From Terasakiispira papahanaumokuakeensis (GTDB lineage Bacteria > Pseudomonadota > Gammaproteobacteria > Pseudomonadales > Halomonadaceae), in contig NZ_MDTQ01000001.1 of NCBI RefSeq assembly GCF_001709345.1, positions 124,001 through 188,000 of the forward strand: a DNA stretch of 64,000 bases, given 5' to 3'. Position 1 is the first letter of the stretch, and every line of letters begins with the position of its first letter. The translations under genes and the position numbers were made by a program. Below are positions 1-64,000 of the stretch, piece after piece. The notes under the pieces were generated by a model. The model was not told the origin of the DNA. It worked only from the letters and a program-made list of their open reading frames with translations, and did not search any database.

Positions 1-477
1 TTCTTGCCAGCGACTGAGGAGAGGATAAGCCTGTAGCGTGATGGCCTGCTGGCTGACCAGGAGCAAAGCTCCGATCAACTTGGGATGTGTTGTGTCTGAG
101 GGGGAGGCTGTGATTAAAGGTAACCACAATACGTTTGTGGGCAAATAGGTCGACCACTGAGAAGCCAATGCTTCCGGGCATTGCTCGGCAGTGAGTGTGC
201 GGGCTTGTTGGGCATTGGCTTGCCTAGACCAGTACTGGCAGCACTGGTTGAGCCATTGATTTAATGGCGTATGGGCGTCGACTTGAGTGACATGAGCCGC
301 ATGGGTAATACGTTCGGCATCGGCTTGCCAAAGAAAGACTTGGTCACACGGGCAGAGCATACCGGTATGGTTGACCAAGGCAAACCCGAGTGCCGGTAAA
401 CTGTCTGCTTGGCGAAGTTGTTGTTCCAGTTGAATGAACTGGCTCAGTTGCTGGGCAACATGTGATGGGCTGGACAT
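1..477 (-). CDS. GAF-like protein of a secretion operon (partial, C-terminus off the left edge)
   Basis: The reading frame opens with MSSPSHVAQQLSQFIQ and stays open for 159 codons to the window edge, so the C-terminus is missing. Its start overlaps the stop of the HlyD-type gene upstream (TGATG), which implies translational coupling. The visible part alternates helices and strands (for example LGFALVNHTGMLCPCDQVFLW, shortened here to its idea: a strand followed by CPCDQ), reminiscent of a GAF-type sensor, and has no signal peptide or membrane segment. The fold assignment is an impression, not a motif match. Position after TolC and HlyD genes points to a cytosolic accessory of the same export system. 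Confidence 0.55.
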   Translation of the reverse strand, partial: MSSPSHVAQQLSQFIQLEQQLRQADSLPALGFALVNHTGMLCPCDQVFLWQADAERITHAAHVTQVDAHTPLNQWLNQCCQYWSRQANAQQARTLTAEQCPEALASQWSTYLPTNVLWLPLITASPSDTTHPKLIGALLLVSQQAITLQAYPLLSRWQE

Positions 478-1415
478 CAAGGAACCGATGGATTGAGTGA
501 GTCAGTAAAGGGCTGTATGTCTGTCAGCATGTCTGTTGTCAGGGCTGTCGCTGCGGATAAATCTTGGCCTTGCGAAGGATGGTCGAAATGGGCTGTGCCG
601 CTCATACCTGGCAGTAGTTTCGCGGGTGTCTGGTGGTTGGCTGTCTGATCATCCGAGCCATCAGGGTCTGATGAGACGTCCGGCGTGATCTGCCCCATCA
701 ACTTAATGGACTGGCTGACCGGATCAACGATGGCCCCCAATCGTGTCAGTGTGGCCTGATAGCTTTGGCCGGTTTCATCTAATGTGACTGTGAAAGGCAA
801 GCCAGGCTCAAGCCAGCGTAGCCATTGAGAGGGGGCGATCAGTTCGACGTCAAACCGGTCATCAGCATACAGCGCCAACAAGTCGGTGCCTTCGCTGACG
901 TATTCTCCTGGTTGAACGAGCCTCTCCGCGACGCGGCCATTGAAGGGGGCCTCAATATGACAGCGATTGACCATGACGCGGTGAATCCCGCTTTCTGCTT
1001 CGGCCATCTGTTGATCGGCCTCGGCTTGAGCGACATCCGTCATACTGATGGAGTTCAGCTGATTGAGCTGTTGGGCTATGGCCAGTTTTTCTTGCGCGGC
1101 TCGTTCTGCTGCATTGGAGCGACGTAAGCGTGCTTGATGAATGGCGCAGTCAAAGGTCAGCAGGGTCTCGCCTTTCTCGAAATGATCCCCTTCTTCAACC
1201 CGAACCTGTTTCAGTTTTCCGCTTAATTCACTCGATAAAGTGGTGTGTTCATGGGCGCTGAGCTGAAGACGTAATGCATGAGGCGTTGTGGTGTCTAACG
1301 TCGGCGTGGCCTCAGATTGAGGGGTAGCCGCCTGGGCGCTGAATGCGCCCAGGAGCATTAATGTTAAGCCGGTCGAGCGGGCTTGGAGGCGTACGGTAGA
1401 ATGACGGCGCTTCAT
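477..1415 (-). CDS. HlyD/RND-type periplasmic adaptor protein
   Basis: A 312-residue membrane-fusion protein that would bridge an inner-membrane transporter to the TolC-like channel encoded just upstream. Residues 1-30 form a cleavable signal peptide ending near AQA. The lipoyl/barrel-sandwich half-motifs follow (SGKLKQVRVEEGDHFEKGE near residue 65 and CHIEAPFNGRVAERLVQPGEYV near 150, quoted only in part), separated by a short coiled-coil hairpin (about 90-145). A beta-barrel region follows. At about 310 residues with a short hairpin it is small for the family. The ATG overlaps the TolC stop codon by ATGA, so the genes are co-translated. No ABC ATPase is visible, so the energising partner must lie beyond the left edge. 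Confidence 0.85.
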   Translation of the reverse strand: MKRRHSTVRLQARSTGLTLMLLGAFSAQAATPQSEATPTLDTTTPHALRLQLSAHEHTTLSSELSGKLKQVRVEEGDHFEKGETLLTFDCAIHQARLRRSNAAERAAQEKLAIAQQLNQLNSISMTDVAQAEADQQMAEAESGIHRVMVNRCHIEAPFNGRVAERLVQPGEYVSEGTDLLALYADDRFDVELIAPSQWLRWLEPGLPFTVTLDETGQSYQATLTRLGAIVDPVSQSIKLMGQITPDVSSDPDGSDDQTANHQTPAKLLPGMSGTAHFDHPSQGQDLSAATALTTDMLTDIQPFTDSLNPSVP

Positions 1416-3073
1416 TGTGAGGCTTGATCCAGACTGGTGAGGGGAACACTTTGAAGGCTCCCCAAGTTTTGCCAGAGGTCGAGATTGACGGTTTGTGGCT
1501 GGGTTGTGCGATCCGGCATCATGACATGGGCGCCGGCCAGCATAATGCCGATCTCAGAGAGATCCCCTTTGGCGAGCACTTGACGCTCTTGGCGAATGGC
1601 GTTCGTTAATGTCGAGATTTTGTCATCGCGCACATACAAAGGCACTGCGTCTAGTCCTGCCGCTTGATAAATGGCGCCGTAAGCGGTGCGTAGATCCGCA
1701 TAACTACGATCTCTCTGACGTGTGGCCAGAACCGTTTCGGTATTGGCTCTTACACGCTCCAGCAATGATTGAGCCTGACTTTGAAGGGCATTATCCGTCT
1801 GCTTCAGAATGCGACTTTGAACCTGCTGTAGCTCTTGGCTGCGTTCGAATAAGTGACTGGCGCTTTGGAACTGTCGCCAAGCCACGTTGACTTGCGTAAG
1901 CACCGTCATTCTCAATGCCTGACGACGTAGATGAGCGACCTGCTCGCGGGCCTCGCCGGTACGTTTTATGCTTGGGAAAGAAAATACATTCAATAAGTTC
2001 CAGCTGACTTTAACCCCGGCATCGGCCCAGTCATTATTCACCAGGTAATCATTACTGTTGTAATTCAAGCCTGAAAAGAGTGTGGCACCGGGCAGTAGTT
2101 TGAGCAGTGCACTGCGAGTTTCTAAAACTGCATTCCGTGCTTTGTAGGCTTCTTCACGAATTTCTGGTCGCTTGATCATGGCCAACTGTTCCAACTGAGT
2201 GAGTCGGAAGTTGAGATCAGGGACCTGCCACTGTTGTGCGGAAGCGACTTGAAGACGGTAAGGTGTCCCCGGTGCGAGGTTCATTAAGGCCGCTAAACGA
2301 CTTTTAGCCGTCGCTAACTCAGCATCTAATGTTTCCAGTTGACGCACCATTGTCAGCAATTCTTTTTGGTATTGCAGTGAGGCTAATGGTGTTAATAAAC
2401 GCTGCTCTTCGGTTTGACGGGCTTGTGCCAAGGCTTTTTGAGCTTCTTCGAGCGCTGATTTGACCTGAGGTTGTAAGCGTTGAGCCGTGGCCGCATTCCA
2501 GTAAGCCTGACGGACCTTTTGCATAATATCGGCGACGATATAGCGGCGTTTTTCTTCAAAGCCCAATGCGCGATTGGCCTGCGCTTTGGCGCTGAAATAA
2601 CTCAAACCGAAGTCGAGAATATTCCAGGACAGTTGCAGATCAGCTGTTCGAATATTGCGCTCTTGACTCGTGGAAGGTTCTAGAGACTCGGTCCCTGTCC
2701 TGATCGATTCGCTTGATGAGGCCGAGACATTGCTGCGGTGATTCCATCCCGCTGAGGCCGCTAACTTTGGCAGCATACTCAGGTTGGCCACATCCAGCTG
2801 GTTGCTTGCCAGGGCTTGCTCCATTAAAGCCAATCGTTGATTCAGGTTATATTTAATGGCCCTGGCCATGGCTTCATCCAGGCTAATGGCGCCCTCAATC
2901 GGCGCTTGCTTGGCAAACATGGCTTGGTGATCGGCATTGGCTTGCAGCACCTGCTCATCCAGGGTAATACGCTCAGGAGAGACACCGCAGGCACTTAAGC
3001 TCAGCAGAGCCACGCTGAGCGTTAGAGGGCGGAGCAGGTAGCGGTTGAATACCGGAGACGTGTTTTTAATCAC
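1412..3073 (-). CDS. TolC-family outer membrane efflux lipoprotein
   Basis: An outer-membrane factor forming the exit duct of a tripartite export system. The N-terminus has a lipoprotein signal with lipobox LSAC followed by GVSPER, so the protein is probably lipid-anchored like OprM or NodT. Two long coiled-coil repeats typical of TolC follow, each with alanine/glutamine-rich helices and a beta-strand segment (for example WNILDFGLSYF and its partner VSWNLLNVFSFP). About 553 residues is longer than the usual 450-490. I chose a GTG start at 3073 because AGAGGA lies six bases before it; an in-frame TTG at 3106 lacks such a site. The gene lies between the giant repeat protein and the HlyD gene, and probably serves that protein's export. 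Confidence 0.85.
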   Translation of the reverse strand: MIKNTSPVFNRYLLRPLTLSVALLSLSACGVSPERITLDEQVLQANADHQAMFAKQAPIEGAISLDEAMARAIKYNLNQRLALMEQALASNQLDVANLSMLPKLAASAGWNHRSNVSASSSESIRTGTESLEPSTSQERNIRTADLQLSWNILDFGLSYFSAKAQANRALGFEEKRRYIVADIMQKVRQAYWNAATAQRLQPQVKSALEEAQKALAQARQTEEQRLLTPLASLQYQKELLTMVRQLETLDAELATAKSRLAALMNLAPGTPYRLQVASAQQWQVPDLNFRLTQLEQLAMIKRPEIREEAYKARNAVLETRSALLKLLPGATLFSGLNYNSNDYLVNNDWADAGVKVSWNLLNVFSFPSIKRTGEAREQVAHLRRQALRMTVLTQVNVAWRQFQSASHLFERSQELQQVQSRILKQTDNALQSQAQSLLERVRANTETVLATRQRDRSYADLRTAYGAIYQAAGLDAVPLYVRDDKISTLTNAIRQERQVLAKGDLSEIGIMLAGAHVMMPDRTTQPQTVNLDLWQNLGSLQSVPLTSLDQASQ

Positions 3074-3126
3074 AACAATTCCTCTGGGCGAAGTCGGTCC
3101 TGACAAGAGCGTAATGTTTTAAAATT

Positions 3127-3145
3127 AATGCGAATAATTCTCAAT
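3127..3145 (-). promoter_or_regulatory. Fur-box-like palindrome before the TolC-family gene
   Basis: On the minus strand the site reads ATTGAGAATTATTCGCATT, close to the Fur consensus of GATAAT-type hexamers and especially to boxes of the form TGAGAATTATTCTCA. It sits about 55 bases upstream of the GTG start of the TolC-family gene. A second perfect palindrome (AATGAAG-T-CTTCATT, 3143-3157) overlaps it and covers the stop codon of the preceding giant gene. Iron regulation is an inference from motif resemblance. Confidence 0.4.
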
Positions 3146-3155
3146 GAAGTCTTCA

Positions 3156-6100
3156 TTAAGATTCCTTCACAAATGCCGATGCTTGCTGTTGATGCGTCCC
3201 TTGATTCTGGTTGGGCGAGATGCCTGAGATGTCTTCTGAATGGGTCTGGGCGGTCGCCAGTAGTTGCTCAATCAGCTGTTGAGCCGCGCTGAATAAGTTG
3301 CGTGGACCGGCTTCAGCCAACTGTACCGATAAGGGCTGATGAGATGGGGTTATCTCTTCTTGCTGTGCGGTTTCATCTGGATCTTGCCCACCCTGCGTCG
3401 GTATATCGTTTTGGCTGAGATTGAGCATGATGAATAAGGACTGGGTTTGGCCTTGAGCGTTGACCATTTGCACTTCAACACCCAGCTGCTGCACCGAATG
3501 TTGAGTCCCCGCATCAACATCAATGCGTTGCTGTGCGGCATCAAAGTGAGCCCAGCTGGGAAGAGGAGCGCCATTCGCTTGACGCACAGTGATTTGATGA
3601 TTCTCTTCTAGTAATTGTCGGGGCAGGGCAAATTGCTGTTGTCCGGCGTCGCTGCGTATCGCGGTTAACTCAATGATGGCAGGGGATGTGATCTCGGTTC
3701 GGTTGAGCGCAATCTCATCTAGAGGGTTCGCCGTGTGATCCGATGACATGTCGAAGGTGTGCCACTGTTGACCCAGTGTATGTGCTTGGGAGGTTTGATC
3801 CCATTGATTCCATGGACGCTGAGTATCCAGTACCGACTGAATCTCACTGTCCATATTCGGTGGGCTGGCCAGTGTGATTTGAGGTTGTGCCGGTAAAGCG
3901 GGGTCTGCGGGAGGCAGTGTGACCACGAGTGTTAACGTTCGGCTACCGCTGGCATTACTGTCATCTGTTGCCGTTAGTGTGAGATTGAAAGTGGCTTCCT
4001 CACTGGGCATGCCCGTGATGGTGCGTGTTGCTGGATCAAAGCTGAAGCCTTCCGGTAGACCACTGAGTGACCAGGTTAAAGGATCCCCTTCTGGATCGAC
4101 CAAAGCATCAATAGGGATTTGATATTGATACGCTTTGCCAATCTCCGCATTGGGCAGCATGATGTCTGCATCGCCTGTCGATGGGGCCTGATTGCCTTGC
4201 AGAACTTCTAGCGTAATTTCCCGACTTGTGCTGGCACCGACCGTATCTGTTGCGGTGATGGTGATTGTTATACTGCCTTCTGCCTCTGGCGTGCCTGAAA
4301 GGGTCCGTGTTTCCGGATCAAACGTGAGGCCACTGGGTAATCCGCTGATGGAGAGCGTGAGGGTGTCGCCATCGGGGTCAGTGAATAGCCCTTCTGGTAA
4401 TGTAAACTGGTACTCAATGCCTGCAGTGGCATCGGGAAGGGTCAGCGTGAGGTCACTGGCTTCTGGTGGCTGGTTGTCGATGACCGCATCCCCAACCGTC
4501 AGATTGATTGTCCGTTCGACGCTGGCGCCCGCCTCGTCGGTGACGATGACCTTGATGCGGTAGCTGGCTTCTTCACTGAGTTTACCGCTAAGCGTCAGTG
4601 TTTCTGGATCGAAGCTGAGCCCTTCAGGTAAGTCTTCAATTTGCCAGGAGAGGTCGCCAGACTCCGGGTCTGTCACTAAGTTGCGATCAAATGTATAGCT
4701 AAAGTCTTCATTTGGCGTGAGTTCGAGTGTCGTCGGAAAGTCGTCATTCACTTCTGGCGGCAGGTTATCCATATCCACCATTAAGCTGAGCGTGAGCGAC
4801 GTCGATAAGGTGCCGTTATTCGCCGTGATGGTGATCTCATGTTCACCGCCTACCGTGGGGGTGCCTGATAAGGTGCGGGTGATGGCATCAAAACTCAGGC
4901 CTTCCGGGAGTCCACTCACCGTGAGTGTGAGATCCAGATTGTTGGGATCGGTGAACAGGTCTTCTGGGAATGTAAAACTGTACGCTTCGCCGCCTTCCGC
5001 CTGGGGTAGGGTCAGGGTGTCATCAGTCAGTTCAGGGGGCAGGAAGTCACCGGCGTTAATGGTTAATGTCCGGCGCTCACTGTTCGCTTCTCCATCGTTG
5101 AAGATGAGCGTGACTTCATGATCACCAGGTGTGGTGGTTGTGAAGTTAATCTGATGCAAGATGTCATTGGCTTGGGCGCTTGTCGTGGTGGCGGTAAAGG
5201 TGAGGACGGCTTGGCCTGAATCATTGGTCAGCTCAGCAATCGCTTGGCCGTTGAAGTGTATTTGTCCGTTACTGAAGGTGTAGTGCTCAGTCTCGCTAAA
5301 ACCAAAAATATCGGCACTTTGTCCTGATAAGGTCAGTGTTGTCCCTTGGTAATCGCCCGCGCCGTTGTTGGCGGCATCTAACTCTGCATCGCTGATATTG
5401 AGCCCCTGACTGAGTCGTAGTGGCTCTCCTTCTAAGGCATAATTCAACGTCAGCAGTTGCCGATTAAATGCTGACAGTTGCCCATCACTTAAAGCCAAGA
5501 CATGATTGTTTGCATCAATCAATACTTGTTGACCGTTATTGAAGGTTAAAGCGCTTGCTGCAGATAACGTATTCCTTTCAATACTGTAATCGACGAGTGT
5601 GTTGTTATAGATGACGCTGAGTGCTTGACCATTTTCACTGATGGATAAGCTTTGAATATTATCTTGATTCAGTACTTGGCCTGCATAAGTCAAGGTTTGG
5701 CTATCAGGATCGAATTTGAAGTATTGCAAACCATTATCATCGACAATAAATATCTTTCGCTGATCGCTGCTGACGGTAATGGCGTTAGGATTGCTGAGGT
5801 GTACGGCTTGGTTTTGGCTATCAACTTGGCCGTCTTGTAAGAAGCTGACGGGTGTTAATCCGCCATCATTATCTTGGTGGTAGATGATGAGGCTATGAGC
5901 CGCATTGGGGTCAGTCGTGACATAGACATAATCCCCTTGCGTCATGAGACTACTGGGGGACCATAAGTAAGGTTCAGACCCCATACTGCCTTCGAGTGCG
6001 GCTTGGTGAGAAAGCTCACCTGTGCGGGTATTTCGATCTAAAATAATGACGGAGTAGTTATTGATCGCATAAATATGCTGACCGTCATCAGCGATCTGGA

Positions 6101-9100
6101 TCATGGACGTATCCCAGAACGCATTGCCATCAAGATCAAAGTCAGACTTATATTGTCCTTCCAATGTTAGGTTGCCATTGTTATCAATGGCGTAAGTTGA
6201 AATTTGTTGTCCTTCACTTAGCATGATGGGATCGTTATTGGCATCGCGGCCGCTTTCGACTTGTTCTGTTTGACCCAATACGTAAAGAAACTGATTGTCG
6301 GGAGAGACCACGAGTTGCTGAATGCCACTACCATCAGTGGCTTGTGCTGCTTCGATCGTTTGTGTGCTCAGATACGTTAGGCCATTGTCATCCCGACTGA
6401 ATACCGCGATATGAGTACCCGCGGTATCGCCGACAAAAACGTGACGCCCATCTTCTGACATGGCCATGGTGCCGAATGCATCCAGCTGCTCAATATCTGA
6501 TAACCGAGTGATTTCACTGAGTGCGCCAATCGAAGCCAGTGCATTATCTTCCAGCGCAGGAATATCGTTAATGGTGGTGATTTCAATTGCGAACTCAACT
6601 GATGATGAGGTCAGTCCTTGCGGGTCAGTGGCGGTGATGGAGAGCTGTACCTGATCAGCTGGGGCGTCGCTGTTATTGAGATAGTTGATTTGATGTAACA
6701 AGTTTTGCACATCGCGACTCTGTGGGATGGTGCCTTCCGTATCGATGAACTCAATAACGACCTGCCCATTATCTTCCTGCCAATGGGCAATCGTTTGTCC
6801 GGCCTTAGTAATGGTTTTCTGGTTACTGGCATCTGTGACGAGGGTTAAGTCATTGCCGTCATTAAAGTTGAGTTGACTTGTATTATGGGTATCCGTCAGG
6901 GATAAGGTGATGGTGGCGCCGCCATAGTTGCCCTGCCCATTATTGAGCGCATCCAGTTGGTCATCTTGAAGACTGAGTCCGGAGGGTAGTGTGATCGCGT
7001 CACCGTTCTCAGTATAGCTGAGCGTTGTTGTCGATGATGTCAGTGCTGGGGCTGTATTGGCGACTTTGGGGGGCGCTAATGTGATGGTTGAAGTAAGTGC
7101 TTCAGAAAACGCACCGACTGATCCTGATCTCCCCCAGTCTGCAAAAGATAGTTCGATTTTGCGCTCACCCGATAAATTACTATTGCTGTTTTCATATTGA
7201 ATGCTATCGACAATAGTGCTGACGTCCTCTGGCGAGCTGTTCAGGGCCAGGGTCAATGTGGCTTGATTGCCATCGATTTGAATGTTGTAAGTATAGTCAG
7301 CGCCACTTGGTGAGGAGAGAAACCCGCTAACGCCTTCATCAAGCTTAAATTTATCCTCACCGATACGGATGATTTCGTTTTCACCACTGGCGTTTAGCGT
7401 GAGTTTAACGCGCGCAACCAGTTGGTTTTGTTCAATGGTGTCCAGTGCGGCGTCACGGTATAAATTGACCGCTTCGCCTTCTTCATAATAAGTGGGGTTT
7501 TCTAGTGTGATGGTGGCCTCAGGAGGGTCATTAACGCCGGTCAGCTCGATTCCTCTGACGATTTGTGTTGTTGCACCTGAAGGGTCTCTAAAAGTGATCT
7601 GGACAGCGATATGTTTACCATTCCGCGTAGGGTCATCGCTGGTATTTTGATAAGTAATTTGACGCAGTATTTCCTGCGCATTTTGCGCTGTGGTTTGAGC
7701 GTTGAAGGTGACTTCCAGTTGTCCATTGGTTGCGGTGTTCAATGTCGCGACCGTTTGGCCGTTGGACATGATTTGCTGACCGCTGATGGAATAGCCGTTA
7801 CCCGCTTTGAAGCTGAAAAGATCGTCGCTATCGGGACCAGTCGATCGGCCAATCGTCAATTGGGCGTTGTTAAATGTTGTGCCGTGAAGTTGTCCTTCCG
7901 GTAGTAAGATGACCGGATCACTTTCCTCTGTGTAATCATCCCCTGATGCGCTCAGAGACAGGCGCATTATGGTGCTCCCCATGAAGGCGTTTTGACTGAT
8001 CATGAGGTGCTGACCATCGGGGCTGAGTAGCACTTTGTTCGCGTCTGAAACAAGAATCGAGCTCCAGACATTTTCGCCAGGAAACTCTGTGATCGTATTG
8101 GACAGTGTCAGGGTGTCATTTTGGTAGAGCACGACATTGATATTATCGCCCACTAAGTAGACCGTATTACCATCTTCTCGGACGGTCAGATCATTTACTT
8201 CGTTATCATCAAAGGTAATCGTTTTACCCGTGGCGGTGAGGCTGCCATCATCATTGACGAGATAGCGGCTGAGTGTATAGCCATTGGCGTGATCTAGTGC
8301 ATATAAGGTGCTGCCATCAGCGCTGAGTGCAATTTGTTCGGTGATATTGAGATCACTGCCTGTTGCACCGCTATCGCCCGCCTCGGTAAGACGGCCATCG
8401 TTACCAATGGCAAAAATACTCAGTGCGCTGGTTTCTCCAATAGTGGCGACATATAAGTGTTGTTGGTTGGGAGAGATGAGCGCTTCGCCACCATCAAGAG
8501 AGAACTGTTGATCAAGGGTCCAGTTGCCATTGCTTTGCTGATATGTTCGCAGCTCCGTGGTGGTCGTGATATAGAGGCTGTCGTTATTGGATACGATATC
8601 GCGAACAATCAAATCGCTATTATCAAAAGTGATTTGGCTGTCACTGCTGAGTTCGCCTTGGGCACTGATATTGAAAATAGAAACGCCTTGTTCTGTCAGC
8701 ACATAGAGCTGATGCTTATCGGTAGAGAGCGTGAACGTTTGAGCACCTTCCAGTTGTTCACTGGTTTGGCTAATTTCTTTGAGTTGGCCGGTGCTGTCGC
8801 GCTCATAGACGGCAAGACGGGCATTGCCTTCATTATCTGCTGTGAGCGCAATCGTGTGTGTGCCTGACAGTGCTAATTGGTGTGTTTTTGAAGCATAGCC
8901 TTCAATCTCAAATTGATTATCAACGCTCATATCATTCATTGGGCTGCTGATGCCGTTGGCTTCGACATTGGCTTCGACATTGGCATCTACGACGGCTTGA
9001 GCTTGTTGGGGGGCTGCCTCGTTTTGTACTTCTGCTTGTTGCTGCGTCTCGACGGCGGTGGCCACTGCTGCGGCATCGAACATCATCCGAGGTTCCAGGC

Positions 9101-9143
9101 AAAGTGCTAAGCGTTGACGAGATTGCTGGGTAGACAGTGACAT
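3156..9143 (-). CDS. Giant LEPR-motif repeat protein with beta-propeller and cadherin/Ig-like domains
   Basis: A 1995-residue probable surface or secreted adhesin. Residues 10-25 carry CLEPRMMFDAAAVA, the LEPR-type N-terminal motif seen on many very large exported repeat proteins. Residues about 85-460 and about 870-1230 look like lactonase/YncE-type beta-propeller blades (repeated S.DG..LY and YAI.NNGNLT patterns). They alternate with cadherin-like segments (LTxxSGxNEI, DxQNLLHQINY). Residues about 1330-1720 hold four He_PIG-type Ig repeats with the hallmark GLPEGLSFDPxTxTLSGxP. The last 200 residues lack RTX repeats. Start context is good (GAAGGAACGCTTATG). The gene lies between the TadG-like gene and TolC/HlyD genes on one strand, suggesting dedicated export. 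A normal Sec signal peptide is absent, which fits a non-Sec route. The ligand is unknown. Confidence 0.8.
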   Translation of the reverse strand: MSLSTQQSRQRLALCLEPRMMFDAAAVATAVETQQQAEVQNEAAPQQAQAVVDANVEANVEANGISSPMNDMSVDNQFEIEGYASKTHQLALSGTHTIALTADNEGNARLAVYERDSTGQLKEISQTSEQLEGAQTFTLSTDKHQLYVLTEQGVSIFNISAQGELSSDSQITFDNSDLIVRDIVSNNDSLYITTTTELRTYQQSNGNWTLDQQFSLDGGEALISPNQQHLYVATIGETSALSIFAIGNDGRLTEAGDSGATGSDLNITEQIALSADGSTLYALDHANGYTLSRYLVNDDGSLTATGKTITFDDNEVNDLTVREDGNTVYLVGDNINVVLYQNDTLTLSNTITEFPGENVWSSILVSDANKVLLSPDGQHLMISQNAFMGSTIMRLSLSASGDDYTEESDPVILLPEGQLHGTTFNNAQLTIGRSTGPDSDDLFSFKAGNGYSISGQQIMSNGQTVATLNTATNGQLEVTFNAQTTAQNAQEILRQITYQNTSDDPTRNGKHIAVQITFRDPSGATTQIVRGIELTGVNDPPEATITLENPTYYEEGEAVNLYRDAALDTIEQNQLVARVKLTLNASGENEIIRIGEDKFKLDEGVSGFLSSPSGADYTYNIQIDGNQATLTLALNSSPEDVSTIVDSIQYENSNSNLSGERKIELSFADWGRSGSVGAFSEALTSTITLAPPKVANTAPALTSSTTTLSYTENGDAITLPSGLSLQDDQLDALNNGQGNYGGATITLSLTDTHNTSQLNFNDGNDLTLVTDASNQKTITKAGQTIAHWQEDNGQVVIEFIDTEGTIPQSRDVQNLLHQINYLNNSDAPADQVQLSITATDPQGLTSSSVEFAIEITTINDIPALEDNALASIGALSEITRLSDIEQLDAFGTMAMSEDGRHVFVGDTAGTHIAVFSRDDNGLTYLSTQTIEAAQATDGSGIQQLVVSPDNQFLYVLGQTEQVESGRDANNDPIMLSEGQQISTYAIDNNGNLTLEGQYKSDFDLDGNAFWDTSMIQIADDGQHIYAINNYSVIILDRNTRTGELSHQAALEGSMGSEPYLWSPSSLMTQGDYVYVTTDPNAAHSLIIYHQDNDGGLTPVSFLQDGQVDSQNQAVHLSNPNAITVSSDQRKIFIVDDNGLQYFKFDPDSQTLTYAGQVLNQDNIQSLSISENGQALSVIYNNTLVDYSIERNTLSAASALTFNNGQQVLIDANNHVLALSDGQLSAFNRQLLTLNYALEGEPLRLSQGLNISDAELDAANNGAGDYQGTTLTLSGQSADIFGFSETEHYTFSNGQIHFNGQAIAELTNDSGQAVLTFTATTTSAQANDILHQINFTTTTPGDHEVTLIFNDGEANSERRTLTINAGDFLPPELTDDTLTLPQAEGGEAYSFTFPEDLFTDPNNLDLTLTVSGLPEGLSFDAITRTLSGTPTVGGEHEITITANNGTLSTSLTLSLMVDMDNLPPEVNDDFPTTLELTPNEDFSYTFDRNLVTDPESGDLSWQIEDLPEGLSFDPETLTLSGKLSEEASYRIKVIVTDEAGASVERTINLTVGDAVIDNQPPEASDLTLTLPDATAGIEYQFTLPEGLFTDPDGDTLTLSISGLPSGLTFDPETRTLSGTPEAEGSITITITATDTVGASTSREITLEVLQGNQAPSTGDADIMLPNAEIGKAYQYQIPIDALVDPEGDPLTWSLSGLPEGFSFDPATRTITGMPSEEATFNLTLTATDDSNASGSRTLTLVVTLPPADPALPAQPQITLASPPNMDSEIQSVLDTQRPWNQWDQTSQAHTLGQQWHTFDMSSDHTANPLDEIALNRTEITSPAIIELTAIRSDAGQQQFALPRQLLEENHQITVRQANGAPLPSWAHFDAAQQRIDVDAGTQHSVQQLGVEVQMVNAQGQTQSLFIMLNLSQNDIPTQGGQDPDETAQQEEITPSHQPLSVQLAEAGPRNLFSAAQQLIEQLLATAQTHSEDISGISPNQNQGTHQQQASAFVKES
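3890..5045 (-). repeat. Four He_PIG-type Ig repeats within the giant protein
   Basis: Four consecutive units of about 95 codons each repeat the pattern F.LPEGLFTDPDGDxLTLS, then GLPxGLSFDPETRTLSGTP, then an xTITATDxxGAS strand. Units lie at roughly 4760-5040, 4490-4760, 4200-4490 and 3900-4195. They diverge from each other, so the array is old and not a recent slippage product. The aspartates between strands resemble cadherin calcium sites. Confidence 0.75.
8956..8991. repeat. 12-bp tandem repeat (3 copies) in the N-terminal coding region of the giant protein
   Basis: Three 12-bp units (TTGGCTTCGACA, identical twice, then diverged) encode NVEANVEAN near residue 55 of the giant protein. The repeat stays in frame and lies in the linker after the LEPR motif. 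Confidence 0.8.
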
Positions 9144-9175
9144 AAGCGTTCCTTCCGGTCTGAGTCGATGACGGT

Positions 9176-10729
9176 TTATTCGACGAGACGAATACTGTTG
9201 TTAAGTTGAATGTCGTTCAGGATCTGGTCCAATTGGTTTTGGACTTGGTCCTCACCGGTCGCAAAGTTTTCGGCGTCCACGAACTGGAAATCGCCACCTT
9301 TTGCCGTACAGATCTGTAATCCTGGGCCGGCCACTTGATCAAAAAGCTGGCGCCCAAAGTCCTCTGGATCGCCAGGGCGAACTCCAATAAAAAAGAACTT
9401 CAGGCCTCGGCTCTGGAAGCTCCTACAGAGATCGATGAAACGCTGGCGTGCAAAGTTAATGGCTCCTTCTGTACCGGTTTCTCCCGAGCCTTCGCCGGGG
9501 TTAAAGTTATAAGCATCGGTGTCGAACCATTTTCCCGTGGTGTTGGCCAACATGATGATGATTTTTTGATTGTCGCTTTGCCCAGAGGCATTGAACTCAA
9601 GAGGGTGTTCGGGATCTCCCCAACCATCGCTTCCGCGCATATTGGGCGAGAGGCTGGCGCCTGCCCAAGACATTGCAATGGCATAGTTCACATTGAATCT
9701 AGGGCTGAGTTGGTCTAGGCGGGATTCCACAGCTTGTGGATCTTGTGTCAATGGCAGTAATGCGGCGTTTGGACACCCCTTATCAGCGACCATCCAACGT
9801 GTATCTTCGGCGCCTTCGCCTCCGAGGTCTGGATTCGGGCCTGTCCATGAAATGGGGGGGGCTCCCGGGCTGCCGTTTTCAGGTAAGTCGTGGCGATAAT
9901 AGATGCGAAACTGACCAGCGGGCGGCTGATCCCAATCAAAGTTCTCGCCTGCGGCGAGTCCTCGATACATGCATAAGAGATTCGCACGGCGATCAGGAAT
10001 GCGAGGGTCTGCCAAACTACTGGCCTTACCGCTTTGAAATAGGGTTTTTAATTCTGATGGCGTTGTGGCCCCAGGTGCCGCCCAGCGTTGGAGCCGTTGA
10101 CTATCCTCATCGCTGTAGATATTGACGGCTTGGCTGTAAGGCACGAGCGATAGCCAGACCTGATTACTTTCTTTGAGTAGTGCTTGATTTAAATACTTGC
10201 CCAGGCGTTTAAGGGCGGCAATGTCGCCGTTGCTTTCACTCAATGTACTGGGGATGACCACTGCAATTTCGGTTGGACGGCTGCGGACTTCTGCGGTTGA
10301 GGCGACTTTAAGCGTTTGTGTGGCGGCCCCCAGCAGAGGCGATTCAGCTTGAAACTGGGCCGAGACGGTATACCGCTGAAAGTTATCGTCGTCTGATGTT
10401 GTCGTCAGCGTGACTTTATCCAGTGACACGTTATCGGCTAGCGCTTGGTCCATGCCCAGGTTATGGCTGATATACCCTTCGGCTAGTGTTTGCAGTTCGG
10501 CCATTGGGCGGTCGCTATCGAGCATTCTCTCTTGACCGACTGCCAGCACAGCCGCATCTGTTGCCCGTTTGAGTTGGGCACTGTTATCGCTCATGCGGCT
10601 GGTGTCCATGACATAGGCGGTCGCCATGAGGCCACCGGCTATAGTCAGAATCGCGAAGGGGGCCACATTACCCTGTTGAACACGCAATGAGGGGCGTGAG
10701 CGTTGTTTTAATCGGTGTCGAAACCGCAT
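9176..10729 (-). CDS. TadG-like (TadE/G family) membrane-anchored protein with a degenerate von Willebrand-type domain
   Basis: A 517-residue protein. A basic N-terminus and one membrane segment (GNVAPFAILTIAGGLMATAY, about residues 21-41) are followed by QLKRATDAAVLAVGQE. This is the arrangement of the Flp pilus minor pseudopilin TadG. The remainder resembles a vWA domain: the first strand reads EIAVVIPSTLSES where a metal-site DxSxS would be expected, and a later strand reads KIIIMLANTTGKW. The metal-ion motif is therefore degenerate. It is the first gene of the operon, 32 bases before the giant protein, so it probably acts in surface display of it. No other tad or flp genes are in view. 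Confidence 0.7.
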   Translation of the reverse strand: MRFRHRLKQRSRPSLRVQQGNVAPFAILTIAGGLMATAYVMDTSRMSDNSAQLKRATDAAVLAVGQERMLDSDRPMAELQTLAEGYISHNLGMDQALADNVSLDKVTLTTTSDDDNFQRYTVSAQFQAESPLLGAATQTLKVASTAEVRSRPTEIAVVIPSTLSESNGDIAALKRLGKYLNQALLKESNQVWLSLVPYSQAVNIYSDEDSQRLQRWAAPGATTPSELKTLFQSGKASSLADPRIPDRRANLLCMYRGLAAGENFDWDQPPAGQFRIYYRHDLPENGSPGAPPISWTGPNPDLGGEGAEDTRWMVADKGCPNAALLPLTQDPQAVESRLDQLSPRFNVNYAIAMSWAGASLSPNMRGSDGWGDPEHPLEFNASGQSDNQKIIIMLANTTGKWFDTDAYNFNPGEGSGETGTEGAINFARQRFIDLCRSFQSRGLKFFFIGVRPGDPEDFGRQLFDQVAGPGLQICTAKGGDFQFVDAENFATGEDQVQNQLDQILNDIQLNNSIRLVE

Positions 10730-10740
10730 GAATATGCCAT

Positions 10741-10791
10741 TGAAGTGATATTAATGCGAATAAAGATAAGAATTATTCGCAAGTAACTTCA
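10741..10791 (-). promoter_or_regulatory. Nested inverted repeats with a Fur-like core upstream of the TadG-like/giant-protein operon
   Basis: An inner perfect inverted repeat GCGAATAA (10756-10763) and TTATTCGC (10773-10780) lies inside an outer pair TGAAGT (10741-10746) and ACTTCA (10786-10791). The half GAATTATTCGC matches the Fur-like box before the TolC gene, and both regions also share CTTCATTAAG (here 10799-10808). The site is just upstream of the TadG-like start, so it is the likely operon promoter region. Regulator identity is inferred from resemblance only. Confidence 0.45.
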
Positions 10792-10838
10792 ATAGTGGCT
10801 TCATTAAGTTTGCTTAACGTGATGCTTTAGGATCGTTT

Positions 10839-11903
10839 TCAATCACTGGACGGCATGGGTAACGACAGGGCTGCGAAAACTTCTGATTGTGGGAGTTGAT
10901 GAGTGATCCAGGTCAGTGATGAGCGGCGATCATCATCCGGCCATGTCGGTAAGGTTTGCGGTGGGCTGATCACATGCTGAACGCCATGGACGACAACGGG
11001 TTGTTCACAGCCCGCCACGTTAAAGAGCCCTTTGAAGCGTAATAACCGTGGCCCTGCCAACGCTTTCATTTGCTCAATCCATTGATTCAACTGCGCTTGC
11101 GTCACCGGCGCCTCCAAGGTGAGGCCAAACGTATAGAGATCATCGCCATGCTGATGGGAAGCCTGTGAACTTGACGGCATCGAATGGCCAAGCGCTACGG
11201 GCTGGAATGAGTTCATCGGTTGAAAAGCCTGCACCGGCTGAAAGGCATTCAACGATGGATCTGAACGCTGAGTGGGCTCTGTCCACGCGACCTGAATCTC
11301 GGTATTCAACGGGCATAGATATTGTGAAGCGGCGGGATTCAGCGCAATCAGTTGTGATCTCAACGCTTCGTATTGGCCGTCTTGCGCTTGATCGGATTTG
11401 GTCAGCAGCAAGGTGTCCGCCATCATCATTTGGCGTTGTGCCTGTGGGTGTTCTTGAAGTGTATGGAGACCATGAATTAAATCAACGGTGGTCAGGACGT
11501 GAGACAAACGAAAATGTTTGAGTAGTTGAGGATGCGTTGTCAGCGTTTGAATAATGGGAGCTGGATCTGCCAGCCCCGTGGTTTCGATGATCACCTGCTT
11601 GAATTGCCGTTGGCCGCCGCGCGCGAAACGCCAGACACTATTACGCAATGTTTGCACTAAGTCTCCGCGTATATTGCAGCACATGCAGCCGTTATCCAGT
11701 GTTTTAACGACATTTTCCTGGCTATGGGCGACGAGCCGATGATCCAGTGCGCGCTCCCCAAACTCATTGATAATGACCAGTGTTTCGGCCATATCTGGTT
11801 GTTGTAACCACTGGTTCAATAATGTGGTCTTTCCACTGCCCAGGAATCCAGTGAGGAGTGTTACGGGGATTAACGCACGGTTTGCAGGCATGGCTGTACT
11901 CAT
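10839..11903 (-). CDS. CobW/YjiA-family P-loop GTPase (putative metallochaperone)
   Basis: A G3E-family GTPase of about 354 residues. It shows the Walker A motif GFLGSGKTT (residues 19-27), the family's metal-binding CMCC motif in LDNGCMCCNIRGDL, a Walker B-like IIETTGLADP, and the nucleotide-specificity TKSD. A C-terminal CobW_C domain follows. These enzymes deliver Zn or Co to partner proteins; the partner here is unknown. I chose the ATG at 11903 because it overlaps the upstream stop as ATGA, whereas an ATG at 11924 lies inside the upstream gene without a ribosome site. A histidine-poor linker carries the tandem motif FQPVQAFQPMNSFQPV. Confidence 0.85.
   Translation of the reverse strand: MSTAMPANRALIPVTLLTGFLGSGKTTLLNQWLQQPDMAETLVIINEFGERALDHRLVAHSQENVVKTLDNGCMCCNIRGDLVQTLRNSVWRFARGGQRQFKQVIIETTGLADPAPIIQTLTTHPQLLKHFRLSHVLTTVDLIHGLHTLQEHPQAQRQMMMADTLLLTKSDQAQDGQYEALRSQLIALNPAASQYLCPLNTEIQVAWTEPTQRSDPSLNAFQPVQAFQPMNSFQPVALGHSMPSSSQASHQHGDDLYTFGLTLEAPVTQAQLNQWIEQMKALAGPRLLRFKGLFNVAGCEQPVVVHGVQHVISPPQTLPTWPDDDRRSSLTWITHQLPQSEVFAALSLPMPSSD
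11202..11255. repeat. 18-bp tandem repeat (3 copies) inside the CobW-family gene
   Basis: Three diverged 18-bp units (starting CTGGAA, TTGAAA, CTGAAA) encode FQPVQA-FQPMNS-FQPVAL in frame in the linker between the GTPase and C-terminal domains. Confidence 0.75.
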
Positions 11904-12733
11904 CCAATGTAAGGGCTCAGCCATTCACGAAAGGTCTCTTGATGATCCGGCTGTGGCGTGTAATAGACCAAGCTTAAATGATGTTGCTCATCGGCCAAAA
12001 GGCGAGTGTGCTGAAATTGAATCACCCCGAGTCCGGGCAAGTTCAGGTCACGCAATCCTTGGCATGGAGCATCAACGGCATGGGTTGACCAACTTTGTTT
12101 AAACTCGGGTGACAGCTGCATCAGTGATTGCACCAGGGCTTTAAAATCGGGGGCTTCTCGTGCATTGACATAGTCGCGTCGAAAGCTGGAAAGAATCCTG
12201 GGCATATTGATCTCCCATTGGTGGATCAACTGGCGTAAGGGTTCATGGGCATACAACATCCAGATCAAGTTACGTTGCGCTGCCTCGGTTTTGCTGAATG
12301 AGAACAATCGATCCGCTGCCGTATTCCAGGCCAAGATATCCCAACGTAAGTTCATGACATAGCAAGGGCTATAAGGCAGCTCATTCATCAACTGCTGCAC
12401 AATCGGTGGCACCTGACACCAGTTAATCCCCGTTTCCACCGGTAGGCGCTGGTGAGCCAGCAAAAACAGGTGGCGTCGTTCCATCTCATCGAGTCTGAAG
12501 ACTTCGGCCAGCCGCTCCAAAAACAGGGACGATACGCCAATCTCTCGACCTTGTTCCAGCCAGGTGTACCAGCTCACGCCGACCCCTGCCAGCGCGGCGA
12601 CTTCTTCACGCCTAAGGCCCGGTGTTCGACGTCGTTGACCTGCGGGAAGACCGACTTGCTCGGGCTTTAAACGGGCGCGGCGGGTGGTGAGAAAGTCGGC
12701 CAGCTCTGACCGGGTTCGGCTCATGCGTGACAT
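11900..12733 (-). CDS. XRE-family (MmyB-like) transcriptional regulator
   Basis: A 277-residue regulator with an N-terminal HTH of the MmyB type: RRTPGLRREEVAALAGVGVSW followed by YTWLEQGREIGVS (residues about 35-70, quoted in parts). The C-terminal MmyB ligand-binding-like domain follows (CYVMNLRWDILAWNTAADRL). Such regulators often sit divergent from an MFS or oxidoreductase gene that they control. Here the divergent neighbour is the MFS gene at 12921. Its stop overlaps the CobW-family start, so the two are cotranscribed. Confidence 0.85.
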   Translation of the reverse strand: MSRMSRTRSELADFLTTRRARLKPEQVGLPAGQRRRTPGLRREEVAALAGVGVSWYTWLEQGREIGVSSLFLERLAEVFRLDEMERRHLFLLAHQRLPVETGINWCQVPPIVQQLMNELPYSPCYVMNLRWDILAWNTAADRLFSFSKTEAAQRNLIWMLYAHEPLRQLIHQWEINMPRILSSFRRDYVNAREAPDFKALVQSLMQLSPEFKQSWSTHAVDAPCQGLRDLNLPGLGVIQFQHTRLLADEQHHLSLVYYTPQPDHQETFREWLSPYIG

Positions 12734-12920
12734 GATGTGGCCCTATGATCGAGGGTGTAGGGTGATGGCGTATATGCTGGAGTTGAGATCAGGAATGACG
12801 TTATGGGGATGACTTCTAGTAATAGCATAAACTGTTAAATTGTAACATCTTGAGTGCCGTTGCACACTGCCGCCATTCTGAATAATGACGCCCTTGGGTG
12901 TCTTGAGTGGAGGGTGTTTG

Positions 12921-14114
12921 ATGTCTCATCCCGTTACGGCGACTTCAGCCAAAGTCGTCACCTATTCTGTTGCTGCGGGTGCCTTTGCATTGGGAATGGC
13001 ATCTTATGTGACGGCTGGACTGATCCCGATGATTGCCCGCGACTTCACGGTCTCTGTCGGGTTGGCCGCGCAGCTCGTGACAGCGTTCACTTTGGCTTAT
13101 GGGCTGGGGTCGCCGCTGCTGGTGGCTTGTTTGCCGGCAACGGCGCGTAAGGCCAGTCTACTACTGCTGCTATTGGTTTTTGTGTTGGCTAACGCTGCCA
13201 GTGCGATGGCCAGTGAATTTGTATGGTTGATGATACTGCGGGCAATCGCCGGGGTGTCTGCAGGGACTTATCTGGCGTTGGGGATGTCTGCGGTGGCCAG
13301 CGTGACGAGTGCCGAACGTCGGGGGCAAGCGATCAGCCATATCATGGGCGGCATGGCCAGCGGCACGGTGCTCGGGGTTCCTGTGGGGTTGTGGTGTGCC
13401 CATCAGTGGGGGTGGCCCATGGCCTTGGGGCTCATCGCGTTAACCGGTGCCATGGCGTGGGTCGGCTTGTGGTTGTACCTGCCTGCGTTATCGCCTTCAG
13501 CCGTACTGCCTTTTCGTCAAAAACTACGTATTTTGAAAGATGGTCAGGTGAACGGCATCTTAAGCGTATCGCTGCTGGCGGCGATCTCAAGCCTGGGACT
13601 GTATACCTTTATGTCGCCGTTGGTCGCTGTATTCACCGCTCAATCGATCACGCCCTTCCTCTGGATATGGGGTGTGGGCGGGATTGTTGGGAGTTTTTGT
13701 GTGGGGCCTTTAGCGGATCGTTGGTCTGGCTCCCAACTGACATTGGTGATTATGGGGCTCTTAACTCTGGCGCTCATCACCTTGCCCTTATTGTTGGCGG
13801 TGAATCCTTGGTTAGGGCTGCTGCCGATTGCCTTGTGGGGTGCCGTGGGTTGGGCGTTGCAAGTGCCGCAGAATAAAGCCTTGATTAAGGCGCGAGAGGC
13901 TCACGGTGATGGTCAGTTGGCGTTGGCATTGAATGAATCGGCGCTGTATTTAGGCAGTGCAATAGGGGCTTTGTTGGGCGGTGTGTTGATGAGTCATCAG
14001 GCTTCCCCGACCTTGATCGCTTGGCTAGCTGGGGCCGTTGCGCTATTAGGGGTGTGGGTGCAATGGTCCTTGCGTCGTCGGCAAGGGCGTACCGTTGTAT
14101 CATCGAATGCCTGA
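12921..14114 (+). CDS. MFS transporter, DHA1/AraJ-like
   Basis: A 397-residue major-facilitator protein with about twelve hydrophobic segments, resembling AraJ/PbuE-type drug or metabolite exporters (FALGMASYVTAGLIPMIARD in TM1, and the TM4/5 motif AERRGQAISHIMGGMASGTV). The ATG at 12921 is preceded by GGAGG at 12909-12913, so I prefer it to the upstream ATG at 12885. It is divergent from the MmyB-like regulator. The substrate cannot be read from sequence. Confidence 0.85.
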   Translation: MSHPVTATSAKVVTYSVAAGAFALGMASYVTAGLIPMIARDFTVSVGLAAQLVTAFTLAYGLGSPLLVACLPATARKASLLLLLLVFVLANAASAMASEFVWLMILRAIAGVSAGTYLALGMSAVASVTSAERRGQAISHIMGGMASGTVLGVPVGLWCAHQWGWPMALGLIALTGAMAWVGLWLYLPALSPSAVLPFRQKLRILKDGQVNGILSVSLLAAISSLGLYTFMSPLVAVFTAQSITPFLWIWGVGGIVGSFCVGPLADRWSGSQLTLVIMGLLTLALITLPLLLAVNPWLGLLPIALWGAVGWALQVPQNKALIKAREAHGDGQLALALNESALYLGSAIGALLGGVLMSHQASPTLIAWLAGAVALLGVWVQWSLRRRQGRTVVSSNA

Positions 14115-14130
14115 GCTCGACGCGAACACT

Positions 14131-14970
14131 TCAGTGGCGGGTGAGACGCGAGATGACAACGTCGACCGTGAGGGTTAATGACGTCAGGGCCGCGGCACGT
14201 GCGCGGCCCTCGGCGCTGGCGCGATAGAGATGAGGGGTCATGGTCAGTAAGTCGGCAATCGCACTGTTATCGGCTAAATCAATGGTATAGCGTAATGTGT
14301 CCTGTCCGGCTTGAGTAAAGCCTTCAGGGGCCTCACTGGAGGCGGGTCGCGGTGCCTTGAGCACGGGGTAAATGACCTCGCGCAGTTCGCGAAGGTGGTC
14401 AGGCCCGGCATCCACTTGAATCAGTTCGCCACCGGATTTCAACACTCGGGCAAACTCCGTGTAAACGGGAAACCCAAACATACAGAGCACTCGGTCCAGG
14501 GTCTGAGCCTGGATGGGCAGGTGGGCATTCGAGCCCACCACCCAAGTCGAGTTTTGATCTGCTTTGGCTGCCGCCAGAACCGCCCATTTAGAGATATCCA
14601 CACCGACTAGTGACAATGAGGTCTCGGCTGCACTCAGCTGTGCCAACTGGCGCAGATAATAGCCTTCACCACATCCAGCATCCAGACAACTCAATGATGA
14701 GGTCGTCGCGTTTGCCCACACGGCCTGGGTCACGTGTTGTGCAATGCGCTCATAATGGCCTGCGTTAAGGAACCGTTGACGTGCCGCGACCATGGCTTTG
14801 CTGTCGCCTGGATCGCGTGAACGCTTGTGCTGAACGGGCAACAAATGCACATAGCCCTGACGCGCGATATCAAAGGTATGGCCCTGAGCACAAGACCAGA
14901 CCCCGGATTGCTGCGAGAGCGGATCACCATCCAGTGGGCAACTCAGCGCATCAAAAGGTGCGGTACTCAT
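14131..14970 (-). CDS. rlmA: 23S rRNA (guanine-N1)-methyltransferase RlmA
   Basis: This enzyme methylates G745 (E. coli numbering) of 23S rRNA with SAM. Diagnostic stretches match RlmA: HLLPVQHKRSRDPGDS, ARQRFLNAGHYE and the SAM motif CLDAGCGEGYYL. The N-terminal zinc ribbon normally has CPxC...C...H. Here it reads CPLDGDPL then WSCAQGHTFD, so the second zinc cysteine is an aspartate. I chose ATG 14970 because GAGGA lies eight bases upstream. The length of 279 residues is normal. Besides housekeeping methylation, the family can affect sensitivity to ribosome-binding antibiotics. Confidence 0.9.
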   Translation of the reverse strand: MSTAPFDALSCPLDGDPLSQQSGVWSCAQGHTFDIARQGYVHLLPVQHKRSRDPGDSKAMVAARQRFLNAGHYERIAQHVTQAVWANATTSSLSCLDAGCGEGYYLRQLAQLSAAETSLSLVGVDISKWAVLAAAKADQNSTWVVGSNAHLPIQAQTLDRVLCMFGFPVYTEFARVLKSGGELIQVDAGPDHLRELREVIYPVLKAPRPASSEAPEGFTQAGQDTLRYTIDLADNSAIADLLTMTPHLYRASAEGRARAAALTSLTLTVDVVISRLTRH

Positions 14971-15069
14971 GGGCTTTATCCTCATCATCAGTGGCAGAAA
15001 ACAGAGCGCACTTTACCGCTGATCGAGTGATAAAAGAACCCTCGCGGGATATCGCCACTAATGGGATCG

Positions 15070-16236
15070 TTAGCTTTTTAAACGCCAATACCCTTTAACA
15101 TGATTACAGCGAGGGGCAAGATGTCGTTGATTTCGTAAGTAATGCCTCACTTGCTTCGCTGATTCGGATTCAAGCGCCGCCCAGACCGCCTCGATTGTTT
15201 CGATATTGGCTAATCGTTGCAGCACTTCTTGTCCCTGACGTTCTGGAGGACAGACGATGCGTTGAATCTGGCTGTGGGTTGGCCACATGGCGTCATTAAA
15301 GTAGTGCTGATCTTCGGCATGCGTACTGAGTAAGATGACATGGGGTGGTTGGGGGTTATGCCATTGTTCGAGTAAGCCTGCGAGTGCGGGAAAGGCGGTT
15401 TCATCGGCGATTAATAAGGCCTGACCACTGAGCAAGTGTGGATGCCGGTCTGCAGTTTCTGAGCGACTCATAATGATATCGCCCACGTTGAGTTGTTTGG
15501 TCCATAAACTCCCCGCGGTTTGACCGTGGGTAAAAATATCGATATAGCCTAAATTACGATAATGGGCGTTTTCGCCTTGCCATGCCTGACGCAGCGTATA
15601 AAGGCGAACACTTTTGTTCACACTCATCATCAAGGTTTCGCGTTTTGAGCTAGAGAGGTGTTTCATTAACCAGATGAAAATACGATCCACGAGTCGCTTA
15701 TGCCAAGGGGTCGCAGTGGGTTGTGGCGTATTTTGGCGATATTCCGGGCGCTTGCTTATTGTCTTAAGTAAAAAAGCATAGGCATAGCCAGGGTAATCAT
15801 CTGGGAAGGGGCTTGCCGAGTGAATCGTAATTCGGGTGATGTTAGCGGTCAGCTGCTGTGTATCGATGACTTCGAAAAAACGTTTAACATTGTTTTTTAA
15901 ATGATGACCTTGCTTGGTGATAGCGGCATAAGCAAGATAAAGAATTTTGTCTTCTAAACTACCTTCGATTTCAAAGGGAATGCGAAGTAATTGAGTGGGT
16001 GAATCGGTTGATTGATGTACCCTTAATAATAGTGCGTCATCTTCAATGTCTTCGACATTGAATGCGTGCAGAGTGTCATGGATATTCAACAGTGGTTCTG
16101 TGGCGTTAATGACACTGCTCTGCTTGCGGCCATAGTGCTTTACAATGGCTTGCAACTCTTCACTATGATCCTGATTTACGTGATCGATAATATCGAGTTT
16201 GTGGTCGAGCTCACTAATGGATGCATGCTCGTTCAT
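15070..16236 (-). CDS. Siderophore-interacting protein with N-terminal DUF2470 domain
   Basis: A 388-residue cytosolic flavoprotein expected to release iron from imported ferric siderophores by reduction. Residues 1-100 form a DUF2470/HugZ-like domain (DHVNQDHSEELQAIVKHYG). The ViuB/YqjH-type SIP module follows: an FAD-binding motif RLYTLR near residue 212, GSLWTKQLNVGD, and a C-terminal NAD(P)H-binding half (LLIADETAFPALAGLLEQW). It is the promoter-distal neighbour of a TonB receptor block, fitting intracellular iron release. The fused N-terminal domain resembles haem-handling domains, so a haem role is an alternative. Confidence 0.85.
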   Translation of the reverse strand: MNEHASISELDHKLDIIDHVNQDHSEELQAIVKHYGRKQSSVINATEPLLNIHDTLHAFNVEDIEDDALLLRVHQSTDSPTQLLRIPFEIEGSLEDKILYLAYAAITKQGHHLKNNVKRFFEVIDTQQLTANITRITIHSASPFPDDYPGYAYAFLLKTISKRPEYRQNTPQPTATPWHKRLVDRIFIWLMKHLSSSKRETLMMSVNKSVRLYTLRQAWQGENAHYRNLGYIDIFTHGQTAGSLWTKQLNVGDIIMSRSETADRHPHLLSGQALLIADETAFPALAGLLEQWHNPQPPHVILLSTHAEDQHYFNDAMWPTHSQIQRIVCPPERQGQEVLQRLANIETIEAVWAALESESAKQVRHYLRNQRHLAPRCNHVKGYWRLKS

Positions 16237-16304
16237 AACATTCCTATAATGCTCTAAGCATGATGAATGAATTGGATCTGAGCTGACGTATAGTCAAGGC
16301 TGAT

Positions 16305-16326
16305 AAAGGGGCTAAGTGGCCCCTTT
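16305..16326 (-). terminator. Rho-independent-type terminator after the TonB-dependent receptor gene
   Basis: Perfect 8-bp stem AAAGGGGC / GCCCCTTT with loop TAAGTG. It lies between the receptor stop (16357) and the SIP start (16236), so it would terminate the receptor transcript on the minus strand. A T-run also follows on the plus strand. Confidence 0.6.
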
Positions 16327-16356
16327 TTAGGCAAGTCATTTAAATAATGGAATATG

Positions 16357-18501
16357 TTACATTCGATATAACAAGCTGATTCCCAGCGTGCGAGTTTGTC
16401 CAACGGTGGCGAGGCTTCCGCTTCTAAAGTAAACCGCATCTTCGTTGGTTAGGTTTTTGATGTAACCGTTAACGGTGATATCGTTCCATTTGTATTGGAG
16501 TCGGGCATTGGTGATGGTGTGGTCACCGACCTTTGAGGCTCGACTATTGCTTAGGTCTGAGTAGTAGCTTCCGACATAGTGGGCATCAAGGCCATATGAC
16601 CAGTGATGGTCTATGTAGTGGGAGAAGCCAAGCCCGAGATTGGTTTTGGGGGCACTGGACAGTTCATTGCCTTTATATTGTGAATCTTGATCAATTTCGC
16701 TTTGCAGTAACCCTATCGATCCTTTGAGTTCAATATTTGAAGTGAGCCAGCTGGCCGCTTCAACTTCGAGCCCGAAGGTATGTGCCGATTTAACATTACC
16801 AACAGCGAAGCCGGTTGCGGCTTGGTAGTCGTTATAATCGCTATAGAACAAGTTACTATTCAGTGTTGTGCCATTGCTGAATTGACTCTTACTGCTGAGC
16901 TCCCATGACGTTACTTCTTCACTGTCATAGTCATAAGCGGTATTTGATGTGACGTCGATGCCTGAACCTGCTGGGCTGTATCCCTGCTTGATTGAGGCGC
17001 CAATCGTGGTGCTATCGAATAGCTCATGCGTCAGACTGATTTTGGGTAAATAATAAGTATTATCACTGTTTTGTGAGACATCGTCTCGTCCGAAAGCGGT
17101 GCCATCTTTATCAATGCTTTCGTGCTCAACTCGAAGCCCGAGTGTTGCTTTGGTTCGTGTTGAAAGTGCATAGGTCGCTTCGCCATAGGCTGCGGTGGTG
17201 TATGTCGTATAATCCGTGCTGAGCCGGGCCTGATCAGTCGATAATGACGCTTCTTTTTGGGCAATAAATAGGCCGAATAAACCACTTAATTCGGCATGTA
17301 CAGGGTTGATGAGTAAACGGTTCTCCAGACGGGTTGTTTTCTGGTCGATATCATAATTAAACAAGGTTGGATATTCATCAGCATGCACATCGGCATTGCT
17401 GTGGCTAAGGTGTAGAGAGTTGATCAAACTTGGTGTTAATTCATATTCGACATCGGCAGCGATATCGTTCGCATTGGAGTCTTGAATCCGTGAGCGCGTG
17501 GTGTCGTTCAGTGTCAGCGTCTGTGTTCTCATACCCTGATGTGTGTTGCTCGCAAAGCTTGCATGCTCACCTTTGTTTTTGTGGTAGTTCGTGGTGAGTT
17601 TGGCCGATAACGCTGGAATATTCAGGGGTTCCCAGAGTAGCTTTGCTCGTAAATTAAGGTGTTCTGATTGGCTGAGGTTGGGCGTGTCGTACCCTTGTTG
17701 ATGGTAGTTGAGCCAACCTTCACCTGTACTCCCATCAAATGCCAAGCGGTAAGCAAGCTCATCTTTCATCAGCGCGCCGGATGACATGGCGGCCAAATTG
17801 TATTTCATGTTGCCGTTGTCATAGCGTTCTAACCCCGTTCGCACGGCGGCTTCATTCTCAAAGCTGGGATCTCGTGTTTTAACGACCAAAGCACCCGCGA
17901 TGGCGCTTGCCCCCTGAGTTGTCGACTGGGGCCCGCGCAAGACTTCGATCTGTTCGATATCCCATAAGGTGTTAGGGGTAAAGTTATAACCTGACCAATC
18001 CTGTGTCGTGCCGTCGATGATGGTGGCAATTCGGGCGCGAGCACCGGTGATAAATGCCAAGCCGCCAGTGGCAGCTCCGTTACCGGTAATCCCCCGCATC
18101 GCAATGTTGCCAAAAGAATCCGTCACCACATTGGAGGCGGAAGTGGCTAGCGCTTTAACATCATCGTATTCTCCGTTGGCAACGGCTTGATCATTGAACA
18201 CCGTGATGGCACTGACGGTATCTTGTAAGTGCTTGTCTATTTTCTCCCCCGTAATCACGATGGGCTTGGCTTCTACTGGGCGCCCTGGCGGTTGCATCTT
18301 GTGGGTATCGTCCACGCTGGAAGTGTCAGCATGGGCTGATGTCACCGCTAACAGGCTTGTCATGGCTAAAGCGAATGACGTGGTGATTGAAGCTGTTGTG
18401 ATTGAAAATGACGTAATGGGTGGTGTCGTGAGTGACGAGGCATGGATTGAGTTTGATCGGGCAAGTGAAGTATTAGAACGTGATATTTGATAGGATTTCA
18501 T
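16357..18501 (-). CDS. TonB-dependent siderophore receptor
   Basis: A 714-residue outer-membrane receptor with a signal peptide ending near AHA (about residue 59, unusually long). A plug domain follows with IVITGEKIDKHLQDTV and WDIEQIEVLRGPQSTTQG. A 22-strand barrel ends in the terminal aromatic-type motif LGISLLYRM. The ending M rather than F/W is atypical. Upstream are a YbtX/FptX-like MFS gene, an AraC regulator and YbtPQ-like transporters, which supports a phenolate or mixed-type siderophore, but the ligand is not readable. The long N-terminal leader contains the in-frame repeat SITTASITTS. Confidence 0.85.
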   Translation of the reverse strand: MKSYQISRSNTSLARSNSIHASSLTTPPITSFSITTASITTSFALAMTSLLAVTSAHADTSSVDDTHKMQPPGRPVEAKPIVITGEKIDKHLQDTVSAITVFNDQAVANGEYDDVKALATSASNVVTDSFGNIAMRGITGNGAATGGLAFITGARARIATIIDGTTQDWSGYNFTPNTLWDIEQIEVLRGPQSTTQGASAIAGALVVKTRDPSFENEAAVRTGLERYDNGNMKYNLAAMSSGALMKDELAYRLAFDGSTGEGWLNYHQQGYDTPNLSQSEHLNLRAKLLWEPLNIPALSAKLTTNYHKNKGEHASFASNTHQGMRTQTLTLNDTTRSRIQDSNANDIAADVEYELTPSLINSLHLSHSNADVHADEYPTLFNYDIDQKTTRLENRLLINPVHAELSGLFGLFIAQKEASLSTDQARLSTDYTTYTTAAYGEATYALSTRTKATLGLRVEHESIDKDGTAFGRDDVSQNSDNTYYLPKISLTHELFDSTTIGASIKQGYSPAGSGIDVTSNTAYDYDSEEVTSWELSSKSQFSNGTTLNSNLFYSDYNDYQAATGFAVGNVKSAHTFGLEVEAASWLTSNIELKGSIGLLQSEIDQDSQYKGNELSSAPKTNLGLGFSHYIDHHWSYGLDAHYVGSYYSDLSNSRASKVGDHTITNARLQYKWNDITVNGYIKNLTNEDAVYFRSGSLATVGQTRTLGISLLYRM
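18383..18412. repeat. 15-bp tandem duplication in the leader of the TonB receptor gene
   Basis: GTGATTGAAGCTGTT is followed directly by GTGATTGAAAATGAC. The duplication is in frame within the unusually long signal region of the receptor. Confidence 0.6.
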
Positions 18502-18560
18502 GGTTAATTTGGTTCCGCGTTTTAATGTCGTTATATTGGTGAATTTTATTTATTTTTATT

Positions 18561-19811
18561 TTAAATATTGTCTTTGATTGGATTAAGAGACACGGTGTGA
18601 TTAGGCTTTTTATTTTTCAAGAGAATAAAATGACTTAATAATGCAATCGCTAATGTCAGCCCTGAGCCGATGATGACTACAAGGCTGTATCCAACCTGGG
18701 TTGCCAGAGTCATGCTGAGTGCCGAGTAGGCAAAACCAAAGACAGAGGCAAAACTAAATTGAAGTGTAAAAAAGGTGGCTTTATATGATGTCTTGGCAGC
18801 CTTATCCATCATCAGTGTTGAGGTCACCACCAGTAAGGCTGGAAAACAACAAAAGTGCGCCGTTACCGCACTATAGACGAGCCATTGTTGAGTATGCCCC
18901 AGTGCCAGTGGAATCATCATCATGAGGGCAAACGCTTGCGCAATAATTAATGAAATAAGCGATTTTTCACGCCCGATCCATGTCATCAGTGGGGCTGCGA
19001 TGGCGGCAGAGAATAGCCCAATGATGGAGCCATAAATCTTGCTGACAAAACCAATTTCATCGAGTGCCCAGCCACTATCAACCAGCAAAGGATTGAGTAA
19101 TGCAAAACCGACAGTTGACCCGATCGGATAGAGCAAAAGCAGTATAAACCAGGGCTTATGGTGTGTGATGAACTGTATTAACTCACTTTTTAATGATGAT
19201 GGCTCTAGGTCGGAATTGCTATTGTCTTCCATGAGTTGATGAGGTTCATTAAAGCGCATCAATTGGTAGATGGATACGCAGGTTAAACTGGCCAGGAGCC
19301 AGAGTGAGCCCTGCCAGTTTAACCAAGGGTAGAGCATCAGGATGATGCCGCCACCTATCACATTGCCCATGAGATTGCCCGAAAACTGGATGCTGTTCGC
19401 CAATTGTCGGGTTTTGATATTAAAAAGTTTACAGGAAAGGCCATCGACAGCGACATCTTGAATGCTCATCAGCAAGACATATGAAGCAAATATAAGTAGT
19501 AGTAAATTGAATTGCTGTTTGAAATCAATAAAACCCGATATGATTAATAATAGTGCCATACCTGTTTGAGCGATTAATAACCAGCCTCGATACTGTCCTT
19601 GGATTGATAAAGTATAACGGTCAATGATGGGGGCATAAATCACTTTGCCGGCCATCGGCAGTACGGCAAGATTTAATAAAGCGAGCTTGTCTAGAGCGAT
19701 GCCCTGTTGACGTAAAATGGCCGTCGCGGCAGAGAGAATAAACGCAATGCCAATATATTGAGTGATATAGAGGCTGGCCAGCATCAACCAGGGAGTATTC
19801 TGTGCTTTCAT
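18561..19811 (-). CDS. MFS transporter, YbtX/RhtX/FptX-like siderophore permease
   Basis: About 416 residues, twelve hydrophobic segments, with the AmpG/RhtX-like early motif NLAVLPMAGKVIYAPIIDRY. FptX moves ferripyochelin and RhtX moves rhizobactin 1021 across the inner membrane; YbtX sits in the yersiniabactin cluster. Position between a TonB receptor and an AraC regulator supports this class. I prefer the ATG at 19811 over a TTG at 19835; neither has a strong ribosome site. Confidence 0.7.
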   Translation of the reverse strand: MKAQNTPWLMLASLYITQYIGIAFILSAATAILRQQGIALDKLALLNLAVLPMAGKVIYAPIIDRYTLSIQGQYRGWLLIAQTGMALLLIISGFIDFKQQFNLLLLIFASYVLLMSIQDVAVDGLSCKLFNIKTRQLANSIQFSGNLMGNVIGGGIILMLYPWLNWQGSLWLLASLTCVSIYQLMRFNEPHQLMEDNSNSDLEPSSLKSELIQFITHHKPWFILLLLYPIGSTVGFALLNPLLVDSGWALDEIGFVSKIYGSIIGLFSAAIAAPLMTWIGREKSLISLIIAQAFALMMMIPLALGHTQQWLVYSAVTAHFCCFPALLVVTSTLMMDKAAKTSYKATFFTLQFSFASVFGFAYSALSMTLATQVGYSLVVIIGSGLTLAIALLSHFILLKNKKPNHTVSLNPIKDNI

Positions 19812-19952
19812 TAAATATGATCCAAGTGAGATCAATCCTGATATAAGGGTCGCAGTGTAGCGGTCAGGTGGGTGGGGAACTTTCGAGAATAGACATTATA
19901 TTTTGGGAAATGGACAATCATTGGCGCGATCGGCCATCGGCGGCTTGTCTGT

Positions 19953-20906
19953 TCAGGTTTGTGCGCGATAAGCCGATGATAAAGATTGGCGGTATTCTCG
20001 TGGTGTAATCCCCATTTTGCTTTTAAATAAGGTGGCAAAGTGCGCCTGGCTTTTAAAGCCCACGTTGTTGGCTATTTCGGTAATCGAGTGGCGTCCTGCT
20101 AACTGACGACAGGCGGCTTCAAGTCGACTCTGTTTGAGCCATTCACGAAAGCAGCTCCCGGTTAAATTTTTAATGTCCTGTTTAACGTAGGTGCGATTGC
20201 TACCTGCCAGTTTGGCCACTTCGGGTAATGTCCATGTTTGTGCCAAGTGGCTTTTTATATGGTTGAGAACCTGACGTAGTTGGGCCTGTCTTGATGAGGT
20301 CAGAGATAGGGTGGGCGGCTGTTTTCGATGATGTAAAAATAAGGCGAGTGCTTCTTGTGCTTTTGCTTTGATAAACAACTCACGTTCGAATCCAATGAAT
20401 GGACAATGCCACACGGCTTCACAGCATTGGTGAATATCATCCGGTACGGCCCCCAGCTCCGCCAGACTGATTTGTGGCACCTTATGGCTGAAATTAGCCC
20501 GTAATGAGGGAAGCAGTATCTTCTTGAGGTCCTGAGTAAGCGGTAACATGATGGACAGTGTTTGCCAAATACTGTCACGGGTGAAGTGCATCTGGCTCAT
20601 ACAGGATTGGTTAACGACAGCCACCATGTATTGGTGGCTGTAATCACGTTGCGAGTCCATGCCTTTGTTCAGTGTTTGCCCCTGGCACTGGCCGACCATT
20701 GAGATATAAACCCCGGGCTCATGGGCGTGCTGGACATGGGTCTCTTCAGTGAAGACATGATTGATTGAGCGAGCCCAGCTATTGGTCATGATATCCAAAT
20801 GGAAGCGCTCAGAAGACACCATGTCCTCGATCGCGCAAGGTTTCTCTGTGCCATACGCGACTGAATCATGCGCGACTGAATCATATGCTACTGTGCTATT
20901 CACCAT
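19953..20906 (-). CDS. AraC-family regulator, YbtA/PchR-like
   Basis: A 317-residue regulator with two C-terminal AraC helix-turn-helix units (LPEVAKLAGSNRTYVKQDIK and SITEIANNVGFKSQAHFATL, then FKSKMGITPREYR). The N-terminal half is not a recognisable cupin. YbtA and PchR activate siderophore uptake genes when bound to the ferric siderophore, and the flanking MFS, receptor and YbtPQ-like genes suggest the same. The first codons contain the in-frame repeat VAYDS-VAHDS-VAYGT, and the true start could lie further downstream (M at about residue 29 or 40). Confidence 0.8.
   Translation of the reverse strand: MVNSTVAYDSVAHDSVAYGTEKPCAIEDMVSSERFHLDIMTNSWARSINHVFTEETHVQHAHEPGVYISMVGQCQGQTLNKGMDSQRDYSHQYMVAVVNQSCMSQMHFTRDSIWQTLSIMLPLTQDLKKILLPSLRANFSHKVPQISLAELGAVPDDIHQCCEAVWHCPFIGFERELFIKAKAQEALALFLHHRKQPPTLSLTSSRQAQLRQVLNHIKSHLAQTWTLPEVAKLAGSNRTYVKQDIKNLTGSCFREWLKQSRLEAACRQLAGRHSITEIANNVGFKSQAHFATLFKSKMGITPREYRQSLSSAYRAQT
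20855..20899. repeat. 15-bp tandem repeat (3 copies) in the 5' end of the AraC-type gene
   Basis: Units ACGCGACTGAATCAT, GCGCGACTGAATCAT and the more diverged ATGCTACTGTGCTAT are contiguous and keep the reading frame, adding a pentapeptide repeat to the regulator N-terminus. Confidence 0.75.
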
Positions 20907-20939
20907 TGTGACTGCCTCTCTAGCCGCTGATTATACTCA

Positions 20940-20980
20940 TTGTTGATAATCTATATGATACTAAGAATCATTGACAACAA
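20940..20980 (-). promoter_or_regulatory. Two-fold symmetric AT-rich site upstream of the AraC-type regulator (Fur or AraC site candidate)
   Basis: Outer arms TTGTTG (20940-20945) and CAACAA (20975-20980) flank ATGAT/ATCAT half-sites. The interior resembles Fur hexamers (GATAAT, GAATCATT). It lies 35-75 bases upstream of the regulator start, a good place for iron-responsive control or autoregulation. Confidence 0.4.
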
Positions 20981-21060
20981 TAAGTGGCTGGAGCTTTACC
21001 TGAGTCGTCGTGCTCAGTGGGCGGTCTTTTATGACTTTGACACATCAGCCGCTATACGCA

Positions 21061-22689
21061 TTAGCCTCTATGTTCACTGGAAGTGCCATGATCACCTGAT
21101 GTGCTTAAAGACACCGTCTGCGTCGGATGCCATATGGAAGCGTCGCCATGGGTCACAATGATCAGTGTTGAAGGTTGTTGTCTCAGCATTTCAGCAATTT
21201 GGGCTTCTGTCGTTTTGTCTAGGGCCGATGTGGCCTCATCGAGTACCAGGATAGAGGCTTGCTTGATCAAGGCTCTGGCAATCGCCAAGCGCTGACGTTC
21301 GCCACCAGAGAGTGCCGATCCTTGGTAACCCACATCTTGATCGATACCTAATGGGTCTTGTGCGAGCAAGTGGCCTAATGCGGCTGATTGAGCCACGCGT
21401 TCGATCTCGTGATCGCTGGCTTGAGGGTGACCGATACGAATGTTATCGGCGAGTGTTCCGGTAAAAATGATGGGATCTTGGCCGACGTAAGCCATGTGGT
21501 GAGTGATTGTCTGTTCGGTCATTTGCGTTAATGGCACGCCGCCCAGTGTGATCCGTCCATGGTCGGGATCATCAAAGCGCATCAAGAGTTCAAGCAATGT
21601 ACTTTTGCCACTGCCTGTTGCGCCGGTCACGACCAAGCGTTCACCTTCATCCACTGTCAGGTTGATTGCACGATGCAGGCCTTGATGATTCACCTGCTCG
21701 GTCGTGATCGCATAGCCTGAAGGCGACTGAGCGGCGGCAGCGGTCGGCATGTTTAACGTCGGTGCCTCTGCGATCACATGTAAGTCTTTCAGCGAAGCAC
21801 GTAGGTCGTTGAGGCCTAAGCCTGCCAAGGCGATCGCTTCTAATGGGGCGGTGGCCCGCGTCATCAGGACTAAGAGCGCTGCCCATAAGGCGGGCTCAAG
21901 CGGGGTCGTGACGGTCAGATAACAGGCAAAACCTACGAGGGGCAAGGCACTGGCTAAGGCTGAGATGAACGTCATGATCGATGCGCTGAAGTGAGTCTGA
22001 CGTACTGATTGCTCTTGGCGGGTCCACTGTTGTTCTAAGCGTTCGCTTGCACCCTGAGGGCCTGCACAGGTTCTGAGTAACTGCAGGTTTTCGCTAAACT
22101 CTTGTGTGAGTTGAGCCGTCTGCCGGTCGTGAGTGTGGCGTTGCGCATCGGCTTTTTGTAGCGCCTTTTGTGCCCAATATTGCATCGTGAGTGCCGCGAT
22201 GAGTAGCACGATAGCCCCTAGCATGACTTGCCAACCCGCCACGACAACTATGCCGACCATCAGAAACAAAGGGATGAAAGGGGCATGCAATAAGGTTTGT
22301 AATTGGTGGGCGGGAATACTCATAAAGCCAGGAATACCTTGTCCCGCGAGTAGCGTTACTTCAGCACGGTGTTCAGCCGAGAACCAAGATAACTTGGCCC
22401 GCGCCAATGCATCGCCCAGTGTGTCGTAGAGATTGCCCGCAAGCTGCGCGCCGCACAAGTAACCGGCCCGTGATACCCCAATGGTCACGCCAATGGATAG
22501 ACCTGCAAAGATCAGTACGATGGTCGGTGATTGCTCAAACACAATGGCCCATGCCAAAGCGGTGTAGGTCGTGGCTTCTAACGCAGCGACCAGGACCCAC
22601 CCGACACTGATCATGATCAAACGGTGACGCGAGAACGATGACAGCAGTTCATGCTGTGAGGGGCTGTCATTCAATAGTGAACGCTTCAT
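21061..22689 (-). CDS. Fused ABC transporter (TM-NBD), YbtQ/IrtB-like half
   Basis: An ABC exporter-fold protein of about 542 residues with six membrane segments, then an NBD: Walker A GATGSGKST, Q-loop YVGQDP, signature LSGGERQR, Walker B ILVLDEATSALD. YbtP/YbtQ and IrtA/IrtB pairs have this exporter fold but import ferric siderophores, and the AraC and MFS neighbours support that role. ATG 22689 follows the upstream stop by 11 bases with AAGG nearby; longer in-frame starts would overlap the upstream gene. Confidence 0.75.
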   Translation of the reverse strand: MKRSLLNDSPSQHELLSSFSRHRLIMISVGWVLVAALEATTYTALAWAIVFEQSPTIVLIFAGLSIGVTIGVSRAGYLCGAQLAGNLYDTLGDALARAKLSWFSAEHRAEVTLLAGQGIPGFMSIPAHQLQTLLHAPFIPLFLMVGIVVVAGWQVMLGAIVLLIAALTMQYWAQKALQKADAQRHTHDRQTAQLTQEFSENLQLLRTCAGPQGASERLEQQWTRQEQSVRQTHFSASIMTFISALASALPLVGFACYLTVTTPLEPALWAALLVLMTRATAPLEAIALAGLGLNDLRASLKDLHVIAEAPTLNMPTAAAAQSPSGYAITTEQVNHQGLHRAINLTVDEGERLVVTGATGSGKSTLLELLMRFDDPDHGRITLGGVPLTQMTEQTITHHMAYVGQDPIIFTGTLADNIRIGHPQASDHEIERVAQSAALGHLLAQDPLGIDQDVGYQGSALSGGERQRLAIARALIKQASILVLDEATSALDKTTEAQIAEMLRQQPSTLIIVTHGDASIWHPTQTVSLSTSGDHGTSSEHRG

Positions 22690-22699
22690 AACAGAACCT

Positions 22700-24382
22700 T
22701 TATTCGGTATGGCCCGATTGCATATTGCCCGCTTGGGTCGTACTTGTTTGGGTCGTACCCGCTTGGCTGGTGCCTGATTCAACCGGGTTTGAAAGCACCA
22801 AATGGTCGTCGGCGGCAGCGCTCAATGCTGGGTCATGGGTGATGGCAATGACTGTTTTGCCCTGTGCATGAGCCGTGTGCTTTAAGGTTTCGATCAGCGG
22901 TTTGGCGGTAGCCTGATCCAAGGCACTGGTGGGCTCATCAAGCAGAAGAATCGGCGCGCTTGAGAGCAGGATGCGGGCTAACCCCAAGCGCTGTTTTTCA
23001 CCACCCGATAAAGAGGAGGCTTGAGCGTCGAGCGACTGGGAGAGCTGTACTTGCGCCAAGGCGGATCGAAGTTGTTCATCGGTTGACTCAGGTGCTGCCG
23101 TCAGCATTAAGTTCTCTCTAATACTGATGGGCAGTACCGGGGCGCTCTGAGGGAGCAGTTGTAGTGATTGATGGCGGGTGTGCTCATCGAGTTGTGACAG
23201 TGCCGTACCCGATAATTGAATGCGACCTGCGTGTATCGGCTCCAAACCTGCCAGGGCATGAATCAGTGTTGTTTTCCCGGCGCCGCTGGGGCCTGTGATG
23301 ATAGTCAGAGTGCCCGGGATAAACTGATGGTGGCCGCTGATGACGATGGCTCGACCGTTAATCATCAAGGTGAGATCATTTAACTCAAGTGGCTGTAGAG
23401 AGGGCTGGGCGGCGAGGGTGATGTTGACATCGCCGCAGGGTAAAATGGGCTCGCGGAAGAAGTTGTTGAGCCGATCAGCGGCTGCTTTACCCGCTCTCAT
23501 ATAATCCAGCCCGTGGCCCAGTCTCAGGACCGGTGTCACGATGGCTAAACCAAAGAGAAGTGCTGCCGTGATGGCTGTGGGGCCTTGTGTGTAGGTTACG
23601 CTATACGCAATCGCGAAAGTGGCCACGGCTTGAAGAAGTGCCCCGGCGACTGATGCGGCCGTGACGACTTTTTTCACCCAGCCCAACAGCTCGCGAGTAA
23701 AGTCACGGGTCGCGCGGTGGTAATTCGACAGGGCGCCTGATTGAGCCCCATAAAGGCGATTCACGCGGATACCCCGCACATACTCGTCGACGGCGGTCAC
23801 GATGTTCGACATGATCTCCACTCTTTGGGTGCCATATCGGGCTGACACTTTAGGCATCCACCACAAGTAATAAAGCGATGCCAAAAGGCCCGGGAGTAAG
23901 GCCAGCAGGGCGAGTGGGCCTGCCATTGAAACCAAAAATAATAGGGAGACCAGCGGTGAGATGATAAAGGTCGTGATCTCTGCTGGTAGGTGTGCCAGCA
24001 GATGGTGGAGCGATGCAATATCGTTTGATAGCAGACCGCGTAAGGATTTCTCATCCCAGCGGCTGAGGCTGCTTGATGGCAGCCGAGCGAGCCGTCGTGC
24101 CACTTGCCGACGCAGGCGGGCAGCGACTTGGGCTTCGGCATGATGAGAATACCATGAGGCCAGTGCGAGCAGTACGGCACTGACCAGTGACAACATCGTG
24201 GCCCAACCCATCCAGAGAAGGTCGGGCGTTGTGATCAGTTGTATCAGGCACCACAAGGTGGCCAGTGTCGACACGCCGGCTAGGGCTGAAGCTAGGGTGC
24301 CAGCGGCCAGCATCGGCAGTGCGGGCTTGAGTGCCTTAATCAGCCCTGTATCCGGGGAGGGGTTGAATAAATCATGATTCAT
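22700..24382 (-). CDS. Fused ABC transporter (TM-NBD), YbtP/IrtA-like half
   Basis: A 560-residue TM-NBD protein, the partner of the next gene. Its NBD shows Walker A GPSGAGKTT, Q-loop LLPQSAP, signature LSGGEKQR and Walker B ILLLDEPTSALD. The coupling of two unlike halves, separated by ten bases, indicates a heterodimer. The C-terminal tail (AGTTQTSTTQAGNMQ) is a low-complexity product of a 15-bp repeat and is unlikely to be functional. There is no SIP domain fused to it, unlike IrtA; a separate SIP lies at 15070. Confidence 0.75.
   Translation of the reverse strand: MNHDLFNPSPDTGLIKALKPALPMLAAGTLASALAGVSTLATLWCLIQLITTPDLLWMGWATMLSLVSAVLLALASWYSHHAEAQVAARLRRQVARRLARLPSSSLSRWDEKSLRGLLSNDIASLHHLLAHLPAEITTFIISPLVSLLFLVSMAGPLALLALLPGLLASLYYLWWMPKVSARYGTQRVEIMSNIVTAVDEYVRGIRVNRLYGAQSGALSNYHRATRDFTRELLGWVKKVVTAASVAGALLQAVATFAIAYSVTYTQGPTAITAALLFGLAIVTPVLRLGHGLDYMRAGKAAADRLNNFFREPILPCGDVNITLAAQPSLQPLELNDLTLMINGRAIVISGHHQFIPGTLTIITGPSGAGKTTLIHALAGLEPIHAGRIQLSGTALSQLDEHTRHQSLQLLPQSAPVLPISIRENLMLTAAPESTDEQLRSALAQVQLSQSLDAQASSLSGGEKQRLGLARILLSSAPILLLDEPTSALDQATAKPLIETLKHTAHAQGKTVIAITHDPALSAAADDHLVLSNPVESGTSQAGTTQTSTTQAGNMQSGHTE
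22732..22776. repeat. 15-bp tandem repeat (3 copies) at the 3' end of the YbtP-like gene
   Basis: Units begin CTTGGGTCGTA, TTTGGGTCGTA and CTTGGCTGGTG, exactly 15 bp apart. They encode the repetitive C-terminal tail just before the stop codon at 22700. Confidence 0.7.
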
Positions 24383-24440
24383 AAGAGGCGGCTTACCCTA
24401 TATTGGCTTGGACTTGCAGTCCTGGGCGTTGAGGTGATGC

Positions 24441-24483
24441 GGAAAAGGCCTCCGCAATACTTTCATCTGAGTATTGCGGGGCC
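24441..24483 (-). terminator. Strong intrinsic terminator after the second TonB receptor gene
   Basis: On the minus strand GGCCCCGCAATACT pairs with AGTATTGCGG(A)GGCC around an 8-base loop and is followed by TTTTCC. It is placed just after the receptor stop (24517) and before the YbtP-like gene, separating the two transcription units. Confidence 0.75.
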
Positions 24484-24516
24484 TCGCCAAGGCGTGGGTT
24501 TAGTGCCTGAGAAGGC

Positions 24517-26751
24517 TCAGAATCCCATCGTGGCGGACAGCATGACCGTTCGGGGTGCGCCGACCGCTAATGCTGAATAATGAGCCGCCGCCCAATACTG
24601 TTTGTCGGTGAGGTTTTTGATATCCAGTCGCCAAATAAGCGCGTGGTTTGAAAGGTCCATGGCGTAACGGGCCCCGAGGTTGTAAAGCGTTCGGCCAGGC
24701 AGGGCGAGGTCATTGTCATCAGCCACGTATTGTTTGGATATGGAGGTGGCATTACCGGTCATGGTGAGTCCAGGTAATGCAGAGATGTCCCATTCGACGC
24801 CTAGCTTACCCGTCCATTTTGGAATGCCTGGTGCTTGGTTGCCTTGATTGATGCCGTCAGCGGTTTGGGTCAATTCGGCATCGATATAAGCTACCCCACC
24901 CATTAACCGGAGGTTGTCGAGCGCACGCCCAAAGAAGGACCACTCAGCCCCACGGTTACGTTGCTCACCGCCTGAACTGAAGATATTCGTGACGGGGTCG
25001 GTATAGCTACTGGGACGCTTGATTTCATACACACTGAGGGTGTGGGCAAAATCACCCATATCTATTTTGAGGCCCGCTTCATATTGTTTGGTTTTGAAAG
25101 GCTCGAATATTTCCCCCGCATTCTCTGCCGTATTAGGGGCGGTGGCGCCTTGACTGAGCCCTTCAATGTAGTTGGCGTAGAGTGAGACCGTCTCGGTGGC
25201 TTTAAATAACGCAGCGGCAGCGGGCGTAACGGCGCTTTCATCATAGCGACTCAAGGTCATGCCCGTCGCGGCCATGGCGCTTTTCTGAAAGACATTTTGG
25301 TGACGTGCGCCCAGTGTGAGCTGAAAACGGCCGTCGGCCAATGACAAGGTATCCGCGATCCCGTAACTGGTCAGGCGTGTTTCAGTGTCGGTAATGGGCT
25401 GGACACTGTAAGGGGTATCGCGAGGGGCCCAAACGGGATCATAGAGGTTGGTGATCCAATCCTCGTTCAACACACCTCGGCGAGCATTCAGGCTATAATC
25501 TTCTTTATAGTATTTGATATTGATGACCAGCTTATGGTCGATCCCGCCTGTTTGGAATTGACTTCTCAGCCCTGTTTCGCCTGATGAACGATCTGCTTTA
25601 TCGCCAACATCGCCGAGATTATTGCGGTAATCCCCTTGGGCATTAATGATCTGAGCCACTGATGAGTTGGTAGAGCGAAAGCGTGTATCGCTGGCCCCTA
25701 CAGCGGCATAGGCAGTGAGGTTGTCACTGATATCGAGCTCACCGCGGATCATGGCACCCTTGTCTTTTGAATGGTTAAAGCCCCACTCCGGGTTTAATAA
25801 GGTGTCCGCATCTGGCACCTTGGGTAGATCAATGCCTGGGGCAAGGGTGATGCCGCGTGTTGCACCATCTACGTTGTCTTTGCTGGCATAAAGGTCGGCA
25901 GAAAGGCGTGCATTCTCGCCACGCCAATCGAGTGCTAAGGCAGCCATCTGCACTTCTTTATCTTGTCGTTTGATGGAGGTTTCCCCATCGCGATAAACGC
26001 CATTAAAGCGCACACCAAATTGGTTGTGATCGCCAAAGCGACGCCCTAAATCGAGATGTGCGCCGATTTGAGATTCCGACATATAGGTGCCGGTGACTTG
26101 GGCGGTCGGTTCATCTTGTGCCCGTTTAGGGACCAGGTTGATTGAACCGCCGACAGAGCCATTGGGCGGCATACCGTTGAGGAGAGACGATGGTCCTTTG
26201 AGGACTTCAATACGCTCGAACATCTCTGGAGAGCTGCGGTAGTAAGGTGCAATACCAAACATGCCATCGAAGGTGACATCACCAATATCGCTACTAAAGC
26301 CCCGTATCGAGTAGCTCTCCAGGTTTTCCCCGGTGACGCCACTATTGAATACAGATGGGTCTGTGGCGGCGATAACGCCAGTGATGTCTTGTGCTTGACG
26401 ATCCTTAATGTACTGCTCGGTATAGCTGATGGTGTTAAAGGGCGTATCCATAAAGTCGCGATCGCCCATCATGCCCATACGGCCGCCGGAGGCGATCTGA
26501 CCGCCTGCATAAGGTTTGATGCCTGCCTCGGCTTGTCCGGTCACGGTGACAGTATCGAGCGACTCGACTGACTCGGCGTTGGACTGATCGGCCGCCGCAG
26601 CGGGGGCATAATAAAGAGAAGTGGTGGCGGATAACCCCAGGATAAACGATAAGGTCATCGCGGTTGATTTAGGCTTTTCAACCGGTATGACGCGGGTGTT
26701 TGTGGTCGATGACTGTGGGTGGAAGCGGGATGAATGAGGTTTACTTTTCAT
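24517..26751 (-). CDS. TonB-dependent siderophore receptor (FhuA/FoxA-like class)
   Basis: A 744-residue receptor. A signal peptide (to about YAPAAAA) is followed by a TonB-box-like ESLDTVTVTG and a plug with EQYIKDRQAQDI, SIRGFSSDIGDVTFDG and FERIEVLKGPSSLLNG. The barrel ends with the C-terminal aromatic motif RTVMLSATMGF. The plug signature is that of hydroxamate/catecholate ferric-siderophore receptors. It is downstream of and co-oriented with the YclNOPQ-type importer, so the two may share a substrate. Confidence 0.88.
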   Translation of the reverse strand: MKSKPHSSRFHPQSSTTNTRVIPVEKPKSTAMTLSFILGLSATTSLYYAPAAAADQSNAESVESLDTVTVTGQAEAGIKPYAGGQIASGGRMGMMGDRDFMDTPFNTISYTEQYIKDRQAQDITGVIAATDPSVFNSGVTGENLESYSIRGFSSDIGDVTFDGMFGIAPYYRSSPEMFERIEVLKGPSSLLNGMPPNGSVGGSINLVPKRAQDEPTAQVTGTYMSESQIGAHLDLGRRFGDHNQFGVRFNGVYRDGETSIKRQDKEVQMAALALDWRGENARLSADLYASKDNVDGATRGITLAPGIDLPKVPDADTLLNPEWGFNHSKDKGAMIRGELDISDNLTAYAAVGASDTRFRSTNSSVAQIINAQGDYRNNLGDVGDKADRSSGETGLRSQFQTGGIDHKLVINIKYYKEDYSLNARRGVLNEDWITNLYDPVWAPRDTPYSVQPITDTETRLTSYGIADTLSLADGRFQLTLGARHQNVFQKSAMAATGMTLSRYDESAVTPAAAALFKATETVSLYANYIEGLSQGATAPNTAENAGEIFEPFKTKQYEAGLKIDMGDFAHTLSVYEIKRPSSYTDPVTNIFSSGGEQRNRGAEWSFFGRALDNLRLMGGVAYIDAELTQTADGINQGNQAPGIPKWTGKLGVEWDISALPGLTMTGNATSISKQYVADDNDLALPGRTLYNLGARYAMDLSNHALIWRLDIKNLTDKQYWAAAHYSALAVGAPRTVMLSATMGF

Positions 26752-26796
26752 TGTATTGCCCTGTCATTGTATTGTTCTGACACTGTCTTGTCCTGA
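26749..26796. repeat. 16-bp tandem repeat (3 copies) spanning the receptor start codon
   Basis: Units CATTGTATTGCCCTGT, CATTGTATTGTTCTGA and CACTGTCTTGTCCTGA are contiguous. The first begins with the complement of the receptor's ATG, so the repeat forms its 5' leader and ribosome-binding region. Confidence 0.8.
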
Positions 26797-26902
26797 CATA
26801 AGGCCGCATTGGACTGGCTCCGTTTATCCTTGAAAGACAAACAGAGTGGCCCTTTCAGGTGTTAAACCGGCTTAAACTTGAAGAAAATGCAATTGAGTGG
26901 GT

Positions 26903-27880
26903 TTAGTGTTGATAGCCGCTTATGACCTCGTCGATCACAATGTTGAGTGACGTTAGACTGGCGGCTGTGATGTACCAGGCATCGGCATCGACAAACACCA
27001 CATGTCCATGTTTCCAAGCCCGGGTTTGGCGTAAGAGAGGGTTGCTGATTTGTGTTGACGTGATCACCGGACGGCGCTCCATGACGGCGGTACGGTCGAT
27101 GATGTAAATGATGTCCGGATTAGCTTGATGGATAAATTCGCTGGTGATCGGCTGCCCATGCAAACTGCTTTCCTCGTCAGTGCTGGCGGGCTGCACACCG
27201 AGCGCCTCAAAAACAAATCCATAGCGTGACTGAACACCAAATGAACTGAAAGCGCCGTTGTTGTGCATCACTATGAGCGCTTTCTCCGGCCGACCCTCGG
27301 TGATATGGCGAGCCTGAGCCACTTTGGCCTCTAGTTCCGCGATTTTTTGCTGGGCCAGTGCTTCTTTATTAAAGATATGTCCGAGATCCTGAAGGTGCTG
27401 CTTCACTGCCTGGATATGACCGCTTTCACTGTCTCGATAGTTAATATCAAAGTGCAACGTCGGTGCGATCTCGGATAAGGCGTCATAGTGATTGGCCTGC
27501 AGCGATGTCATCAGTATCAGATCAGGTTTGAGTGTATAGATGCGCTCAAGATTCGGTTGGGTGATGGCACCGAGGTCCTTAACCGCTTCATCGGTTTTGT
27601 AGCCTTCCAAAAAATGCGGGACATAATCTTTCGTCATACCGGCAATCGGCACATTGAGTTGATCGAGAAAGTCGGCTTCGTTCATATCGAGCACCGCCAC
27701 TCGATGGGGGCGCTGAGTCAGAGTGGTGGTGCCTAGCTGATGTTGAATCACGATAGGCGTATCGAGGGACTCTGAGGTGGTGACGGCCTGATCTTCCGCG
27801 GATTGCTGGCATCCTGGTAGACTCAAAACGACCGCGAGCGTGAGTAGTCCGAATGTTCGGATATGCTTACTCCATTTCAT
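26903..27880 (-). CDS. Siderophore ABC transporter substrate-binding lipoprotein (YclQ/FatB-like)
   Basis: A 325-residue periplasmic binding protein. The lipobox LPGC places the anchor at Cys24. The class III binding-protein fold is indicated by RVAVLDMNEADFLDQLNVP, NLERIYTLKPDLILMTS and NPDIIYIIDR. YclQ binds petrobactin and FatB binds anguibactin. The gene overlaps the ATPase gene by four bases (ATGA) and is the last member of a permease-permease-ATPase-binding protein order identical to yclNOPQ. The exact ligand is uncertain. Confidence 0.88.
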   Translation of the reverse strand: MKWSKHIRTFGLLTLAVVLSLPGCQQSAEDQAVTTSESLDTPIVIQHQLGTTTLTQRPHRVAVLDMNEADFLDQLNVPIAGMTKDYVPHFLEGYKTDEAVKDLGAITQPNLERIYTLKPDLILMTSLQANHYDALSEIAPTLHFDINYRDSESGHIQAVKQHLQDLGHIFNKEALAQQKIAELEAKVAQARHITEGRPEKALIVMHNNGAFSSFGVQSRYGFVFEALGVQPASTDEESSLHGQPITSEFIHQANPDIIYIIDRTAVMERRPVITSTQISNPLLRQTRAWKHGHVVFVDADAWYITAASLTSLNIVIDEVISGYQH

Positions 27881-28656
27881 TGTGATGCTCCGAGGCGTGG
27901 CGTGAAGTAATCACAAACGCAGCCGCGTTTGTTGTTCATAATTTCAAAGTCCAATTCGTATAAGTCCCGAAGTAATGACTCATCGATGGTGTCATGGGTA
28001 CTGCCACTGAACTGAACTTCTCCTGCCTTTAAGGCCAGAATGTGATCGGAGTAGTTGGCGGCGAAATTCACATCATGGATCACCAGAATCACCGTGCGCC
28101 CCTGCTCATCACATAGACGCCTTAATGACTGCATGATGTGTACGGCATGCTTCATATCGAGATTATTGAGCGGCTCATCCAACAACAGCACGGAAGTTTG
28201 CTGCGCGATGGTCATGGCCAGGAAGGCGAGCTGCCGTTGGCCGCCGCTGATTTCATCGAGATAGGCGTGGCGCAAAGGGGCGAGAGATAAAAAATTGAGG
28301 GCTTCATCGATCATTCGATGATCGTCTTGAGTCAGTGAGCCGCGACTGTAGGGGAAGCGTCCAAAGGCCACCAATTCTGCCACCGTGAGACGCATATTGA
28401 GCCCCGGAGATTGCCTCAGCGTCGCGACGTTTTGGGCATACTGGTTAATCGGCATTAAGGTCGCGTCGTCTTGGCCCAGTAACACCTGACCTTGGCTCGG
28501 TTCGAGGAGTCGCGCCATCAGCATGAGTAACGTCGACTTGCCTGCGCCATTAGGGCCAATCACTGAAGTGATCTGGCCCGGCGGGAAGTCATGACTGGTC
28601 GCAGACAATACTTGGCGTGCACCATAGTACTTGGAAAGATTTCGAACTGAGATCAT
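27877..28656 (-). CDS. Siderophore ABC transporter ATP-binding protein (YclP/FatE-like)
   Basis: A 259-residue ABC ATPase: Walker A GPNGAGKST, Q-loop TLRQSP, signature ISGGQRQLAF, Walker B VLLLDEPLNNLD, H-loop VIHDVN. The family is FepC/YclP, which powers ferric siderophore import. It overlaps neighbours on both sides by four bases, indicating tight translational coupling. Confidence 0.9.
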   Translation of the reverse strand: MISVRNLSKYYGARQVLSATSHDFPPGQITSVIGPNGAGKSTLLMLMARLLEPSQGQVLLGQDDATLMPINQYAQNVATLRQSPGLNMRLTVAELVAFGRFPYSRGSLTQDDHRMIDEALNFLSLAPLRHAYLDEISGGQRQLAFLAMTIAQQTSVLLLDEPLNNLDMKHAVHIMQSLRRLCDEQGRTVILVIHDVNFAANYSDHILALKAGEVQFSGSTHDTIDESLLRDLYELDFEIMNNKRGCVCDYFTPRLGASQ

Positions 28657-29648
28657 AGGGTGCCTCTCGTCCGGACGATCAGCATCAGGAAATAGGCCCC
28701 GCAGACCAGATTGATCAGGATGGTGACCGTCGTTCTGTAGTTAAAGACATGCTCGACCAGAAGCTGAGCGACAAGAAACAGCGTCATTGCAATGGCACAG
28801 CCCATGGGCAGCGTCAGGCGATGCTTACGGCTGGCAGATAGGGCATAGGTGATGTTGGCAACAAAGATCCCGAGGAAAGCGGTGGGCCCGATGAGGCTGG
28901 TCGACACGGAGACCAAAATGGCGATCAAAGCCAAGTAAAGCCGCATGAGCTGGGTCGTATTGACCCCCAGGGATGTCGCTTGGGCTTGTCCCAGGGTGAG
29001 GGCATCCAGCTCCGGCCAATACTTGTAGCCGATCACGCAGACCAGAGTGACAGCAATAATCGAATACAGCAGCGTGTCGGTATTGGCTCGAGTAAAAGAG
29101 GCGTAGCTAAGCCCTTGGAGGACGGCAAATTCACCAGGATCGATACGCAGCTGTACAAACTGGGTGAAGGTGCTGATCACCATGGTCAGCACCAGCCCTA
29201 TGAGCAGCAGCCGGTAAAGGTCTGGTCTGGCTTGGCCAAGTAACCAGCGCTGGAGGAGCCATGAATACACCAGCATGAGGGCAAGTGAGATGAAAAAATT
29301 GCCGCCAGTGCCGAGCATTGCCAATCCATGAGTGCCTAGCGTCAGTAGCAAGAGGGCTTGCCACATCAGATAGACGGCTTCATAGCCCATAATGGCCGGT
29401 GTCAAAATGCGATTGTTCACCAGTGTTTGAAAGATGATGGAAGACAAGGCCACACATAGACTGCCGATGATAATGGCGGTCAGTCGGGCGAAGCGTTTCG
29501 GGATAATGTAGTCGACATCCAGCCCAGACCCTGCCAGTAGCAGTATCAGCGAGAGCGCCACGATGAGCAGCAGCAAGCATGAGAGTTTTTGGGTGTAGTG
29601 CCTGTTTGAGTTGTGTCTGTTTGAATCGAGCTTGTCTGAATAAAGCAT
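28653..29648 (-). CDS. Siderophore ABC transporter permease (YclO/FatC-like)
   Basis: A 331-residue FecCD-family permease with about nine hydrophobic segments. The family coupling-helix region is LGQAQATSLGVNT and the later motif is LIGPTAFLGIFVANITYAL. Its first codons encode the tandem SNRHNSNRHY, a product of a 15-bp repeat. Start and stop overlap adjacent genes, so it belongs to the four-gene importer operon. Confidence 0.88.
   Translation of the reverse strand: MLYSDKLDSNRHNSNRHYTQKLSCLLLLIVALSLILLLAGSGLDVDYIIPKRFARLTAIIIGSLCVALSSIIFQTLVNNRILTPAIMGYEAVYLMWQALLLLTLGTHGLAMLGTGGNFFISLALMLVYSWLLQRWLLGQARPDLYRLLLIGLVLTMVISTFTQFVQLRIDPGEFAVLQGLSYASFTRANTDTLLYSIIAVTLVCVIGYKYWPELDALTLGQAQATSLGVNTTQLMRLYLALIAILVSVSTSLIGPTAFLGIFVANITYALSASRKHRLTLPMGCAIAMTLFLVAQLLVEHVFNYRTTVTILINLVCGAYFLMLIVRTRGTL
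29602..29646. repeat. 15-bp tandem repeat (3 copies) in the 5' end of the YclO-like gene
   Basis: CTGTTTGAGTTGTGT, CTGTTTGAATCGAGC and TTGTCTGAATAAAGC lie end to end; the last includes the start codon region. The repeat is in frame. Confidence 0.75.
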
Positions 29649-30658
29649 TAGCGCTGGTCTCCTCGCAGAATCAATGCCAGGAAAATAGCGCCGCCGATAG
29701 CGCCCGCCGTGAGGCCAATCGGTACTTCAAAGGGATAGACCAGCAAGCGGCCGACAATATCGCAGGCCAATAACAGCAAGGCGCCTCCCAGGGCGACGGT
29801 GGGCAGTGTGTGTCGAAGGTTGTCGCCATAGTGCAGGGCGACAAGATTAGGAATCACCAAACCAACGAAATAGATGGCCCCGACGCTGATCACGGTGACG
29901 GAGACCGTGATGGCGACCAGCATAAGCCCCATCGCCGCAGTGGTGGTATAACCTAAGCCCAGGCTCTTCGCCGTTTCTTCTCCCATCCCCATAACGGTGA
30001 AACGGTGGGCATAGAGGTAGGTCACGGCCACGATCGGCAAAATCAGATAGATGACTTCGTACTGACCTTGCACGACTTTGGAAAAATCGCCCAGTAGCCA
30101 GCCTTGCATGCTCTGCATGATGTTGTATTGATAGGCGTAGAATTCGGCACAGGCGCTGAGCAGGCCGCCGTACATCAGGCCAATCACCGGCACTAAGGTG
30201 GTGTTTTTAAACTGGATGCGACGGATGATGGCGATGTAAACCAGACTTGTGGCCAAGCAAAAGGCCAACGCCAATAACATCTGCCCGATTTTTCCCGCTG
30301 TTGGGATCTGCGTTAGTGCGATCAAAATCCCCAGCTTGGCGGCATCTAACCCGCCGGAGGTGCCCGGCTCTACGAAACGGTTTTGCACCATCTGCTGCAG
30401 GATGACGCCGGAGACGGCTAATCCAATACCGGTTAACAGAATGGCCACCAGTCGAGGCAAACGACTGGCGGTGAGCATGAGCCAAGCCTCTCCCGATCCG
30501 ATGCTTAAATCGGCCCAAGCAATGGTATGAGCGCCCAGCATCAAAGAGACGCCGCATAGCCCAATCAACAGGTATGCCATACGCCTGTTGATGGCGGCAA
30601 CCGCTAGGCGGTTGTCTGTGGTTTTTGTGGCGGGCTCGCCCTGCGTTCGCGTGTTCAT
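29648..30658 (-). CDS. Siderophore ABC transporter permease (YclN/FatD-like)
   Basis: A FecCD-family permease of about 336 residues, first gene of the importer operon. It shows LPRLVAILLTGIGLAVSGVI, the coupling segment AKSLGLGYTTT, and VGLVIPNLVALHYGDNLRH. I chose ATG 30658 (MNTRTQGEP) because a purine-rich AAAAAGA precedes it and this leaves the Fur-like site upstream; an ATG at 30697 would place that site inside the gene. Confidence 0.85.
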   Translation of the reverse strand: MNTRTQGEPATKTTDNRLAVAAINRRMAYLLIGLCGVSLMLGAHTIAWADLSIGSGEAWLMLTASRLPRLVAILLTGIGLAVSGVILQQMVQNRFVEPGTSGGLDAAKLGILIALTQIPTAGKIGQMLLALAFCLATSLVYIAIIRRIQFKNTTLVPVIGLMYGGLLSACAEFYAYQYNIMQSMQGWLLGDFSKVVQGQYEVIYLILPIVAVTYLYAHRFTVMGMGEETAKSLGLGYTTTAAMGLMLVAITVSVTVISVGAIYFVGLVIPNLVALHYGDNLRHTLPTVALGGALLLLACDIVGRLLVYPFEVPIGLTAGAIGGAIFLALILRGDQR

Positions 30659-30670
30659 TCTTTTTTTACG

Positions 30671-30692
30671 CTGCAAATGATAATTGGTCGCA
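30671..30692 (-). promoter_or_regulatory. Fur-box-like site before the YclNOPQ-type operon
   Basis: The plus strand reads CTGCAAATGATAATTGGTCG, containing AATGATAATT, the core of Fur boxes. It sits 13-34 bases upstream of the first permease start, in the divergent region shared with the TetR-type gene. Confidence 0.45.
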
Positions 30693-30712
30693 AACATTAG
30701 AATAAAATCTAT

Positions 30713-30735
30713 TTAGTTGCAACTGTATAAACTAA
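30713..30735 (+). promoter_or_regulatory. Inverted-repeat operator candidate for the TetR-type regulator
   Basis: A perfect 10-bp palindrome AGTTGCAACT (30715-30724) is nested with TTAGTT / AACTAA arms. It lies in the divergent promoter between the permease and TetR-type genes, the usual place for TetR autoregulation. Evidence is the symmetry and position only. Confidence 0.35.
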
Positions 30736-30792
30736 TTTGACGGCACGCGCTCAACGCGTTTTCATAGCCGTTGGCTTGTTGAGAGAATCATC

Positions 30793-31389
30793 ATGGAACC
30801 TGTGCAAAAAACAGCGTCAAGAGGGCGCCCCCCCACGATTACTCGGGAACGGATTGCCCAAGCGGGTATTGATATGGGGTTGCTGAACATCACCTTTGTC
30901 GGACTCGCCGCCGAAATGGGGGTCAGTCATATGGCGTTGTATAAGCATGTGCCCAGTCTTAAAGCGCTCAAGACCTTGGTGGCAGAAGCCATTTTTTTAC
31001 GTTGGGAGGCCCCTGCGATATCGAGTGAAGACGGGATTGAGCTCAAAGAATATCTCGAACGGTTTGTCGGTGCGCTGCGGGACCTGGTGACTGCTCACCC
31101 TGGGCTTACGCCTTATTTATTGCGTCGATCGGCATCGACCTCCCATATCAGTGACAAAATCATGGCGCATCAGCAGCAGGTCGCTGATGTTTATGGGTTG
31201 TCTCAGGATCAGGCGCGCCGGTTACTCTCGACCGTGGCCTTTCATTGCATTGCTGTCGCTGATGCGCTTTATCCATGGGAGAGCGAAGAGGCTCGCCAAG
31301 CCGATGAGGCTGAGGTGGAAGCTGAGTTTTCGCAAGGCATGAATGCCTTGATCGTGGGTGCATTGATGATGTTAAAGCAGGATCAATGA
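30793..31389 (+). CDS. TetR-family transcriptional regulator
   Basis: A 198-residue TetR-type repressor. The N-terminal HTH reads ITRERIAQAGIDMGLLNITF then LAAEMGVSHMALYKHVPSLK. The C-terminal ligand domain is not assignable to a known effector. It is divergent from the siderophore importer operon, which it could control together with Fur. GAGAG precedes the ATG. Confidence 0.85.
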   Translation: MEPVQKTASRGRPPTITRERIAQAGIDMGLLNITFVGLAAEMGVSHMALYKHVPSLKALKTLVAEAIFLRWEAPAISSEDGIELKEYLERFVGALRDLVTAHPGLTPYLLRRSASTSHISDKIMAHQQQVADVYGLSQDQARRLLSTVAFHCIAVADALYPWESEEARQADEAEVEAEFSQGMNALIVGALMMLKQDQ

Positions 31390-31435
31390 TGGTGAATTAA
31401 AGCTTAGCCTGACCTTTGTATCTGAGCTGGGGCCT

Positions 31436-31480
31436 CATGAGGACATATCTCATGACGACATATCTCATGACGACATACCT
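31436..31480. repeat. 15-bp tandem repeat (3 copies) between tetR and arsR genes
   Basis: CATGAGGACATATCT, CATGACGACATATCT and CATGACGACATACCT are contiguous and noncoding, with a partial fourth unit following. This repeat creates the spurious RYVVMRYVVMRYVLM pattern in an antisense frame. Confidence 0.85.
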
Positions 31481-31536
31481 GATGAAGCTATAAGTCCGAG
31501 TTGCTGTCATCAAAACATCATTTGTGTTGCCTTTAA

Positions 31537-31556
31537 ATATGTGAATAATTACATAT
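31537..31556 (+). promoter_or_regulatory. ArsR-type operator candidate
   Basis: ATATGT and ACATAT arms separated by eight bases give an imperfect palindrome about 100 bases upstream of arsR, resembling the AT-rich dyads bound by ArsR/SmtB repressors. Confidence 0.4.
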
Positions 31557-31655
31557 GTATTATTTTGAATGTGATTGTTGAGTGCTGAGATATTTTGAAT
31601 ATCAGGAGCGTTGGGTCTTTGAATACTGGACTGCAAGAGAAACGTTGGACTGACT

Positions 31656-32027
31656 ATGGAAGCTGTCACTTTATTTAAGTGTTTATCTGATCTTTCACGC
31701 CTCAAATTGTTGTTATTGATTGATCAGGTTGAAGAGGCGTGTGTCTGTGATTTGATGAGCGCCATGATGCTGGACCAACCCAGGACCTCTCGGCATCTAA
31801 GAGATTTACGTCAATGTGGTGTGGTGCAAGATCAGCGTCGCGGCAAATGGGTGTATTACCGCATTCACCCGGATTTACCGGCCTGGGCGCTGACGATTAT
31901 GCGTACCACGGCCCAAGCTCATCCCAATCTCTTGCGTGATGAACGGGCCGCTCTTCAGTCCGCTTCTGCTGATCGCGATCGATGCGGTGATGGGGGCGAT
32001 TCGTCACTCAACCTTCTATGTCGATGA
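31656..32027 (+). CDS. arsR: ArsR-family metalloregulator of the arsenic operon
   Basis: A 123-residue winged-helix repressor: FKCLSDLSRLKLLLLI, then CVCDL and the recognition helix QPRTSRHLRDLRQCGVV. The CVCDL pair of cysteines sits where ArsR proteins place the As(III)-binding CxC. It begins an arsR-arsC-acr3 operon with gaps of 15 and 20 bases. The C-terminal 25 residues are hydrophilic and probably disordered. Confidence 0.88.
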   Translation: MEAVTLFKCLSDLSRLKLLLLIDQVEEACVCDLMSAMMLDQPRTSRHLRDLRQCGVVQDQRRGKWVYYRIHPDLPAWALTIMRTTAQAHPNLLRDERAALQSASADRDRCGDGGDSSLNLLCR

Positions 32028-32042
32028 GATGAGAGCCCTGCC

Positions 32043-32555
32043 ATGAAGCCTGTCGTCAGCCCTGCCATCAACCCTATTATGAAAGTGCTGTATCTCTGTA
32101 CCCATAACCGCTGTCGCAGCATTGTGTTTGAAGCAATGACGCGCCATTTGGCGGGCGATGTCATTGAAGCGCGCAGTGCCGGTAGCCACCCTGCCGGTGA
32201 GGTCCACCCGCTCACGTTGCATTACTTACAAGCCGAAGGTGTGTCGACGGCAGGATTAACCAGCCAGTCTTGGGACGCCTTCGAAGGTTTTGAGCCCGAT
32301 GTGGTGGTCACGGTGTGTGATGCCGCTGCAGGTGAGCAGTGCCCTATTTGGTTCGGGCCAGTGTTAAAAGTGCATTGGGGGCTAGATGACCCCTCTGCCG
32401 TATCGGCTGAGCAGACTGATGCGGCTTTTAAACATTGCTTGAACGAAGTGAGCGCGCGGGTGATGCAGCTCAAGATGATCGCGGAACAATCGTTATCACC
32501 TGATCAGCAGCGTCGAGCCATTCAGGCGCTTGATATCTCCATACCGAACCATTGA
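32043..32555 (+). CDS. arsC: Arsenate reductase, low-molecular-weight phosphatase (thioredoxin-coupled) type
   Basis: Reduces arsenate to arsenite, which Acr3 then exports. It has the LMW-PTP P-loop CTHNRCRS (CX5R) directly after the first strand, and the downstream region VVVTVCDAAAGEQCPIW with the redox cysteines of the ArsC cascade. The family's usual start corresponds to ATG 32085 (MKVLYLC). A 24-bp duplication upstream (GCCCTGCCAT at 32035 and 32059) adds MKPVVSPAINPI. I retain ATG 32043 because GAGAG precedes it; the shorter start lacks a site. Confidence 0.88.
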   Translation: MKPVVSPAINPIMKVLYLCTHNRCRSIVFEAMTRHLAGDVIEARSAGSHPAGEVHPLTLHYLQAEGVSTAGLTSQSWDAFEGFEPDVVVTVCDAAAGEQCPIWFGPVLKVHWGLDDPSAVSAEQTDAAFKHCLNEVSARVMQLKMIAEQSLSPDQQRRAIQALDISIPNH

Positions 32556-32575
32556 CCCAGTAAGAGGAGACGCTT

Positions 32576-33592
32576 GTGGGACTTTTTGAACGTTATTTAT
32601 CGGTGTGGGTGGGGTTGGCGATTATTGTTGGCGTCTTGGCAGGATACGTTGTGCCATCGGCGTTCGAAATGGTTGCGAGCTGGCAATACGCCCATGTCAA
32701 TCTCGCCATTGCCGTGCTGATTTGGCTGATGATTTACCCGATGATGGTGCAGATTGATTTTTCTTCAATTCGACATGTCGGTCAGAACCCCAAAGGGTTG
32801 TTACTGACGCTGGTGATTAACTGGCTGGTGAAGCCTTTTACCATGGCGTTTTTGGGGTGGTTATTTTTCAAAGGAGTGTTTGCGGACTGGGTCGATCCGC
32901 AAACGGCTTCCGAGTATATCGCTGGAATGATTCTGTTGGGCGTCGCGCCTTGTACGGCCATGGTGTTTGTGTGGAGCCAGCTGACCCACGGTGATGCCAA
33001 CTATACGCTGGTGCAAGTATCACTCAATGACATCATCATGATTTTTGCTTTTGCCCCGATCGCGGGCTTGTTGCTCGGGGTGACCGATATCACCGTGCCT
33101 TGGAAGACCCTACTGATCTCTGTTGTCTTGTATGTGTTGGTGCCTTTGCTGGTCGGTGCGGCCACTCGTCACCAACTGGATCGGGCCGATGATCATTCAC
33201 GCTTGAATACGTTTTTGGCGGCGATGAAACCCTGGTCGATTATCGGACTATTGGCCACCGTGACGCTGCTATTCGGCTTTCAATCCGAGACGATCATGTC
33301 CAAGCCTCAAGCCATTGTGATGATTGCGATTCCTTTGCTTATTCAGACTTATGGCATTTTTGCGATCGGATATTGGCTGGCTCAACAATTGAAGCTTCCC
33401 CACACAATGGCGGCGCCTGCGTGCCTGATTGGGACGTCGAATTTCTTTGAGTTGGCGGTGGCTGTCGCGATTTCACTTTTTGGCTTACATTCCGGTGCCG
33501 CGCTGGCCACCGTCGTGGGTGTGCTGGTGGAGGTGCCGGTGATGTTATCGCTGGTCTGGTTTGCCAATCGAACTCGGCATTGGTTTGTTTAA
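32576..33592 (+). CDS. acr3: Arsenite efflux permease, ACR3 family
   Basis: A 338-residue inner-membrane arsenite exporter with ten hydrophobic segments. It carries the conserved cysteine of the family in [13 protein letters not shown] and the later motif [20 protein letters not shown]. The start is GTG at 32576, preceded by AAGAGGAGA. It is the last gene of the ars operon; its stop codon lies inside a 15-bp tandem repeat. Confidence 0.92.
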
Positions 33593-33646
33593 ATGCGGAT
33601 TGTTTAAATGCGAACCGTTTAAATGCGAATTGTTTAAATACGGTTC
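33587..33646. repeat. 15-bp tandem repeat (4 copies) over the acr3 stop codon
   Basis: GTTTAAATGCG recurs at 33587, 33602, 33617 and 33632, exactly 15 bp apart. The first unit contains the acr3 TAA, so each further unit repeats an in-phase TAA. Confidence 0.85.
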
Positions 33647-33665
33647 ACCTCAAGGCTAAATATCT

Positions 33666-33705
33666 AAACGTCTAAATCTATACTTTAGTTGTGATTTAGA
33701 CGTTT
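33666..33705 (+). terminator. 13-bp perfect inverted repeat after acr3
   Basis: AAACGTCTAAATC (33666-33678) and GATTTAGACGTTT (33693-33705) pair perfectly around a 14-base loop. There is no T-run, so it may be a factor-dependent terminator or mRNA end-stabiliser, or alternatively an operator. Confidence 0.45.
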
Positions 33706-33834
33706 GGCGTATTGTCCCTTCATGCCTGTCACTCTAACTTCAAATGTATGATGTATGACATGAGCGATGACTTTCATCTGGCCAGGAAGGACTCGACGCC
33801 AGGAAGAGCTTAACAGGAAGAACTCAACGTGTGT

Positions 33835-33917
33835 CATTGATTGCGCTTAGGCTATTCATTGATTGTGCTTAGGGTAAGCAGTTTGAGCCCTGGGCCAAGC
33901 AGTTTGGGACCTGTTCA
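33835..33917. repeat. Two adjacent short duplications (22 bp x2 and 21 bp x2)
   Basis: CATTGATTG(C/T)GCTTAGG occurs at 33835 and 33857, and AAGCAGTTTG at 33876 and 33897. Each pair is an imperfect direct duplication and the two sequences are unrelated. Confidence 0.75.
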
Positions 33918-34007
33918 AGACATGCTGCGCTGATCAATGTCCACGCCAGTGAAAGACGCTTTTCGTGAAGAAAACCCTTCAACCCCTGATCAGTCCAGAG
34001 GTCTGTG

Positions 34008-35006
34008 ATGCAATTTAAAAAAGCACTGTCATTAAAAAAGACGTTACTTGGTATGGCCTGTTTTGCCATGTTGGGCGCTAGTTTTGCGCATGCTGATTAT
34101 CCTCGCCGTGATGTTCGAGTGATTGTACCGGCGGCGGCGGGGGGGGGGACTGATGCCATTGTCCGTAAAATTACCAACATTGCAGAAGATGACTTCCCGG
34201 CTTCCATGTATGTGGAAAATGTTTCTGGAGGGATGACTGCAACTGGGTTATTGCAACTGATGAATGCACGTCCTGATGGCCATACGATTGCTGCAATTAC
34301 TTATGACAGCATCATCACGATTCCGTGGAAACAGATGCTCCCCGGCTTCACTATGGACAAAATGCGGATGATCGCCCGCATCACTCAGGAAGCTGATGCT
34401 ATTACGGTCGCTGCCGATGCGCCTTATCAAAACTTGGACGATCTCATTGCCGCGGCCAAAAAAGCGCCCGGATCTATTCGCTTTGGCATTCAGAACATGG
34501 GCGCGCGGACGCACTTGACGTTGTTACAGCTTCAGGATTTAACCGGGGCTGAATTCAAAATCGTGTCTTATGACAACAGTGCCGCGACACAGAAAGAAGC
34601 GCTGCTAAACGGTGAGGTTGATGCCGTTGTGACTAGCCTGGGCGATCTAGCGCCTTTGATTGAATCGGGTCAGGCGCGCGGCTTGGTCGAATTCTCTGAT
34701 ACCCAAAATGAAGGCTTCCCCAATGTGCCGCCGGTGACGGCATCAAACCCGGATATTGATCTGCAAATGGGGAGCTTCATCACGCTGGTGGCGCCTGCCC
34801 GAACGCCAGATGAGGTGATTGAAAAGCTAGAAGCGACTTATCACGCGGCTTATGACAGCGATGAATTCCAGCAGTGGCTGAAAAAGATTGGTGTGACGCC
34901 TGCCTGGTTAGGTTCTGACGAAGTCACTCAATGGTCTAAGACGACACAGAAACAGCTTTTTAGCACCATGGATGAGCTGGTTGAGAAAGGCGTGTTGGAG
35001 AGGTAA
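34008..35006 (+). CDS. tctC: Tripartite tricarboxylate transporter substrate-binding protein TctC
   Basis: Periplasmic receptor of a TTT carboxylate importer, about 332 residues. The signal peptide is cleaved after ASFAHA. The mature start DYPRRDVRVIVPAAAGGGTD is the family hallmark (quoted at 20 residues), followed by SIRFGIQNMGARTHL and LLNGEVDAVV. The Bug/TctC fold binds organic acids such as citrate, tartrate or aromatic acids; the ligand is not readable. ATG 34008 has AGAGG six bases upstream. Confidence 0.9.
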   Translation: MQFKKALSLKKTLLGMACFAMLGASFAHADYPRRDVRVIVPAAAGGGTDAIVRKITNIAEDDFPASMYVENVSGGMTATGLLQLMNARPDGHTIAAITYDSIITIPWKQMLPGFTMDKMRMIARITQEADAITVAADAPYQNLDDLIAAAKKAPGSIRFGIQNMGARTHLTLLQLQDLTGAEFKIVSYDNSAATQKEALLNGEVDAVVTSLGDLAPLIESGQARGLVEFSDTQNEGFPNVPPVTASNPDIDLQMGSFITLVAPARTPDEVIEKLEATYHAAYDSDEFQQWLKKIGVTPAWLGSDEVTQWSKTTQKQLFSTMDELVEKGVLER

Positions 35007-35074
35007 ATCCTGCACATAAAGGGGTCTACTGACTGCGCTATGCATTGGGTTGTGCATGGCGCAGTGTCATTCTC

Positions 35075-35638
35075 ATGGGTGTTGATATGTCTTCTCAGCG
35101 AATAACGTTAGGTGGTGGTTTTTACGTGCCAGCCGTATTAGCCGTGATCACGGTGATTTATTTGATCTCGGCGTTGCAGCTTGGGCCGCCGATGAAAGGC
35201 GGCAATATGACGGCGGCTTTCTTTCCCATCATGACGTCGATCATGATGTTGATTGCCCTGGCATGCGCCATGGGCCAAGCCGTGAAGCAGGCTCAGCAAC
35301 AGCGAGCCGCGGCATCGCTGGAGACCGATCGCAGTGCCCCCGATTGCTCAGCGACAAAGCGTCTAGGTGGCGACGATAAACGCCCAAGTTACCTGGGGAT
35401 TTCTCTAGGGGCTCTGGGCGTTGTCGTGCTGACAGCGGGTTATCTCATTGCCTTTGATCGGCTCGGTTACCTGGTCGCCACCCTCGGCTATGTGCTGTTA
35501 CTGATTGTTCTGTTTAGCGGGGGGATTAAGCACAATCTCGTCATGAAGTTAGTGGCAACCGTGGTGATTACAGGCGCGGGTTATCTGTTATTTGAAATCG
35601 TTTTCCAAGTTCGTTTGCCAACGTTGTGGAGCCTGTAA
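35075..35638 (+). CDS. tctB: Tripartite tricarboxylate transporter small membrane subunit TctB
   Basis: A four-helix membrane protein of about 187 residues with the TctB pattern: FYVPAVLAVITVIYLISALQ, PMKGGNMTAAFFPIMTS and a C-terminal LLFEIVFQVRLP. It lies between tctC and tctA, which confirms the call. Possible starts are ATG 35075 and ATG 35087; neither has a strong ribosome site. A hydrophilic loop (residues about 65-105) separates the helix pairs. Confidence 0.85.
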   Translation: MGVDMSSQRITLGGGFYVPAVLAVITVIYLISALQLGPPMKGGNMTAAFFPIMTSIMMLIALACAMGQAVKQAQQQRAAASLETDRSAPDCSATKRLGGDDKRPSYLGISLGALGVVVLTAGYLIAFDRLGYLVATLGYVLLLIVLFSGGIKHNLVMKLVATVVITGAGYLLFEIVFQVRLPTLWSL

Positions 35639-35640
35639 CC

Positions 35641-37161
35641 ATGGACGCTATGAATGGGATTTTGGGAGGCTTTGCGGCGCTGGCTAACCCTGAAACACTG
35701 CTCTACATGATCGCGGGCTTCCTGATTGGTATGCTCTTTGGCGCTGTTCCCGGATTAACTTCGGTGCTGGCGATTGCCCTGTTATTACCCTTGACGTACA
35801 GTCTGGACGTTTCGACGGCCTTGGTGGCGTGCGCCAGTATCTTTATGGCGGGCATGTGTAGCGGCAGTATTACCGCGACCACGATCAATATTCCCGGTGC
35901 GCCCTCGTCGATGATGACGGCGATTGAAGGCTACCCCATGCAGCAGCGCGGCGAGGGGGCTAAAGCCTTGGGGCATGCGGCTTTGGGGTCGATGATCGGG
36001 GGCACAATAGGCGCATTGTTGTTGATGGTGGTGTCACCACTGGCGGCTGATGTTGCCTTACTGATTCGAACCCCTGGAAAGTTTTCGCTGATCGCTTTTG
36101 CTCTGATCGTCATTATTATTTCGCAACGAGGTTCGATCACTAAAGGGATGATTGCCACACTTCTGGGGGTAATGATCGCTTCCGTCGGTATTGATGTGGT
36201 GCAGCCGATCGCCCGCTTTACTTTCGGTACCAGTGCGCTGGTGCAAGGCATTGAAATGATGCCGCTGATCATCGGGACTTTCGCCATTAGCGAGCTATTG
36301 GTGCAAGCCGATAGCCGCAGCCTACTCACCGTAGACCCGGGTAAGATCAAGAGCACTTTGATTCGCCGCCGGGATTTCATTCCACCCTGGTCTGAAGTTC
36401 GCGAAATTGGCCTGTTGCGATACCTAAAAAGCGCCATCATCGGTTATGCCGTCGGGATCTTACCGGGCGCGGGGGGATCAATGGCGGCGTTTGTCTCTTA
36501 TGCCGAATCTATGCGCTCTTCCAAGCATCCTGAGCGCTACGGCAAAGGCAGTCCCGAAGGCATCGCGGCCGCTGAGTGTGCCAATAACTCCATGTGTGGC
36601 GGGGCCTTTGTGCCTATGCTGACGTTTGGTATTCCTGGGGATCCGACGACGGCGATTGTCTTGGGGGTTTTGGTGATCAATGGCCTACAACCTGGGCCGC
36701 AGTTTATGTCGCAGCAGTTGGATCTGGTGGCACCGATGTTCGCGTCTTTGTTCGTGAGTGCTCTGGTCTTGGTGCCACTATCGATCTATTTGTTAGGGCC
36801 TTACTTCCTAAAACTAGTGTCGATTCGACGCGATGTGCTCTACTCTAGCATTGCGGTGGTGGCACTGGTCGGTAGCTATGTCGCCACTTACTCCACCTTT
36901 CAGATGGCCTTGGCGTTAGTCTTTGGCGTCTTGGCGTATTATCTACGTAAGCAGCAATACCCCACTGTGTGCATGTTGCTGGGTTTCGTTTTAGGGCCGA
37001 GCCTCGAAGAATATTGCCGTCGGTCACTGTCCATTAGTGATGGCAATCCCATGGTGTTTTTCACCAGCCCGGACAGTGTGTTCTTTGTTGTGCTGACCGC
37101 CATCTTTTTCTACTTCATGGTGATGCGTAAGCCAAAAGAACGTTCATTGAATCAGTCCTAG
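35641..37161 (+). CDS. tctA: Tripartite tricarboxylate transporter large membrane subunit TctA
   Basis: The twelve-segment permease of the TTT system, about 506 residues. Family motifs are visible: GAVPGLTSVLAIALLLPLTY, GSITATTINIPGAPSS, GILPGAGGSMAAFVSYAES and AECANNSMCGGAFVPMLTFG (each 20 or fewer). ATG 35641 is two bases after the tctB stop, with GGAG upstream; a GTG at 35626 is possible. Confidence 0.92.
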   Translation: MDAMNGILGGFAALANPETLLYMIAGFLIGMLFGAVPGLTSVLAIALLLPLTYSLDVSTALVACASIFMAGMCSGSITATTINIPGAPSSMMTAIEGYPMQQRGEGAKALGHAALGSMIGGTIGALLLMVVSPLAADVALLIRTPGKFSLIAFALIVIIISQRGSITKGMIATLLGVMIASVGIDVVQPIARFTFGTSALVQGIEMMPLIIGTFAISELLVQADSRSLLTVDPGKIKSTLIRRRDFIPPWSEVREIGLLRYLKSAIIGYAVGILPGAGGSMAAFVSYAESMRSSKHPERYGKGSPEGIAAAECANNSMCGGAFVPMLTFGIPGDPTTAIVLGVLVINGLQPGPQFMSQQLDLVAPMFASLFVSALVLVPLSIYLLGPYFLKLVSIRRDVLYSSIAVVALVGSYVATYSTFQMALALVFGVLAYYLRKQQYPTVCMLLGFVLGPSLEEYCRRSLSISDGNPMVFFTSPDSVFFVVLTAIFFYFMVMRKPKERSLNQS

Positions 37162-37170
37162 GCTTAAGCG

Positions 37171-37206
37171 AGCACCGAGCCCTACCTGCTACGGGGGCTC
37201 GGTGCT
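37171..37206 (+). terminator. Hairpin terminator after tctCBA
   Basis: AGCACCGAGCCC (37171-37182) pairs perfectly over 12 bp with GGGCTCGGTGCT (37195-37206). It follows the tctA stop by ten bases. A T-run is lacking, and the 3' arm leads straight into a 16-bp tandem repeat. Confidence 0.65.
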
Positions 37207-37264
37207 GAGCGGTAATGGTGTTGAGCGACCATAATGTTGAGCGACTATGGTGTTGAGCGACAAT
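37201..37264. repeat. 16-bp tandem repeat (4 copies) after the tct operon
   Basis: GGTGCTGAGCGGTAAT, GGTGTTGAGCGACCAT, AATGTTGAGCGACTAT and GGTGTTGAGCGACAAT are contiguous. The first unit doubles as the 3' arm of the terminator hairpin. Confidence 0.85.
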
Positions 37265-37316
37265 AGGGATAACACGAGTCAGATGTTCTCAGCACTTACC
37301 GTCTTATCCTTAGTGC

Positions 37317-38423
37317 TTAAGATTCTCCCCAGAACTGGTTCGCGATCTCCAATGTGAGGCGGAGTTTATCCCACTGAGCTTGTTCGGCTAAATGATTGCC
37401 TTCTTCAGTTGACGCAAAACCACACTGTGGACTCAAGCAAAGTTGTGACTTGGCCACCCAGCGTGTTGCTTCTTCGAGTCGTGCGCGCACGGCATCGGGA
37501 TCTTCCAGCGTGCCGACTTTGGTTGTGATCAACCCCAGTACGGCTTGCTGATGGCCTTCTGGTATAAAACGTAATGGCTCAAATCCCCCTGCGCGTTCGC
37601 TATCGTATTCCAGGAACCAAGCGTCAACACCCACCTGACCAAAGAGTGTTTCGGCGACAGGTTCGTAACCGCCTTCACTGATCCAGGTGGAACGGAAATT
37701 TCCTCGGCACACATGTAAGCCGACATAAAGATCTTCCGGCTTATCGGCCAGTGCATGATTAATCATGTCAGCATAAATCGACTGAAGATTTGATGTGTCG
37801 AGTCCACGAGCCTGGGCTGCGGCTAACTCTTTTTCTGAGCATAGATAAGCCCAGACAGTGTCATCTAATTGTAGGTAACGACAGCCCGCTTGATAGAAAG
37901 CGTGTACGGCATCACGGTAGGCATCCGCGAGGTCTGCGAAGAAGGTCTCGCGTTGAGCATAACGACTATGATCGATGCGACCTGCATTACGAAAATGCAA
38001 AACACTCGGGCTTGGGATCGTCATCTTAGGGGTAACGGTGGCGATACTGTTGAGAAAACGGAAGTGATCGAGCATCGGATGTTCAGGGTTAAAACTAATT
38101 GGCCCATCAATACGGACTTGTTTGGCGCGGGTTTGTACCCCTTGAAACTGAATGCCTTGTTCACCTTGATAGCCGGTCACGCCATTGAGATGTTCTAAGA
38201 AATCGAAGTGCCACCAGGCGCGTCGAAACTCACCATCGGTCACAGTTCTAAGCCCCAGTGCTTCTTGTTGGGTCACCAGTTGCTGGATTTCACGATCTTC
38301 CACTGCCTTCAGCTCGACAGCGTTAATCTCACCTTGTTGATATTGTATCCGGGCTTGTTTGAGTGCCTCAGGACGAAGAAAACTACCGACAATGTCGGCA
38401 CGAAACGGCGGTTGGTCAGACAT
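37317..38423 (-). CDS. MetE-like cobalamin-independent methyltransferase (YxjG/YxjH type)
   Basis: A 368-residue protein equivalent to the catalytic C-terminal half of MetE. It shows RADIVGSFLRPEAL at the start, the zinc-site pair HVCRGN (His and Cys) and the third ligand in LSPQCGFAS. It probably transfers a methyl group to homocysteine or another thiol. ATG 38423 is chosen because AAAGGA lies eight bases upstream; an earlier start would run through a cysteine-rich noncoding-looking segment. It stands alone between the tct operon and the LuxR-type gene. Confidence 0.85.
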   Translation of the reverse strand: MSDQPPFRADIVGSFLRPEALKQARIQYQQGEINAVELKAVEDREIQQLVTQQEALGLRTVTDGEFRRAWWHFDFLEHLNGVTGYQGEQGIQFQGVQTRAKQVRIDGPISFNPEHPMLDHFRFLNSIATVTPKMTIPSPSVLHFRNAGRIDHSRYAQRETFFADLADAYRDAVHAFYQAGCRYLQLDDTVWAYLCSEKELAAAQARGLDTSNLQSIYADMINHALADKPEDLYVGLHVCRGNFRSTWISEGGYEPVAETLFGQVGVDAWFLEYDSERAGGFEPLRFIPEGHQQAVLGLITTKVGTLEDPDAVRARLEEATRWVAKSQLCLSPQCGFASTEEGNHLAEQAQWDKLRLTLEIANQFWGES

Positions 38424-38661
38424 GAAGAATTCCTTTAAATCACAATATCTATCGGTATGACAACATGAAAGGTCATCATCGAATGGATCATGCACCCATG
38501 ATGCCCGTCGAGCTGGCATACGGCTATTGGTGACTTTTCACGGCGAACTTGAATTATTTTCATGTCTAGATCCGCTGACGTAGATCCATCTGGGTCATGT
38601 TCCTACCGATCGAATCGTGAAGGCCATGATGAAGCTGGCCGGTAATCACACAAGCGGATTA

Positions 38662-39330
38662 TCAATACAATCGGCCGATTAGCTCGGTACGGTTGTTGAC
38701 CCCTAGTTTGCGATAGAGGTGATCGAGATGGGTCTTGACCGTAGAGGGGGCGATACCAAGCTCGCGAGCTATCGCCTTGTTGCTCAGGCCTTGTCGTAAG
38801 AGCGGTACGAGCTGGGTCTCTCGTTCGGTCAGTGCGGCGGGTATTGGCTCGGTAGGCGCCGGGGCGAGTTCGAAGGCGCGTTGGGAGACCGCCAGTTGCA
38901 GCATTTCCTGAAGCGATTGTAGTGTGTCGAGCTCGTGGGCGGAAAACCGACCGAAACGCGATTTTCGTAACAATGAGATACCAAGCACTGGGCGGTTATA
39001 GGTATAGAGCAACACTTCGGTCACATCGACGACGTCGTATTGGCTTAGAAAATGCTGATAACCCTCATTGTGTTGACGTGATTGCAGTGCTTGGGCGTCC
39101 CGTAGGGAGATGACTTGTCGGCCTAACCTTTGGCAGTAAATAGGCTGAAGTGGGTCGAGGTGGCGGTAGCGACGCAGGTAGCAGTTATGCATCTGGTCGA
39201 AACCACCGTACAGTTGGAAATTGCACGCACTTAAGCCGCCATCAATGTGGTAAAACGCCGCTAGTGATGCGGGTACGGCGCGGGTGAACGCGTTGAGACA
39301 GTATGTGCCAAGGTCTTTTGGAGACTGCAT
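38662..39330 (-). CDS. LuxR-family HTH regulator
   Basis: A 222-residue regulator. The C-terminal GerE/LuxR HTH is clear: LTERETQLVPLLRQGLSNKA then IARELGIAPSTVKTHLDHLY. The N-terminal 150 residues lack the conserved residues of acyl-homoserine-lactone sensors and resemble a GAF-like fold with many tyrosines. There is no receiver domain. It is next to the SDR-SDR-MoaF operon on the same strand and is a candidate controller of it. Confidence 0.8.
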   Translation of the reverse strand: MQSPKDLGTYCLNAFTRAVPASLAAFYHIDGGLSACNFQLYGGFDQMHNCYLRRYRHLDPLQPIYCQRLGRQVISLRDAQALQSRQHNEGYQHFLSQYDVVDVTEVLLYTYNRPVLGISLLRKSRFGRFSAHELDTLQSLQEMLQLAVSQRAFELAPAPTEPIPAALTERETQLVPLLRQGLSNKAIARELGIAPSTVKTHLDHLYRKLGVNNRTELIGRLY

Positions 39331-39425
39331 GGCTGGCCGACTCCCTTTTGGTCGAGATCACCAACATAACGAGCCGGCTGTGTGAGGGCAACGTGAATTT
39401 ATCGCCACAAAGTCCTTCTGACTGC

Positions 39426-40196
39426 TCAGGTGAGGGCGGTCACACTTTCTGGTAGTAGCGCACCGCCATCGACGATGAGGGTCTGGCCGGTGATGTATTT
39501 GGCCAGGTCGGATCCCAGAAACAGCATGGCGTTGGCGATGTCTTCTGGCGCGCCCAGATGGCCCAGCGGAATGCCGCGCTCCAGGCTCTGGCTATGCTCA
39601 TCATCACCAAGATTGTCCATCGCGGGCGTTCGGATCATACCCGGCTCGACGCCGTTGATGCGGATACCTGCGCCGCCCATTTCAAGCGCCGTGTTGCGGA
39701 TGAACCCGTTGACTGCGGCCTTGGAAGCGGCGTAGTGGGTCAGACCCGGGTAGGCGACCCGATTGCCGGTGACCGAAGAGGTACACAGGATCACGCCCTT
39801 ACCTTGTTGCTTGAAACGCGGTAAAAGCGCCTGCGTCATCCAGAACAACGACTGCACGTTGACGGCGAAGGTGCGCTCGACCCGCTCGCGGGTCAGGTCC
39901 TCGAACGGCGTCAGCGGGAAGTAGCCGGCGTTGTGAACGAGTACATCGATCGGGTCGTTGTCTTCAATCATGGCGCGGGTGGCGGTCTCGTCGGCCAGAT
40001 CCACCGGGCAGGCATTGATCTGATGCCCGTCGGCGGTGAGCCGGTCGGCCACGCTTTTTGCTTGTTCTTCGTTGATGTCGGCCAACGTCACCCTAGCGCC
40101 AGCCTCAGCGAAGCGAGTCACGATGGCTTCGCCAATACCTTGGGCTCCACCGGTGACCAGCACGTGCTGGCCGCTGTAGTCGATGTTGATGCTCAT
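39426..40196 (-). CDS. Short-chain dehydrogenase/reductase (SDR)
   Basis: A 256-residue classical SDR: cofactor motif TGGAQGIG, NAG in VLVHNAGYF, catalytic Ser in CTSSVTGNRV and YAASK (Tyr and Lys), and the C-terminal GQTLIVDGGALLPE. The preferred cofactor is NAD(H), judging from the acidic residue in TLADINEEQ. ATG 40196 follows GGGAG by seven bases; a longer frame reading to 40325 has no ribosome site. The gene is GC-rich compared with the region to its left. Confidence 0.88.
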   Translation of the reverse strand: MSINIDYSGQHVLVTGGAQGIGEAIVTRFAEAGARVTLADINEEQAKSVADRLTADGHQINACPVDLADETATRAMIEDNDPIDVLVHNAGYFPLTPFEDLTRERVERTFAVNVQSLFWMTQALLPRFKQQGKGVILCTSSVTGNRVAYPGLTHYAASKAAVNGFIRNTALEMGGAGIRINGVEPGMIRTPAMDNLGDDEHSQSLERGIPLGHLGAPEDIANAMLFLGSDLAKYITGQTLIVDGGALLPESVTALT

Positions 40197-40260
40197 GAAC
40201 ACACTCCCGTCATGAAAGGAAAAATGGCCGGACTCATGGGCCCGGTGGTACGCTGTAGGC

Positions 40261-41061
40261 TCAGGCGGTTGGCGCCAGCGCCTCGAAAGCAAGCGTCGGC
40301 ATATCGACGACGTGGGAGCCGCCATCAGCCATGATCATGCTGCCTGTGATGATGGCCGACGCCGGGCCGATCAGGAAATCGCAGATGTGGGCAATCTCGT
40401 CGGCGCTGGCGGGTCGGCGCAGTGGCACGTTCTGAGTCACACGGGTGTAGGCGTCATCGAGGGATTCGTTGTAGTGCGCCATCAGCGGCTGCATTTCTTC
40501 ATCGGCCATCGGCGTTCGAATCCAGCCCGGGCAGACGCAGTTGACCCGCACCCCCTTAGGCCCGAAATCCCGGGCCATCGAGCGCGTCAGCCCGACGATC
40601 GCATGCTTGGCGGTGGTATAGCCGCACACCTCACCGCCGGCCTGGAACGAGGCCAGTGACCCCAAAAGCACCATGGTGCCTTGCTGTTTCATCAGGTGCG
40701 GCAGGCAGGCGCGTGCACTATAGAACGCGGTATCCAGATTCAGGCGCATCGACAGCTGCCAGTCCTCGTCGGTTATCTCGGTGGCAGTGCCGAGACCATG
40801 GCCGCCGGCGCTGCAGATCAGGCTGTCGATTCGACCGTACGTCTCGATAATCCGTTGGCAGAAGCCCTCCCAGTCCGAGGCGCTGGCAGCGTCGCCTGAG
40901 AGTACCAGCCCGCCGGTATCGGCGGCCAAGGCCTCAAGCGGGGTCTTGCGACGTCCGATCAGTACCACATTATGACCCAGTGCCGCCTGCTGGCGGGCGC
41001 ATGCTTCGCCGACGCCGGTGCCGGCGCCGGTAATGACGATGGTCTTGGTCTCAGTGCTCAT
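40261..41061 (-). CDS. Short-chain dehydrogenase/reductase (SDR)
   Basis: A 266-residue classical SDR distinct from its neighbour: TGAGTGVG, CSAGGHG in place of the usual NAG, GSLASF and YTTAK (Tyr-Lys pair), and DFGPKGVRVNCVCPGWIRTP. The RRKTPLEAL after the second strand suggests NADPH. Its start overlaps the stop of the MoaF-domain gene by eleven bases, so the two are coupled. Substrate unknown, possibly an alcohol or ketone of an aromatic or cyclic compound. Confidence 0.88.
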   Translation of the reverse strand: MSTETKTIVITGAGTGVGEACARQQAALGHNVVLIGRRKTPLEALAADTGGLVLSGDAASASDWEGFCQRIIETYGRIDSLICSAGGHGLGTATEITDEDWQLSMRLNLDTAFYSARACLPHLMKQQGTMVLLGSLASFQAGGEVCGYTTAKHAIVGLTRSMARDFGPKGVRVNCVCPGWIRTPMADEEMQPLMAHYNESLDDAYTRVTQNVPLRRPASADEIAHICDFLIGPASAIITGSMIMADGGSHVVDMPTLAFEALAPTA

Positions 41062-41869
41062 CGGGGTACTCCGTTTCGTTCAGACGCTGGCAGTAGGAAG
41101 CCATCGGGAAGTTGGCCAGCGGCGCGTCTTCGGTATCGCCCACACCGAAGATCTTGCCGTCACTTCTGTGGTTTTGCTCATCGATCATGACGATGCCGAG
41201 CGTCGGAACAATTTTTTCGCGCCAGATGAACAGATAAAGGTCGTCGCTGATCTTGTAGTAGTGACAGGCGTCGGTATCGCACAGGTTTTTTTCCACACCC
41301 TTAAGGCAGTGCCAGGTGTAGAAGTTTTCGTTGAGGTAGACGTGTTCGTACACCTCGGTCGGGCTGTAGCGGTAGAGGTTGCGCACGCCGATCAGTTCAT
41401 CGGTCTTGACGTGCGGACAGACGTCCTCGCGATACGCCTGGTTGACGGCACCGTGGCTGATCTCGACCTTGACGTCGGTCAGCGCCCGACCGCCGAGGGC
41501 GCGCTCGTAGAGTCCGGTCTTGATGACATCGAACGTGGGCAGGGTGCCGATAACCTGGGTATAGCTGTCGGTCAGCGTATCCAGTACCACGGTGTGGGAT
41601 TGGGTCGGCTGTGCACGCTCGTCCAGCCAGTCCAGCAGGTAGACGCCCTGACGCAGTGAGGTGATGCGGACCTGGACCGTCTCGTCGTTGTTGATTTGAA
41701 GCTGATCTTGGTCGATGCCAAGGCTTCGAACCTTGCCGTCGGCGTCATGCAGCTCGATTTTCTTGCCGCTGAGGTCAGCCGAGTTATCTAGCGCGTATGA
41801 GTCTGTCTCGAAGCCTTTCTCAAGGCCGGTGACCGAGATCCAGTCGCTGTGGGTAGAGGATGCTGTCAT
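41051..41869 (-). CDS. MoaF-domain protein
   Basis: A 272-residue protein resembling the two-domain MoaF family (N-terminal and C-terminal beta-barrel halves): YALDNSADLSGKKIELHDAD, YLLDWLDERAQPTQSHTVVL and YLFIWREKIVPTLGIVMI. MoaF was named from a molybdenum-related operon, but homologues usually sit with SDRs and other catabolic enzymes, as here. Its chemistry is unknown. It contains several cysteines and histidines (DVCPHVKTDE, LCDTDACHYY) that could bind a metal. ATG 41869 is preceded by GGAGAG. Confidence 0.75.
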   Translation of the reverse strand: MTASSTHSDWISVTGLEKGFETDSYALDNSADLSGKKIELHDADGKVRSLGIDQDQLQINNDETVQVRITSLRQGVYLLDWLDERAQPTQSHTVVLDTLTDSYTQVIGTLPTFDVIKTGLYERALGGRALTDVKVEISHGAVNQAYREDVCPHVKTDELIGVRNLYRYSPTEVYEHVYLNENFYTWHCLKGVEKNLCDTDACHYYKISDDLYLFIWREKIVPTLGIVMIDEQNHRSDGKIFGVGDTEDAPLANFPMASYCQRLNETEYPDEH

Positions 41870-41956
41870 GGTGTTCTCTCCTGGAACCGAGTGAGGTGGA
41901 CGGCGCCATATGGCCGTCAACGCTTCTATCCTCTGTATGGGTCTCTCCGAGCGCTA

Positions 41957-41972
41957 TCCCCCGAATGGGGGA
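41957..41972. promoter_or_regulatory. Small GC-rich palindrome between the MoaF and APC permease genes
   Basis: TCCCCC-GAAT-GGGGGA is a perfect 6-bp inverted repeat in the divergent region, about 90 bases upstream of the MoaF-domain gene. It could be an operator, for instance for the neighbouring LuxR-type regulator. The only evidence is its symmetry and position. Confidence 0.3.
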
Positions 41973-42128
41973 GGACGACCATGGTCGAGTGAGTTTGGCG
42001 ACGGGGGCAAGCAGGGGTAAATTTCTGGCAGCACCGAACAAGAATGAATGATGAGCAGCGTGCAGATTGAAACCTAGTGTGTCCGTGTACGCCCAACAAT
42101 AATTAAACCGGCCAGGAGAACGCTCATC

Positions 42129-43523
42129 ATGACAGACACTTTAAAGACCGGGACGATGCCCCAAGTCAGCGACCCCACGCACCAGCACCTCGGTTTCAAA
42201 ACCATGATTGCGATCTGTATCGGGACCGTAGTCGTTCAAGGGGCCATGGCATCGGCCTTGCTAGGATTCGGTATCGGGGGCTTGAGTTTTTTGGCCGCTA
42301 TGTTGGTCGCCACACTGTTGGCCGTTTGCAATGCGATGTCTTTTTCAGAGCTGTCACTGATGTACCCTCAGGCGGGGACGCTGGCCACCTATACCCAAAA
42401 GGCCATCGGCCATTTTCCGGCGATTGTGTCGGTGTTTGCTGGCTATGTCGTTGTGGCCATCTTCGCGATTCCGGCCGAGTTCTTACTGGTGGATGCACTT
42501 TTACAAACACTGTTTCCTGAAACATTGCCTTCGCATCTGATACCGGTGTTGCTGCTGGCAACACTGGCCCTACTCAATATCCTGGGCACTGACGTCTTTG
42601 CCAAACTGCAGAATGTATTTACTTTTGCCATGGTCGTCGCTATCGCGCTGGTGGGGGTTACGGCAATGATCCAGCCGCCCTCGGCGGAAATTGCCCAGAC
42701 CGCAGTCGGTATTGATTGGGGGATCAGTGGCATCGTCGATGGCAGTTTCATCGGCTTGGTCGCGTTGGCCATGTGGATGTTTGTCGGCTGCGAGTTTGTC
42801 TGTCCGATGATCAGTGACATTCGTCAGCCGGAAAAGCGTATTCCGCGCGCCATGTTTCTGTCGTTGGGCATCATCTTCGTACTGTTCTCGCTCTTTTGTC
42901 TTGGTGCGGGTCATTACCTCTCCGCCGAGACACTGACGACGTCACCACTGCCATATCTCGACCTGGTGGATGGTGTGTTTGGCAAGTCGGGGCTCATCAT
43001 TGCCACGGTGATGGGGATCACCGCCACCTGTAGTACGGTCAATACTGTATTGGCTGCGGTGCCACGCATGATGGCGGGTATGGCCGACAATGGTCAGGCG
43101 TTCGGCATTATGGGCAAGCGACATCCGCGCTATGACACGCCCTGGGTCGGCATTGTGTTTCTGGCCGCAGGCGTGCTCATCCCCTTTTTGTTGATCAAGC
43201 CCGACCAGATTATTTCGCTGGTGATCGCAGCCGCGACCAGTTGGCTTCTGGCTTATATCGTTGCGCACATTGATGTCATGGTGCTGCGTCGGAGTCGACC
43301 CCAGCATCGTCGCCCGTACCGTACACCGTTCTATCCACTGCCTCAGATCGTGGGTATTGCCGGTATGGCCTACGTGGCCGCCAACGCCTCGCCATCGCCG
43401 GACATGACCGCTTTGATCTATACACTTTTAGGCGTGGTGTTGGGCATTGTCAGCCTGATCGCCATTGTCTGGGTCAAGTTCAAAATGAAAAAGGGGCTTT
43501 TTGAGCCGGATCTGAGTGATTGA
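42129..43523 (+). CDS. APC-superfamily amino acid/amine permease
   Basis: A 464-residue membrane protein with twelve hydrophobic segments. It starts TMIAICIGTVVVQGAMASA and contains the family motif FVGCEFVCPMISDIRQPEKR, which couples TM6 to the loop of amino acid permeases. Substrate unknown; an aromatic amine or amino acid would fit the nearby aromatic catabolism. AGGAGA precedes ATG 42129 and an intrinsic terminator follows. Confidence 0.88.
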   Translation: MTDTLKTGTMPQVSDPTHQHLGFKTMIAICIGTVVVQGAMASALLGFGIGGLSFLAAMLVATLLAVCNAMSFSELSLMYPQAGTLATYTQKAIGHFPAIVSVFAGYVVVAIFAIPAEFLLVDALLQTLFPETLPSHLIPVLLLATLALLNILGTDVFAKLQNVFTFAMVVAIALVGVTAMIQPPSAEIAQTAVGIDWGISGIVDGSFIGLVALAMWMFVGCEFVCPMISDIRQPEKRIPRAMFLSLGIIFVLFSLFCLGAGHYLSAETLTTSPLPYLDLVDGVFGKSGLIIATVMGITATCSTVNTVLAAVPRMMAGMADNGQAFGIMGKRHPRYDTPWVGIVFLAAGVLIPFLLIKPDQIISLVIAAATSWLLAYIVAHIDVMVLRRSRPQHRRPYRTPFYPLPQIVGIAGMAYVAANASPSPDMTALIYTLLGVVLGIVSLIAIVWVKFKMKKGLFEPDLSD

Positions 43524-43568
43524 ATTTGTGACTGATGATGTCCCTAAACGCACCCTCGGGGTCCTTTT

Positions 43569-43596
43569 GCGCGCTTGAGCACGAGCGCGCTTTTTT
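43569..43596 (+). terminator. Intrinsic terminator after the APC permease gene
   Basis: GCGCGCT (43569-43575) pairs with AGCGCGC (43584-43590) around an 8-base loop and is followed directly by six T residues. It separates this gene from the convergent GMC gene. Confidence 0.85.
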
Positions 43597-43649
43597 GTGA
43601 GTAGAACCGATGTCCGCGGGGGTCTTCAATATGAAGCTCCCCGTTCGTT

Positions 43650-45272
43650 TCAGGCCGCATTGATCACATGGTCAGCGGCTTTTTCTGCAACAGCGATAGT
43701 CGGTGCATTGGTATTGCCGCCTGGGAGGGTAGGGAAAACCGAGCAATCGATGACCCTAAGCCCCTCTACTCCATGAACCTTGAGCTCGAGATCGACCACC
43801 GAATGCTCGGCATCAGGGCCCATGCGACAGGTCCCTACCGGGTGATAGGTCGTTTTACAATATTGGCGTACAAAGGCTTCTAGTGTCTTCTGGCTGTCAG
43901 TGTGGCTCTGTGCCATCAGCTGGCGTGCCTCAGGTGGAGAAAAGACATCATGGATTAAACTCGATAGCGATGGTGTGTCGAGAAACGCCATGCCCGCTCG
44001 TAGTGAGCGTACCTGATGTTCGATATCTTCAGGCGCATCCAGATAGTGGGCATGAATTTCGGTGACTAACCGATTGCCTGAATTGGCCAGTCGCACATGA
44101 CCTCGCGAGACGGGGCGTAGGTGACCTACTTTGAGCGTAATCCCATGGGTTTGGCCACGACCAATACCGTTAGGGTCGTCCCATGTGTCGAGGATCGGCA
44201 TGAAGTGAATTTGAGTATCCGCACGTCCCTCATTGGCAGTATCCAGAAAGGCCCCGCCTTCCAACACATTGGACGTCATAAGCCCGCGACGATGAAGTAG
44301 CCACTCGGCTCCATGGCTTAATGCTCGCAGACCACGATCTTCACCATAAAGGGATACCGGATCTTTAAGGCTGGCATTGATTGACATATGTAAGTGATCT
44401 TGCAAATGATCCCCGACGGGGAGGTTGCTAAGACACTCAATGCCATGCGCGCTCAGATGATCCTGGTGACCAATACCAGAGGCCATCAGAATTTTTGGAC
44501 TACCGATCGCACCGGCACTGAGGATCACTTCGCGGCGGGCGTGAAAGGTCATGTCGCCCTTTTTGGCGTGACGGGCCTGTACGCCAGTGGCGCGGCCTTT
44601 ATTGATGACCACTCTTTCAATATCGGTATTGGTTAAAACGGTCAGACGAGGATGCTGGCGCACTGGCTTTAGATAGCCTTTCGAGGCGCTGTAGCGTTCA
44701 CCTTCGAAGGTCGTGGTTTGATAGTAGCCGACGCCCTCGCGAGCGTTGTCATTGAAGTCGTTAACGTAGGGCAGCCCAAGCTCCTGACCGGCGCGCACGA
44801 ACGCTTGCGACAGCGGATGGCGATAGCGATTTTCACTCACCTTGAGCGGGCCGTTATGACCATGGAGGGGGCCCGCGAGCGATTCGTTGCTCTCGCTCTT
44901 GATGAAATACGGCAACAAGCTGTCATAGTTCCAACCGGTGCAGCCGTTGTCGACTTCCCAGGCGTCATAGTCACTGCGATGGCCGCGGATATAGATCATG
45001 CCGTTGACCGAACTGCTGCCGCCGATCATGCGCCCTTGGGCGATGGACATCGTACGATTGTTGGTCGCCGCGTGCGGCATGGTCATGTAGGGCCAGGTAT
45101 GAGTTGGAATCACTTTGCCGACTGCGGCGGGCATACGGATCAGAAGACTTGAATCTGAGCCGCCGGACTCAACTAAAAGAACCGTGACTTCCAGCGCCTG
45201 GAGTAGGCGATGGGCGATGACGCACCCGGCCGAGCCGGCCCCAACGATGATGTAGTCGTAGTGATGCTGCAT
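43650..45272 (-). CDS. GMC-family FAD oxidoreductase (choline dehydrogenase-like)
   Basis: A 540-residue flavoenzyme. FAD motif IVGAGSAGC near the N-terminus, GMC signature GGSSSVNGMIYIRGHRSDYD, a second signature GAIGSPKILMASGIG, and the catalytic His in YHPVGTCRMG. It oxidises a primary alcohol to an aldehyde; aromatic, aliphatic or polyol alcohols are possible. It stands next to the hpa genes and could feed aldehydes to the dehydrogenase at 63241, but choline itself is less likely without betaine genes in view. Confidence 0.85.
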   Translation of the reverse strand: MQHHYDYIIVGAGSAGCVIAHRLLQALEVTVLLVESGGSDSSLLIRMPAAVGKVIPTHTWPYMTMPHAATNNRTMSIAQGRMIGGSSSVNGMIYIRGHRSDYDAWEVDNGCTGWNYDSLLPYFIKSESNESLAGPLHGHNGPLKVSENRYRHPLSQAFVRAGQELGLPYVNDFNDNAREGVGYYQTTTFEGERYSASKGYLKPVRQHPRLTVLTNTDIERVVINKGRATGVQARHAKKGDMTFHARREVILSAGAIGSPKILMASGIGHQDHLSAHGIECLSNLPVGDHLQDHLHMSINASLKDPVSLYGEDRGLRALSHGAEWLLHRRGLMTSNVLEGGAFLDTANEGRADTQIHFMPILDTWDDPNGIGRGQTHGITLKVGHLRPVSRGHVRLANSGNRLVTEIHAHYLDAPEDIEHQVRSLRAGMAFLDTPSLSSLIHDVFSPPEARQLMAQSHTDSQKTLEAFVRQYCKTTYHPVGTCRMGPDAEHSVVDLELKVHGVEGLRVIDCSVFPTLPGGNTNAPTIAVAEKAADHVINAA

Positions 45273-45460
45273 ACTTTTCTCCTTGAATCGTGAACGCCTG
45301 GGGATATCAAGGAGAGATTAGGAAGCTGGTCAAAGGGTTAATTGACCGAGCGTGACAAGCCATTGCCTGAGCCTGCCTTGGCTAATAAAGTTCTTGTATA
45401 TTAAGAGGTTAAATGGAAATACTTTAGTAGCATATAGGTGCTGATAGGCCGGGTTAGGTC

Positions 45461-45895
45461 TCAATCGTTAGGATCAAGCTGTTTCACTTCATTGAGTAGA
45501 CTCATCAGCATATGGTATTTCTCTGGCCCCAACTGTTGCTGGATCTTTTGATATTGGCGCATCATTTCGCCTTTCATGTTCTCGAACAGGGCGTTGCCCT
45601 CAGGCGTTAGGGTGACGCATAGTCGACGTTGATCGGTTTCAGGCTTCCAGCGATGCACTAAGCCGTTTTGTTCAAGGCGCATGAGTACACCGGTCAGGCT
45701 CGGGCGTAGAATGCAGGCTCGCTCGGCCAATTGATAGCTCTCAAGCGTCTGTTCTTCCGCCTGCCATAGGGTTCGAACGACTCGCCATTGTTGTTCGGTG
45801 ATGCTGTTGTGGTTAAGGTGCGGCCTAAAAAAATCCATGGCGGATTCGCGGGCCTGAAGCAGGGCCAGAGTCAGGGAAGGGGTTGGAGACGCCAT
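45461..45895 (-). CDS. hpaR: MarR-family homoprotocatechuate operon regulator HpaR
   Basis: A 144-residue MarR-type repressor close to E. coli HpaR/HpcR: SLTLALLQARESAMDFFRP then NSITEQQWRVVRTLW, and the winged helix ILRPSLTGVLMRLEQNGLV. In E. coli this repressor controls the hpa meta-cleavage operon and responds to 4-hydroxyphenylacetate or pathway aromatics. It is the last of the hpaD-hpaI-hpaR run. A TTAA-N4-TTAAT palindrome upstream of hpaF and of the P450 gene may be its target. Confidence 0.88.
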   Translation of the reverse strand: MASPTPSLTLALLQARESAMDFFRPHLNHNSITEQQWRVVRTLWQAEEQTLESYQLAERACILRPSLTGVLMRLEQNGLVHRWKPETDQRRLCVTLTPEGNALFENMKGEMMRQYQKIQQQLGPEKYHMLMSLLNEVKQLDPND

Positions 45896-46070
45896 GTTCT
45901 ACCTTGTTTGGAAAGTCACTGAAGGATTCGTATCCTGACGGCTAAGCTCTAAACTGTCGAGACCTTGGTCGTAAATATAGGGCGGGCTCGACCGAATATT
46001 GGCCGAGCCTTGATCAACCCCAATATTAATGCTTTAACTTTGTCTTCTGAGGATTGGGTCCTCGTAGAAT

Positions 46071-46874
46071 TTAGTAGACTGAAGACGTCGGTTGTACCGG
46101 GGCGTCGTTCCCCTTGAACTCGCCCGCGAGCGTTTTCAGCGCGCCCATCAGCACACTGGTGTCCACGCCCACGGCCACGAAGGTGGCGCCCAGTTCGAGA
46201 TAGTGCCGAGCGAGGGCCTTGTTGGCTGAGAGGATACCAGCAGCCTTGCCCGCCTTTTGAATACGAGCGATCCCGTCTTCGATGGCGGCTTGCACGTCTT
46301 CGTGCCCCGGATTGCCGCGATGGCCGAGCGAGGCACTCAAATCCGCCGGGCCGATAAAGACACCGTCGACCCCCTCGACGGCCGCAATTTCGTCCAGGTG
46401 TTTGAGCCCTTGCTGAGTTTCGATCTGCACCAATAGGCAGAACTCGTCATCGGCGTGATCAAGATAGCCCGGAATTGAATTCCAGCGCGAAGCACGCGCC
46501 AAGGCGCTACCGACACCGCGAATACCCTCCGGCGGGTAGCGAGTGGCGCGCACCAGCTCACGTGCCTGTTCAGCAGTGTCCACCATGGGCACCAGTAACG
46601 TTTGCACGCCCACATCCAGGTACTGCTTGATCGTCGCGGCGTCACCTACCGGGGGGCGGGCGATCGGTTGAACAGGGTAAGGTGCCACCGCTTGAAGCTG
46701 ATCGAGGAGGGTACGAAGATCATTCGGCGCGTGCTCGCCGTCAATCAGCAACCAATCGAAACCGGCATTGGCGGCAAGCTCGGCGCAGTAGCCATTGGCA
46801 AGCCCTAGCCAGAGACCAATTTGAGCCTCCTGGTGGCCAAGGGCCTGCTTGAAGGTATTGATGGGCATGTCCAT
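46071..46874 (-). CDS. hpaI: 4-hydroxy-2-oxoheptane-1,7-dioate aldolase HpaI
   Basis: A 267-residue HpcH/HpaI-family class II aldolase that splits 4-hydroxy-2-oxoheptanedioate to pyruvate and succinate semialdehyde. It shows [29 protein letters not shown] (Glu-His), the divalent-metal region [12 protein letters not shown] and [19 protein letters not shown]. This is the last enzymatic step of the homoprotocatechuate route. GGAG lies just before ATG 46874. It lies downstream of hpaD across an 87-base gap containing a 15-bp repeat. Confidence 0.9.
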
Positions 46875-46896
46875 GGAAGACTCCTCAGCAACGAAT

Positions 46897-46941
46897 CACA
46901 TTAAACGTATCCACATTCAACGTATTCAAATTCAACGTATC
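46897..46941. repeat. 15-bp tandem repeat (3 copies) between hpaD and hpaI
   Basis: CACATTAAACGTATC, CACATTCAACGTATT and CAAATTCAACGTATC are contiguous and continue into a fourth, decayed unit. Noncoding. Confidence 0.8.
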
Positions 46942-46961
46942 CACCTTAAAAGCGCGTCGCA

Positions 46962-47816
46962 TTAAAGCGGAAAAACGGCGTTAATCTGGCCAGTTCCTGA
47001 GCTGCCGAACGGGGCCGTTACAATTTCGGCCGGGCGGTCATAGCCCTCACCGAGTACCCCCAGTAGCATGGCGGTATCATGCATGCCGCCTTCGCCGTAG
47101 CAGTGCTCGGCGTATTCCGGCAGCATTTTGCGAAATTCGTCGAATTTGCCCTCGCGCCACAGTTCCACTACGCGAATATCCATCTGGCGATCGAACTCTC
47201 GTGACCAACGGTGGAGGTTTTGCTTGGCGAGGTTGTTATCGGTAAAACGGTGCGACAGTGAGCCAGAGGCGAGCACCATGACCTTATGGTCGCTGGCCTC
47301 AATCGCCTCGCGTATGGCAGCACCAAAACGGATGCTATCGTTCAAATCGTGCCAGGCATCCCAGGCGGCGATAGAAATCACCTTGAAGGCTTGATCGTTG
47401 GGCACATCCATATGCATGTAGCGCATGGGCACCAAGGTGCCATATTCGAGCTTAAGACTCTCGATGTTGTGCGCCATGGTGCGGATATCGGAGCGGTTGG
47501 CGTATTCGGCGATCGATCGACCTAGTTCGGGACAGCCATCGTAGCGGTAAGCCATGTTCTTAATGAAGTGCGGTAGCTCATTGCTGGTGTAGACGCCTTC
47601 GAAATGATCACCGCAGTTGATGTGGTAGCCACTGTTGACCAGCCAGTGGGTGTCGAAGACGACGACAACGTCGACGCCGAGTTCGCGGGCACGACGACCG
47701 ATCTCTTTGTGGCCGGCAATGGCTTCGGCACGGCAGCCATGGTGTTCACCCGGCTGTTCAGAGAGGTACATCGAGGGGACATGTGTGATCTTGGCGGCAA
47801 GTACGATTTCACCCAT
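46962..47816 (-). CDS. hpaD: 3,4-dihydroxyphenylacetate 2,3-dioxygenase HpaD
   Basis: The ring-opening extradiol dioxygenase of the pathway; it converts homoprotocatechuate to 5-carboxymethyl-2-hydroxymuconic semialdehyde. The 284-residue LigB-type protein aligns by eye with E. coli HpaD throughout: AAKITHVPSMYLSE, FDTHWLVNSGYHINC, SLKLEYGTLVPMRYM, ASGSLSHRF, CYGEGGMHDTAMLLG and SSGTGQINAVFPL. The histidine-rich segments supply the non-haem iron ligands. AAGGAA precedes the ATG. Its gene is divergent from the activator gene hpaA. Confidence 0.93.
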   Translation of the reverse strand: MGEIVLAAKITHVPSMYLSEQPGEHHGCRAEAIAGHKEIGRRARELGVDVVVVFDTHWLVNSGYHINCGDHFEGVYTSNELPHFIKNMAYRYDGCPELGRSIAEYANRSDIRTMAHNIESLKLEYGTLVPMRYMHMDVPNDQAFKVISIAAWDAWHDLNDSIRFGAAIREAIEASDHKVMVLASGSLSHRFTDNNLAKQNLHRWSREFDRQMDIRVVELWREGKFDEFRKMLPEYAEHCYGEGGMHDTAMLLGVLGEGYDRPAEIVTAPFGSSGTGQINAVFPL

Positions 47817-47860
47817 GAGAAAATTCCTTGCAGTGGACGGACGGGACCGAAGGTCTTAAG

Positions 47861-47914
47861 CGTGAGTCAGGCACTAAACGTGAGTCAGGCACCAAACGTG
47901 AGTCAGACAATGTC
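47861..47914. repeat. 18-bp tandem repeat (3 copies) in the hpaD-hpaA divergent region
   Basis: CGTGAGTCAGGCACTAAA, CGTGAGTCAGGCACCAAA and CGTGAGTCAGACAATGTC lie end to end, 45 bases upstream of hpaD, where regulators or RNA polymerase would bind. Confidence 0.85.
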
Positions 47915-48003
47915 ATGGAACGACATGACCGTCGGTGGTTAATATGTCGGGGGGTAATAAGATCTATTGGGCGGAGGCTCCGCACGAACTCAGGAATATC
48001 GCT

Positions 48004-48903
48004 ATGGCGCTTGATCCCATTCCCAACATTACGATCGGTCAGGAATACGATCAGCGGTACGCCGATGCGACGGTGCATTACGATGCGCTGGACCGGATGG
48101 CGGATTTCTATGGCCGCAACATGCCCGTGCATCATCACGACCGCTTCTTTCAAGTGCACTATGTCAAACGTGGCATGGTGCGGGTTTATCTGGATGAACG
48201 GCAGTTTCACCAGCAAGGCCCGCTGTTTTTCCTGACACCGCCGACCGTGCCGCACTCTTTTACCACGGAGGAGGGCAGTGACGGTCATGTTCTGACGGTC
48301 CGTCAGCAGCTGGTGTGGTCGCTGCTTGAGGAGCTGCCTGAGCTGGGCGATGCCTCGATGGTGGCGCCTGTCTGTGTCGCGACTGGCCGCGTGAGCGAGG
48401 CGTCGCGGCTTGATGTCAACCGCATCGAGCGGCTGTTTGATGAATTGCGTCTTGAATTCGAAGCCGACCGCCCGGGCCGTGAAGTGACGCTGATGATGTT
48501 GACGCGGCTGATTTTTGTGAGCCTGTTTCGGCTGTCGGCCAGTTCTCTGACCGCTCAGAGCGTGCGTCACGATGAGCTGTCGCTGTTTCATCGCTTCAAT
48601 CTGGAGGTCGAGGCCCACTACACTGAGCACTGGACGCTGACCGACTATGCGCGTGCGCTCAACGTCACTGAAGCGCGTCTTAACAGTGTCTGCCGTCGTA
48701 TCGCTGGCGTACCCAGCAAACGCGTGGTGCACGACCGTGTGATGCAGGAGGCACGACGACTTCTGACCTTCACTCGAATGGGCGTCAATGAGATCGGTTA
48801 TCGGCTCGGGTTTCAGGATCCGGGCTATTTCTGTCGCTTCTTTGCACGTCATGCCAACACCACTCCCTCAAGTTACCGTCGAGCCCAGCCTGGCCATCGA
48901 TAG
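48004..48903 (+). CDS. hpaA: AraC-family activator of 4-hydroxyphenylacetate catabolism HpaA
   Basis: A 299-residue AraC/XylS-type regulator matching E. coli HpaA over its length: cupin-like N-terminus with VHYDALDRMADFYGRNMP and FFLTPPTVPHSFTTE, and the C-terminal HTH pair WTLTDYARALNVTEARLNSV and GVNEIGYRLGFQDPGYFCRF. HpaA activates hpaBC in E. coli, so its retention without hpaBC is notable. I chose ATG 48004 because AGGA lies eight bases before it and it fits the family length. The stop codon lies within an 18-bp repeat. Confidence 0.88.
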   Translation: MALDPIPNITIGQEYDQRYADATVHYDALDRMADFYGRNMPVHHHDRFFQVHYVKRGMVRVYLDERQFHQQGPLFFLTPPTVPHSFTTEEGSDGHVLTVRQQLVWSLLEELPELGDASMVAPVCVATGRVSEASRLDVNRIERLFDELRLEFEADRPGREVTLMMLTRLIFVSLFRLSASSLTAQSVRHDELSLFHRFNLEVEAHYTEHWTLTDYARALNVTEARLNSVCRRIAGVPSKRVVHDRVMQEARRLLTFTRMGVNEIGYRLGFQDPGYFCRFFARHANTTPSSYRRAQPGHR

Positions 48904-48951
48904 CGGGCCTATTATCGATAGTGGACCTATTGCTCGACAGCGGGCCTGTTG
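48896..48951. repeat. 18-bp tandem repeat (3 copies) over the hpaA stop codon
   Basis: ATCGATAGCGGGCCTATT, ATCGATAGTGGACCTATT and a 19-bp third unit GCTCGACAGCGGGCCTGTT fill the 49-base gap between convergent hpaA and hpaH. The hpaA TAG is inside the first unit. Confidence 0.8.
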
Positions 48952-48952
48952 C

Positions 48953-49753
48953 CTAGTCGAACGTCAACGATACGGTGCCGAACGCGCCGTAGTCTGCTTC
49001 GATCCGGCTGCCGGATGGGCATTCCACCGGGCCGATAAAAGAACCCGATAAAATCACTTGGCCGGCCTCAATGCGCTGGCCATAGGTGGCCATCCGCCGC
49101 GCCAGCCACACCAGCCCTGTGACCGGGTCGTCCAGTACGCCAGCGCCCAGGCCGGTGGCGACCACGTCGTCGTTGTGTTTGACAATGGCGCCGACCCAGC
49201 GTAGATCGAGTGCGTTCGGGTCGTGGCGCGCTGTCCCGAGCACGATGCCGGCATTGGCGGCGTTATCGGACACGGTGTCGAAGATCACCCGAGATTGGCC
49301 GGTCTCGGTGTCTTTTCGAACGATACGGGTGTCGAGGATCTCAAGGGCTGGCGTCACGTATTCGGTCGCGGCCAGCACCGCTTCGCGGGTGACCTCGCCC
49401 TCAAGCGGTGTCTTCATCACAAAAGCGATCTCGGCTTCGATGCGGGGGGCGATGAAGTGACCCTTCGGAATGACCGCACTCGTGTCATAGCGCATATAGT
49501 CGTAGAGCACACCGCTGTCCGGGGTGTCGATGCCGAGCGCGTCCTGCATCACTTTGGAGGTCAGCCCGATCTTCCAGCCGAGAATGGCGTGATCCTGGGT
49601 TTTGCGCGTCATCTGGGCTGTCTGGATCGCATAAGCATCGTCTAGCGTCATGTCCGGGTAGCGTTTGGACAGCAGCCCGATCTGCTTGCGGGTCGCTTCT
49701 GCCTCCAGCAGCGCCTCGGCGGCTTCAGCGATCTGGGTCTCAGTCAGTGCCAT
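48953..49753 (-). CDS. hpaH: 2-oxo-hept-4-ene-1,7-dioate hydratase HpaH
   Basis: A 266-residue hydratase of the fumarylacetoacetate-hydrolase superfamily that adds water to 2-oxohept-4-enedioate. It has PDMTLDDAYAIQTAQMTR, GWKIGLTSKVMQ, PRIEAEIAFVM (metal-ligand Glu pair) and a C-terminal GSFIGPVECPSGSRIEADYG. ATG 49753 follows GGAGG by nine bases and overlaps the hpaG end by fourteen bases. Confidence 0.9.
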   Translation of the reverse strand: MALTETQIAEAAEALLEAEATRKQIGLLSKRYPDMTLDDAYAIQTAQMTRKTQDHAILGWKIGLTSKVMQDALGIDTPDSGVLYDYMRYDTSAVIPKGHFIAPRIEAEIAFVMKTPLEGEVTREAVLAATEYVTPALEILDTRIVRKDTETGQSRVIFDTVSDNAANAGIVLGTARHDPNALDLRWVGAIVKHNDDVVATGLGAGVLDDPVTGLVWLARRMATYGQRIEAGQVILSGSFIGPVECPSGSRIEADYGAFGTVSLTFD

Positions 49754-50630
49754 GTCGTTCGTCCTCCACACCGTTGATCAAGGTGCCAATGCCGTCGGCC
49801 TCGATCTCGATCACATCGCCCGGTTTGAGCCAGATCGGTGGATCGAAACGGGCCCCGGCGCCGGTAGGCGTACCGCAGACGATCACATCGCCTGGGACCA
49901 GGGTGGTGAAGGTCGAGACGTAATTCACGATGTAGCGGAAGTCGAATATCATCCGTGAGGTGCGGTCGTGCTGGCGTACCTCGCCGTTGACGCGGGTGGT
50001 CAGTTCGATGTCATCGAGCTGTTCGGCACGTTTGAACGGCACCAGCCACGGACCGATAGCACCGGTGGCGTCGAAGTTCTTGCCTTGGGTGACATTGAAT
50101 TTGGCGTGGCGGACCCAGTCTCGAATCGTGCCCTCGTTGCACAGCGTCAGCGCGGCGATGTGCTCATAGGCCTTCTCGCGCGCAATCCGGCGGCCGCCCT
50201 TGCCAATGACGATGGTGATTTCGCCTTCGTAATCGAGCTGTTCGCTCTCCGGCGGGCGCACGATGTTCTCGTGATGACCGACGAAGCTGCGCGGAAAGCG
50301 GATGAACAACGACGGTTTGCTGGGCGCTGTTTGGCCGTCCTTGTACTCTTCGTTGCGCGAGGGGAAGTTGACGCCGACGCAGATCAGTTTTTCCGGGTGA
50401 GCGATGGGGATCAGGTAGGTCACGTCTTCTTCGCGGTAGCTTGGACTGCGGCCTTCGGCAACACTTAAAAGCTCATCCATGGCGCCCGCCTCAATGACTT
50501 CTTTAAGGCCCTTGAAGCGGCTGCCGAATTCGGGGGTTAGATCGACAATACCGTGATCGGTGACGACACCGAAGCGATCGGCGCCGTTGGCACGAAAGGA
50601 CGCAAGGCGCGGGGGAAGAGGGGTACTCAT
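49740..50630 (-). CDS. hpaG: HpaG-type decarboxylase/isomerase, single FAH domain
   Basis: A 296-residue fumarylacetoacetate-hydrolase-family enzyme: CVGVNFPSRNEEYKD, YEGEITIVIGKGGRRI (metal ligands), TQGKNFDATGAIGPWLV and GDVIVCGTPTGAGARFDPP. Context assigns it to HpaG, which decarboxylates 5-oxopent-3-ene-1,2,5-tricarboxylate. E. coli HpaG is about 430 residues with two fused FAH domains doing decarboxylation and isomerisation; only one domain is present here. ATG 50630 lies eight bases after GGAG; ATG 50636 is too close to the site. Confidence 0.8.
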   Translation of the reverse strand: MSTPLPPRLASFRANGADRFGVVTDHGIVDLTPEFGSRFKGLKEVIEAGAMDELLSVAEGRSPSYREEDVTYLIPIAHPEKLICVGVNFPSRNEEYKDGQTAPSKPSLFIRFPRSFVGHHENIVRPPESEQLDYEGEITIVIGKGGRRIAREKAYEHIAALTLCNEGTIRDWVRHAKFNVTQGKNFDATGAIGPWLVPFKRAEQLDDIELTTRVNGEVRQHDRTSRMIFDFRYIVNYVSTFTTLVPGDVIVCGTPTGAGARFDPPIWLKPGDVIEIEADGIGTLINGVEDERHGTD

Positions 50631-50734
50631 AAGCATTCTCCTGACGACCCGAGTGATCTCGGGCCCTTTGAATCATGGGGTGATGCCTGCGGCGGATCGT
50701 TCAGGCCGCAGCGCATCGCGCTGTTCACCAGCGG

Positions 50735-52243
50735 TTAGCCGAGTTTCGGCACTGGGTGCACCTTACGTGGGAAGGAGACATTGACCGTCTCCATATAGAA
50801 ATCGAACGACCAGTCGCCACCATCGCGGCCGATACCCGATGACTTCACGCCACCAAAGGGCGATTCCAGGTGGCGCACGTTTTCTGAGTTGACCCAGATC
50901 ATGCCCGCTTCCAGCGCGTCGGTTAGGCGCATGGCGCGGTCGAGGTCATTGGTCCAGAGATATGCGGCCAAGCCGTACTGGGTGTCATTGGCTAAGCGCA
51001 ATGCCTCTTCTTCATCCTTGAACGGAATGGCCGTGAGCACCGGGCCAAAGATCTCTTCTTGGGCGATGGTCATGTCGTTGCGTGCGTGAGTGAACAGGGT
51101 CGGGCGTACGAAGCAGCCTGCCTCACCGACTTTTTCACCCCCCGCGGCGATGGTCGCGCCCTCTTCGCGTGCCTTGGCGAAGTAGGACAGCACCTTCTGT
51201 TCGTGTTCGGGGTGGATCAGTGGGCCGACCACGGTTTCTGGGTCCAGCGGATGGCCGACTTTGACGCCGTTGGCGACTTCGGCGACGCGGCGGGTGACCT
51301 CGTCATAAATGCGCTCGTGCACCAGCAGGCGTGAGGACGATGTGCAACGCTCGCCGTTGAGCGAGTAAATCATGAAGGTGGCGGCGTTAACGGCGCGGTC
51401 GATGTCAGCGTCATCGAACACAATGACTGGATTCTTGCCGCCTAGCTCGAAGTGGAAGCGTTTCAGCGTCGGCGCGGCTTGGGCCATGATCAGCTGGCCG
51501 GTATGGCTTTCACCGACGAAGGCGATGGCCTTGATGCCAGGGTGTTCGGTCAGGGCCTTGCCCGCGCCTTCGCCCATGCCGTTGACGAGGTTCAACACGC
51601 CCTTGGGCAAACCGGCTTCCTCGGCGATCTCGACCAGTAGCTTGGCGGTCATTGGTGAGAACTCCGCCGGCTTGTGGACCACCGTGCAGCCCGAGGCCAG
51701 CGCCGGAGCAATCTTCCAGGTCGAGAGCATGAACGGCGTGTTCCAGGGAGTGATCACGCCGACCGGCCCCAATGGGCGTTTGGAGGTGACGTTCATCTGG
51801 GTGTCGTTGCGTAGTGCTTGGCCGTCTTCGGCTTGCGGAGCGCGGTCGGCAAAGAAGCGGAAATTGGCCGCGCCGCGAATCGCCGCCTTGGACATGAAGC
51901 GCAGTGATTGACCGGTGTCCATGCACTCAGTGAAGGCAATTTCTTCGGCACGCGCTTCGATCGCTTCGGCCACCTTGATCAGAATCGCACGACGCTCTTT
52001 GCCTGGTGTCTTGCTCCAGCTCTTGAACGCTTTTTCGGCGGCCTTGACGGCGCGGTCGATATCGCTGGCGTCACCATGAGCGACGTTGGCCAGTGGCGCC
52101 AGATCCACCGGCGACAGCGTCTCGAAGGTCTTGCCGGAGTCAGCGGCGACTGATTCACCGTTGATGTGGTTCAAGACGCCTTGCTCACGAAACCGCTGCA
52201 TGTACTGCTGTGCGCGGTCGATGTTGTCGTTCAATTGACTCAT
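50735..52243 (-). CDS. hpaE: 5-carboxymethyl-2-hydroxymuconic-semialdehyde dehydrogenase HpaE
   Basis: A 502-residue NAD-dependent aldehyde dehydrogenase. Substrate-tunnel and cofactor motifs are VGVITPWNTPFML and FELGGKNPVIVFD (general-base Glu), the catalytic Cys is in LNGERCTSSSRLLV, and the C-terminus has ESPFGGVKSSGIGRDGG. It oxidises the ring-cleavage semialdehyde to the dicarboxylate. AGGAGG precedes ATG 52243. It is between hpaG and hpaF on the same strand. Confidence 0.9.
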   Translation of the reverse strand: MSQLNDNIDRAQQYMQRFREQGVLNHINGESVAADSGKTFETLSPVDLAPLANVAHGDASDIDRAVKAAEKAFKSWSKTPGKERRAILIKVAEAIEARAEEIAFTECMDTGQSLRFMSKAAIRGAANFRFFADRAPQAEDGQALRNDTQMNVTSKRPLGPVGVITPWNTPFMLSTWKIAPALASGCTVVHKPAEFSPMTAKLLVEIAEEAGLPKGVLNLVNGMGEGAGKALTEHPGIKAIAFVGESHTGQLIMAQAAPTLKRFHFELGGKNPVIVFDDADIDRAVNAATFMIYSLNGERCTSSSRLLVHERIYDEVTRRVAEVANGVKVGHPLDPETVVGPLIHPEHEQKVLSYFAKAREEGATIAAGGEKVGEAGCFVRPTLFTHARNDMTIAQEEIFGPVLTAIPFKDEEEALRLANDTQYGLAAYLWTNDLDRAMRLTDALEAGMIWVNSENVRHLESPFGGVKSSGIGRDGGDWSFDFYMETVNVSFPRKVHPVPKLG

Positions 52244-52270
52244 CAAGCATCCTCCTGAAGGGATATAGGT

Positions 52271-52657
52271 TCACTGTTGGGAAAGTCGTGCGTGGATGGG
52301 CGTGTCTTTCCAGCTCAATACGGCGTCGATTTCGCGGATTTCCAGCGAGAGGGCGAAATGTGGTGTGGCCAGCGGGTCCGTCAGCACCTTCTGGACGGCA
52401 GCAAATAGCGCGTCACCGGCCGCTTTGAGATCACGCTGGGCGCGTCCGCTGCCGACACTCAACGTCATGGCCAGAAAGTCGTTTTGAGGATGGTCGTCGG
52501 CCACGATGCAATGATCGGCGGCAAAAGCGCGGATCCGAATCCCTGCCGTCGGAAAAAGTACGGATGCCACCATCACCTGATGGGCAGCGCGACAAACCTC
52601 TTGAATATCGACGCGCTGCTCGAGACTGGATGAGTATTCAATATGTAAATGGGGCAC
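52271..52657 (-). CDS. hpaF: 5-carboxymethyl-2-hydroxymuconate delta-isomerase HpaF
   Basis: A 128-residue tautomerase-like isomerase. It begins MPHLHIEYSS, with the catalytic Pro2 that follows the initiator, and contains RAFAADHCIVADDHPQNDF. It shifts the double bond before decarboxylation by HpaG. The start is GTG at 52657, preceded by AGGAGA. It is the first gene of the hpaFEGH operon and is divergent from the hydroxylase gene. Confidence 0.9.
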   Translation of the reverse strand: MPHLHIEYSSSLEQRVDIQEVCRAAHQVMVASVLFPTAGIRIRAFAADHCIVADDHPQNDFLAMTLSVGSGRAQRDLKAAGDALFAAVQKVLTDPLATPHFALSLEIREIDAVLSWKDTPIHARLSQQ

Positions 52658-52684
52658 GTCGTTCTCCTGAGTCGTTTGAAGCCT

Positions 52685-52735
52685 TTGGTCGTCTGAAGCT
52701 GTTGATCACCTGAACCTGTTGATCACCTGAATCGT
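52685..52735. repeat. 17-bp tandem repeat (3 copies) upstream of hpaF
   Basis: TTGGTCGTCTGAAGCTG, TTGATCACCTGAACCTG and TTGATCACCTGAATCGT lie end to end, with a decayed copy on the hpaF side. Confidence 0.8.
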
Positions 52736-52766
52736 GATGTGGGCAAACGGCCAAAATTTCATTTCA

Positions 52767-52779
52767 TTAATATATTAAT
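52767..52779. promoter_or_regulatory. Palindromic operator candidate (HpaR type) near hpaF
   Basis: TTAATATATTAAT, part of a perfect 14-base palindrome (52766-52779). It matches two sites before the P450 gene (TTAA, four bases with A/T at the second and TA at the end, TTAAT). It is about 110 bases upstream of hpaF. Confidence 0.5.
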
Positions 52780-53146
52780 CATATGTGGGGCGACTCCTGT
52801 CAAGCATTCTCATCTCATCATTTAGATGGGGGTGACATTGCAGTCTGTGACACCTAGTTGACTGTGTTAGACAATGGCTTGAATAAATTATTTATAGATT
52901 AACGAAATAATAAGTCGATTAGGGCATAAGCCGACCAAGGTAGGGGCTATATTGATGAAAAGTACAATTAAGTCGCTGTAAAACACATCCTCATTGATCT
53001 CTTGGGTCTGCAGCATGAAAAGGGTGAGGGCTTGAGGTCGTGTCGTTAGGCGTGAGCACTTTGTGTATTGCACTTCATTTGTGCCGCTTTGTGCCGCCGG
53101 GCCTGATTCAGTCCGTTTCGATTCAAACAATAATGAGGAGTCAGTC

Positions 53147-55024
53147 ATGCAATTCCATCATCACGGCTATGTATCCGGCGATCCCCGTGTTCAACCCGCG
53201 CTCGGCGAAGGGCTTGATCGCCCTGAGACGTTGCCCGACGAGGTTGATGTGCTGATTGTAGGGACTGGGCCTGCCGGTATGATCATGGCCGCTCAGCTGG
53301 CGCAGTTTCCGCATATTCGTACTCGCATTATTGAGCGCCGAGCGGGCCGGCTCGAAATCGGTCATGCCGATGGTATTCAGGCGCGTAGCGTTGAAACGTT
53401 TCAGGCGTTCGGTTTTGCCGACCGGATCACCGCCGAGGCGTATCGGATCACCGAAATGGCCTTCTGGAAGCCAGACCCGGCGCGCCCGGAACACATTATG
53501 CGCGTGGCACGTACACCGGATGACCCTGAAGGCATCAGCGAGTTTCCCCATTTGATCGTCAACCAGGCGCGGGTGCTCGACTATTTGGCTGAGTCCGCTG
53601 CCAATGGCCCGGCACGCATACGCCCAGACTTCGGCATCGAATTCCAGGGGCTTGAGGTCGAGGGCTCGGGTGATTACCCCGTGCGCGTCTCACTCAAGCA
53701 TGTGGCCGGGCCGGAAAGCGGCCGCGAGCGCACGATCCGCGCCCAATATGTCGTCGGTTGCGATGGTGCGCATAGCGGGGTGCGCCGCGCGATTGGCTGT
53801 ACGTTAAGTGGCGACCAAGCCAATCATGCCTGGGGCGTGATGGATGTGATGGCCAAGACCGACTTTCCGGATATTCGCACCAAATGCGCCATTCAATCCC
53901 ACGCCGGGGGCAGCATTCTGCTGATTCCTCGTGAGGGTGGGCATCTGTTTCGAATGTACGTCGATCTCGGCGAAGTGCCGGCCGACGGCACAAACGAGGT
54001 GCGCAATACCTCCATCGAGCAGATCATCGCCAAGGCCAATGCGATTCTCACGCCTTATACACTGGATGTACGCAATGTTGCTTGGCACAGTGTCTACGAA
54101 GTGGGGCACCGTCTTACCGACCGCTTCGACGATGTCGAAACCCCAGACTCTGGCCGCTTGCCCCGTGTGTTTATCACCGGTGATGCCTGTCATACCCATA
54201 GCGCCAAGGCAGGCCAGGGGATGAACGTTTCAATGCAAGATGGCTTTAATTTGGGCTGGAAGCTCGGCCACGTTTTGTCGGGACGCAGTCCCGCTACGCT
54301 GCTCTCCACTTATTCTGCCGAACGCCAGGTGGTGGCCAGGAACCTGATCGACTTCGATAAGCAGTGGTCGACGATGATGGCCAAGCGCCCGGAAGAGTTC
54401 GACACCCCTGATGAACTGGAGGCTTTCTATACCCGCACTATTGAGTTTCCCGCGGGCTTTATGACCGAGTATGAGCCGTCGCTGATTACCAATGACACTG
54501 ATTACCAAGCCTTGGCGACGGGCTTCCCCGTGGGCAAACGCTTCAAGTCTGCGTGGGTTTCGAGGGTGTGCGATGGTAATCCGTTGCAGCTAGGCCACCA
54601 GGCCACAGCAGACGGCCGTTGGCGTCTCTACGTCTTTGCCGATGCTGCGCCCGGCCAAGCGGATTCGGCGACTCAGCGGCTTGCCGACTGGCTGGTGCAG
54701 GCGGCTGACTCGCCCCTCAATGCCCCCCAGCTCGGCGGTGCCTGGGTCGATGGGTTCGATATCAAAGTGATTTATCCAACGCCTCATGAGGAGGTCTCGA
54801 TCACGGCGGTGCCTTCCGTGTTCACCCCAGACGTCGGTCCGTTTGCGTTGACCGATCTCGAAAACGTGTTCGGTGTGATCCCCAGTGATTCCATTTTCAC
54901 GGCTCGTGGTATCGCGCGTGAAGGTGCTGTGGTCGTGGTCCGTCCCGATCAGTATGTGGCCGATGTGTTGGCGCTTTCCGATACCCCTCGTCTTGGCGCG
55001 TTCTTTAAGCGTTTGCAGGCATAG
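53147..55024 (+). CDS. FAD-dependent aromatic hydroxylase (3-hydroxybenzoate 4-monooxygenase/phenol hydroxylase-like)
   Basis: A 625-residue class A flavoprotein monooxygenase: Rossmann motif IVGTGPAGMIMAAQL, DG motif VVGCDGAHSGVRR and GD motif VFITGDACHTHSAKAGQGMN. A C-terminal thioredoxin-like domain (about residues 440-625) is typical of phenol 2-monooxygenase and MobA, the 3-hydroxybenzoate 4-hydroxylase. ATG 53147 follows GAGGAG by a short gap. In this context it may hydroxylate a 3-hydroxyphenylacetate-like compound to the catechol that HpaD opens; the substrate is inferred only from neighbours. Confidence 0.82.
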   Translation: MQFHHHGYVSGDPRVQPALGEGLDRPETLPDEVDVLIVGTGPAGMIMAAQLAQFPHIRTRIIERRAGRLEIGHADGIQARSVETFQAFGFADRITAEAYRITEMAFWKPDPARPEHIMRVARTPDDPEGISEFPHLIVNQARVLDYLAESAANGPARIRPDFGIEFQGLEVEGSGDYPVRVSLKHVAGPESGRERTIRAQYVVGCDGAHSGVRRAIGCTLSGDQANHAWGVMDVMAKTDFPDIRTKCAIQSHAGGSILLIPREGGHLFRMYVDLGEVPADGTNEVRNTSIEQIIAKANAILTPYTLDVRNVAWHSVYEVGHRLTDRFDDVETPDSGRLPRVFITGDACHTHSAKAGQGMNVSMQDGFNLGWKLGHVLSGRSPATLLSTYSAERQVVARNLIDFDKQWSTMMAKRPEEFDTPDELEAFYTRTIEFPAGFMTEYEPSLITNDTDYQALATGFPVGKRFKSAWVSRVCDGNPLQLGHQATADGRWRLYVFADAAPGQADSATQRLADWLVQAADSPLNAPQLGGAWVDGFDIKVIYPTPHEEVSITAVPSVFTPDVGPFALTDLENVFGVIPSDSIFTARGIAREGAVVVVRPDQYVADVLALSDTPRLGAFFKRLQA

Positions 55025-55067
55025 CGCGACCTTCCTTTTATTCATGTTTTTTATGAAAAATACAATG

Positions 55068-55107
55068 CTGAATCAGCCGACCCGCATAAGCGGGTCGGCT
55101 GATTCAG
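55068..55107. terminator. 18-bp perfect hairpin between the monooxygenase and P450 genes
   Basis: CTGAATCAGCCGACCCGC and GCGGGTCGGCTGATTCAG pair perfectly around ATAA, beginning 44 bases after the monooxygenase stop. It is very stable. The plus strand lacks a T-run after it (CTAAAAAAG follows), so it may act as an mRNA 3' end or partial terminator, insulating the P450 promoter. Confidence 0.6.
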
Positions 55108-55142
55108 CTAAAAAAGCGGTTTCTTTACACAAAGTATAATAG

Positions 55143-55189
55143 TTAATTTATTAATAATTGGCGCAAAGTATATACATTAACTTATTAAT
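55143..55189. promoter_or_regulatory. Two tandem palindromic operator candidates upstream of the P450 fusion gene
   Basis: TTAATTTATTAAT (55143-55155) and TTAACTTATTAAT (55177-55189) are 34 bases apart, about three helical turns. A TATAAT at 55135-55140 abuts the first. Both match the palindrome near hpaF, so one regulator (HpaR is the obvious candidate) may cover both promoters. Confidence 0.5.
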
Positions 55190-55273
55190 GACTGATTTTT
55201 TTAATGGGTCGCCCATGCGTTAACTCTCGATCGATGACTTTTATTGAGCCGCTGTCCTTCTTCCGGAGATCGT

Positions 55274-58200
55274 ATGAATCACGCCAATCCTTCTCGACCA
55301 GCTCCAGTCGCGGACTGGATCGATATCAAGACGCTCTACCACGACCCCTATCCGATCTACGAACGTCTGCGTCGTGAAGGAGGGGTTCACTGGGTACCCA
55401 GTGTCAATCGCTATCTAATCACCAGCTACGAGGCCGTGATCGCCACCGAACATGATCAGGAAACCTTCTCTGCCAACGAGCACGATTCGTTGCAGATCCG
55501 TGCCATGGGCCATTCGATGTTGCGCCGCGACGATCCTGAGCACTACCGCGAGCGTCGCCAGTGGCAGAGTGTGTTCAAGCCGAGTGTGGTCAAGAACGTC
55601 TGGACCCAGGCTTTCCATGAAAAGGCTCGGGAACAGCTTTCCAAACTTGTCGATAAGGAGTCGGGTGCGGATTTGATCTGGGATTTTGCGGCGCCTTTTG
55701 CGGCGGAGTGTTTGAAGGAGCTCCTTGGGCTCCACAACGTTTCGTCGGAGGATATGCAGCGCTGGTCACAGACGCTGATCGACGCCACCGGCAATTACGC
55801 CAACGATCCGGATGTTTGGGCTGCCGGCAAGCGTTCGTTTGACGAGGTCGATATCGCGCTCGATGAAATGCTCGAGTGGCACCGGCATAACCGCGACCAT
55901 TCGCTGATATCGTCACTGCTTTCCTCGCCTGAGGAGCAGATGCCGATAGAGAAGATCCGCGCCAACATCAAGATGAGCATCGGTGGCGGGCTCAATGAGC
56001 CACGCGATGCGCTAGGCGTGGCGGCCTGGGCGATGCTGACCCACCCTGATCAACGCCGGGCCGCCGAGCGTGACCCGAGCCTCTGGTCGACGGTGTTCGA
56101 TGAATCCATCCGTTGGATCGCGCCGATTGGGCTGTACTCGCGCCAAACGACTCAAAAGACTGTGCTGGCCGGTGTCGAGCTGCCCAAAGGTGCCCGCTTG
56201 GGTATTTGCATTTTGTCGGCTAACCGCGACGAGTCGGTATGGGAGCGCGCGGATGAGTTCGATATCTACCGCGAGGTCAAGCCTCATTTGGCCTTCAGCA
56301 AGGGCACCCACGTCTGTCTTGGTGCGCGGGCGGCGCGAGCCCAGATCGCCGACGTCGCCTTACCGCTATTATTCAACCACCTGAAAGGGCTACGAGTTCA
56401 TCCTGATCGCGAGCCCACCATTGGCGGCTGGGTATTCCGAGGCATGCTCTCTCTGCCGGTCACTTGGGAGAGCGTCGTTCCCTTCAAGGGCAGCGGCGCT
56501 GACGCGGCCGCCTCTGCCATTACCTGCGAGGCTGAGGCAACGCACCACATCGCCATCGTTGGCTCGGGCCCGGCGGGCTGTTTCACGGCGAAAGAAATCC
56601 AGCGCTGCATGCGTGGTGCCCATATCGATCTGATCGATCGCTTGCCGGTACCTTACGGGCTCTTGCGCTACGGCGTGGCCGGCGACCATCAGGGCACCAA
56701 GGCCGTTTCGCGCCAGTTCGACCGGCTGTTCGATTCGCCTAAAGTACGCTTCATTGGCAATACCACTATCGGCGATCAGATCTCCTTCGAGGCGCTGCGC
56801 GCGGACTACGACGCTGTGGTCGTCGCCTCCGGAGTGTGTGCAGATCGTCGACTCCACATTAACGGTGAAGACCTGACCGGTGTGTTCGGTGCAGGCGGCA
56901 TTACTCGACGGCTGAACGGTCACCCGTACGAAACGACCACCCCGACGTTAGGTCGGCGCGTGGCGATTATCGGCCAAGGCAACGTGGCCATCGATGTGCT
57001 TCGGCTATTGTCGATTGGATCAGAAGAACTCAAAGGCAGCGACATCGACGCCGCCGTTCATGAAGCGCTGACTCGTGACATCGACACGCTGCATATTATC
57101 GGCCGCTCGAGTGCCGAGAAGGCCCGCTTCGACCCGGTCATGATTCGCGAGCTGGGCCGCTTTGCGAGCATCGAACATCGTCTCCATGGCGTCGATCTCG
57201 ACCGCGTGCCGGAAGGCAAGGATGCGCGGTTGGACGCGTTACGCACATTGCCAGGCGCCTACCAGGTTAAGGTTGAGGGCGCGCCATCCATGACGGTCGA
57301 ATGGTGGTTCGAAGCCACCCCTGAGCAGATCAATGGACAGGGCAAAGTCGAAGGCGTTTCCTTGGGCCTCGGCGGCGAAACAATCTCGCTGGCGGTGGAC
57401 TCGGTGATTACTGCCATCGGCTTCGTTCCCGATCCAGAAGATGTCATATCCAAAGCGCTGGCCCAGCTTCCCCGGGCCTCTGACACCGGGCGCGTGGAGG
57501 CGGGGCTTTATCTGGCCGGATGGTTGCGTCGTGGTGCCAGGGGCACGATTCCCGATCAGCGTACCGATGCTCGGGCGTTAGCGGGTGTGATCAGCGGTGA
57601 CATCGCCGCCGGTGAGGTGACGTGTACTCGCAGTGGGATGACGCCTCCTGTGGATGCGACCGATATTGACGGCTGGTGGCGCATCGATCACCAGGAGCGC
57701 GATCAAACCGCGCCGGACCGGGTGCGTACCAAACTGACTACGCTCGAAGCGCTGCTCGAGTCAGCGCGGGACGAGTCGATCGTGTTCGAGCGTCGCACTC
57801 AAGGTGTGGTCGGTGACGGCAAAAGCCTAGGCGATTTGTCCGTGAGTGTACTGTTCGGCACCGAGTCGGGTAACGCCGAACTGGTGGCCGAGGAAATCGG
57901 GCAGATGCTTGACGGCCGCTGCGCGGTGGACGTGGCCGACCTGGGCGATGTCGACCCACACGCTCTCGATCCTAACCGGCTCTATCTGATTGTCTGCTCG
58001 ACCTACGGTGACGGCGATGTGCCGGGCGGAGCGAACAACTTTTATCAGACGCTTCGCGATGGCGCCCCGGATATTTCCGGCATTCGCTTTGCGAGCTTGG
58101 CACTGGGTGATAGCAGCTACGCCCGCACCTACTCCCGTGGCGGCGAGCTACTTACCGAGGCGATGGTGGCCTGTGGCGCAATACGTATCGGCGAGTTCGG

Positions 58201-58300
58201 CCGCCATGATGCCAGCGGCCCGCTGATGGCCTCTGAGGTCGCACTGGATTGGGCCGAGGGGGTACTGAGTTTGGTGTTGAGCGAAGACCCGGCAACCTGA
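55274..58300 (+). CDS. Three-module self-sufficient monooxygenase: cytochrome P450 (GcoA-like) - adrenodoxin-type reductase - flavodoxin
   Basis: A 1008-residue fusion. Residues 1-410 are a P450: ExxR in DESIRW (about 277-280), haem loop FSKGTHVCLG with Cys348, and a C-terminal GWVFRGMLSLPVTWE resembling the aromatic O-demethylase GcoA (CYP255). The I-helix reads GGGLNEPRDALG, lacking the usual acid-threonine pair, as in GcoA. Residues about 423-790 are an adrenodoxin reductase/FprA-type FAD-NADPH module (VGSGPAGCFTAKEIQ, RLPVPYGLLRYGVAGDHQ, IIGQGNVAIDV, GARGTIPDQRTDA). Residues about 856-1003 are a flavodoxin (LFGTESGNAE FMN loop, CSTYGDGDVPGGA). One chain could thus pass electrons NADPH-FAD-FMN-haem. 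The ATG at 55274 has CGGAG six bases upstream. Likely substrate: an aromatic methyl ether whose demethylation yields a catechol or phenol for the hpa genes. Confidence 0.9.
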   Translation: MNHANPSRPAPVADWIDIKTLYHDPYPIYERLRREGGVHWVPSVNRYLITSYEAVIATEHDQETFSANEHDSLQIRAMGHSMLRRDDPEHYRERRQWQSVFKPSVVKNVWTQAFHEKAREQLSKLVDKESGADLIWDFAAPFAAECLKELLGLHNVSSEDMQRWSQTLIDATGNYANDPDVWAAGKRSFDEVDIALDEMLEWHRHNRDHSLISSLLSSPEEQMPIEKIRANIKMSIGGGLNEPRDALGVAAWAMLTHPDQRRAAERDPSLWSTVFDESIRWIAPIGLYSRQTTQKTVLAGVELPKGARLGICILSANRDESVWERADEFDIYREVKPHLAFSKGTHVCLGARAARAQIADVALPLLFNHLKGLRVHPDREPTIGGWVFRGMLSLPVTWESVVPFKGSGADAAASAITCEAEATHHIAIVGSGPAGCFTAKEIQRCMRGAHIDLIDRLPVPYGLLRYGVAGDHQGTKAVSRQFDRLFDSPKVRFIGNTTIGDQISFEALRADYDAVVVASGVCADRRLHINGEDLTGVFGAGGITRRLNGHPYETTTPTLGRRVAIIGQGNVAIDVLRLLSIGSEELKGSDIDAAVHEALTRDIDTLHIIGRSSAEKARFDPVMIRELGRFASIEHRLHGVDLDRVPEGKDARLDALRTLPGAYQVKVEGAPSMTVEWWFEATPEQINGQGKVEGVSLGLGGETISLAVDSVITAIGFVPDPEDVISKALAQLPRASDTGRVEAGLYLAGWLRRGARGTIPDQRTDARALAGVISGDIAAGEVTCTRSGMTPPVDATDIDGWWRIDHQERDQTAPDRVRTKLTTLEALLESARDESIVFERRTQGVVGDGKSLGDLSVSVLFGTESGNAELVAEEIGQMLDGRCAVDVADLGDVDPHALDPNRLYLIVCSTYGDGDVPGGANNFYQTLRDGAPDISGIRFASLALGDSSYARTYSRGGELLTEAMVACGAIRIGEFGRHDASGPLMASEVALDWAEGVLSLVLSEDPAT

Positions 58301-58380
58301 GCCCCGCGACGGGTTGAATCCTTCATTTTCATTCATCGCCCGAGGGCAAGACTTAAATCTAAAGCACCATGAGAGGGACA

Positions 58381-59463
58381 ATGATCATTATGAAAACAAT
58401 AATAAAACATGCTCCTGGCCGACTTCAGCGGCTACTCTTGGCCAACATCATCACCTTGCTCTGCGGGCTTGTAAGCGCTCAAGCCCTGGCCGCGACGACG
58501 CTGCGCATCACTCATTTTTTGCCCTCGGTGGCCAGTGTTCAACGCGGTGTTCTTGAGCCCTGGTGCGCCGATCTGGAAGCACGCGCCGAGCACACGATCC
58601 GCTGCCAGATCTATCCCGCCATGCAGCTGGGGGGAATCCCTTCGCAGTTGCCCGATATGGTGCGCAACGGTGTGGTCGACATTGCCTGGACGGCACTGGG
58701 CTACTCTGCCGGACGCTTTCCACGCAGCGAGGCGCTGGAACTACCTTTTATGCTGCCGGCTGGCGGTGTGACGGCTAGTCAGATCGCCTGGGACTTCGTC
58801 CAGGGCCCGGCGCGAGACGACTTTGCCGACTATCACGTGCTGGCCGTGCATAGCGATGGCGGCGCTGTTTTCCATTCTCGCCCTCGTGCCATTCACGGTA
58901 TTGACGATATGGTCGGGTTGAAGCTTCGCGCGCCGACCCGAATGGCCTCGCGGCTGATCGATGCACTCGGCGCTTCGGCGGTGAGCATGCCGCCGGGCCA
59001 GATTGCCGATACGCTGGCCAAGGGCGTGATCGATGGCGCCTCGGCGGGCTGGGAGGTGGTGCCGCCGACCAAGCTCGACGAAGTCACTCACTACCACACT
59101 GAGTCGGCATCGGATCAAGCCACACCGACGGTAACCGTGCTGGCCTTTTTAATGAACAAGCAACGTTATGAGCAGCTGCCCGCGCAAGCCCGCGAGGCGC
59201 TGGATTCGCTCAGCGGTGAAACCCTCTCGCGCCGCTTTGGTCGTGCCTGGGACAACGCCATCGTGCCGGTGCGTATGCGGCTTGAAAACGACCCCGAGCA
59301 AACGGTTATTGCCCTGGACAATGCCGCTTACGAGGCCATGCGAGACGCCTCGCAAGGCGTGACGGATGACTGGATGGCCTCTTCTGCGGGCGACATTGAC
59401 CGAGCCGCGTTGGTGGATTCGCTGCGCGCGATCGTGGATCGCTACGTCAATCTACGCCATTAA
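58381..59463 (+). CDS. TRAP transporter substrate-binding protein, DctP family
   Basis: A periplasmic receptor of about 360 residues. The signal peptide ends near AQALA. Mature TLRITHFLPSVASVQRG and the family's ligand-clasp region LKLRAPTRMASRLIDALGAS (with the carboxylate-binding Arg in LRAPTR) are visible, then PPGQIADTLAKGVIDGASAG. It binds an organic acid; an aromatic acid fits the locus. The start is uncertain among ATG 58369, 58381 and 58390; GAGAGGG precedes 58381. Confidence 0.88.
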   Translation: MIIMKTIIKHAPGRLQRLLLANIITLLCGLVSAQALAATTLRITHFLPSVASVQRGVLEPWCADLEARAEHTIRCQIYPAMQLGGIPSQLPDMVRNGVVDIAWTALGYSAGRFPRSEALELPFMLPAGGVTASQIAWDFVQGPARDDFADYHVLAVHSDGGAVFHSRPRAIHGIDDMVGLKLRAPTRMASRLIDALGASAVSMPPGQIADTLAKGVIDGASAGWEVVPPTKLDEVTHYHTESASDQATPTVTVLAFLMNKQRYEQLPAQAREALDSLSGETLSRRFGRAWDNAIVPVRMRLENDPEQTVIALDNAAYEAMRDASQGVTDDWMASSAGDIDRAALVDSLRAIVDRYVNLRH

Positions 59464-59511
59464 ACGCTGCGCGATTACCGCTACGATCACTGTGACCAGG
59501 GAGAGCCACCC

Positions 59512-60018
59512 ATGATTCAACCTTTTTTAAAACGACTCTCAGCAGGGCTTGCGCTTATGGGCGGCTTGCTGTTGTTGGGCGCCATCACATTGTCACTTTT
59601 CTCTATGGTGGGGCGTCGGCTCTGGGCGACGCCCATCACCGGCGATATGGAGCTGTTGCAGATGACTATGGCGGTTGCCGTGGCCTGTTTTCTACCGTTA
59701 TGTGAAATCAACGACCGCCATATCCGCGTCGATATCATCGCCTCAGCACTGCCTGCGAGGGTCAATCGGGGACTGCTGGCGATCTCGCATCTGGTGTTGG
59801 CCGTCGTCAGCGCGCTTCTGCTATAGCGCACAGCACTGATGACCGAAGACAGCTTTCTTTATCACGCGCAAAGCGTTCAGCTGGGGTTGCCCGAAGGCGC
59901 TTTTCAGGTCGCCATGCTGCCAGGGCTTGCGCTCATGAGCCTGTGTGCGCTGTATCAGAGCCTGCATCATCTGACCCACGATGAGGCCACGATCCTGACT
60001 GATGAGGAGGGCATCTGA
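59512..60018 (+). pseudogene. TRAP transporter small permease DctQ interrupted by an in-frame amber codon
   Basis: The frame reads MIQPFLKRLSAGLALMGG and shows three membrane segments with the DctQ motif GRRLWATPITGDMELLQMTM and CEINDRHIRVDI. At 59824-59826 a TAG interrupts it (ALLL-stop-RTALMTEDS). The same frame then continues without another stop to TGA 60016-60018, restoring the normal length of about 168 residues and the final membrane segment (AMLPGLALMSLCALY). The following dctM start overlaps this TGA (TGATG), as in an intact operon. DctQ proteins usually have Trp-Arg-Thr here, so a TGG-to-TAG change is the simplest explanation. Without readthrough the transporter would lack its fourth helix and translational coupling to dctM. 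Confidence 0.85.
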
Positions 60019-61334
60019 TGGAAGGACTGACGATGGGGGCTGTGGCACTCGGAGGTATGCTGGCGCTGCTGGGATGCAGACTGCACGTTGGCGTGGCGAT
60101 GATGATGGCTGGAGCCCTGTGCTATTGGCTGGTTTATGACGGCGATACCCACGCGCTGTTGTATACGTTGAACAATCTCGTATATGCGCGGTTTTCGAGC
60201 TATGACCTCGCTGTCATTCCTATCTTCGTGCTGATGGGGCAGTTTGCCATTCATGGCGGGCTCTCGGCGACCCTCTTTCAAGCCAGCGCCAAGTGGATTG
60301 GACATTGGCGCGGTGGCCTTGCGATGTCGGCGGCGGGGGCTTGTGCTGGGTTTGGCGCCATCTGCGGCTCATCGCTGGCCACCGCGACCACCATGAGTCA
60401 GGTGGCCCTGCCTGAGCTCGAACGCCATCGCTACAGCAAACGCCTCGCCACGGGGACCATCGCGGCGGCCGGGACACTAGGTATTCTGATCCCGCCCTCG
60501 GTGCCGTTGATCGTTTACGCCGTACTGACCAATTCGTCGATCACCACGCTGTTCATGGCGGCCGTCTTGCCGGGGCTGCTCGCTGTGGCAGGCTACTTCG
60601 TGGTGATTCGGCTGCTGGCCGTGCGCGCCATGGGCGGTGTCGAGGCCTCTCCGCGCTACAGTTGGGCCGAGCGGTGGGCAAGTTTGCGCGATATTGCGCC
60701 GGTTCTGGTGATCTTCTTCGTGGTGATCTTTGGCCTCTACGGGGGCTGGGCGAATCTGACCGAGGCGGCGTCACTCGGCGCAGCGGCCTGCGGGGTCTAT
60801 GCCATGTGGCAGGGGATGCGCTGGCCCGGGCTTGCCAAAAGTTTGCTGGGCACCGCTGAGGCCAGTGCGATGATTTACCTCGTCGTCATCGGCGCTGATC
60901 TACTCAACAGCGGGCTGGCTTTGGGGCAAATGCCCACTGCGCTGGCTGACTGGGTCTTGGGTAGTGGACTCGCGCCACTGGCGATTCTCATGGTGGTGTT
61001 GGCGATCTATCTGGTGCTTGGGTGCATGATGGATTCGCTGTCGATGATTTTGCTGACGATTCCGATCTTCTTCCCGATCATCATGCAGCTTGAGCTGTTC
61101 GGGCTGACTGGGCCGGAGAAGGCGATCTGGTTCGGTATCGTCGCCTTGATGGTGGTCGAGATCGGCCTGATCACGCCCCCCATGGGGATGAATCTGTTCA
61201 TCGTGCAGAAGTACAGTCAGGGCGCGACGTTGGGTACCGTTAGCCGGGGCATCCTGCCCTTTCTCGGTGCCGACATGGTGCGCATCGCCATCGTCGTGTT
61301 CGTCCCGGCGCTGTCGCTGGTATGGCTCGGCTAA
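60018..61334 (+). CDS. TRAP transporter large permease, DctM family
   Basis: A 438-residue membrane protein with about twelve segments: FVLMGQFAIHGGLSATLF, GFGAICGSSLATATTMSQVA, GTLGILIPPSVPLIVYAVLT and VEIGLITPPMGMNLFIVQ are all DctM hallmarks. Start ATG 60018 overlaps the full-frame dctQ TGA, with GAGGAG upstream. It forms the sodium-coupled channel of the importer with DctP and DctQ. Confidence 0.93.
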   Translation: MEGLTMGAVALGGMLALLGCRLHVGVAMMMAGALCYWLVYDGDTHALLYTLNNLVYARFSSYDLAVIPIFVLMGQFAIHGGLSATLFQASAKWIGHWRGGLAMSAAGACAGFGAICGSSLATATTMSQVALPELERHRYSKRLATGTIAAAGTLGILIPPSVPLIVYAVLTNSSITTLFMAAVLPGLLAVAGYFVVIRLLAVRAMGGVEASPRYSWAERWASLRDIAPVLVIFFVVIFGLYGGWANLTEAASLGAAACGVYAMWQGMRWPGLAKSLLGTAEASAMIYLVVIGADLLNSGLALGQMPTALADWVLGSGLAPLAILMVVLAIYLVLGCMMDSLSMILLTIPIFFPIIMQLELFGLTGPEKAIWFGIVALMVVEIGLITPPMGMNLFIVQKYSQGATLGTVSRGILPFLGADMVRIAIVVFVPALSLVWLG

Positions 61335-61567
61335 GTGACGCGCCCAGGGATGGACGCTTGATCGTCATCGTCGAGCCGTTCGAAAGTGTTCGGCTGGACG
61401 AAGAGGAACATTTGGATTAAGCGGATAGCGGCAGTGTCAGACAGGTTTTCGTCAAAGGGAGGCAAGAGCGACGGGTGGAGGCTCGCTAGCCTGTGAATAG
61501 AGACCGTACAGCTTGTGCGTGCGGTCCATTATCACGGGTTCTAAAAACAAGCATAACGACAATAACA

Positions 61568-62923
61568 ATGGACGATGACTTCATGACTCACTTGCCCTCT
61601 CGACCGATGCTGTCAGCACTTGCTACAGGCACGTTTGTTTCGCTCGCCTTGTGTGGAAACGCTTCTGCAGTTGAGCTTCACAAGTCAGCGGATACGACCC
61701 TCAACCTCAATGTCAACGGTGTCGCCGGGGCATTTCACAGCCAGAAAGGTTATGCCCAGTCGGAAACGGCGAAGGCGGAAGGCCGTGACTGGCAGGAAGG
61801 CTTCATTACCTACGGTATTGACCTGACGCATACGCTGTCGCCCAAGGCAGGGTCGCTTTATGCCGATGTGGCCTGGACCTCCAGTGGTACTTGGGGGCAG
61901 GGCGATGCGGCAGGCTTTACCACTGGCGATGAGCGTCATACCCATATTGAGCATTTATTCGCTGGCTGGAAGTCTGGTGAGCTGATTCCGGCGTTTGGCA
62001 CTGACGGGCTCGATGTGTCGGTGGGTCGGCAATATATTCAGATCGGCGACGGGTTCCTGATTGCCGGTGACGCGCTCAATTTCGGTGAGGGCGTCTTAGG
62101 CGGAGATTTAGATAGAGGCGGGGCTTACTATCTGGCCGCGCGGCAGTCCTTTGACAACACCGCCGTCATTCGACTCGGCGGCGACCAGGGCTGGCGGGGT
62201 GACTTGATGTGGTTGAAATCTGACAACCCGGCACAGGCCAAACCTGAGATGGCGGTCGGCACGTTTGAGCATGTCACCGATGATGCCACACTTGGGGCCA
62301 CCTACATTAAGGTGCTCGATACCGATCGTGACTTCGCGTTTCTTTATCCCGACCGGGAAGATACCCAGGTCTATAGCCTCTATGGTCACGGCAATGCGGG
62401 AATCAAAAACCTGTTCCTATCCGGCCAGTATGCTTGGCAGGAAAAAGGCGACGATAGCGATGAAAACGCTTGGTATCTGGAGGCTGGCTGGACCTTTGAC
62501 GAAGTCGCCGGATCACCCTACATCAGCTATCGCTTCAGCCGTTATTCCGACGGCTATGACCCACTGCTTTACGGCAACGGCCGTGCGCTCGGTACCTGGT
62601 TCCAAGGTGAAGTAGCGGCTAACTACGCTGGGCCGTTTTCCACGAATGCACGCATTCATCAGGTCACACTGTCGGTCACGCCGAGCGAACAATTCAACAT
62701 CGGTCTGCTGATGTACCGCTTCGATACGCTGAATACCGACTCAGGTCATCTCGATGGTCACGAGATTGATCTCTACGGCAGTTGGACAATCAACGATCAC
62801 TGGTGGGTGATGCCGCTTTTGGGTCGTTATGATCCTGATCAATCGACTTCTGGCGGCGGTTCACAGCTCGGTGACAGTAGCGCCAACTATTATACCCAGC
62901 TGCTGGTTGGATTTAACTTTTAG
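61568..62923 (+). CDS. Outer membrane porin-type beta-barrel protein
   Basis: About 451 residues: signal peptide ending near GNASA, then alternating amphipathic strands and a C-terminal aromatic residue (LVGFNF), the outer-membrane sorting mark. Internal stretches such as AGWKSGELIPAFGTDGLDVS and DGHEIDLYGSWTINDHWWVM resemble an alginate-export/OprD-like barrel. It directly follows the TRAP genes and probably admits the same substrate through the outer membrane. Start choice (61568 versus 61583) is uncertain because no ribosome site stands out. Confidence 0.75.
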   Translation: MDDDFMTHLPSRPMLSALATGTFVSLALCGNASAVELHKSADTTLNLNVNGVAGAFHSQKGYAQSETAKAEGRDWQEGFITYGIDLTHTLSPKAGSLYADVAWTSSGTWGQGDAAGFTTGDERHTHIEHLFAGWKSGELIPAFGTDGLDVSVGRQYIQIGDGFLIAGDALNFGEGVLGGDLDRGGAYYLAARQSFDNTAVIRLGGDQGWRGDLMWLKSDNPAQAKPEMAVGTFEHVTDDATLGATYIKVLDTDRDFAFLYPDREDTQVYSLYGHGNAGIKNLFLSGQYAWQEKGDDSDENAWYLEAGWTFDEVAGSPYISYRFSRYSDGYDPLLYGNGRALGTWFQGEVAANYAGPFSTNARIHQVTLSVTPSEQFNIGLLMYRFDTLNTDSGHLDGHEIDLYGSWTINDHWWVMPLLGRYDPDQSTSGGGSQLGDSSANYYTQLLVGFNF

Positions 62924-63240
62924 CGCTTGGTCAACGCTGTCTGTTGATCGTGAGCGTCTTTTGGCAGGCGGCGTTTTGGGCAGACGGCGTTTTGGGCAGA
63001 CGGCGTTTTGGGCAGACAAAGTCATGCTCCTGGCAGACACGCACAAGCCGTTGGGGGCTTGGCGCATTAGCCTGAACCGCAGACAACGCTTTTCAGTACA
63101 GAACCCTTTTCCGGCGTCGAGCTTTTGTGCACTGTCGTTTGTACTCTATAGAGAGCACTTACAGAGCCTACAGAGAGACTCTGCTGGGAGATCCCTCAGT
63201 GCCGCATGACTCGACGTTTCGCAAGCGCAGGAGATCGTTT
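62924..63240. other. Noncoding interval before the aldehyde dehydrogenase gene, containing a 16-bp repeat
   Basis: The 317 bases hold a 16-bp tandem repeat (62970-63017) and nothing else that I can assign to a gene. Near 63150-63180 there is a weak run of AGAG-containing short repeats. The ribosome site AGGAGA for the next gene lies at the right end. Confidence 0.6.
62970..63017. repeat. 16-bp tandem repeat (3 perfect copies) after the porin gene
   Basis: GGCGTTTTGGGCAGAC is repeated three times without mismatch, with a decayed fourth unit on its left. It is the most homogeneous repeat of the window, so probably the youngest. Confidence 0.9.
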
Positions 63241-64000
63241 ATGAGTCAGGATGCTGTATCACAGGCGGTAGAAGACTTTTTAGCAAGGGCGACAGGCTCG
63301 TTCATTGACGGTGCTTTCTTAAAAGAAGGCGCCTCCCGTAATGTGCTTGATCCCTCTACCGGTCAACCGCTGACCCAAGTGGCCGAAGGTGATATCACCC
63401 TTGCCAATAGTGCGGTCGCATTAACCCAACAGAGCTTCGAGGATGGTCGTTGGCGCAATATGACGTCGGCGGCGCGTGAACGGATTTTATTGCGCTTTGC
63501 CGATCTTGTGGAAGCCCATGCCGATGAGCTGGCTCGGATTGAAACGCTCAATCAGGGTAAGTCGATCAACATTGCCCGGGGTGTTGATGTTGGTTTCTCG
63601 ATCGATTTTATTCGCTATATGGCGGGCTGGACCACCAAGCTCGAAGGCCGTACTCGTGACGTCTCCATCGGGATGCCAGAAGGCGCCAAGTTTAACGTCT
63701 ACACACTGCGTCAGCCGATCGGTGTCGTCGCCGCTATCGTGCCATGGAACTTTCCCATGATGATTGCGCTCTGGAAGGTCGTTCCAGCGCTGGCCGCAGG
63801 ATGCTCTGTCGTGCTGAAACCCGCCTCCGAAACGCCGCTCAGCGTGCTGCGTCTGGCCGAGCTGGCCATCAAGGCAGGTGTACCGAAGGGGGTGTTCAAC
63901 GTGGTCTTGGGGCCGGGCTCTACGGTCGGCACCTGTCTGTCCGAACACCCGGATGTCAATAAAGTCACATTTACCGGTAGTACTGAGATTGGTAAGCAGA
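63241..64000 (+). CDS. NAD(P)-dependent aldehyde dehydrogenase (partial, C-terminus off the right edge)
   Basis: The frame is open from ATG 63241 (AGGAGA upstream) to the window end, 253 residues. It shows the family's FIDGAF, AAIVPWNFPMMIALWKVVPA and VLKPASETPLSVLRL, and ends at the NAD-binding VTFTGSTEIGKQ. The catalytic Cys and Glu would lie beyond the edge. The N-terminal region resembles phenylacetaldehyde dehydrogenases (FeaB/StyD), which suits the pathway: it could yield a (hydroxy)phenylacetate, or oxidise the succinate semialdehyde made by HpaI. Confidence 0.85.
   Translation, partial: MSQDAVSQAVEDFLARATGSFIDGAFLKEGASRNVLDPSTGQPLTQVAEGDITLANSAVALTQQSFEDGRWRNMTSAARERILLRFADLVEAHADELARIETLNQGKSINIARGVDVGFSIDFIRYMAGWTTKLEGRTRDVSIGMPEGAKFNVYTLRQPIGVVAAIVPWNFPMMIALWKVVPALAAGCSVVLKPASETPLSVLRLAELAIKAGVPKGVFNVVLGPGSTVGTCLSEHPDVNKVTFTGSTEIGKQ

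Follow-up and report, generated by a model that had tools for sequence, protein, structure and literature searches.

A putative self-sufficient CYP1232-type P450 fused to an adrenodoxin-reductase-type FAD module and a flavodoxin beside homoprotocatechuate genes

Introduction

To our knowledge, natural P450 fusions that contain a whole electron chain are few, and such self-contained enzymes are valued as one-component biocatalysts. In CYP116B proteins (for example, P450RhF and CYP116B46), the P450 comes first, the reductase lies in the middle and a small carrier forms the C-terminus. For CYP116B46, the reductase is described as an FMN reductase and the carrier as a [2Fe-2S] ferredoxin. CYP102A1 (BM3) carries, according to a 2022 review, a CPR-type diflavin reductase (PMC9687028). 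XplA is described with its flavodoxin N-terminal to the P450 and with XplB as a separate partner, and the cyclohexanecarboxylate P450 of Paraburkholderia terrae KU-64 with the order ferredoxin, FAD, FCD-like and P450. In the P450cin system, the chain is given as NADPH, FAD reductase, FMN flavodoxin and P450 (PMC9687028).

The closest PDB match of the P450 considered here is entry 6G71, entitled 'Structure of CYP1232A24 from Arthrobacter sp.'. The same review credits Klenk et al. with the proposal of a cluster in Arthrobacter comprising two P450s, a flavodoxin and a flavodoxin reductase, and refers to their paper on CYP1232A24 and 1232F1 (PMC9687028); the title of Klenk 2019 links CYP1232A24 with papaverine breakdown. 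Here, we analyzed a fused P450 gene of Terasakiispira papahanaumokuakeensis (Halomonadaceae) in a window of 64,000 nucleotides, that is, the whole stretch of DNA studied (assembly GCF_001709345.1, contig NZ_MDTQ01000001.1, positions 124,001 to 188,000). The features are listed in Table 1.

Table 1. Features of the fused gene and of its surroundings (positions in the window)
Feature	Position	Strand	Basis
HpaI, 4-hydroxy-2-oxoheptanedioate aldolase	46071..46874	-	TIGR02311 411.7 bits, cut-off 368.8
HpaD, homoprotocatechuate 2,3-dioxygenase (Fe, LigB type)	46962..47816	-	TIGR02298 442.5 bits, cut-off 315.95
HpaH, 2-oxo-hept-4-ene-1,7-dioate hydratase	48953..49771	-	TIGR02312 345.5 bits, just under cut-off 351.5
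HpaG-like isomerase/decarboxylase	49740..50636	-	TIGR02303 177.3 bits, under cut-off 276.4
HpaE, 5-carboxymethyl-2-hydroxymuconate semialdehyde dehydrogenase	50735..52246	-	TIGR02299 753.2 bits, cut-off 638.35
HpaF-like isomerase	52271..52657	-	Named by sequence and place
Flavoprotein aromatic hydroxylase	53153..55024	+	Pfam FAD_binding_3 and Phe_hydrox_dim; PRK08294
Fused P450-FAD reductase-flavodoxin, 1008 aa	55274..58300	+	ORF, Pfam, homologues of like architecture
P450 module, aa 1-400, CYP1232-like	55274..56473	+	59.0% identity to 6G71, motifs
Linker 1	56474..56545	+	Alignment; poorly conserved
Adrenodoxin-reductase/FprA-type FAD module, aa 425-832	56546..57769	+	Pfam PF07992, 1LQT/1CJC matches, motifs
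Linker 2	57770..57835	+	Alignment; length almost constant
Short flavodoxin module at the C-terminus, aa 855-1008 plus stop codon	57836..58300	+	PF00258, cindoxin 4OXX match
TRAP transporter DctP	58369..59463	+	PF03480
TRAP transporter DctQ	59512..59826	+	PF04290; ORF as called, shorter than relatives'
TRAP transporter DctM	60018..61334	+	PF06808
Outer-membrane porin-like protein	61493..62923	+	Read from sequence

Architecture of the fused protein

The fused gene is open in one frame from the ATG at 55274 through the stop codon at 58298-58300, with GGAG 5 bases upstream of the ATG, and the remaining five frames across it contain 16-39 stops. Translation from an alternative TTG start at 55244 would lengthen the protein by 10 residues. 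As the sequence-only reading had proposed, three modules share this uninterrupted ORF, and Pfam returned them in the order p450, Pyr_redox_2 and Flavodoxin_1. The haem ligand that it had named, Cys348 (codon 56315-56317), lies in the motif FSKGTHVCLG (aa 341-350) and is invariant across 21 aligned fused proteins. The ExxR motif (E277/R280) and an I helix with GGGLNEPRD (aa 237-245) were also observed. By sequence, the closest PDB chain to the P450 module was 6G71 (E 4.5e-157).

The FprA/adrenodoxin-reductase type claimed for the middle module agreed with its PDB matches (FprA 1LQT, E 6.4e-42; adrenodoxin reductase 1CJC, E 7e-39). The signatures GxGPAG, GxGNVA and GW..RG....I of these enzymes are all present, the first two as GSGPAG at aa 430 (FAD) and GQGNVA at aa 567 (NAD(P)). 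Their GRR motif is absent and replaced by GRS (aa 610-612) in 22 of 22 fused rows. The arginine pair of GRR lies at the NADPH 2'-phosphate site of adrenodoxin reductase and FprA, and thus a preference for NADPH over NADH is not assured. The C-terminal module is indeed a flavodoxin, with the FMN loops GTESGN (aa 862-867) and STYGDG (aa 909-914) and with cindoxin 4OXX as its closest PDB chain (E 1.1e-26). The full-length AlphaFold model (pLDDT 58.6, pTM 0.39) was too poor to judge the module interfaces or the access of the FMN to the haem. In a structure comparison using a model of the P450 alone (pLDDT 67.4, pTM 0.70), 6G71 ranked first (Z 26.1, rmsd 4.8, 363 aligned residues), followed by a second match with Z 25.0.

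A P450, an NAD(P)H reductase and a one-electron carrier are thus found on one chain, a module composition from which the protein would be self-sufficient. The matches of the modules to separate cindoxin, to FprA and adrenodoxin reductase and to CYP1232A24 support such a one-chain electron supply. Electrons might also pass between the chains of a dimer, or free carriers might be used as well, so that the single chain would not be the working unit. BM3 is active as a dimer according to the review (PMC9687028), and linker 1 of the fusions varies in sequence and in length (26-38 residues across 21 of the 22 aligned rows). On the other hand, linker 2 is almost constant in length (35-36 residues separate a GRxRxK motif from the flavodoxin in 13 measured rows out of 21), the P450 and reductase modules of the fusions each cluster in their own trees, and the genome search gave, beyond the fusion, weak matches only (29% and 32%). 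We therefore regard intermolecular transfer or the use of free carriers as quite unlikely.

The earlier statement that the order differs from those of BM3, CYP116B and XplA was upheld by both module types and arrangement. BM3 resembles the fusion in that a single chain starts with the P450 and continues with FAD and FMN modules; membership of CYP102 was rejected on the basis of the Pyr_redox_2/FprA-type middle module and the FMN module in last place. CYP116B proteins share the order P450, reductase and carrier, but their reductase and carrier families are unrelated to those of the fusion, in which no FMN reductase or [2Fe-2S] ferredoxin Pfam match was obtained at 0.001 and the C-terminus is a flavodoxin. 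Like XplB/XplA, the fusion combines flavodoxin, flavodoxin reductase and P450, but its flavodoxin is not N-terminal and its reductase is not a separate protein, so that membership of XplA, like that of CYP116B, was rejected. The KU-64 enzyme differs by its module order. The FAD reductase and FMN flavodoxin-type carrier of P450cin are matched in the fusion by sequence; however, CYP176A1, cindoxin reductase and cindoxin are three separate proteins with another P450 family and another substrate, whereas the fusion is one frame.

No description of the order P450, FAD reductase and flavodoxin appeared among the matches listed in a limited literature search, which covered mainly titles and abstract openings and few subscription papers; to that extent, the order was rightly taken as undescribed. 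The suggestion of a new class is borne out in part: the order is unlike those of known fusions, but the parts are those of an already known type of chain (P450cin/cindoxin, XplB/XplA). Judged by its sequence, the fusion is a P450cin/XplAB-type redox chain joined in an order without description in the limited literature searched.

Distribution of the fusion

A search for homologues with the same module order, as the sequence-only reading had advised, identified this chain in at least 21 named genomes, belonging to Halomonadaceae and to Brevibacterium, Gulosibacter and Enemella. It should be noted that this list is a lower bound, based on scanning genome contigs with short peptide patterns of the query. 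The fusion thus forms a family that spans two or more phyla. Could the single frame be an assembly or sequencing artefact merging two or three genes? One locus, L031 of B. renqingii, does show a broken frame at the same place, between P450 and reductase, but the frame is intact in the other 20 of the 21 named loci. Because the order is kept in two phyla and the frame is unbroken in nearly all loci, chance or sequencing error is excluded, and the probability that we leave to an artefact is practically nil.

Among 396 sampled genomes, the P450 lay within an open frame of more than 1000 aa, taken as fused, in 10, two of which (G526 and G585) were called by frame length alone; a 1799-aa frame in G386 was left out since a separate ferredoxin frame comes after the P450. 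A plasmid search with the fused protein returned 4 records covering at least 80% of the query, and identity stayed below 60% in every record; in the three of these 4 that were examined (H1, H2 and H4), each part has a gene of its own. Rhodococcus pyridinivorans (L046) carries P450, reductase and flavodoxin as three separate neighbouring genes in the same order, although its P450 is only 23% identical.

Relationships of the P450 module

The P450 module is 59.0% identical to 6G71 over 393 aa. Under the CYP naming rule, more than 40% identity defines a family and more than 55% a subfamily. In a tree of 29 rows, built without three long ones (L046 and two from L067), 22 fused P450 modules formed one clade with 6G71 adjoining (support 99/98). 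With those three rows included, the fused clade was supported at 95/92 and the deeper branching order was not resolved. Identity and grouping thus place the module in CYP1232, with A as candidate subfamily, though the substrate does not follow from this degree of identity to CYP1232A24. The reductase modules likewise clustered together in their own tree.

The solved CYP1232A24 chain (405 aa) consists of just the P450, whereas the fusion also carries reductase and flavodoxin. Among the matches listed from the 396 genomes, no unfused P450 was closer than 56% to 6G71. The Arthrobacter CYP1232A24 cluster was not found in this sample, and its partners are therefore given as the review states them. 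Six unfused cousins (47-54% identity) were examined, and in each a ferredoxin gene comes next instead.

It is very improbable that the fused enzyme performs reductive chemistry as XplA does. Its aligned I-helix positions are Asn241-Glu242, which contrasts with typical P450s, and its middle module is related (35-42% identity) to the reductases of L047 and L048, which we take to be XplB, in presumed XplB/XplA gene pairs. However, the same GGGLNEPRD I helix occurs in CYP1232A24, which also shares the KGxHVCLG haem loop, and in the ferredoxin-linked cousins, and the gene is located in an aerobic aromatic pathway.

Gene context and proposed function

The fused gene has a flavoprotein gene on one side and a TRAP transporter on the other, and the homoprotocatechuate ring-cleavage cluster adjoins. 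The closest PDB chain to the flavoprotein was 3-hydroxybenzoate hydroxylase 2DKH (E 5.9e-190). The porin-like protein had no match in Pfam or NCBIfam, and homologues lie close to the fusion in five further loci (L015-L017, L019 and L026); HpaF-like homologues occupy the same position in four (L015-L017 and L026).

Six of the 7 named Halomonadaceae loci show the order hpaE, flavoprotein and fusion; in Halomonas L027, the fusion is not adjacent to hpa genes. Among actinobacteria, linkage was best in G462, where the flavoprotein (64% identity), the fusion and HpaG- (33%), HpaE- (50%) and HpaH-like (44%) frames lie within 20 kb. In the 9 of 14 named actinobacterial loci whose neighbours were examined, no hpa match lay within about 8 kb of the fusion, except for L028, where an aldehyde dehydrogenase near the fusion is 27% identical to HpaE; the relation there is thus only genome-level co-occurrence.

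HpaE reached its cut-off in all but one of the 21 named carriers, and that one fell short by 0.35 bits. It was present in 7 of 7 fusion carriers versus 24 of 196 relatives (17 of these 24 without the fusion) and, in the order of Brevibacterium casei, in 6 of 6 carriers versus 78 of 297 (E 1e-170). These counts treat genomes as independent and ignore relatedness, and the odds for co-occurrence (1.7e-7 and 2.8e-4) serve as description only. A flavoprotein homologue was detected in 23 of 23 carriers (E 1e-100; counted in carriers only).

HpaB family models gave no match for this hydroxylase in 20 of the 23 carriers and a match in 3 (the named ones include G214 and G216; G462 was positive too). 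Thus, most carriers need another source of homoprotocatechuate. Since the models miss 4-hydroxyphenylacetate hydroxylases of unrelated type, a different entry enzyme may exist. In an alternative reading, the self-sufficient chain is the same, but its P450 would hydroxylate the ring of phenylacetate or 4-hydroxyphenylacetate in place of HpaBC and would not be an O-demethylase. Such a role would fit the scarcity of HpaB and the requirement of the hpa cluster for homoprotocatechuate, and the upstream flavoprotein, being like 3-hydroxybenzoate hydroxylase, could take 3-hydroxyphenylacetate made by the P450. We consider it rather unlikely, since the closest characterised P450, CYP1232A24, reportedly demethylates dimethoxyphenylacetate and homovanillate, and the aromatic O-demethylase GcoA is among the further PDB sequence matches of the module (E about 1e-39).

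The homoprotocatechuate context and the CYP1232 relationship together point to a function. The reading that we favor, with somewhat better than even confidence, is a self-sufficient CYP1232-type P450, probably an O-demethylase of methoxylated phenylacetates, feeding homoprotocatechuate cleavage. We infer self-sufficiency and the following electron route, substrate and order of steps. NAD(P)H would reduce the FAD of the middle module and FAD the FMN of the flavodoxin, which would swing on its linker to the proximal P450 face and pass two single electrons to the haem. The reduced haem would activate O2 for O-demethylation of methoxylated phenylacetic acids (homovanillate or a 3-methoxyphenylacetate), with release of formaldehyde. 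The product may be homoprotocatechuate directly, or 3-hydroxyphenylacetate that the adjacent flavoprotein would hydroxylate at C4; homoprotocatechuate would then undergo meta cleavage by the products of the adjacent hpa genes. Uptake of the acid may be due to the TRAP transporter and the porin-like protein.

Significance

There appears to be an even chance that this is a further natural class of self-sufficient P450, in which a P450cin-type chain (adrenodoxin-reductase-type FAD module and flavodoxin) became joined to the end of a CYP1232 P450 in a single event, probably within actinobacteria, from which Halomonadaceae received it. The arrangement with the reductase in the middle and the carrier last would then have been reached independently of CYP116B with unrelated parts, and the enzyme would provide homovanillate or methoxyphenylacetate entry to homoprotocatechuate pathways mostly without HpaB. 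The fusion unites an adrenodoxin-reductase-type module and a flavodoxin in a single chain whose P450 relative has already been solved. Taken together, the ferredoxin-linked P450 cousins, a separate flavodoxin-linked relative and the fusion allow tests of the order in which partner exchange and fusion took place. The proposed step would give bacteria with the homoprotocatechuate pathway and no HpaB match an entry route for methoxyphenylacetates derived from lignin or dopamine.

Module architecture of the fusion protein

The fusion gene encodes 1008 amino acids from an ATG in one frame, with no internal stops, and its Pfam matches follow the order p450, Pyr_redox_2 and Flavodoxin_1. In a PDB sequence comparison, the solved chains closest to the three modules were 6G71, entitled 'Structure of CYP1232A24 from Arthrobacter sp.' (E 4.5e-157; 59.0% identity over 393 residues), FprA and adrenodoxin reductase (E 6e-42 and 7e-39), and cindoxin (E 1.1e-26), respectively. 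The haem Cys, ExxR, FAD, NAD(P) and FMN motifs were all invariant or nearly so in the alignment of fused proteins; linker 1 varied from 26 to 38 residues in the 21 rows printed, and linker 2 was almost unchanging in length. All 22 fused reductases have GRS at the site of GRR in FprA and adrenodoxin reductase, the NADPH 2'-phosphate site; because of this replacement, both NADPH and NADH are possible donors. The I helix of both the fusion and CYP1232A24 has Asn241-Glu242 in place of the acid-Thr pair usual in typical P450s.

Comparison with known P450 systems

CYP116B proteins carry a ferredoxin, which for CYP116B46 was also found in a paper passage. For this reason, the triple fusion exemplified by CYP116B3, one of three flavodoxin-P450 linkage modes in passages of PMC9405906, was rejected as a description of this protein. 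Other systems, as described in the passages covered, also differ from the fusion: BM3 has a CPR-type diflavin reductase (PMC9687028), CYP116B46 combines an FMN reductase with a ferredoxin, in XplA the flavodoxin is N-terminal and the reductase is a separate protein, and the KU-64 P450 has the order ferredoxin-FAD-P450. The redox chain is of the same kind as that of P450cin. Electrons would pass from NAD(P)H to the FAD of the middle module, then to FMN and haem. Among the matches listed in the literature searched (titles and abstract openings), no single chain was described in which a P450 is followed by an FAD reductase and then a flavodoxin, and this order was likewise absent from passages of PMC9687028, PMC8081977 and PMC9405906.

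Distribution and origin of the fusion

The sequence-only reading had proposed this module order as possibly a new self-sufficient class, and a homologue search found the same order elsewhere: 21 of 31 loci from the genome scan covered all three modules, 20 of them in an unbroken frame. In the remaining one, L031 from Brevibacterium renqingii, the chain is divided between P450 and reductase into two frames that overlap (66% and 51% identity to the fusion), which is either a real split or an assembly error. Carriers included Kushneria, Larsenimonas and Halomonas in Halomonadaceae (77-81% identity) and the actinobacteria Brevibacterium, Gulosibacter and Enemella (53-60%). The full chain was present in 7 of 196 relatives, own genome counted, and in 6 of 297 genomes from the order to which Brevibacterium casei belongs. 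Besides a single complete copy, the own genome has two partial matches, both weak.

The 22 fused modules lay on one side of a branch both in the P450 tree (29 modules; support 98/96), with CYP1232A24 next to them (99/98), and in the reductase tree (40 sequences; 100/99). With the P450 root set by few unfused rows, actinobacterial Gulosibacter and G462 were deepest among fused rows and Halomonadaceae were nested, which suggests a single fusion event in actinobacteria and later transfer to Halomonadaceae.

In the six unfused cousin neighbourhoods examined (L062-L065, L068 and L069; P450s 47-54% identical), a [2Fe-2S] ferredoxin gene always follows the P450, and the ferredoxin's FAD reductase was also present in five; it was not recognised in the P450 neighbourhood of L065. 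Further unfused P450s in the search listing (39-45% identical), outside these neighbourhoods, were on plasmids. Passages of the review PMC9687028 describe a proposed Arthrobacter cluster with a flavodoxin and flavodoxin reductase. Thus, ferredoxin partners were likely exchanged for a flavodoxin chain before fusion. Fused rows and CYP1232A24 share the haem loop KGxHVCLG, and ferredoxin-linked rows have Gly (Ala in L067) instead of the Lys; Lys343 could be part of a putative flavodoxin docking site. Unfused reductase-flavodoxin gene pairs were found in L036-L039 and L041-L045, mostly alphaproteobacterial. In Rhodococcus pyridinivorans, three adjoining genes encode a P450, a reductase and a flavodoxin in the order of the fusion, but this P450 is distant (23%).

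Gene neighbourhood and proposed function

On the minus strand beside the fusion are HpaE, HpaG-like, HpaH, HpaD (Fe), HpaI and HpaF-like frames, which constitute the homoprotocatechuate meta pathway; HpaE, HpaD and HpaI scored above curated cut-offs, HpaH slightly under and HpaG clearly under. A flavoprotein, nearest to 3-hydroxybenzoate hydroxylase, separates them from the fusion, which is followed by DctP, DctQ, DctM and a porin-like protein. The elevated G+C content of this region (Table), against a mean of 50.7% (range 46.3-55.0%) in ten 10-kb samples of the genome, suggests that the aromatic catabolic genes were gained horizontally from elsewhere.

Table. Features of the window and of two comparison loci
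Feature	Position	Strand	Remarks
GMC-family oxidoreductase	43650-45272		Adjoins hpa genes; choline-dehydrogenase-like, below cut-offs
MarR-type ORF	45461-45895		Adjoins hpa cluster; named from sequence; perhaps HpaR-like regulator
AraC-type regulator-like ORF	47935-48903	+	Inside hpa cluster; named from sequence; overlapped by opposite 347-aa ORF with no Pfam/NCBIfam matches
Inverted repeat	55067-55108		19 pairs, 4-base loop; A+T-rich gap between flavoprotein and fusion genes
Fusion	55274-58300	+
DctQ ORF	59512-59826		104 aa (167-178 aa in L015-L017, L026); may be truncated
hpa, flavoprotein, fusion and TRAP genes	46071-61334		G+C 59-61%
Preceding part of window	1-45000		G+C 52.2%
L065, unfused CYP1232-like P450 and ferredoxin	4362-18001		Near HpaE-like aldehyde dehydrogenase (39%), flavoprotein homologue (67%), HpaG-like frame (29%)
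L066 (G258), separate flavodoxin and adrenodoxin-reductase-type gene pair	8023-11367		Additional to fusion; adjoins divergent frame of distant P450

The order hpaE, flavoprotein, fusion recurs in six of seven Halomonadaceae scan loci (exception, L027), and the actinobacterium G462 has the flavoprotein (64%), fusion, and HpaG- (33%), HpaE- (50%) and HpaH-like (44%) frames inside 20 kb. In the 9 of 14 actinobacterial scan loci with neighbours listed, no hpa match lay beside the fusion, the sole exception being L028 with an adjacent aldehyde dehydrogenase 27% identical to HpaE. At the genome level, HpaE was above cut-off in 20 of the 21 scan-locus carriers (638.0 vs 638.35 in the last). It occurred in 24 of the 196 relatives, including all seven fusion carriers, and, at E 1e-170, in 78 of the 297 genomes of the B. 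casei order (72 over cut-off), with all six carriers among those having HpaE. A flavoprotein homologue (E 1e-100) was present in 23 of 23 carriers (the own genome, the 21 from scan loci and G462), the only genomes counted, and by coordinates lay <4 kb from HpaE in 21 (exceptions, G209 and G462, the latter ∼15 kb). HpaB, the usual hydroxylase making homoprotocatechuate, was found in three of the 23 carriers (G214, G216 and G462) and not in the genome of the window.

Since the unfused P450 of L065 is near hpa-like genes, the pathway link may be older than the fusion. A paper title and passages of PMC9687028 place the relative CYP1232A24 in the papaverine pathway; by analogy, therefore, the P450 would fit as an entry enzyme for methoxylated phenylacetates.
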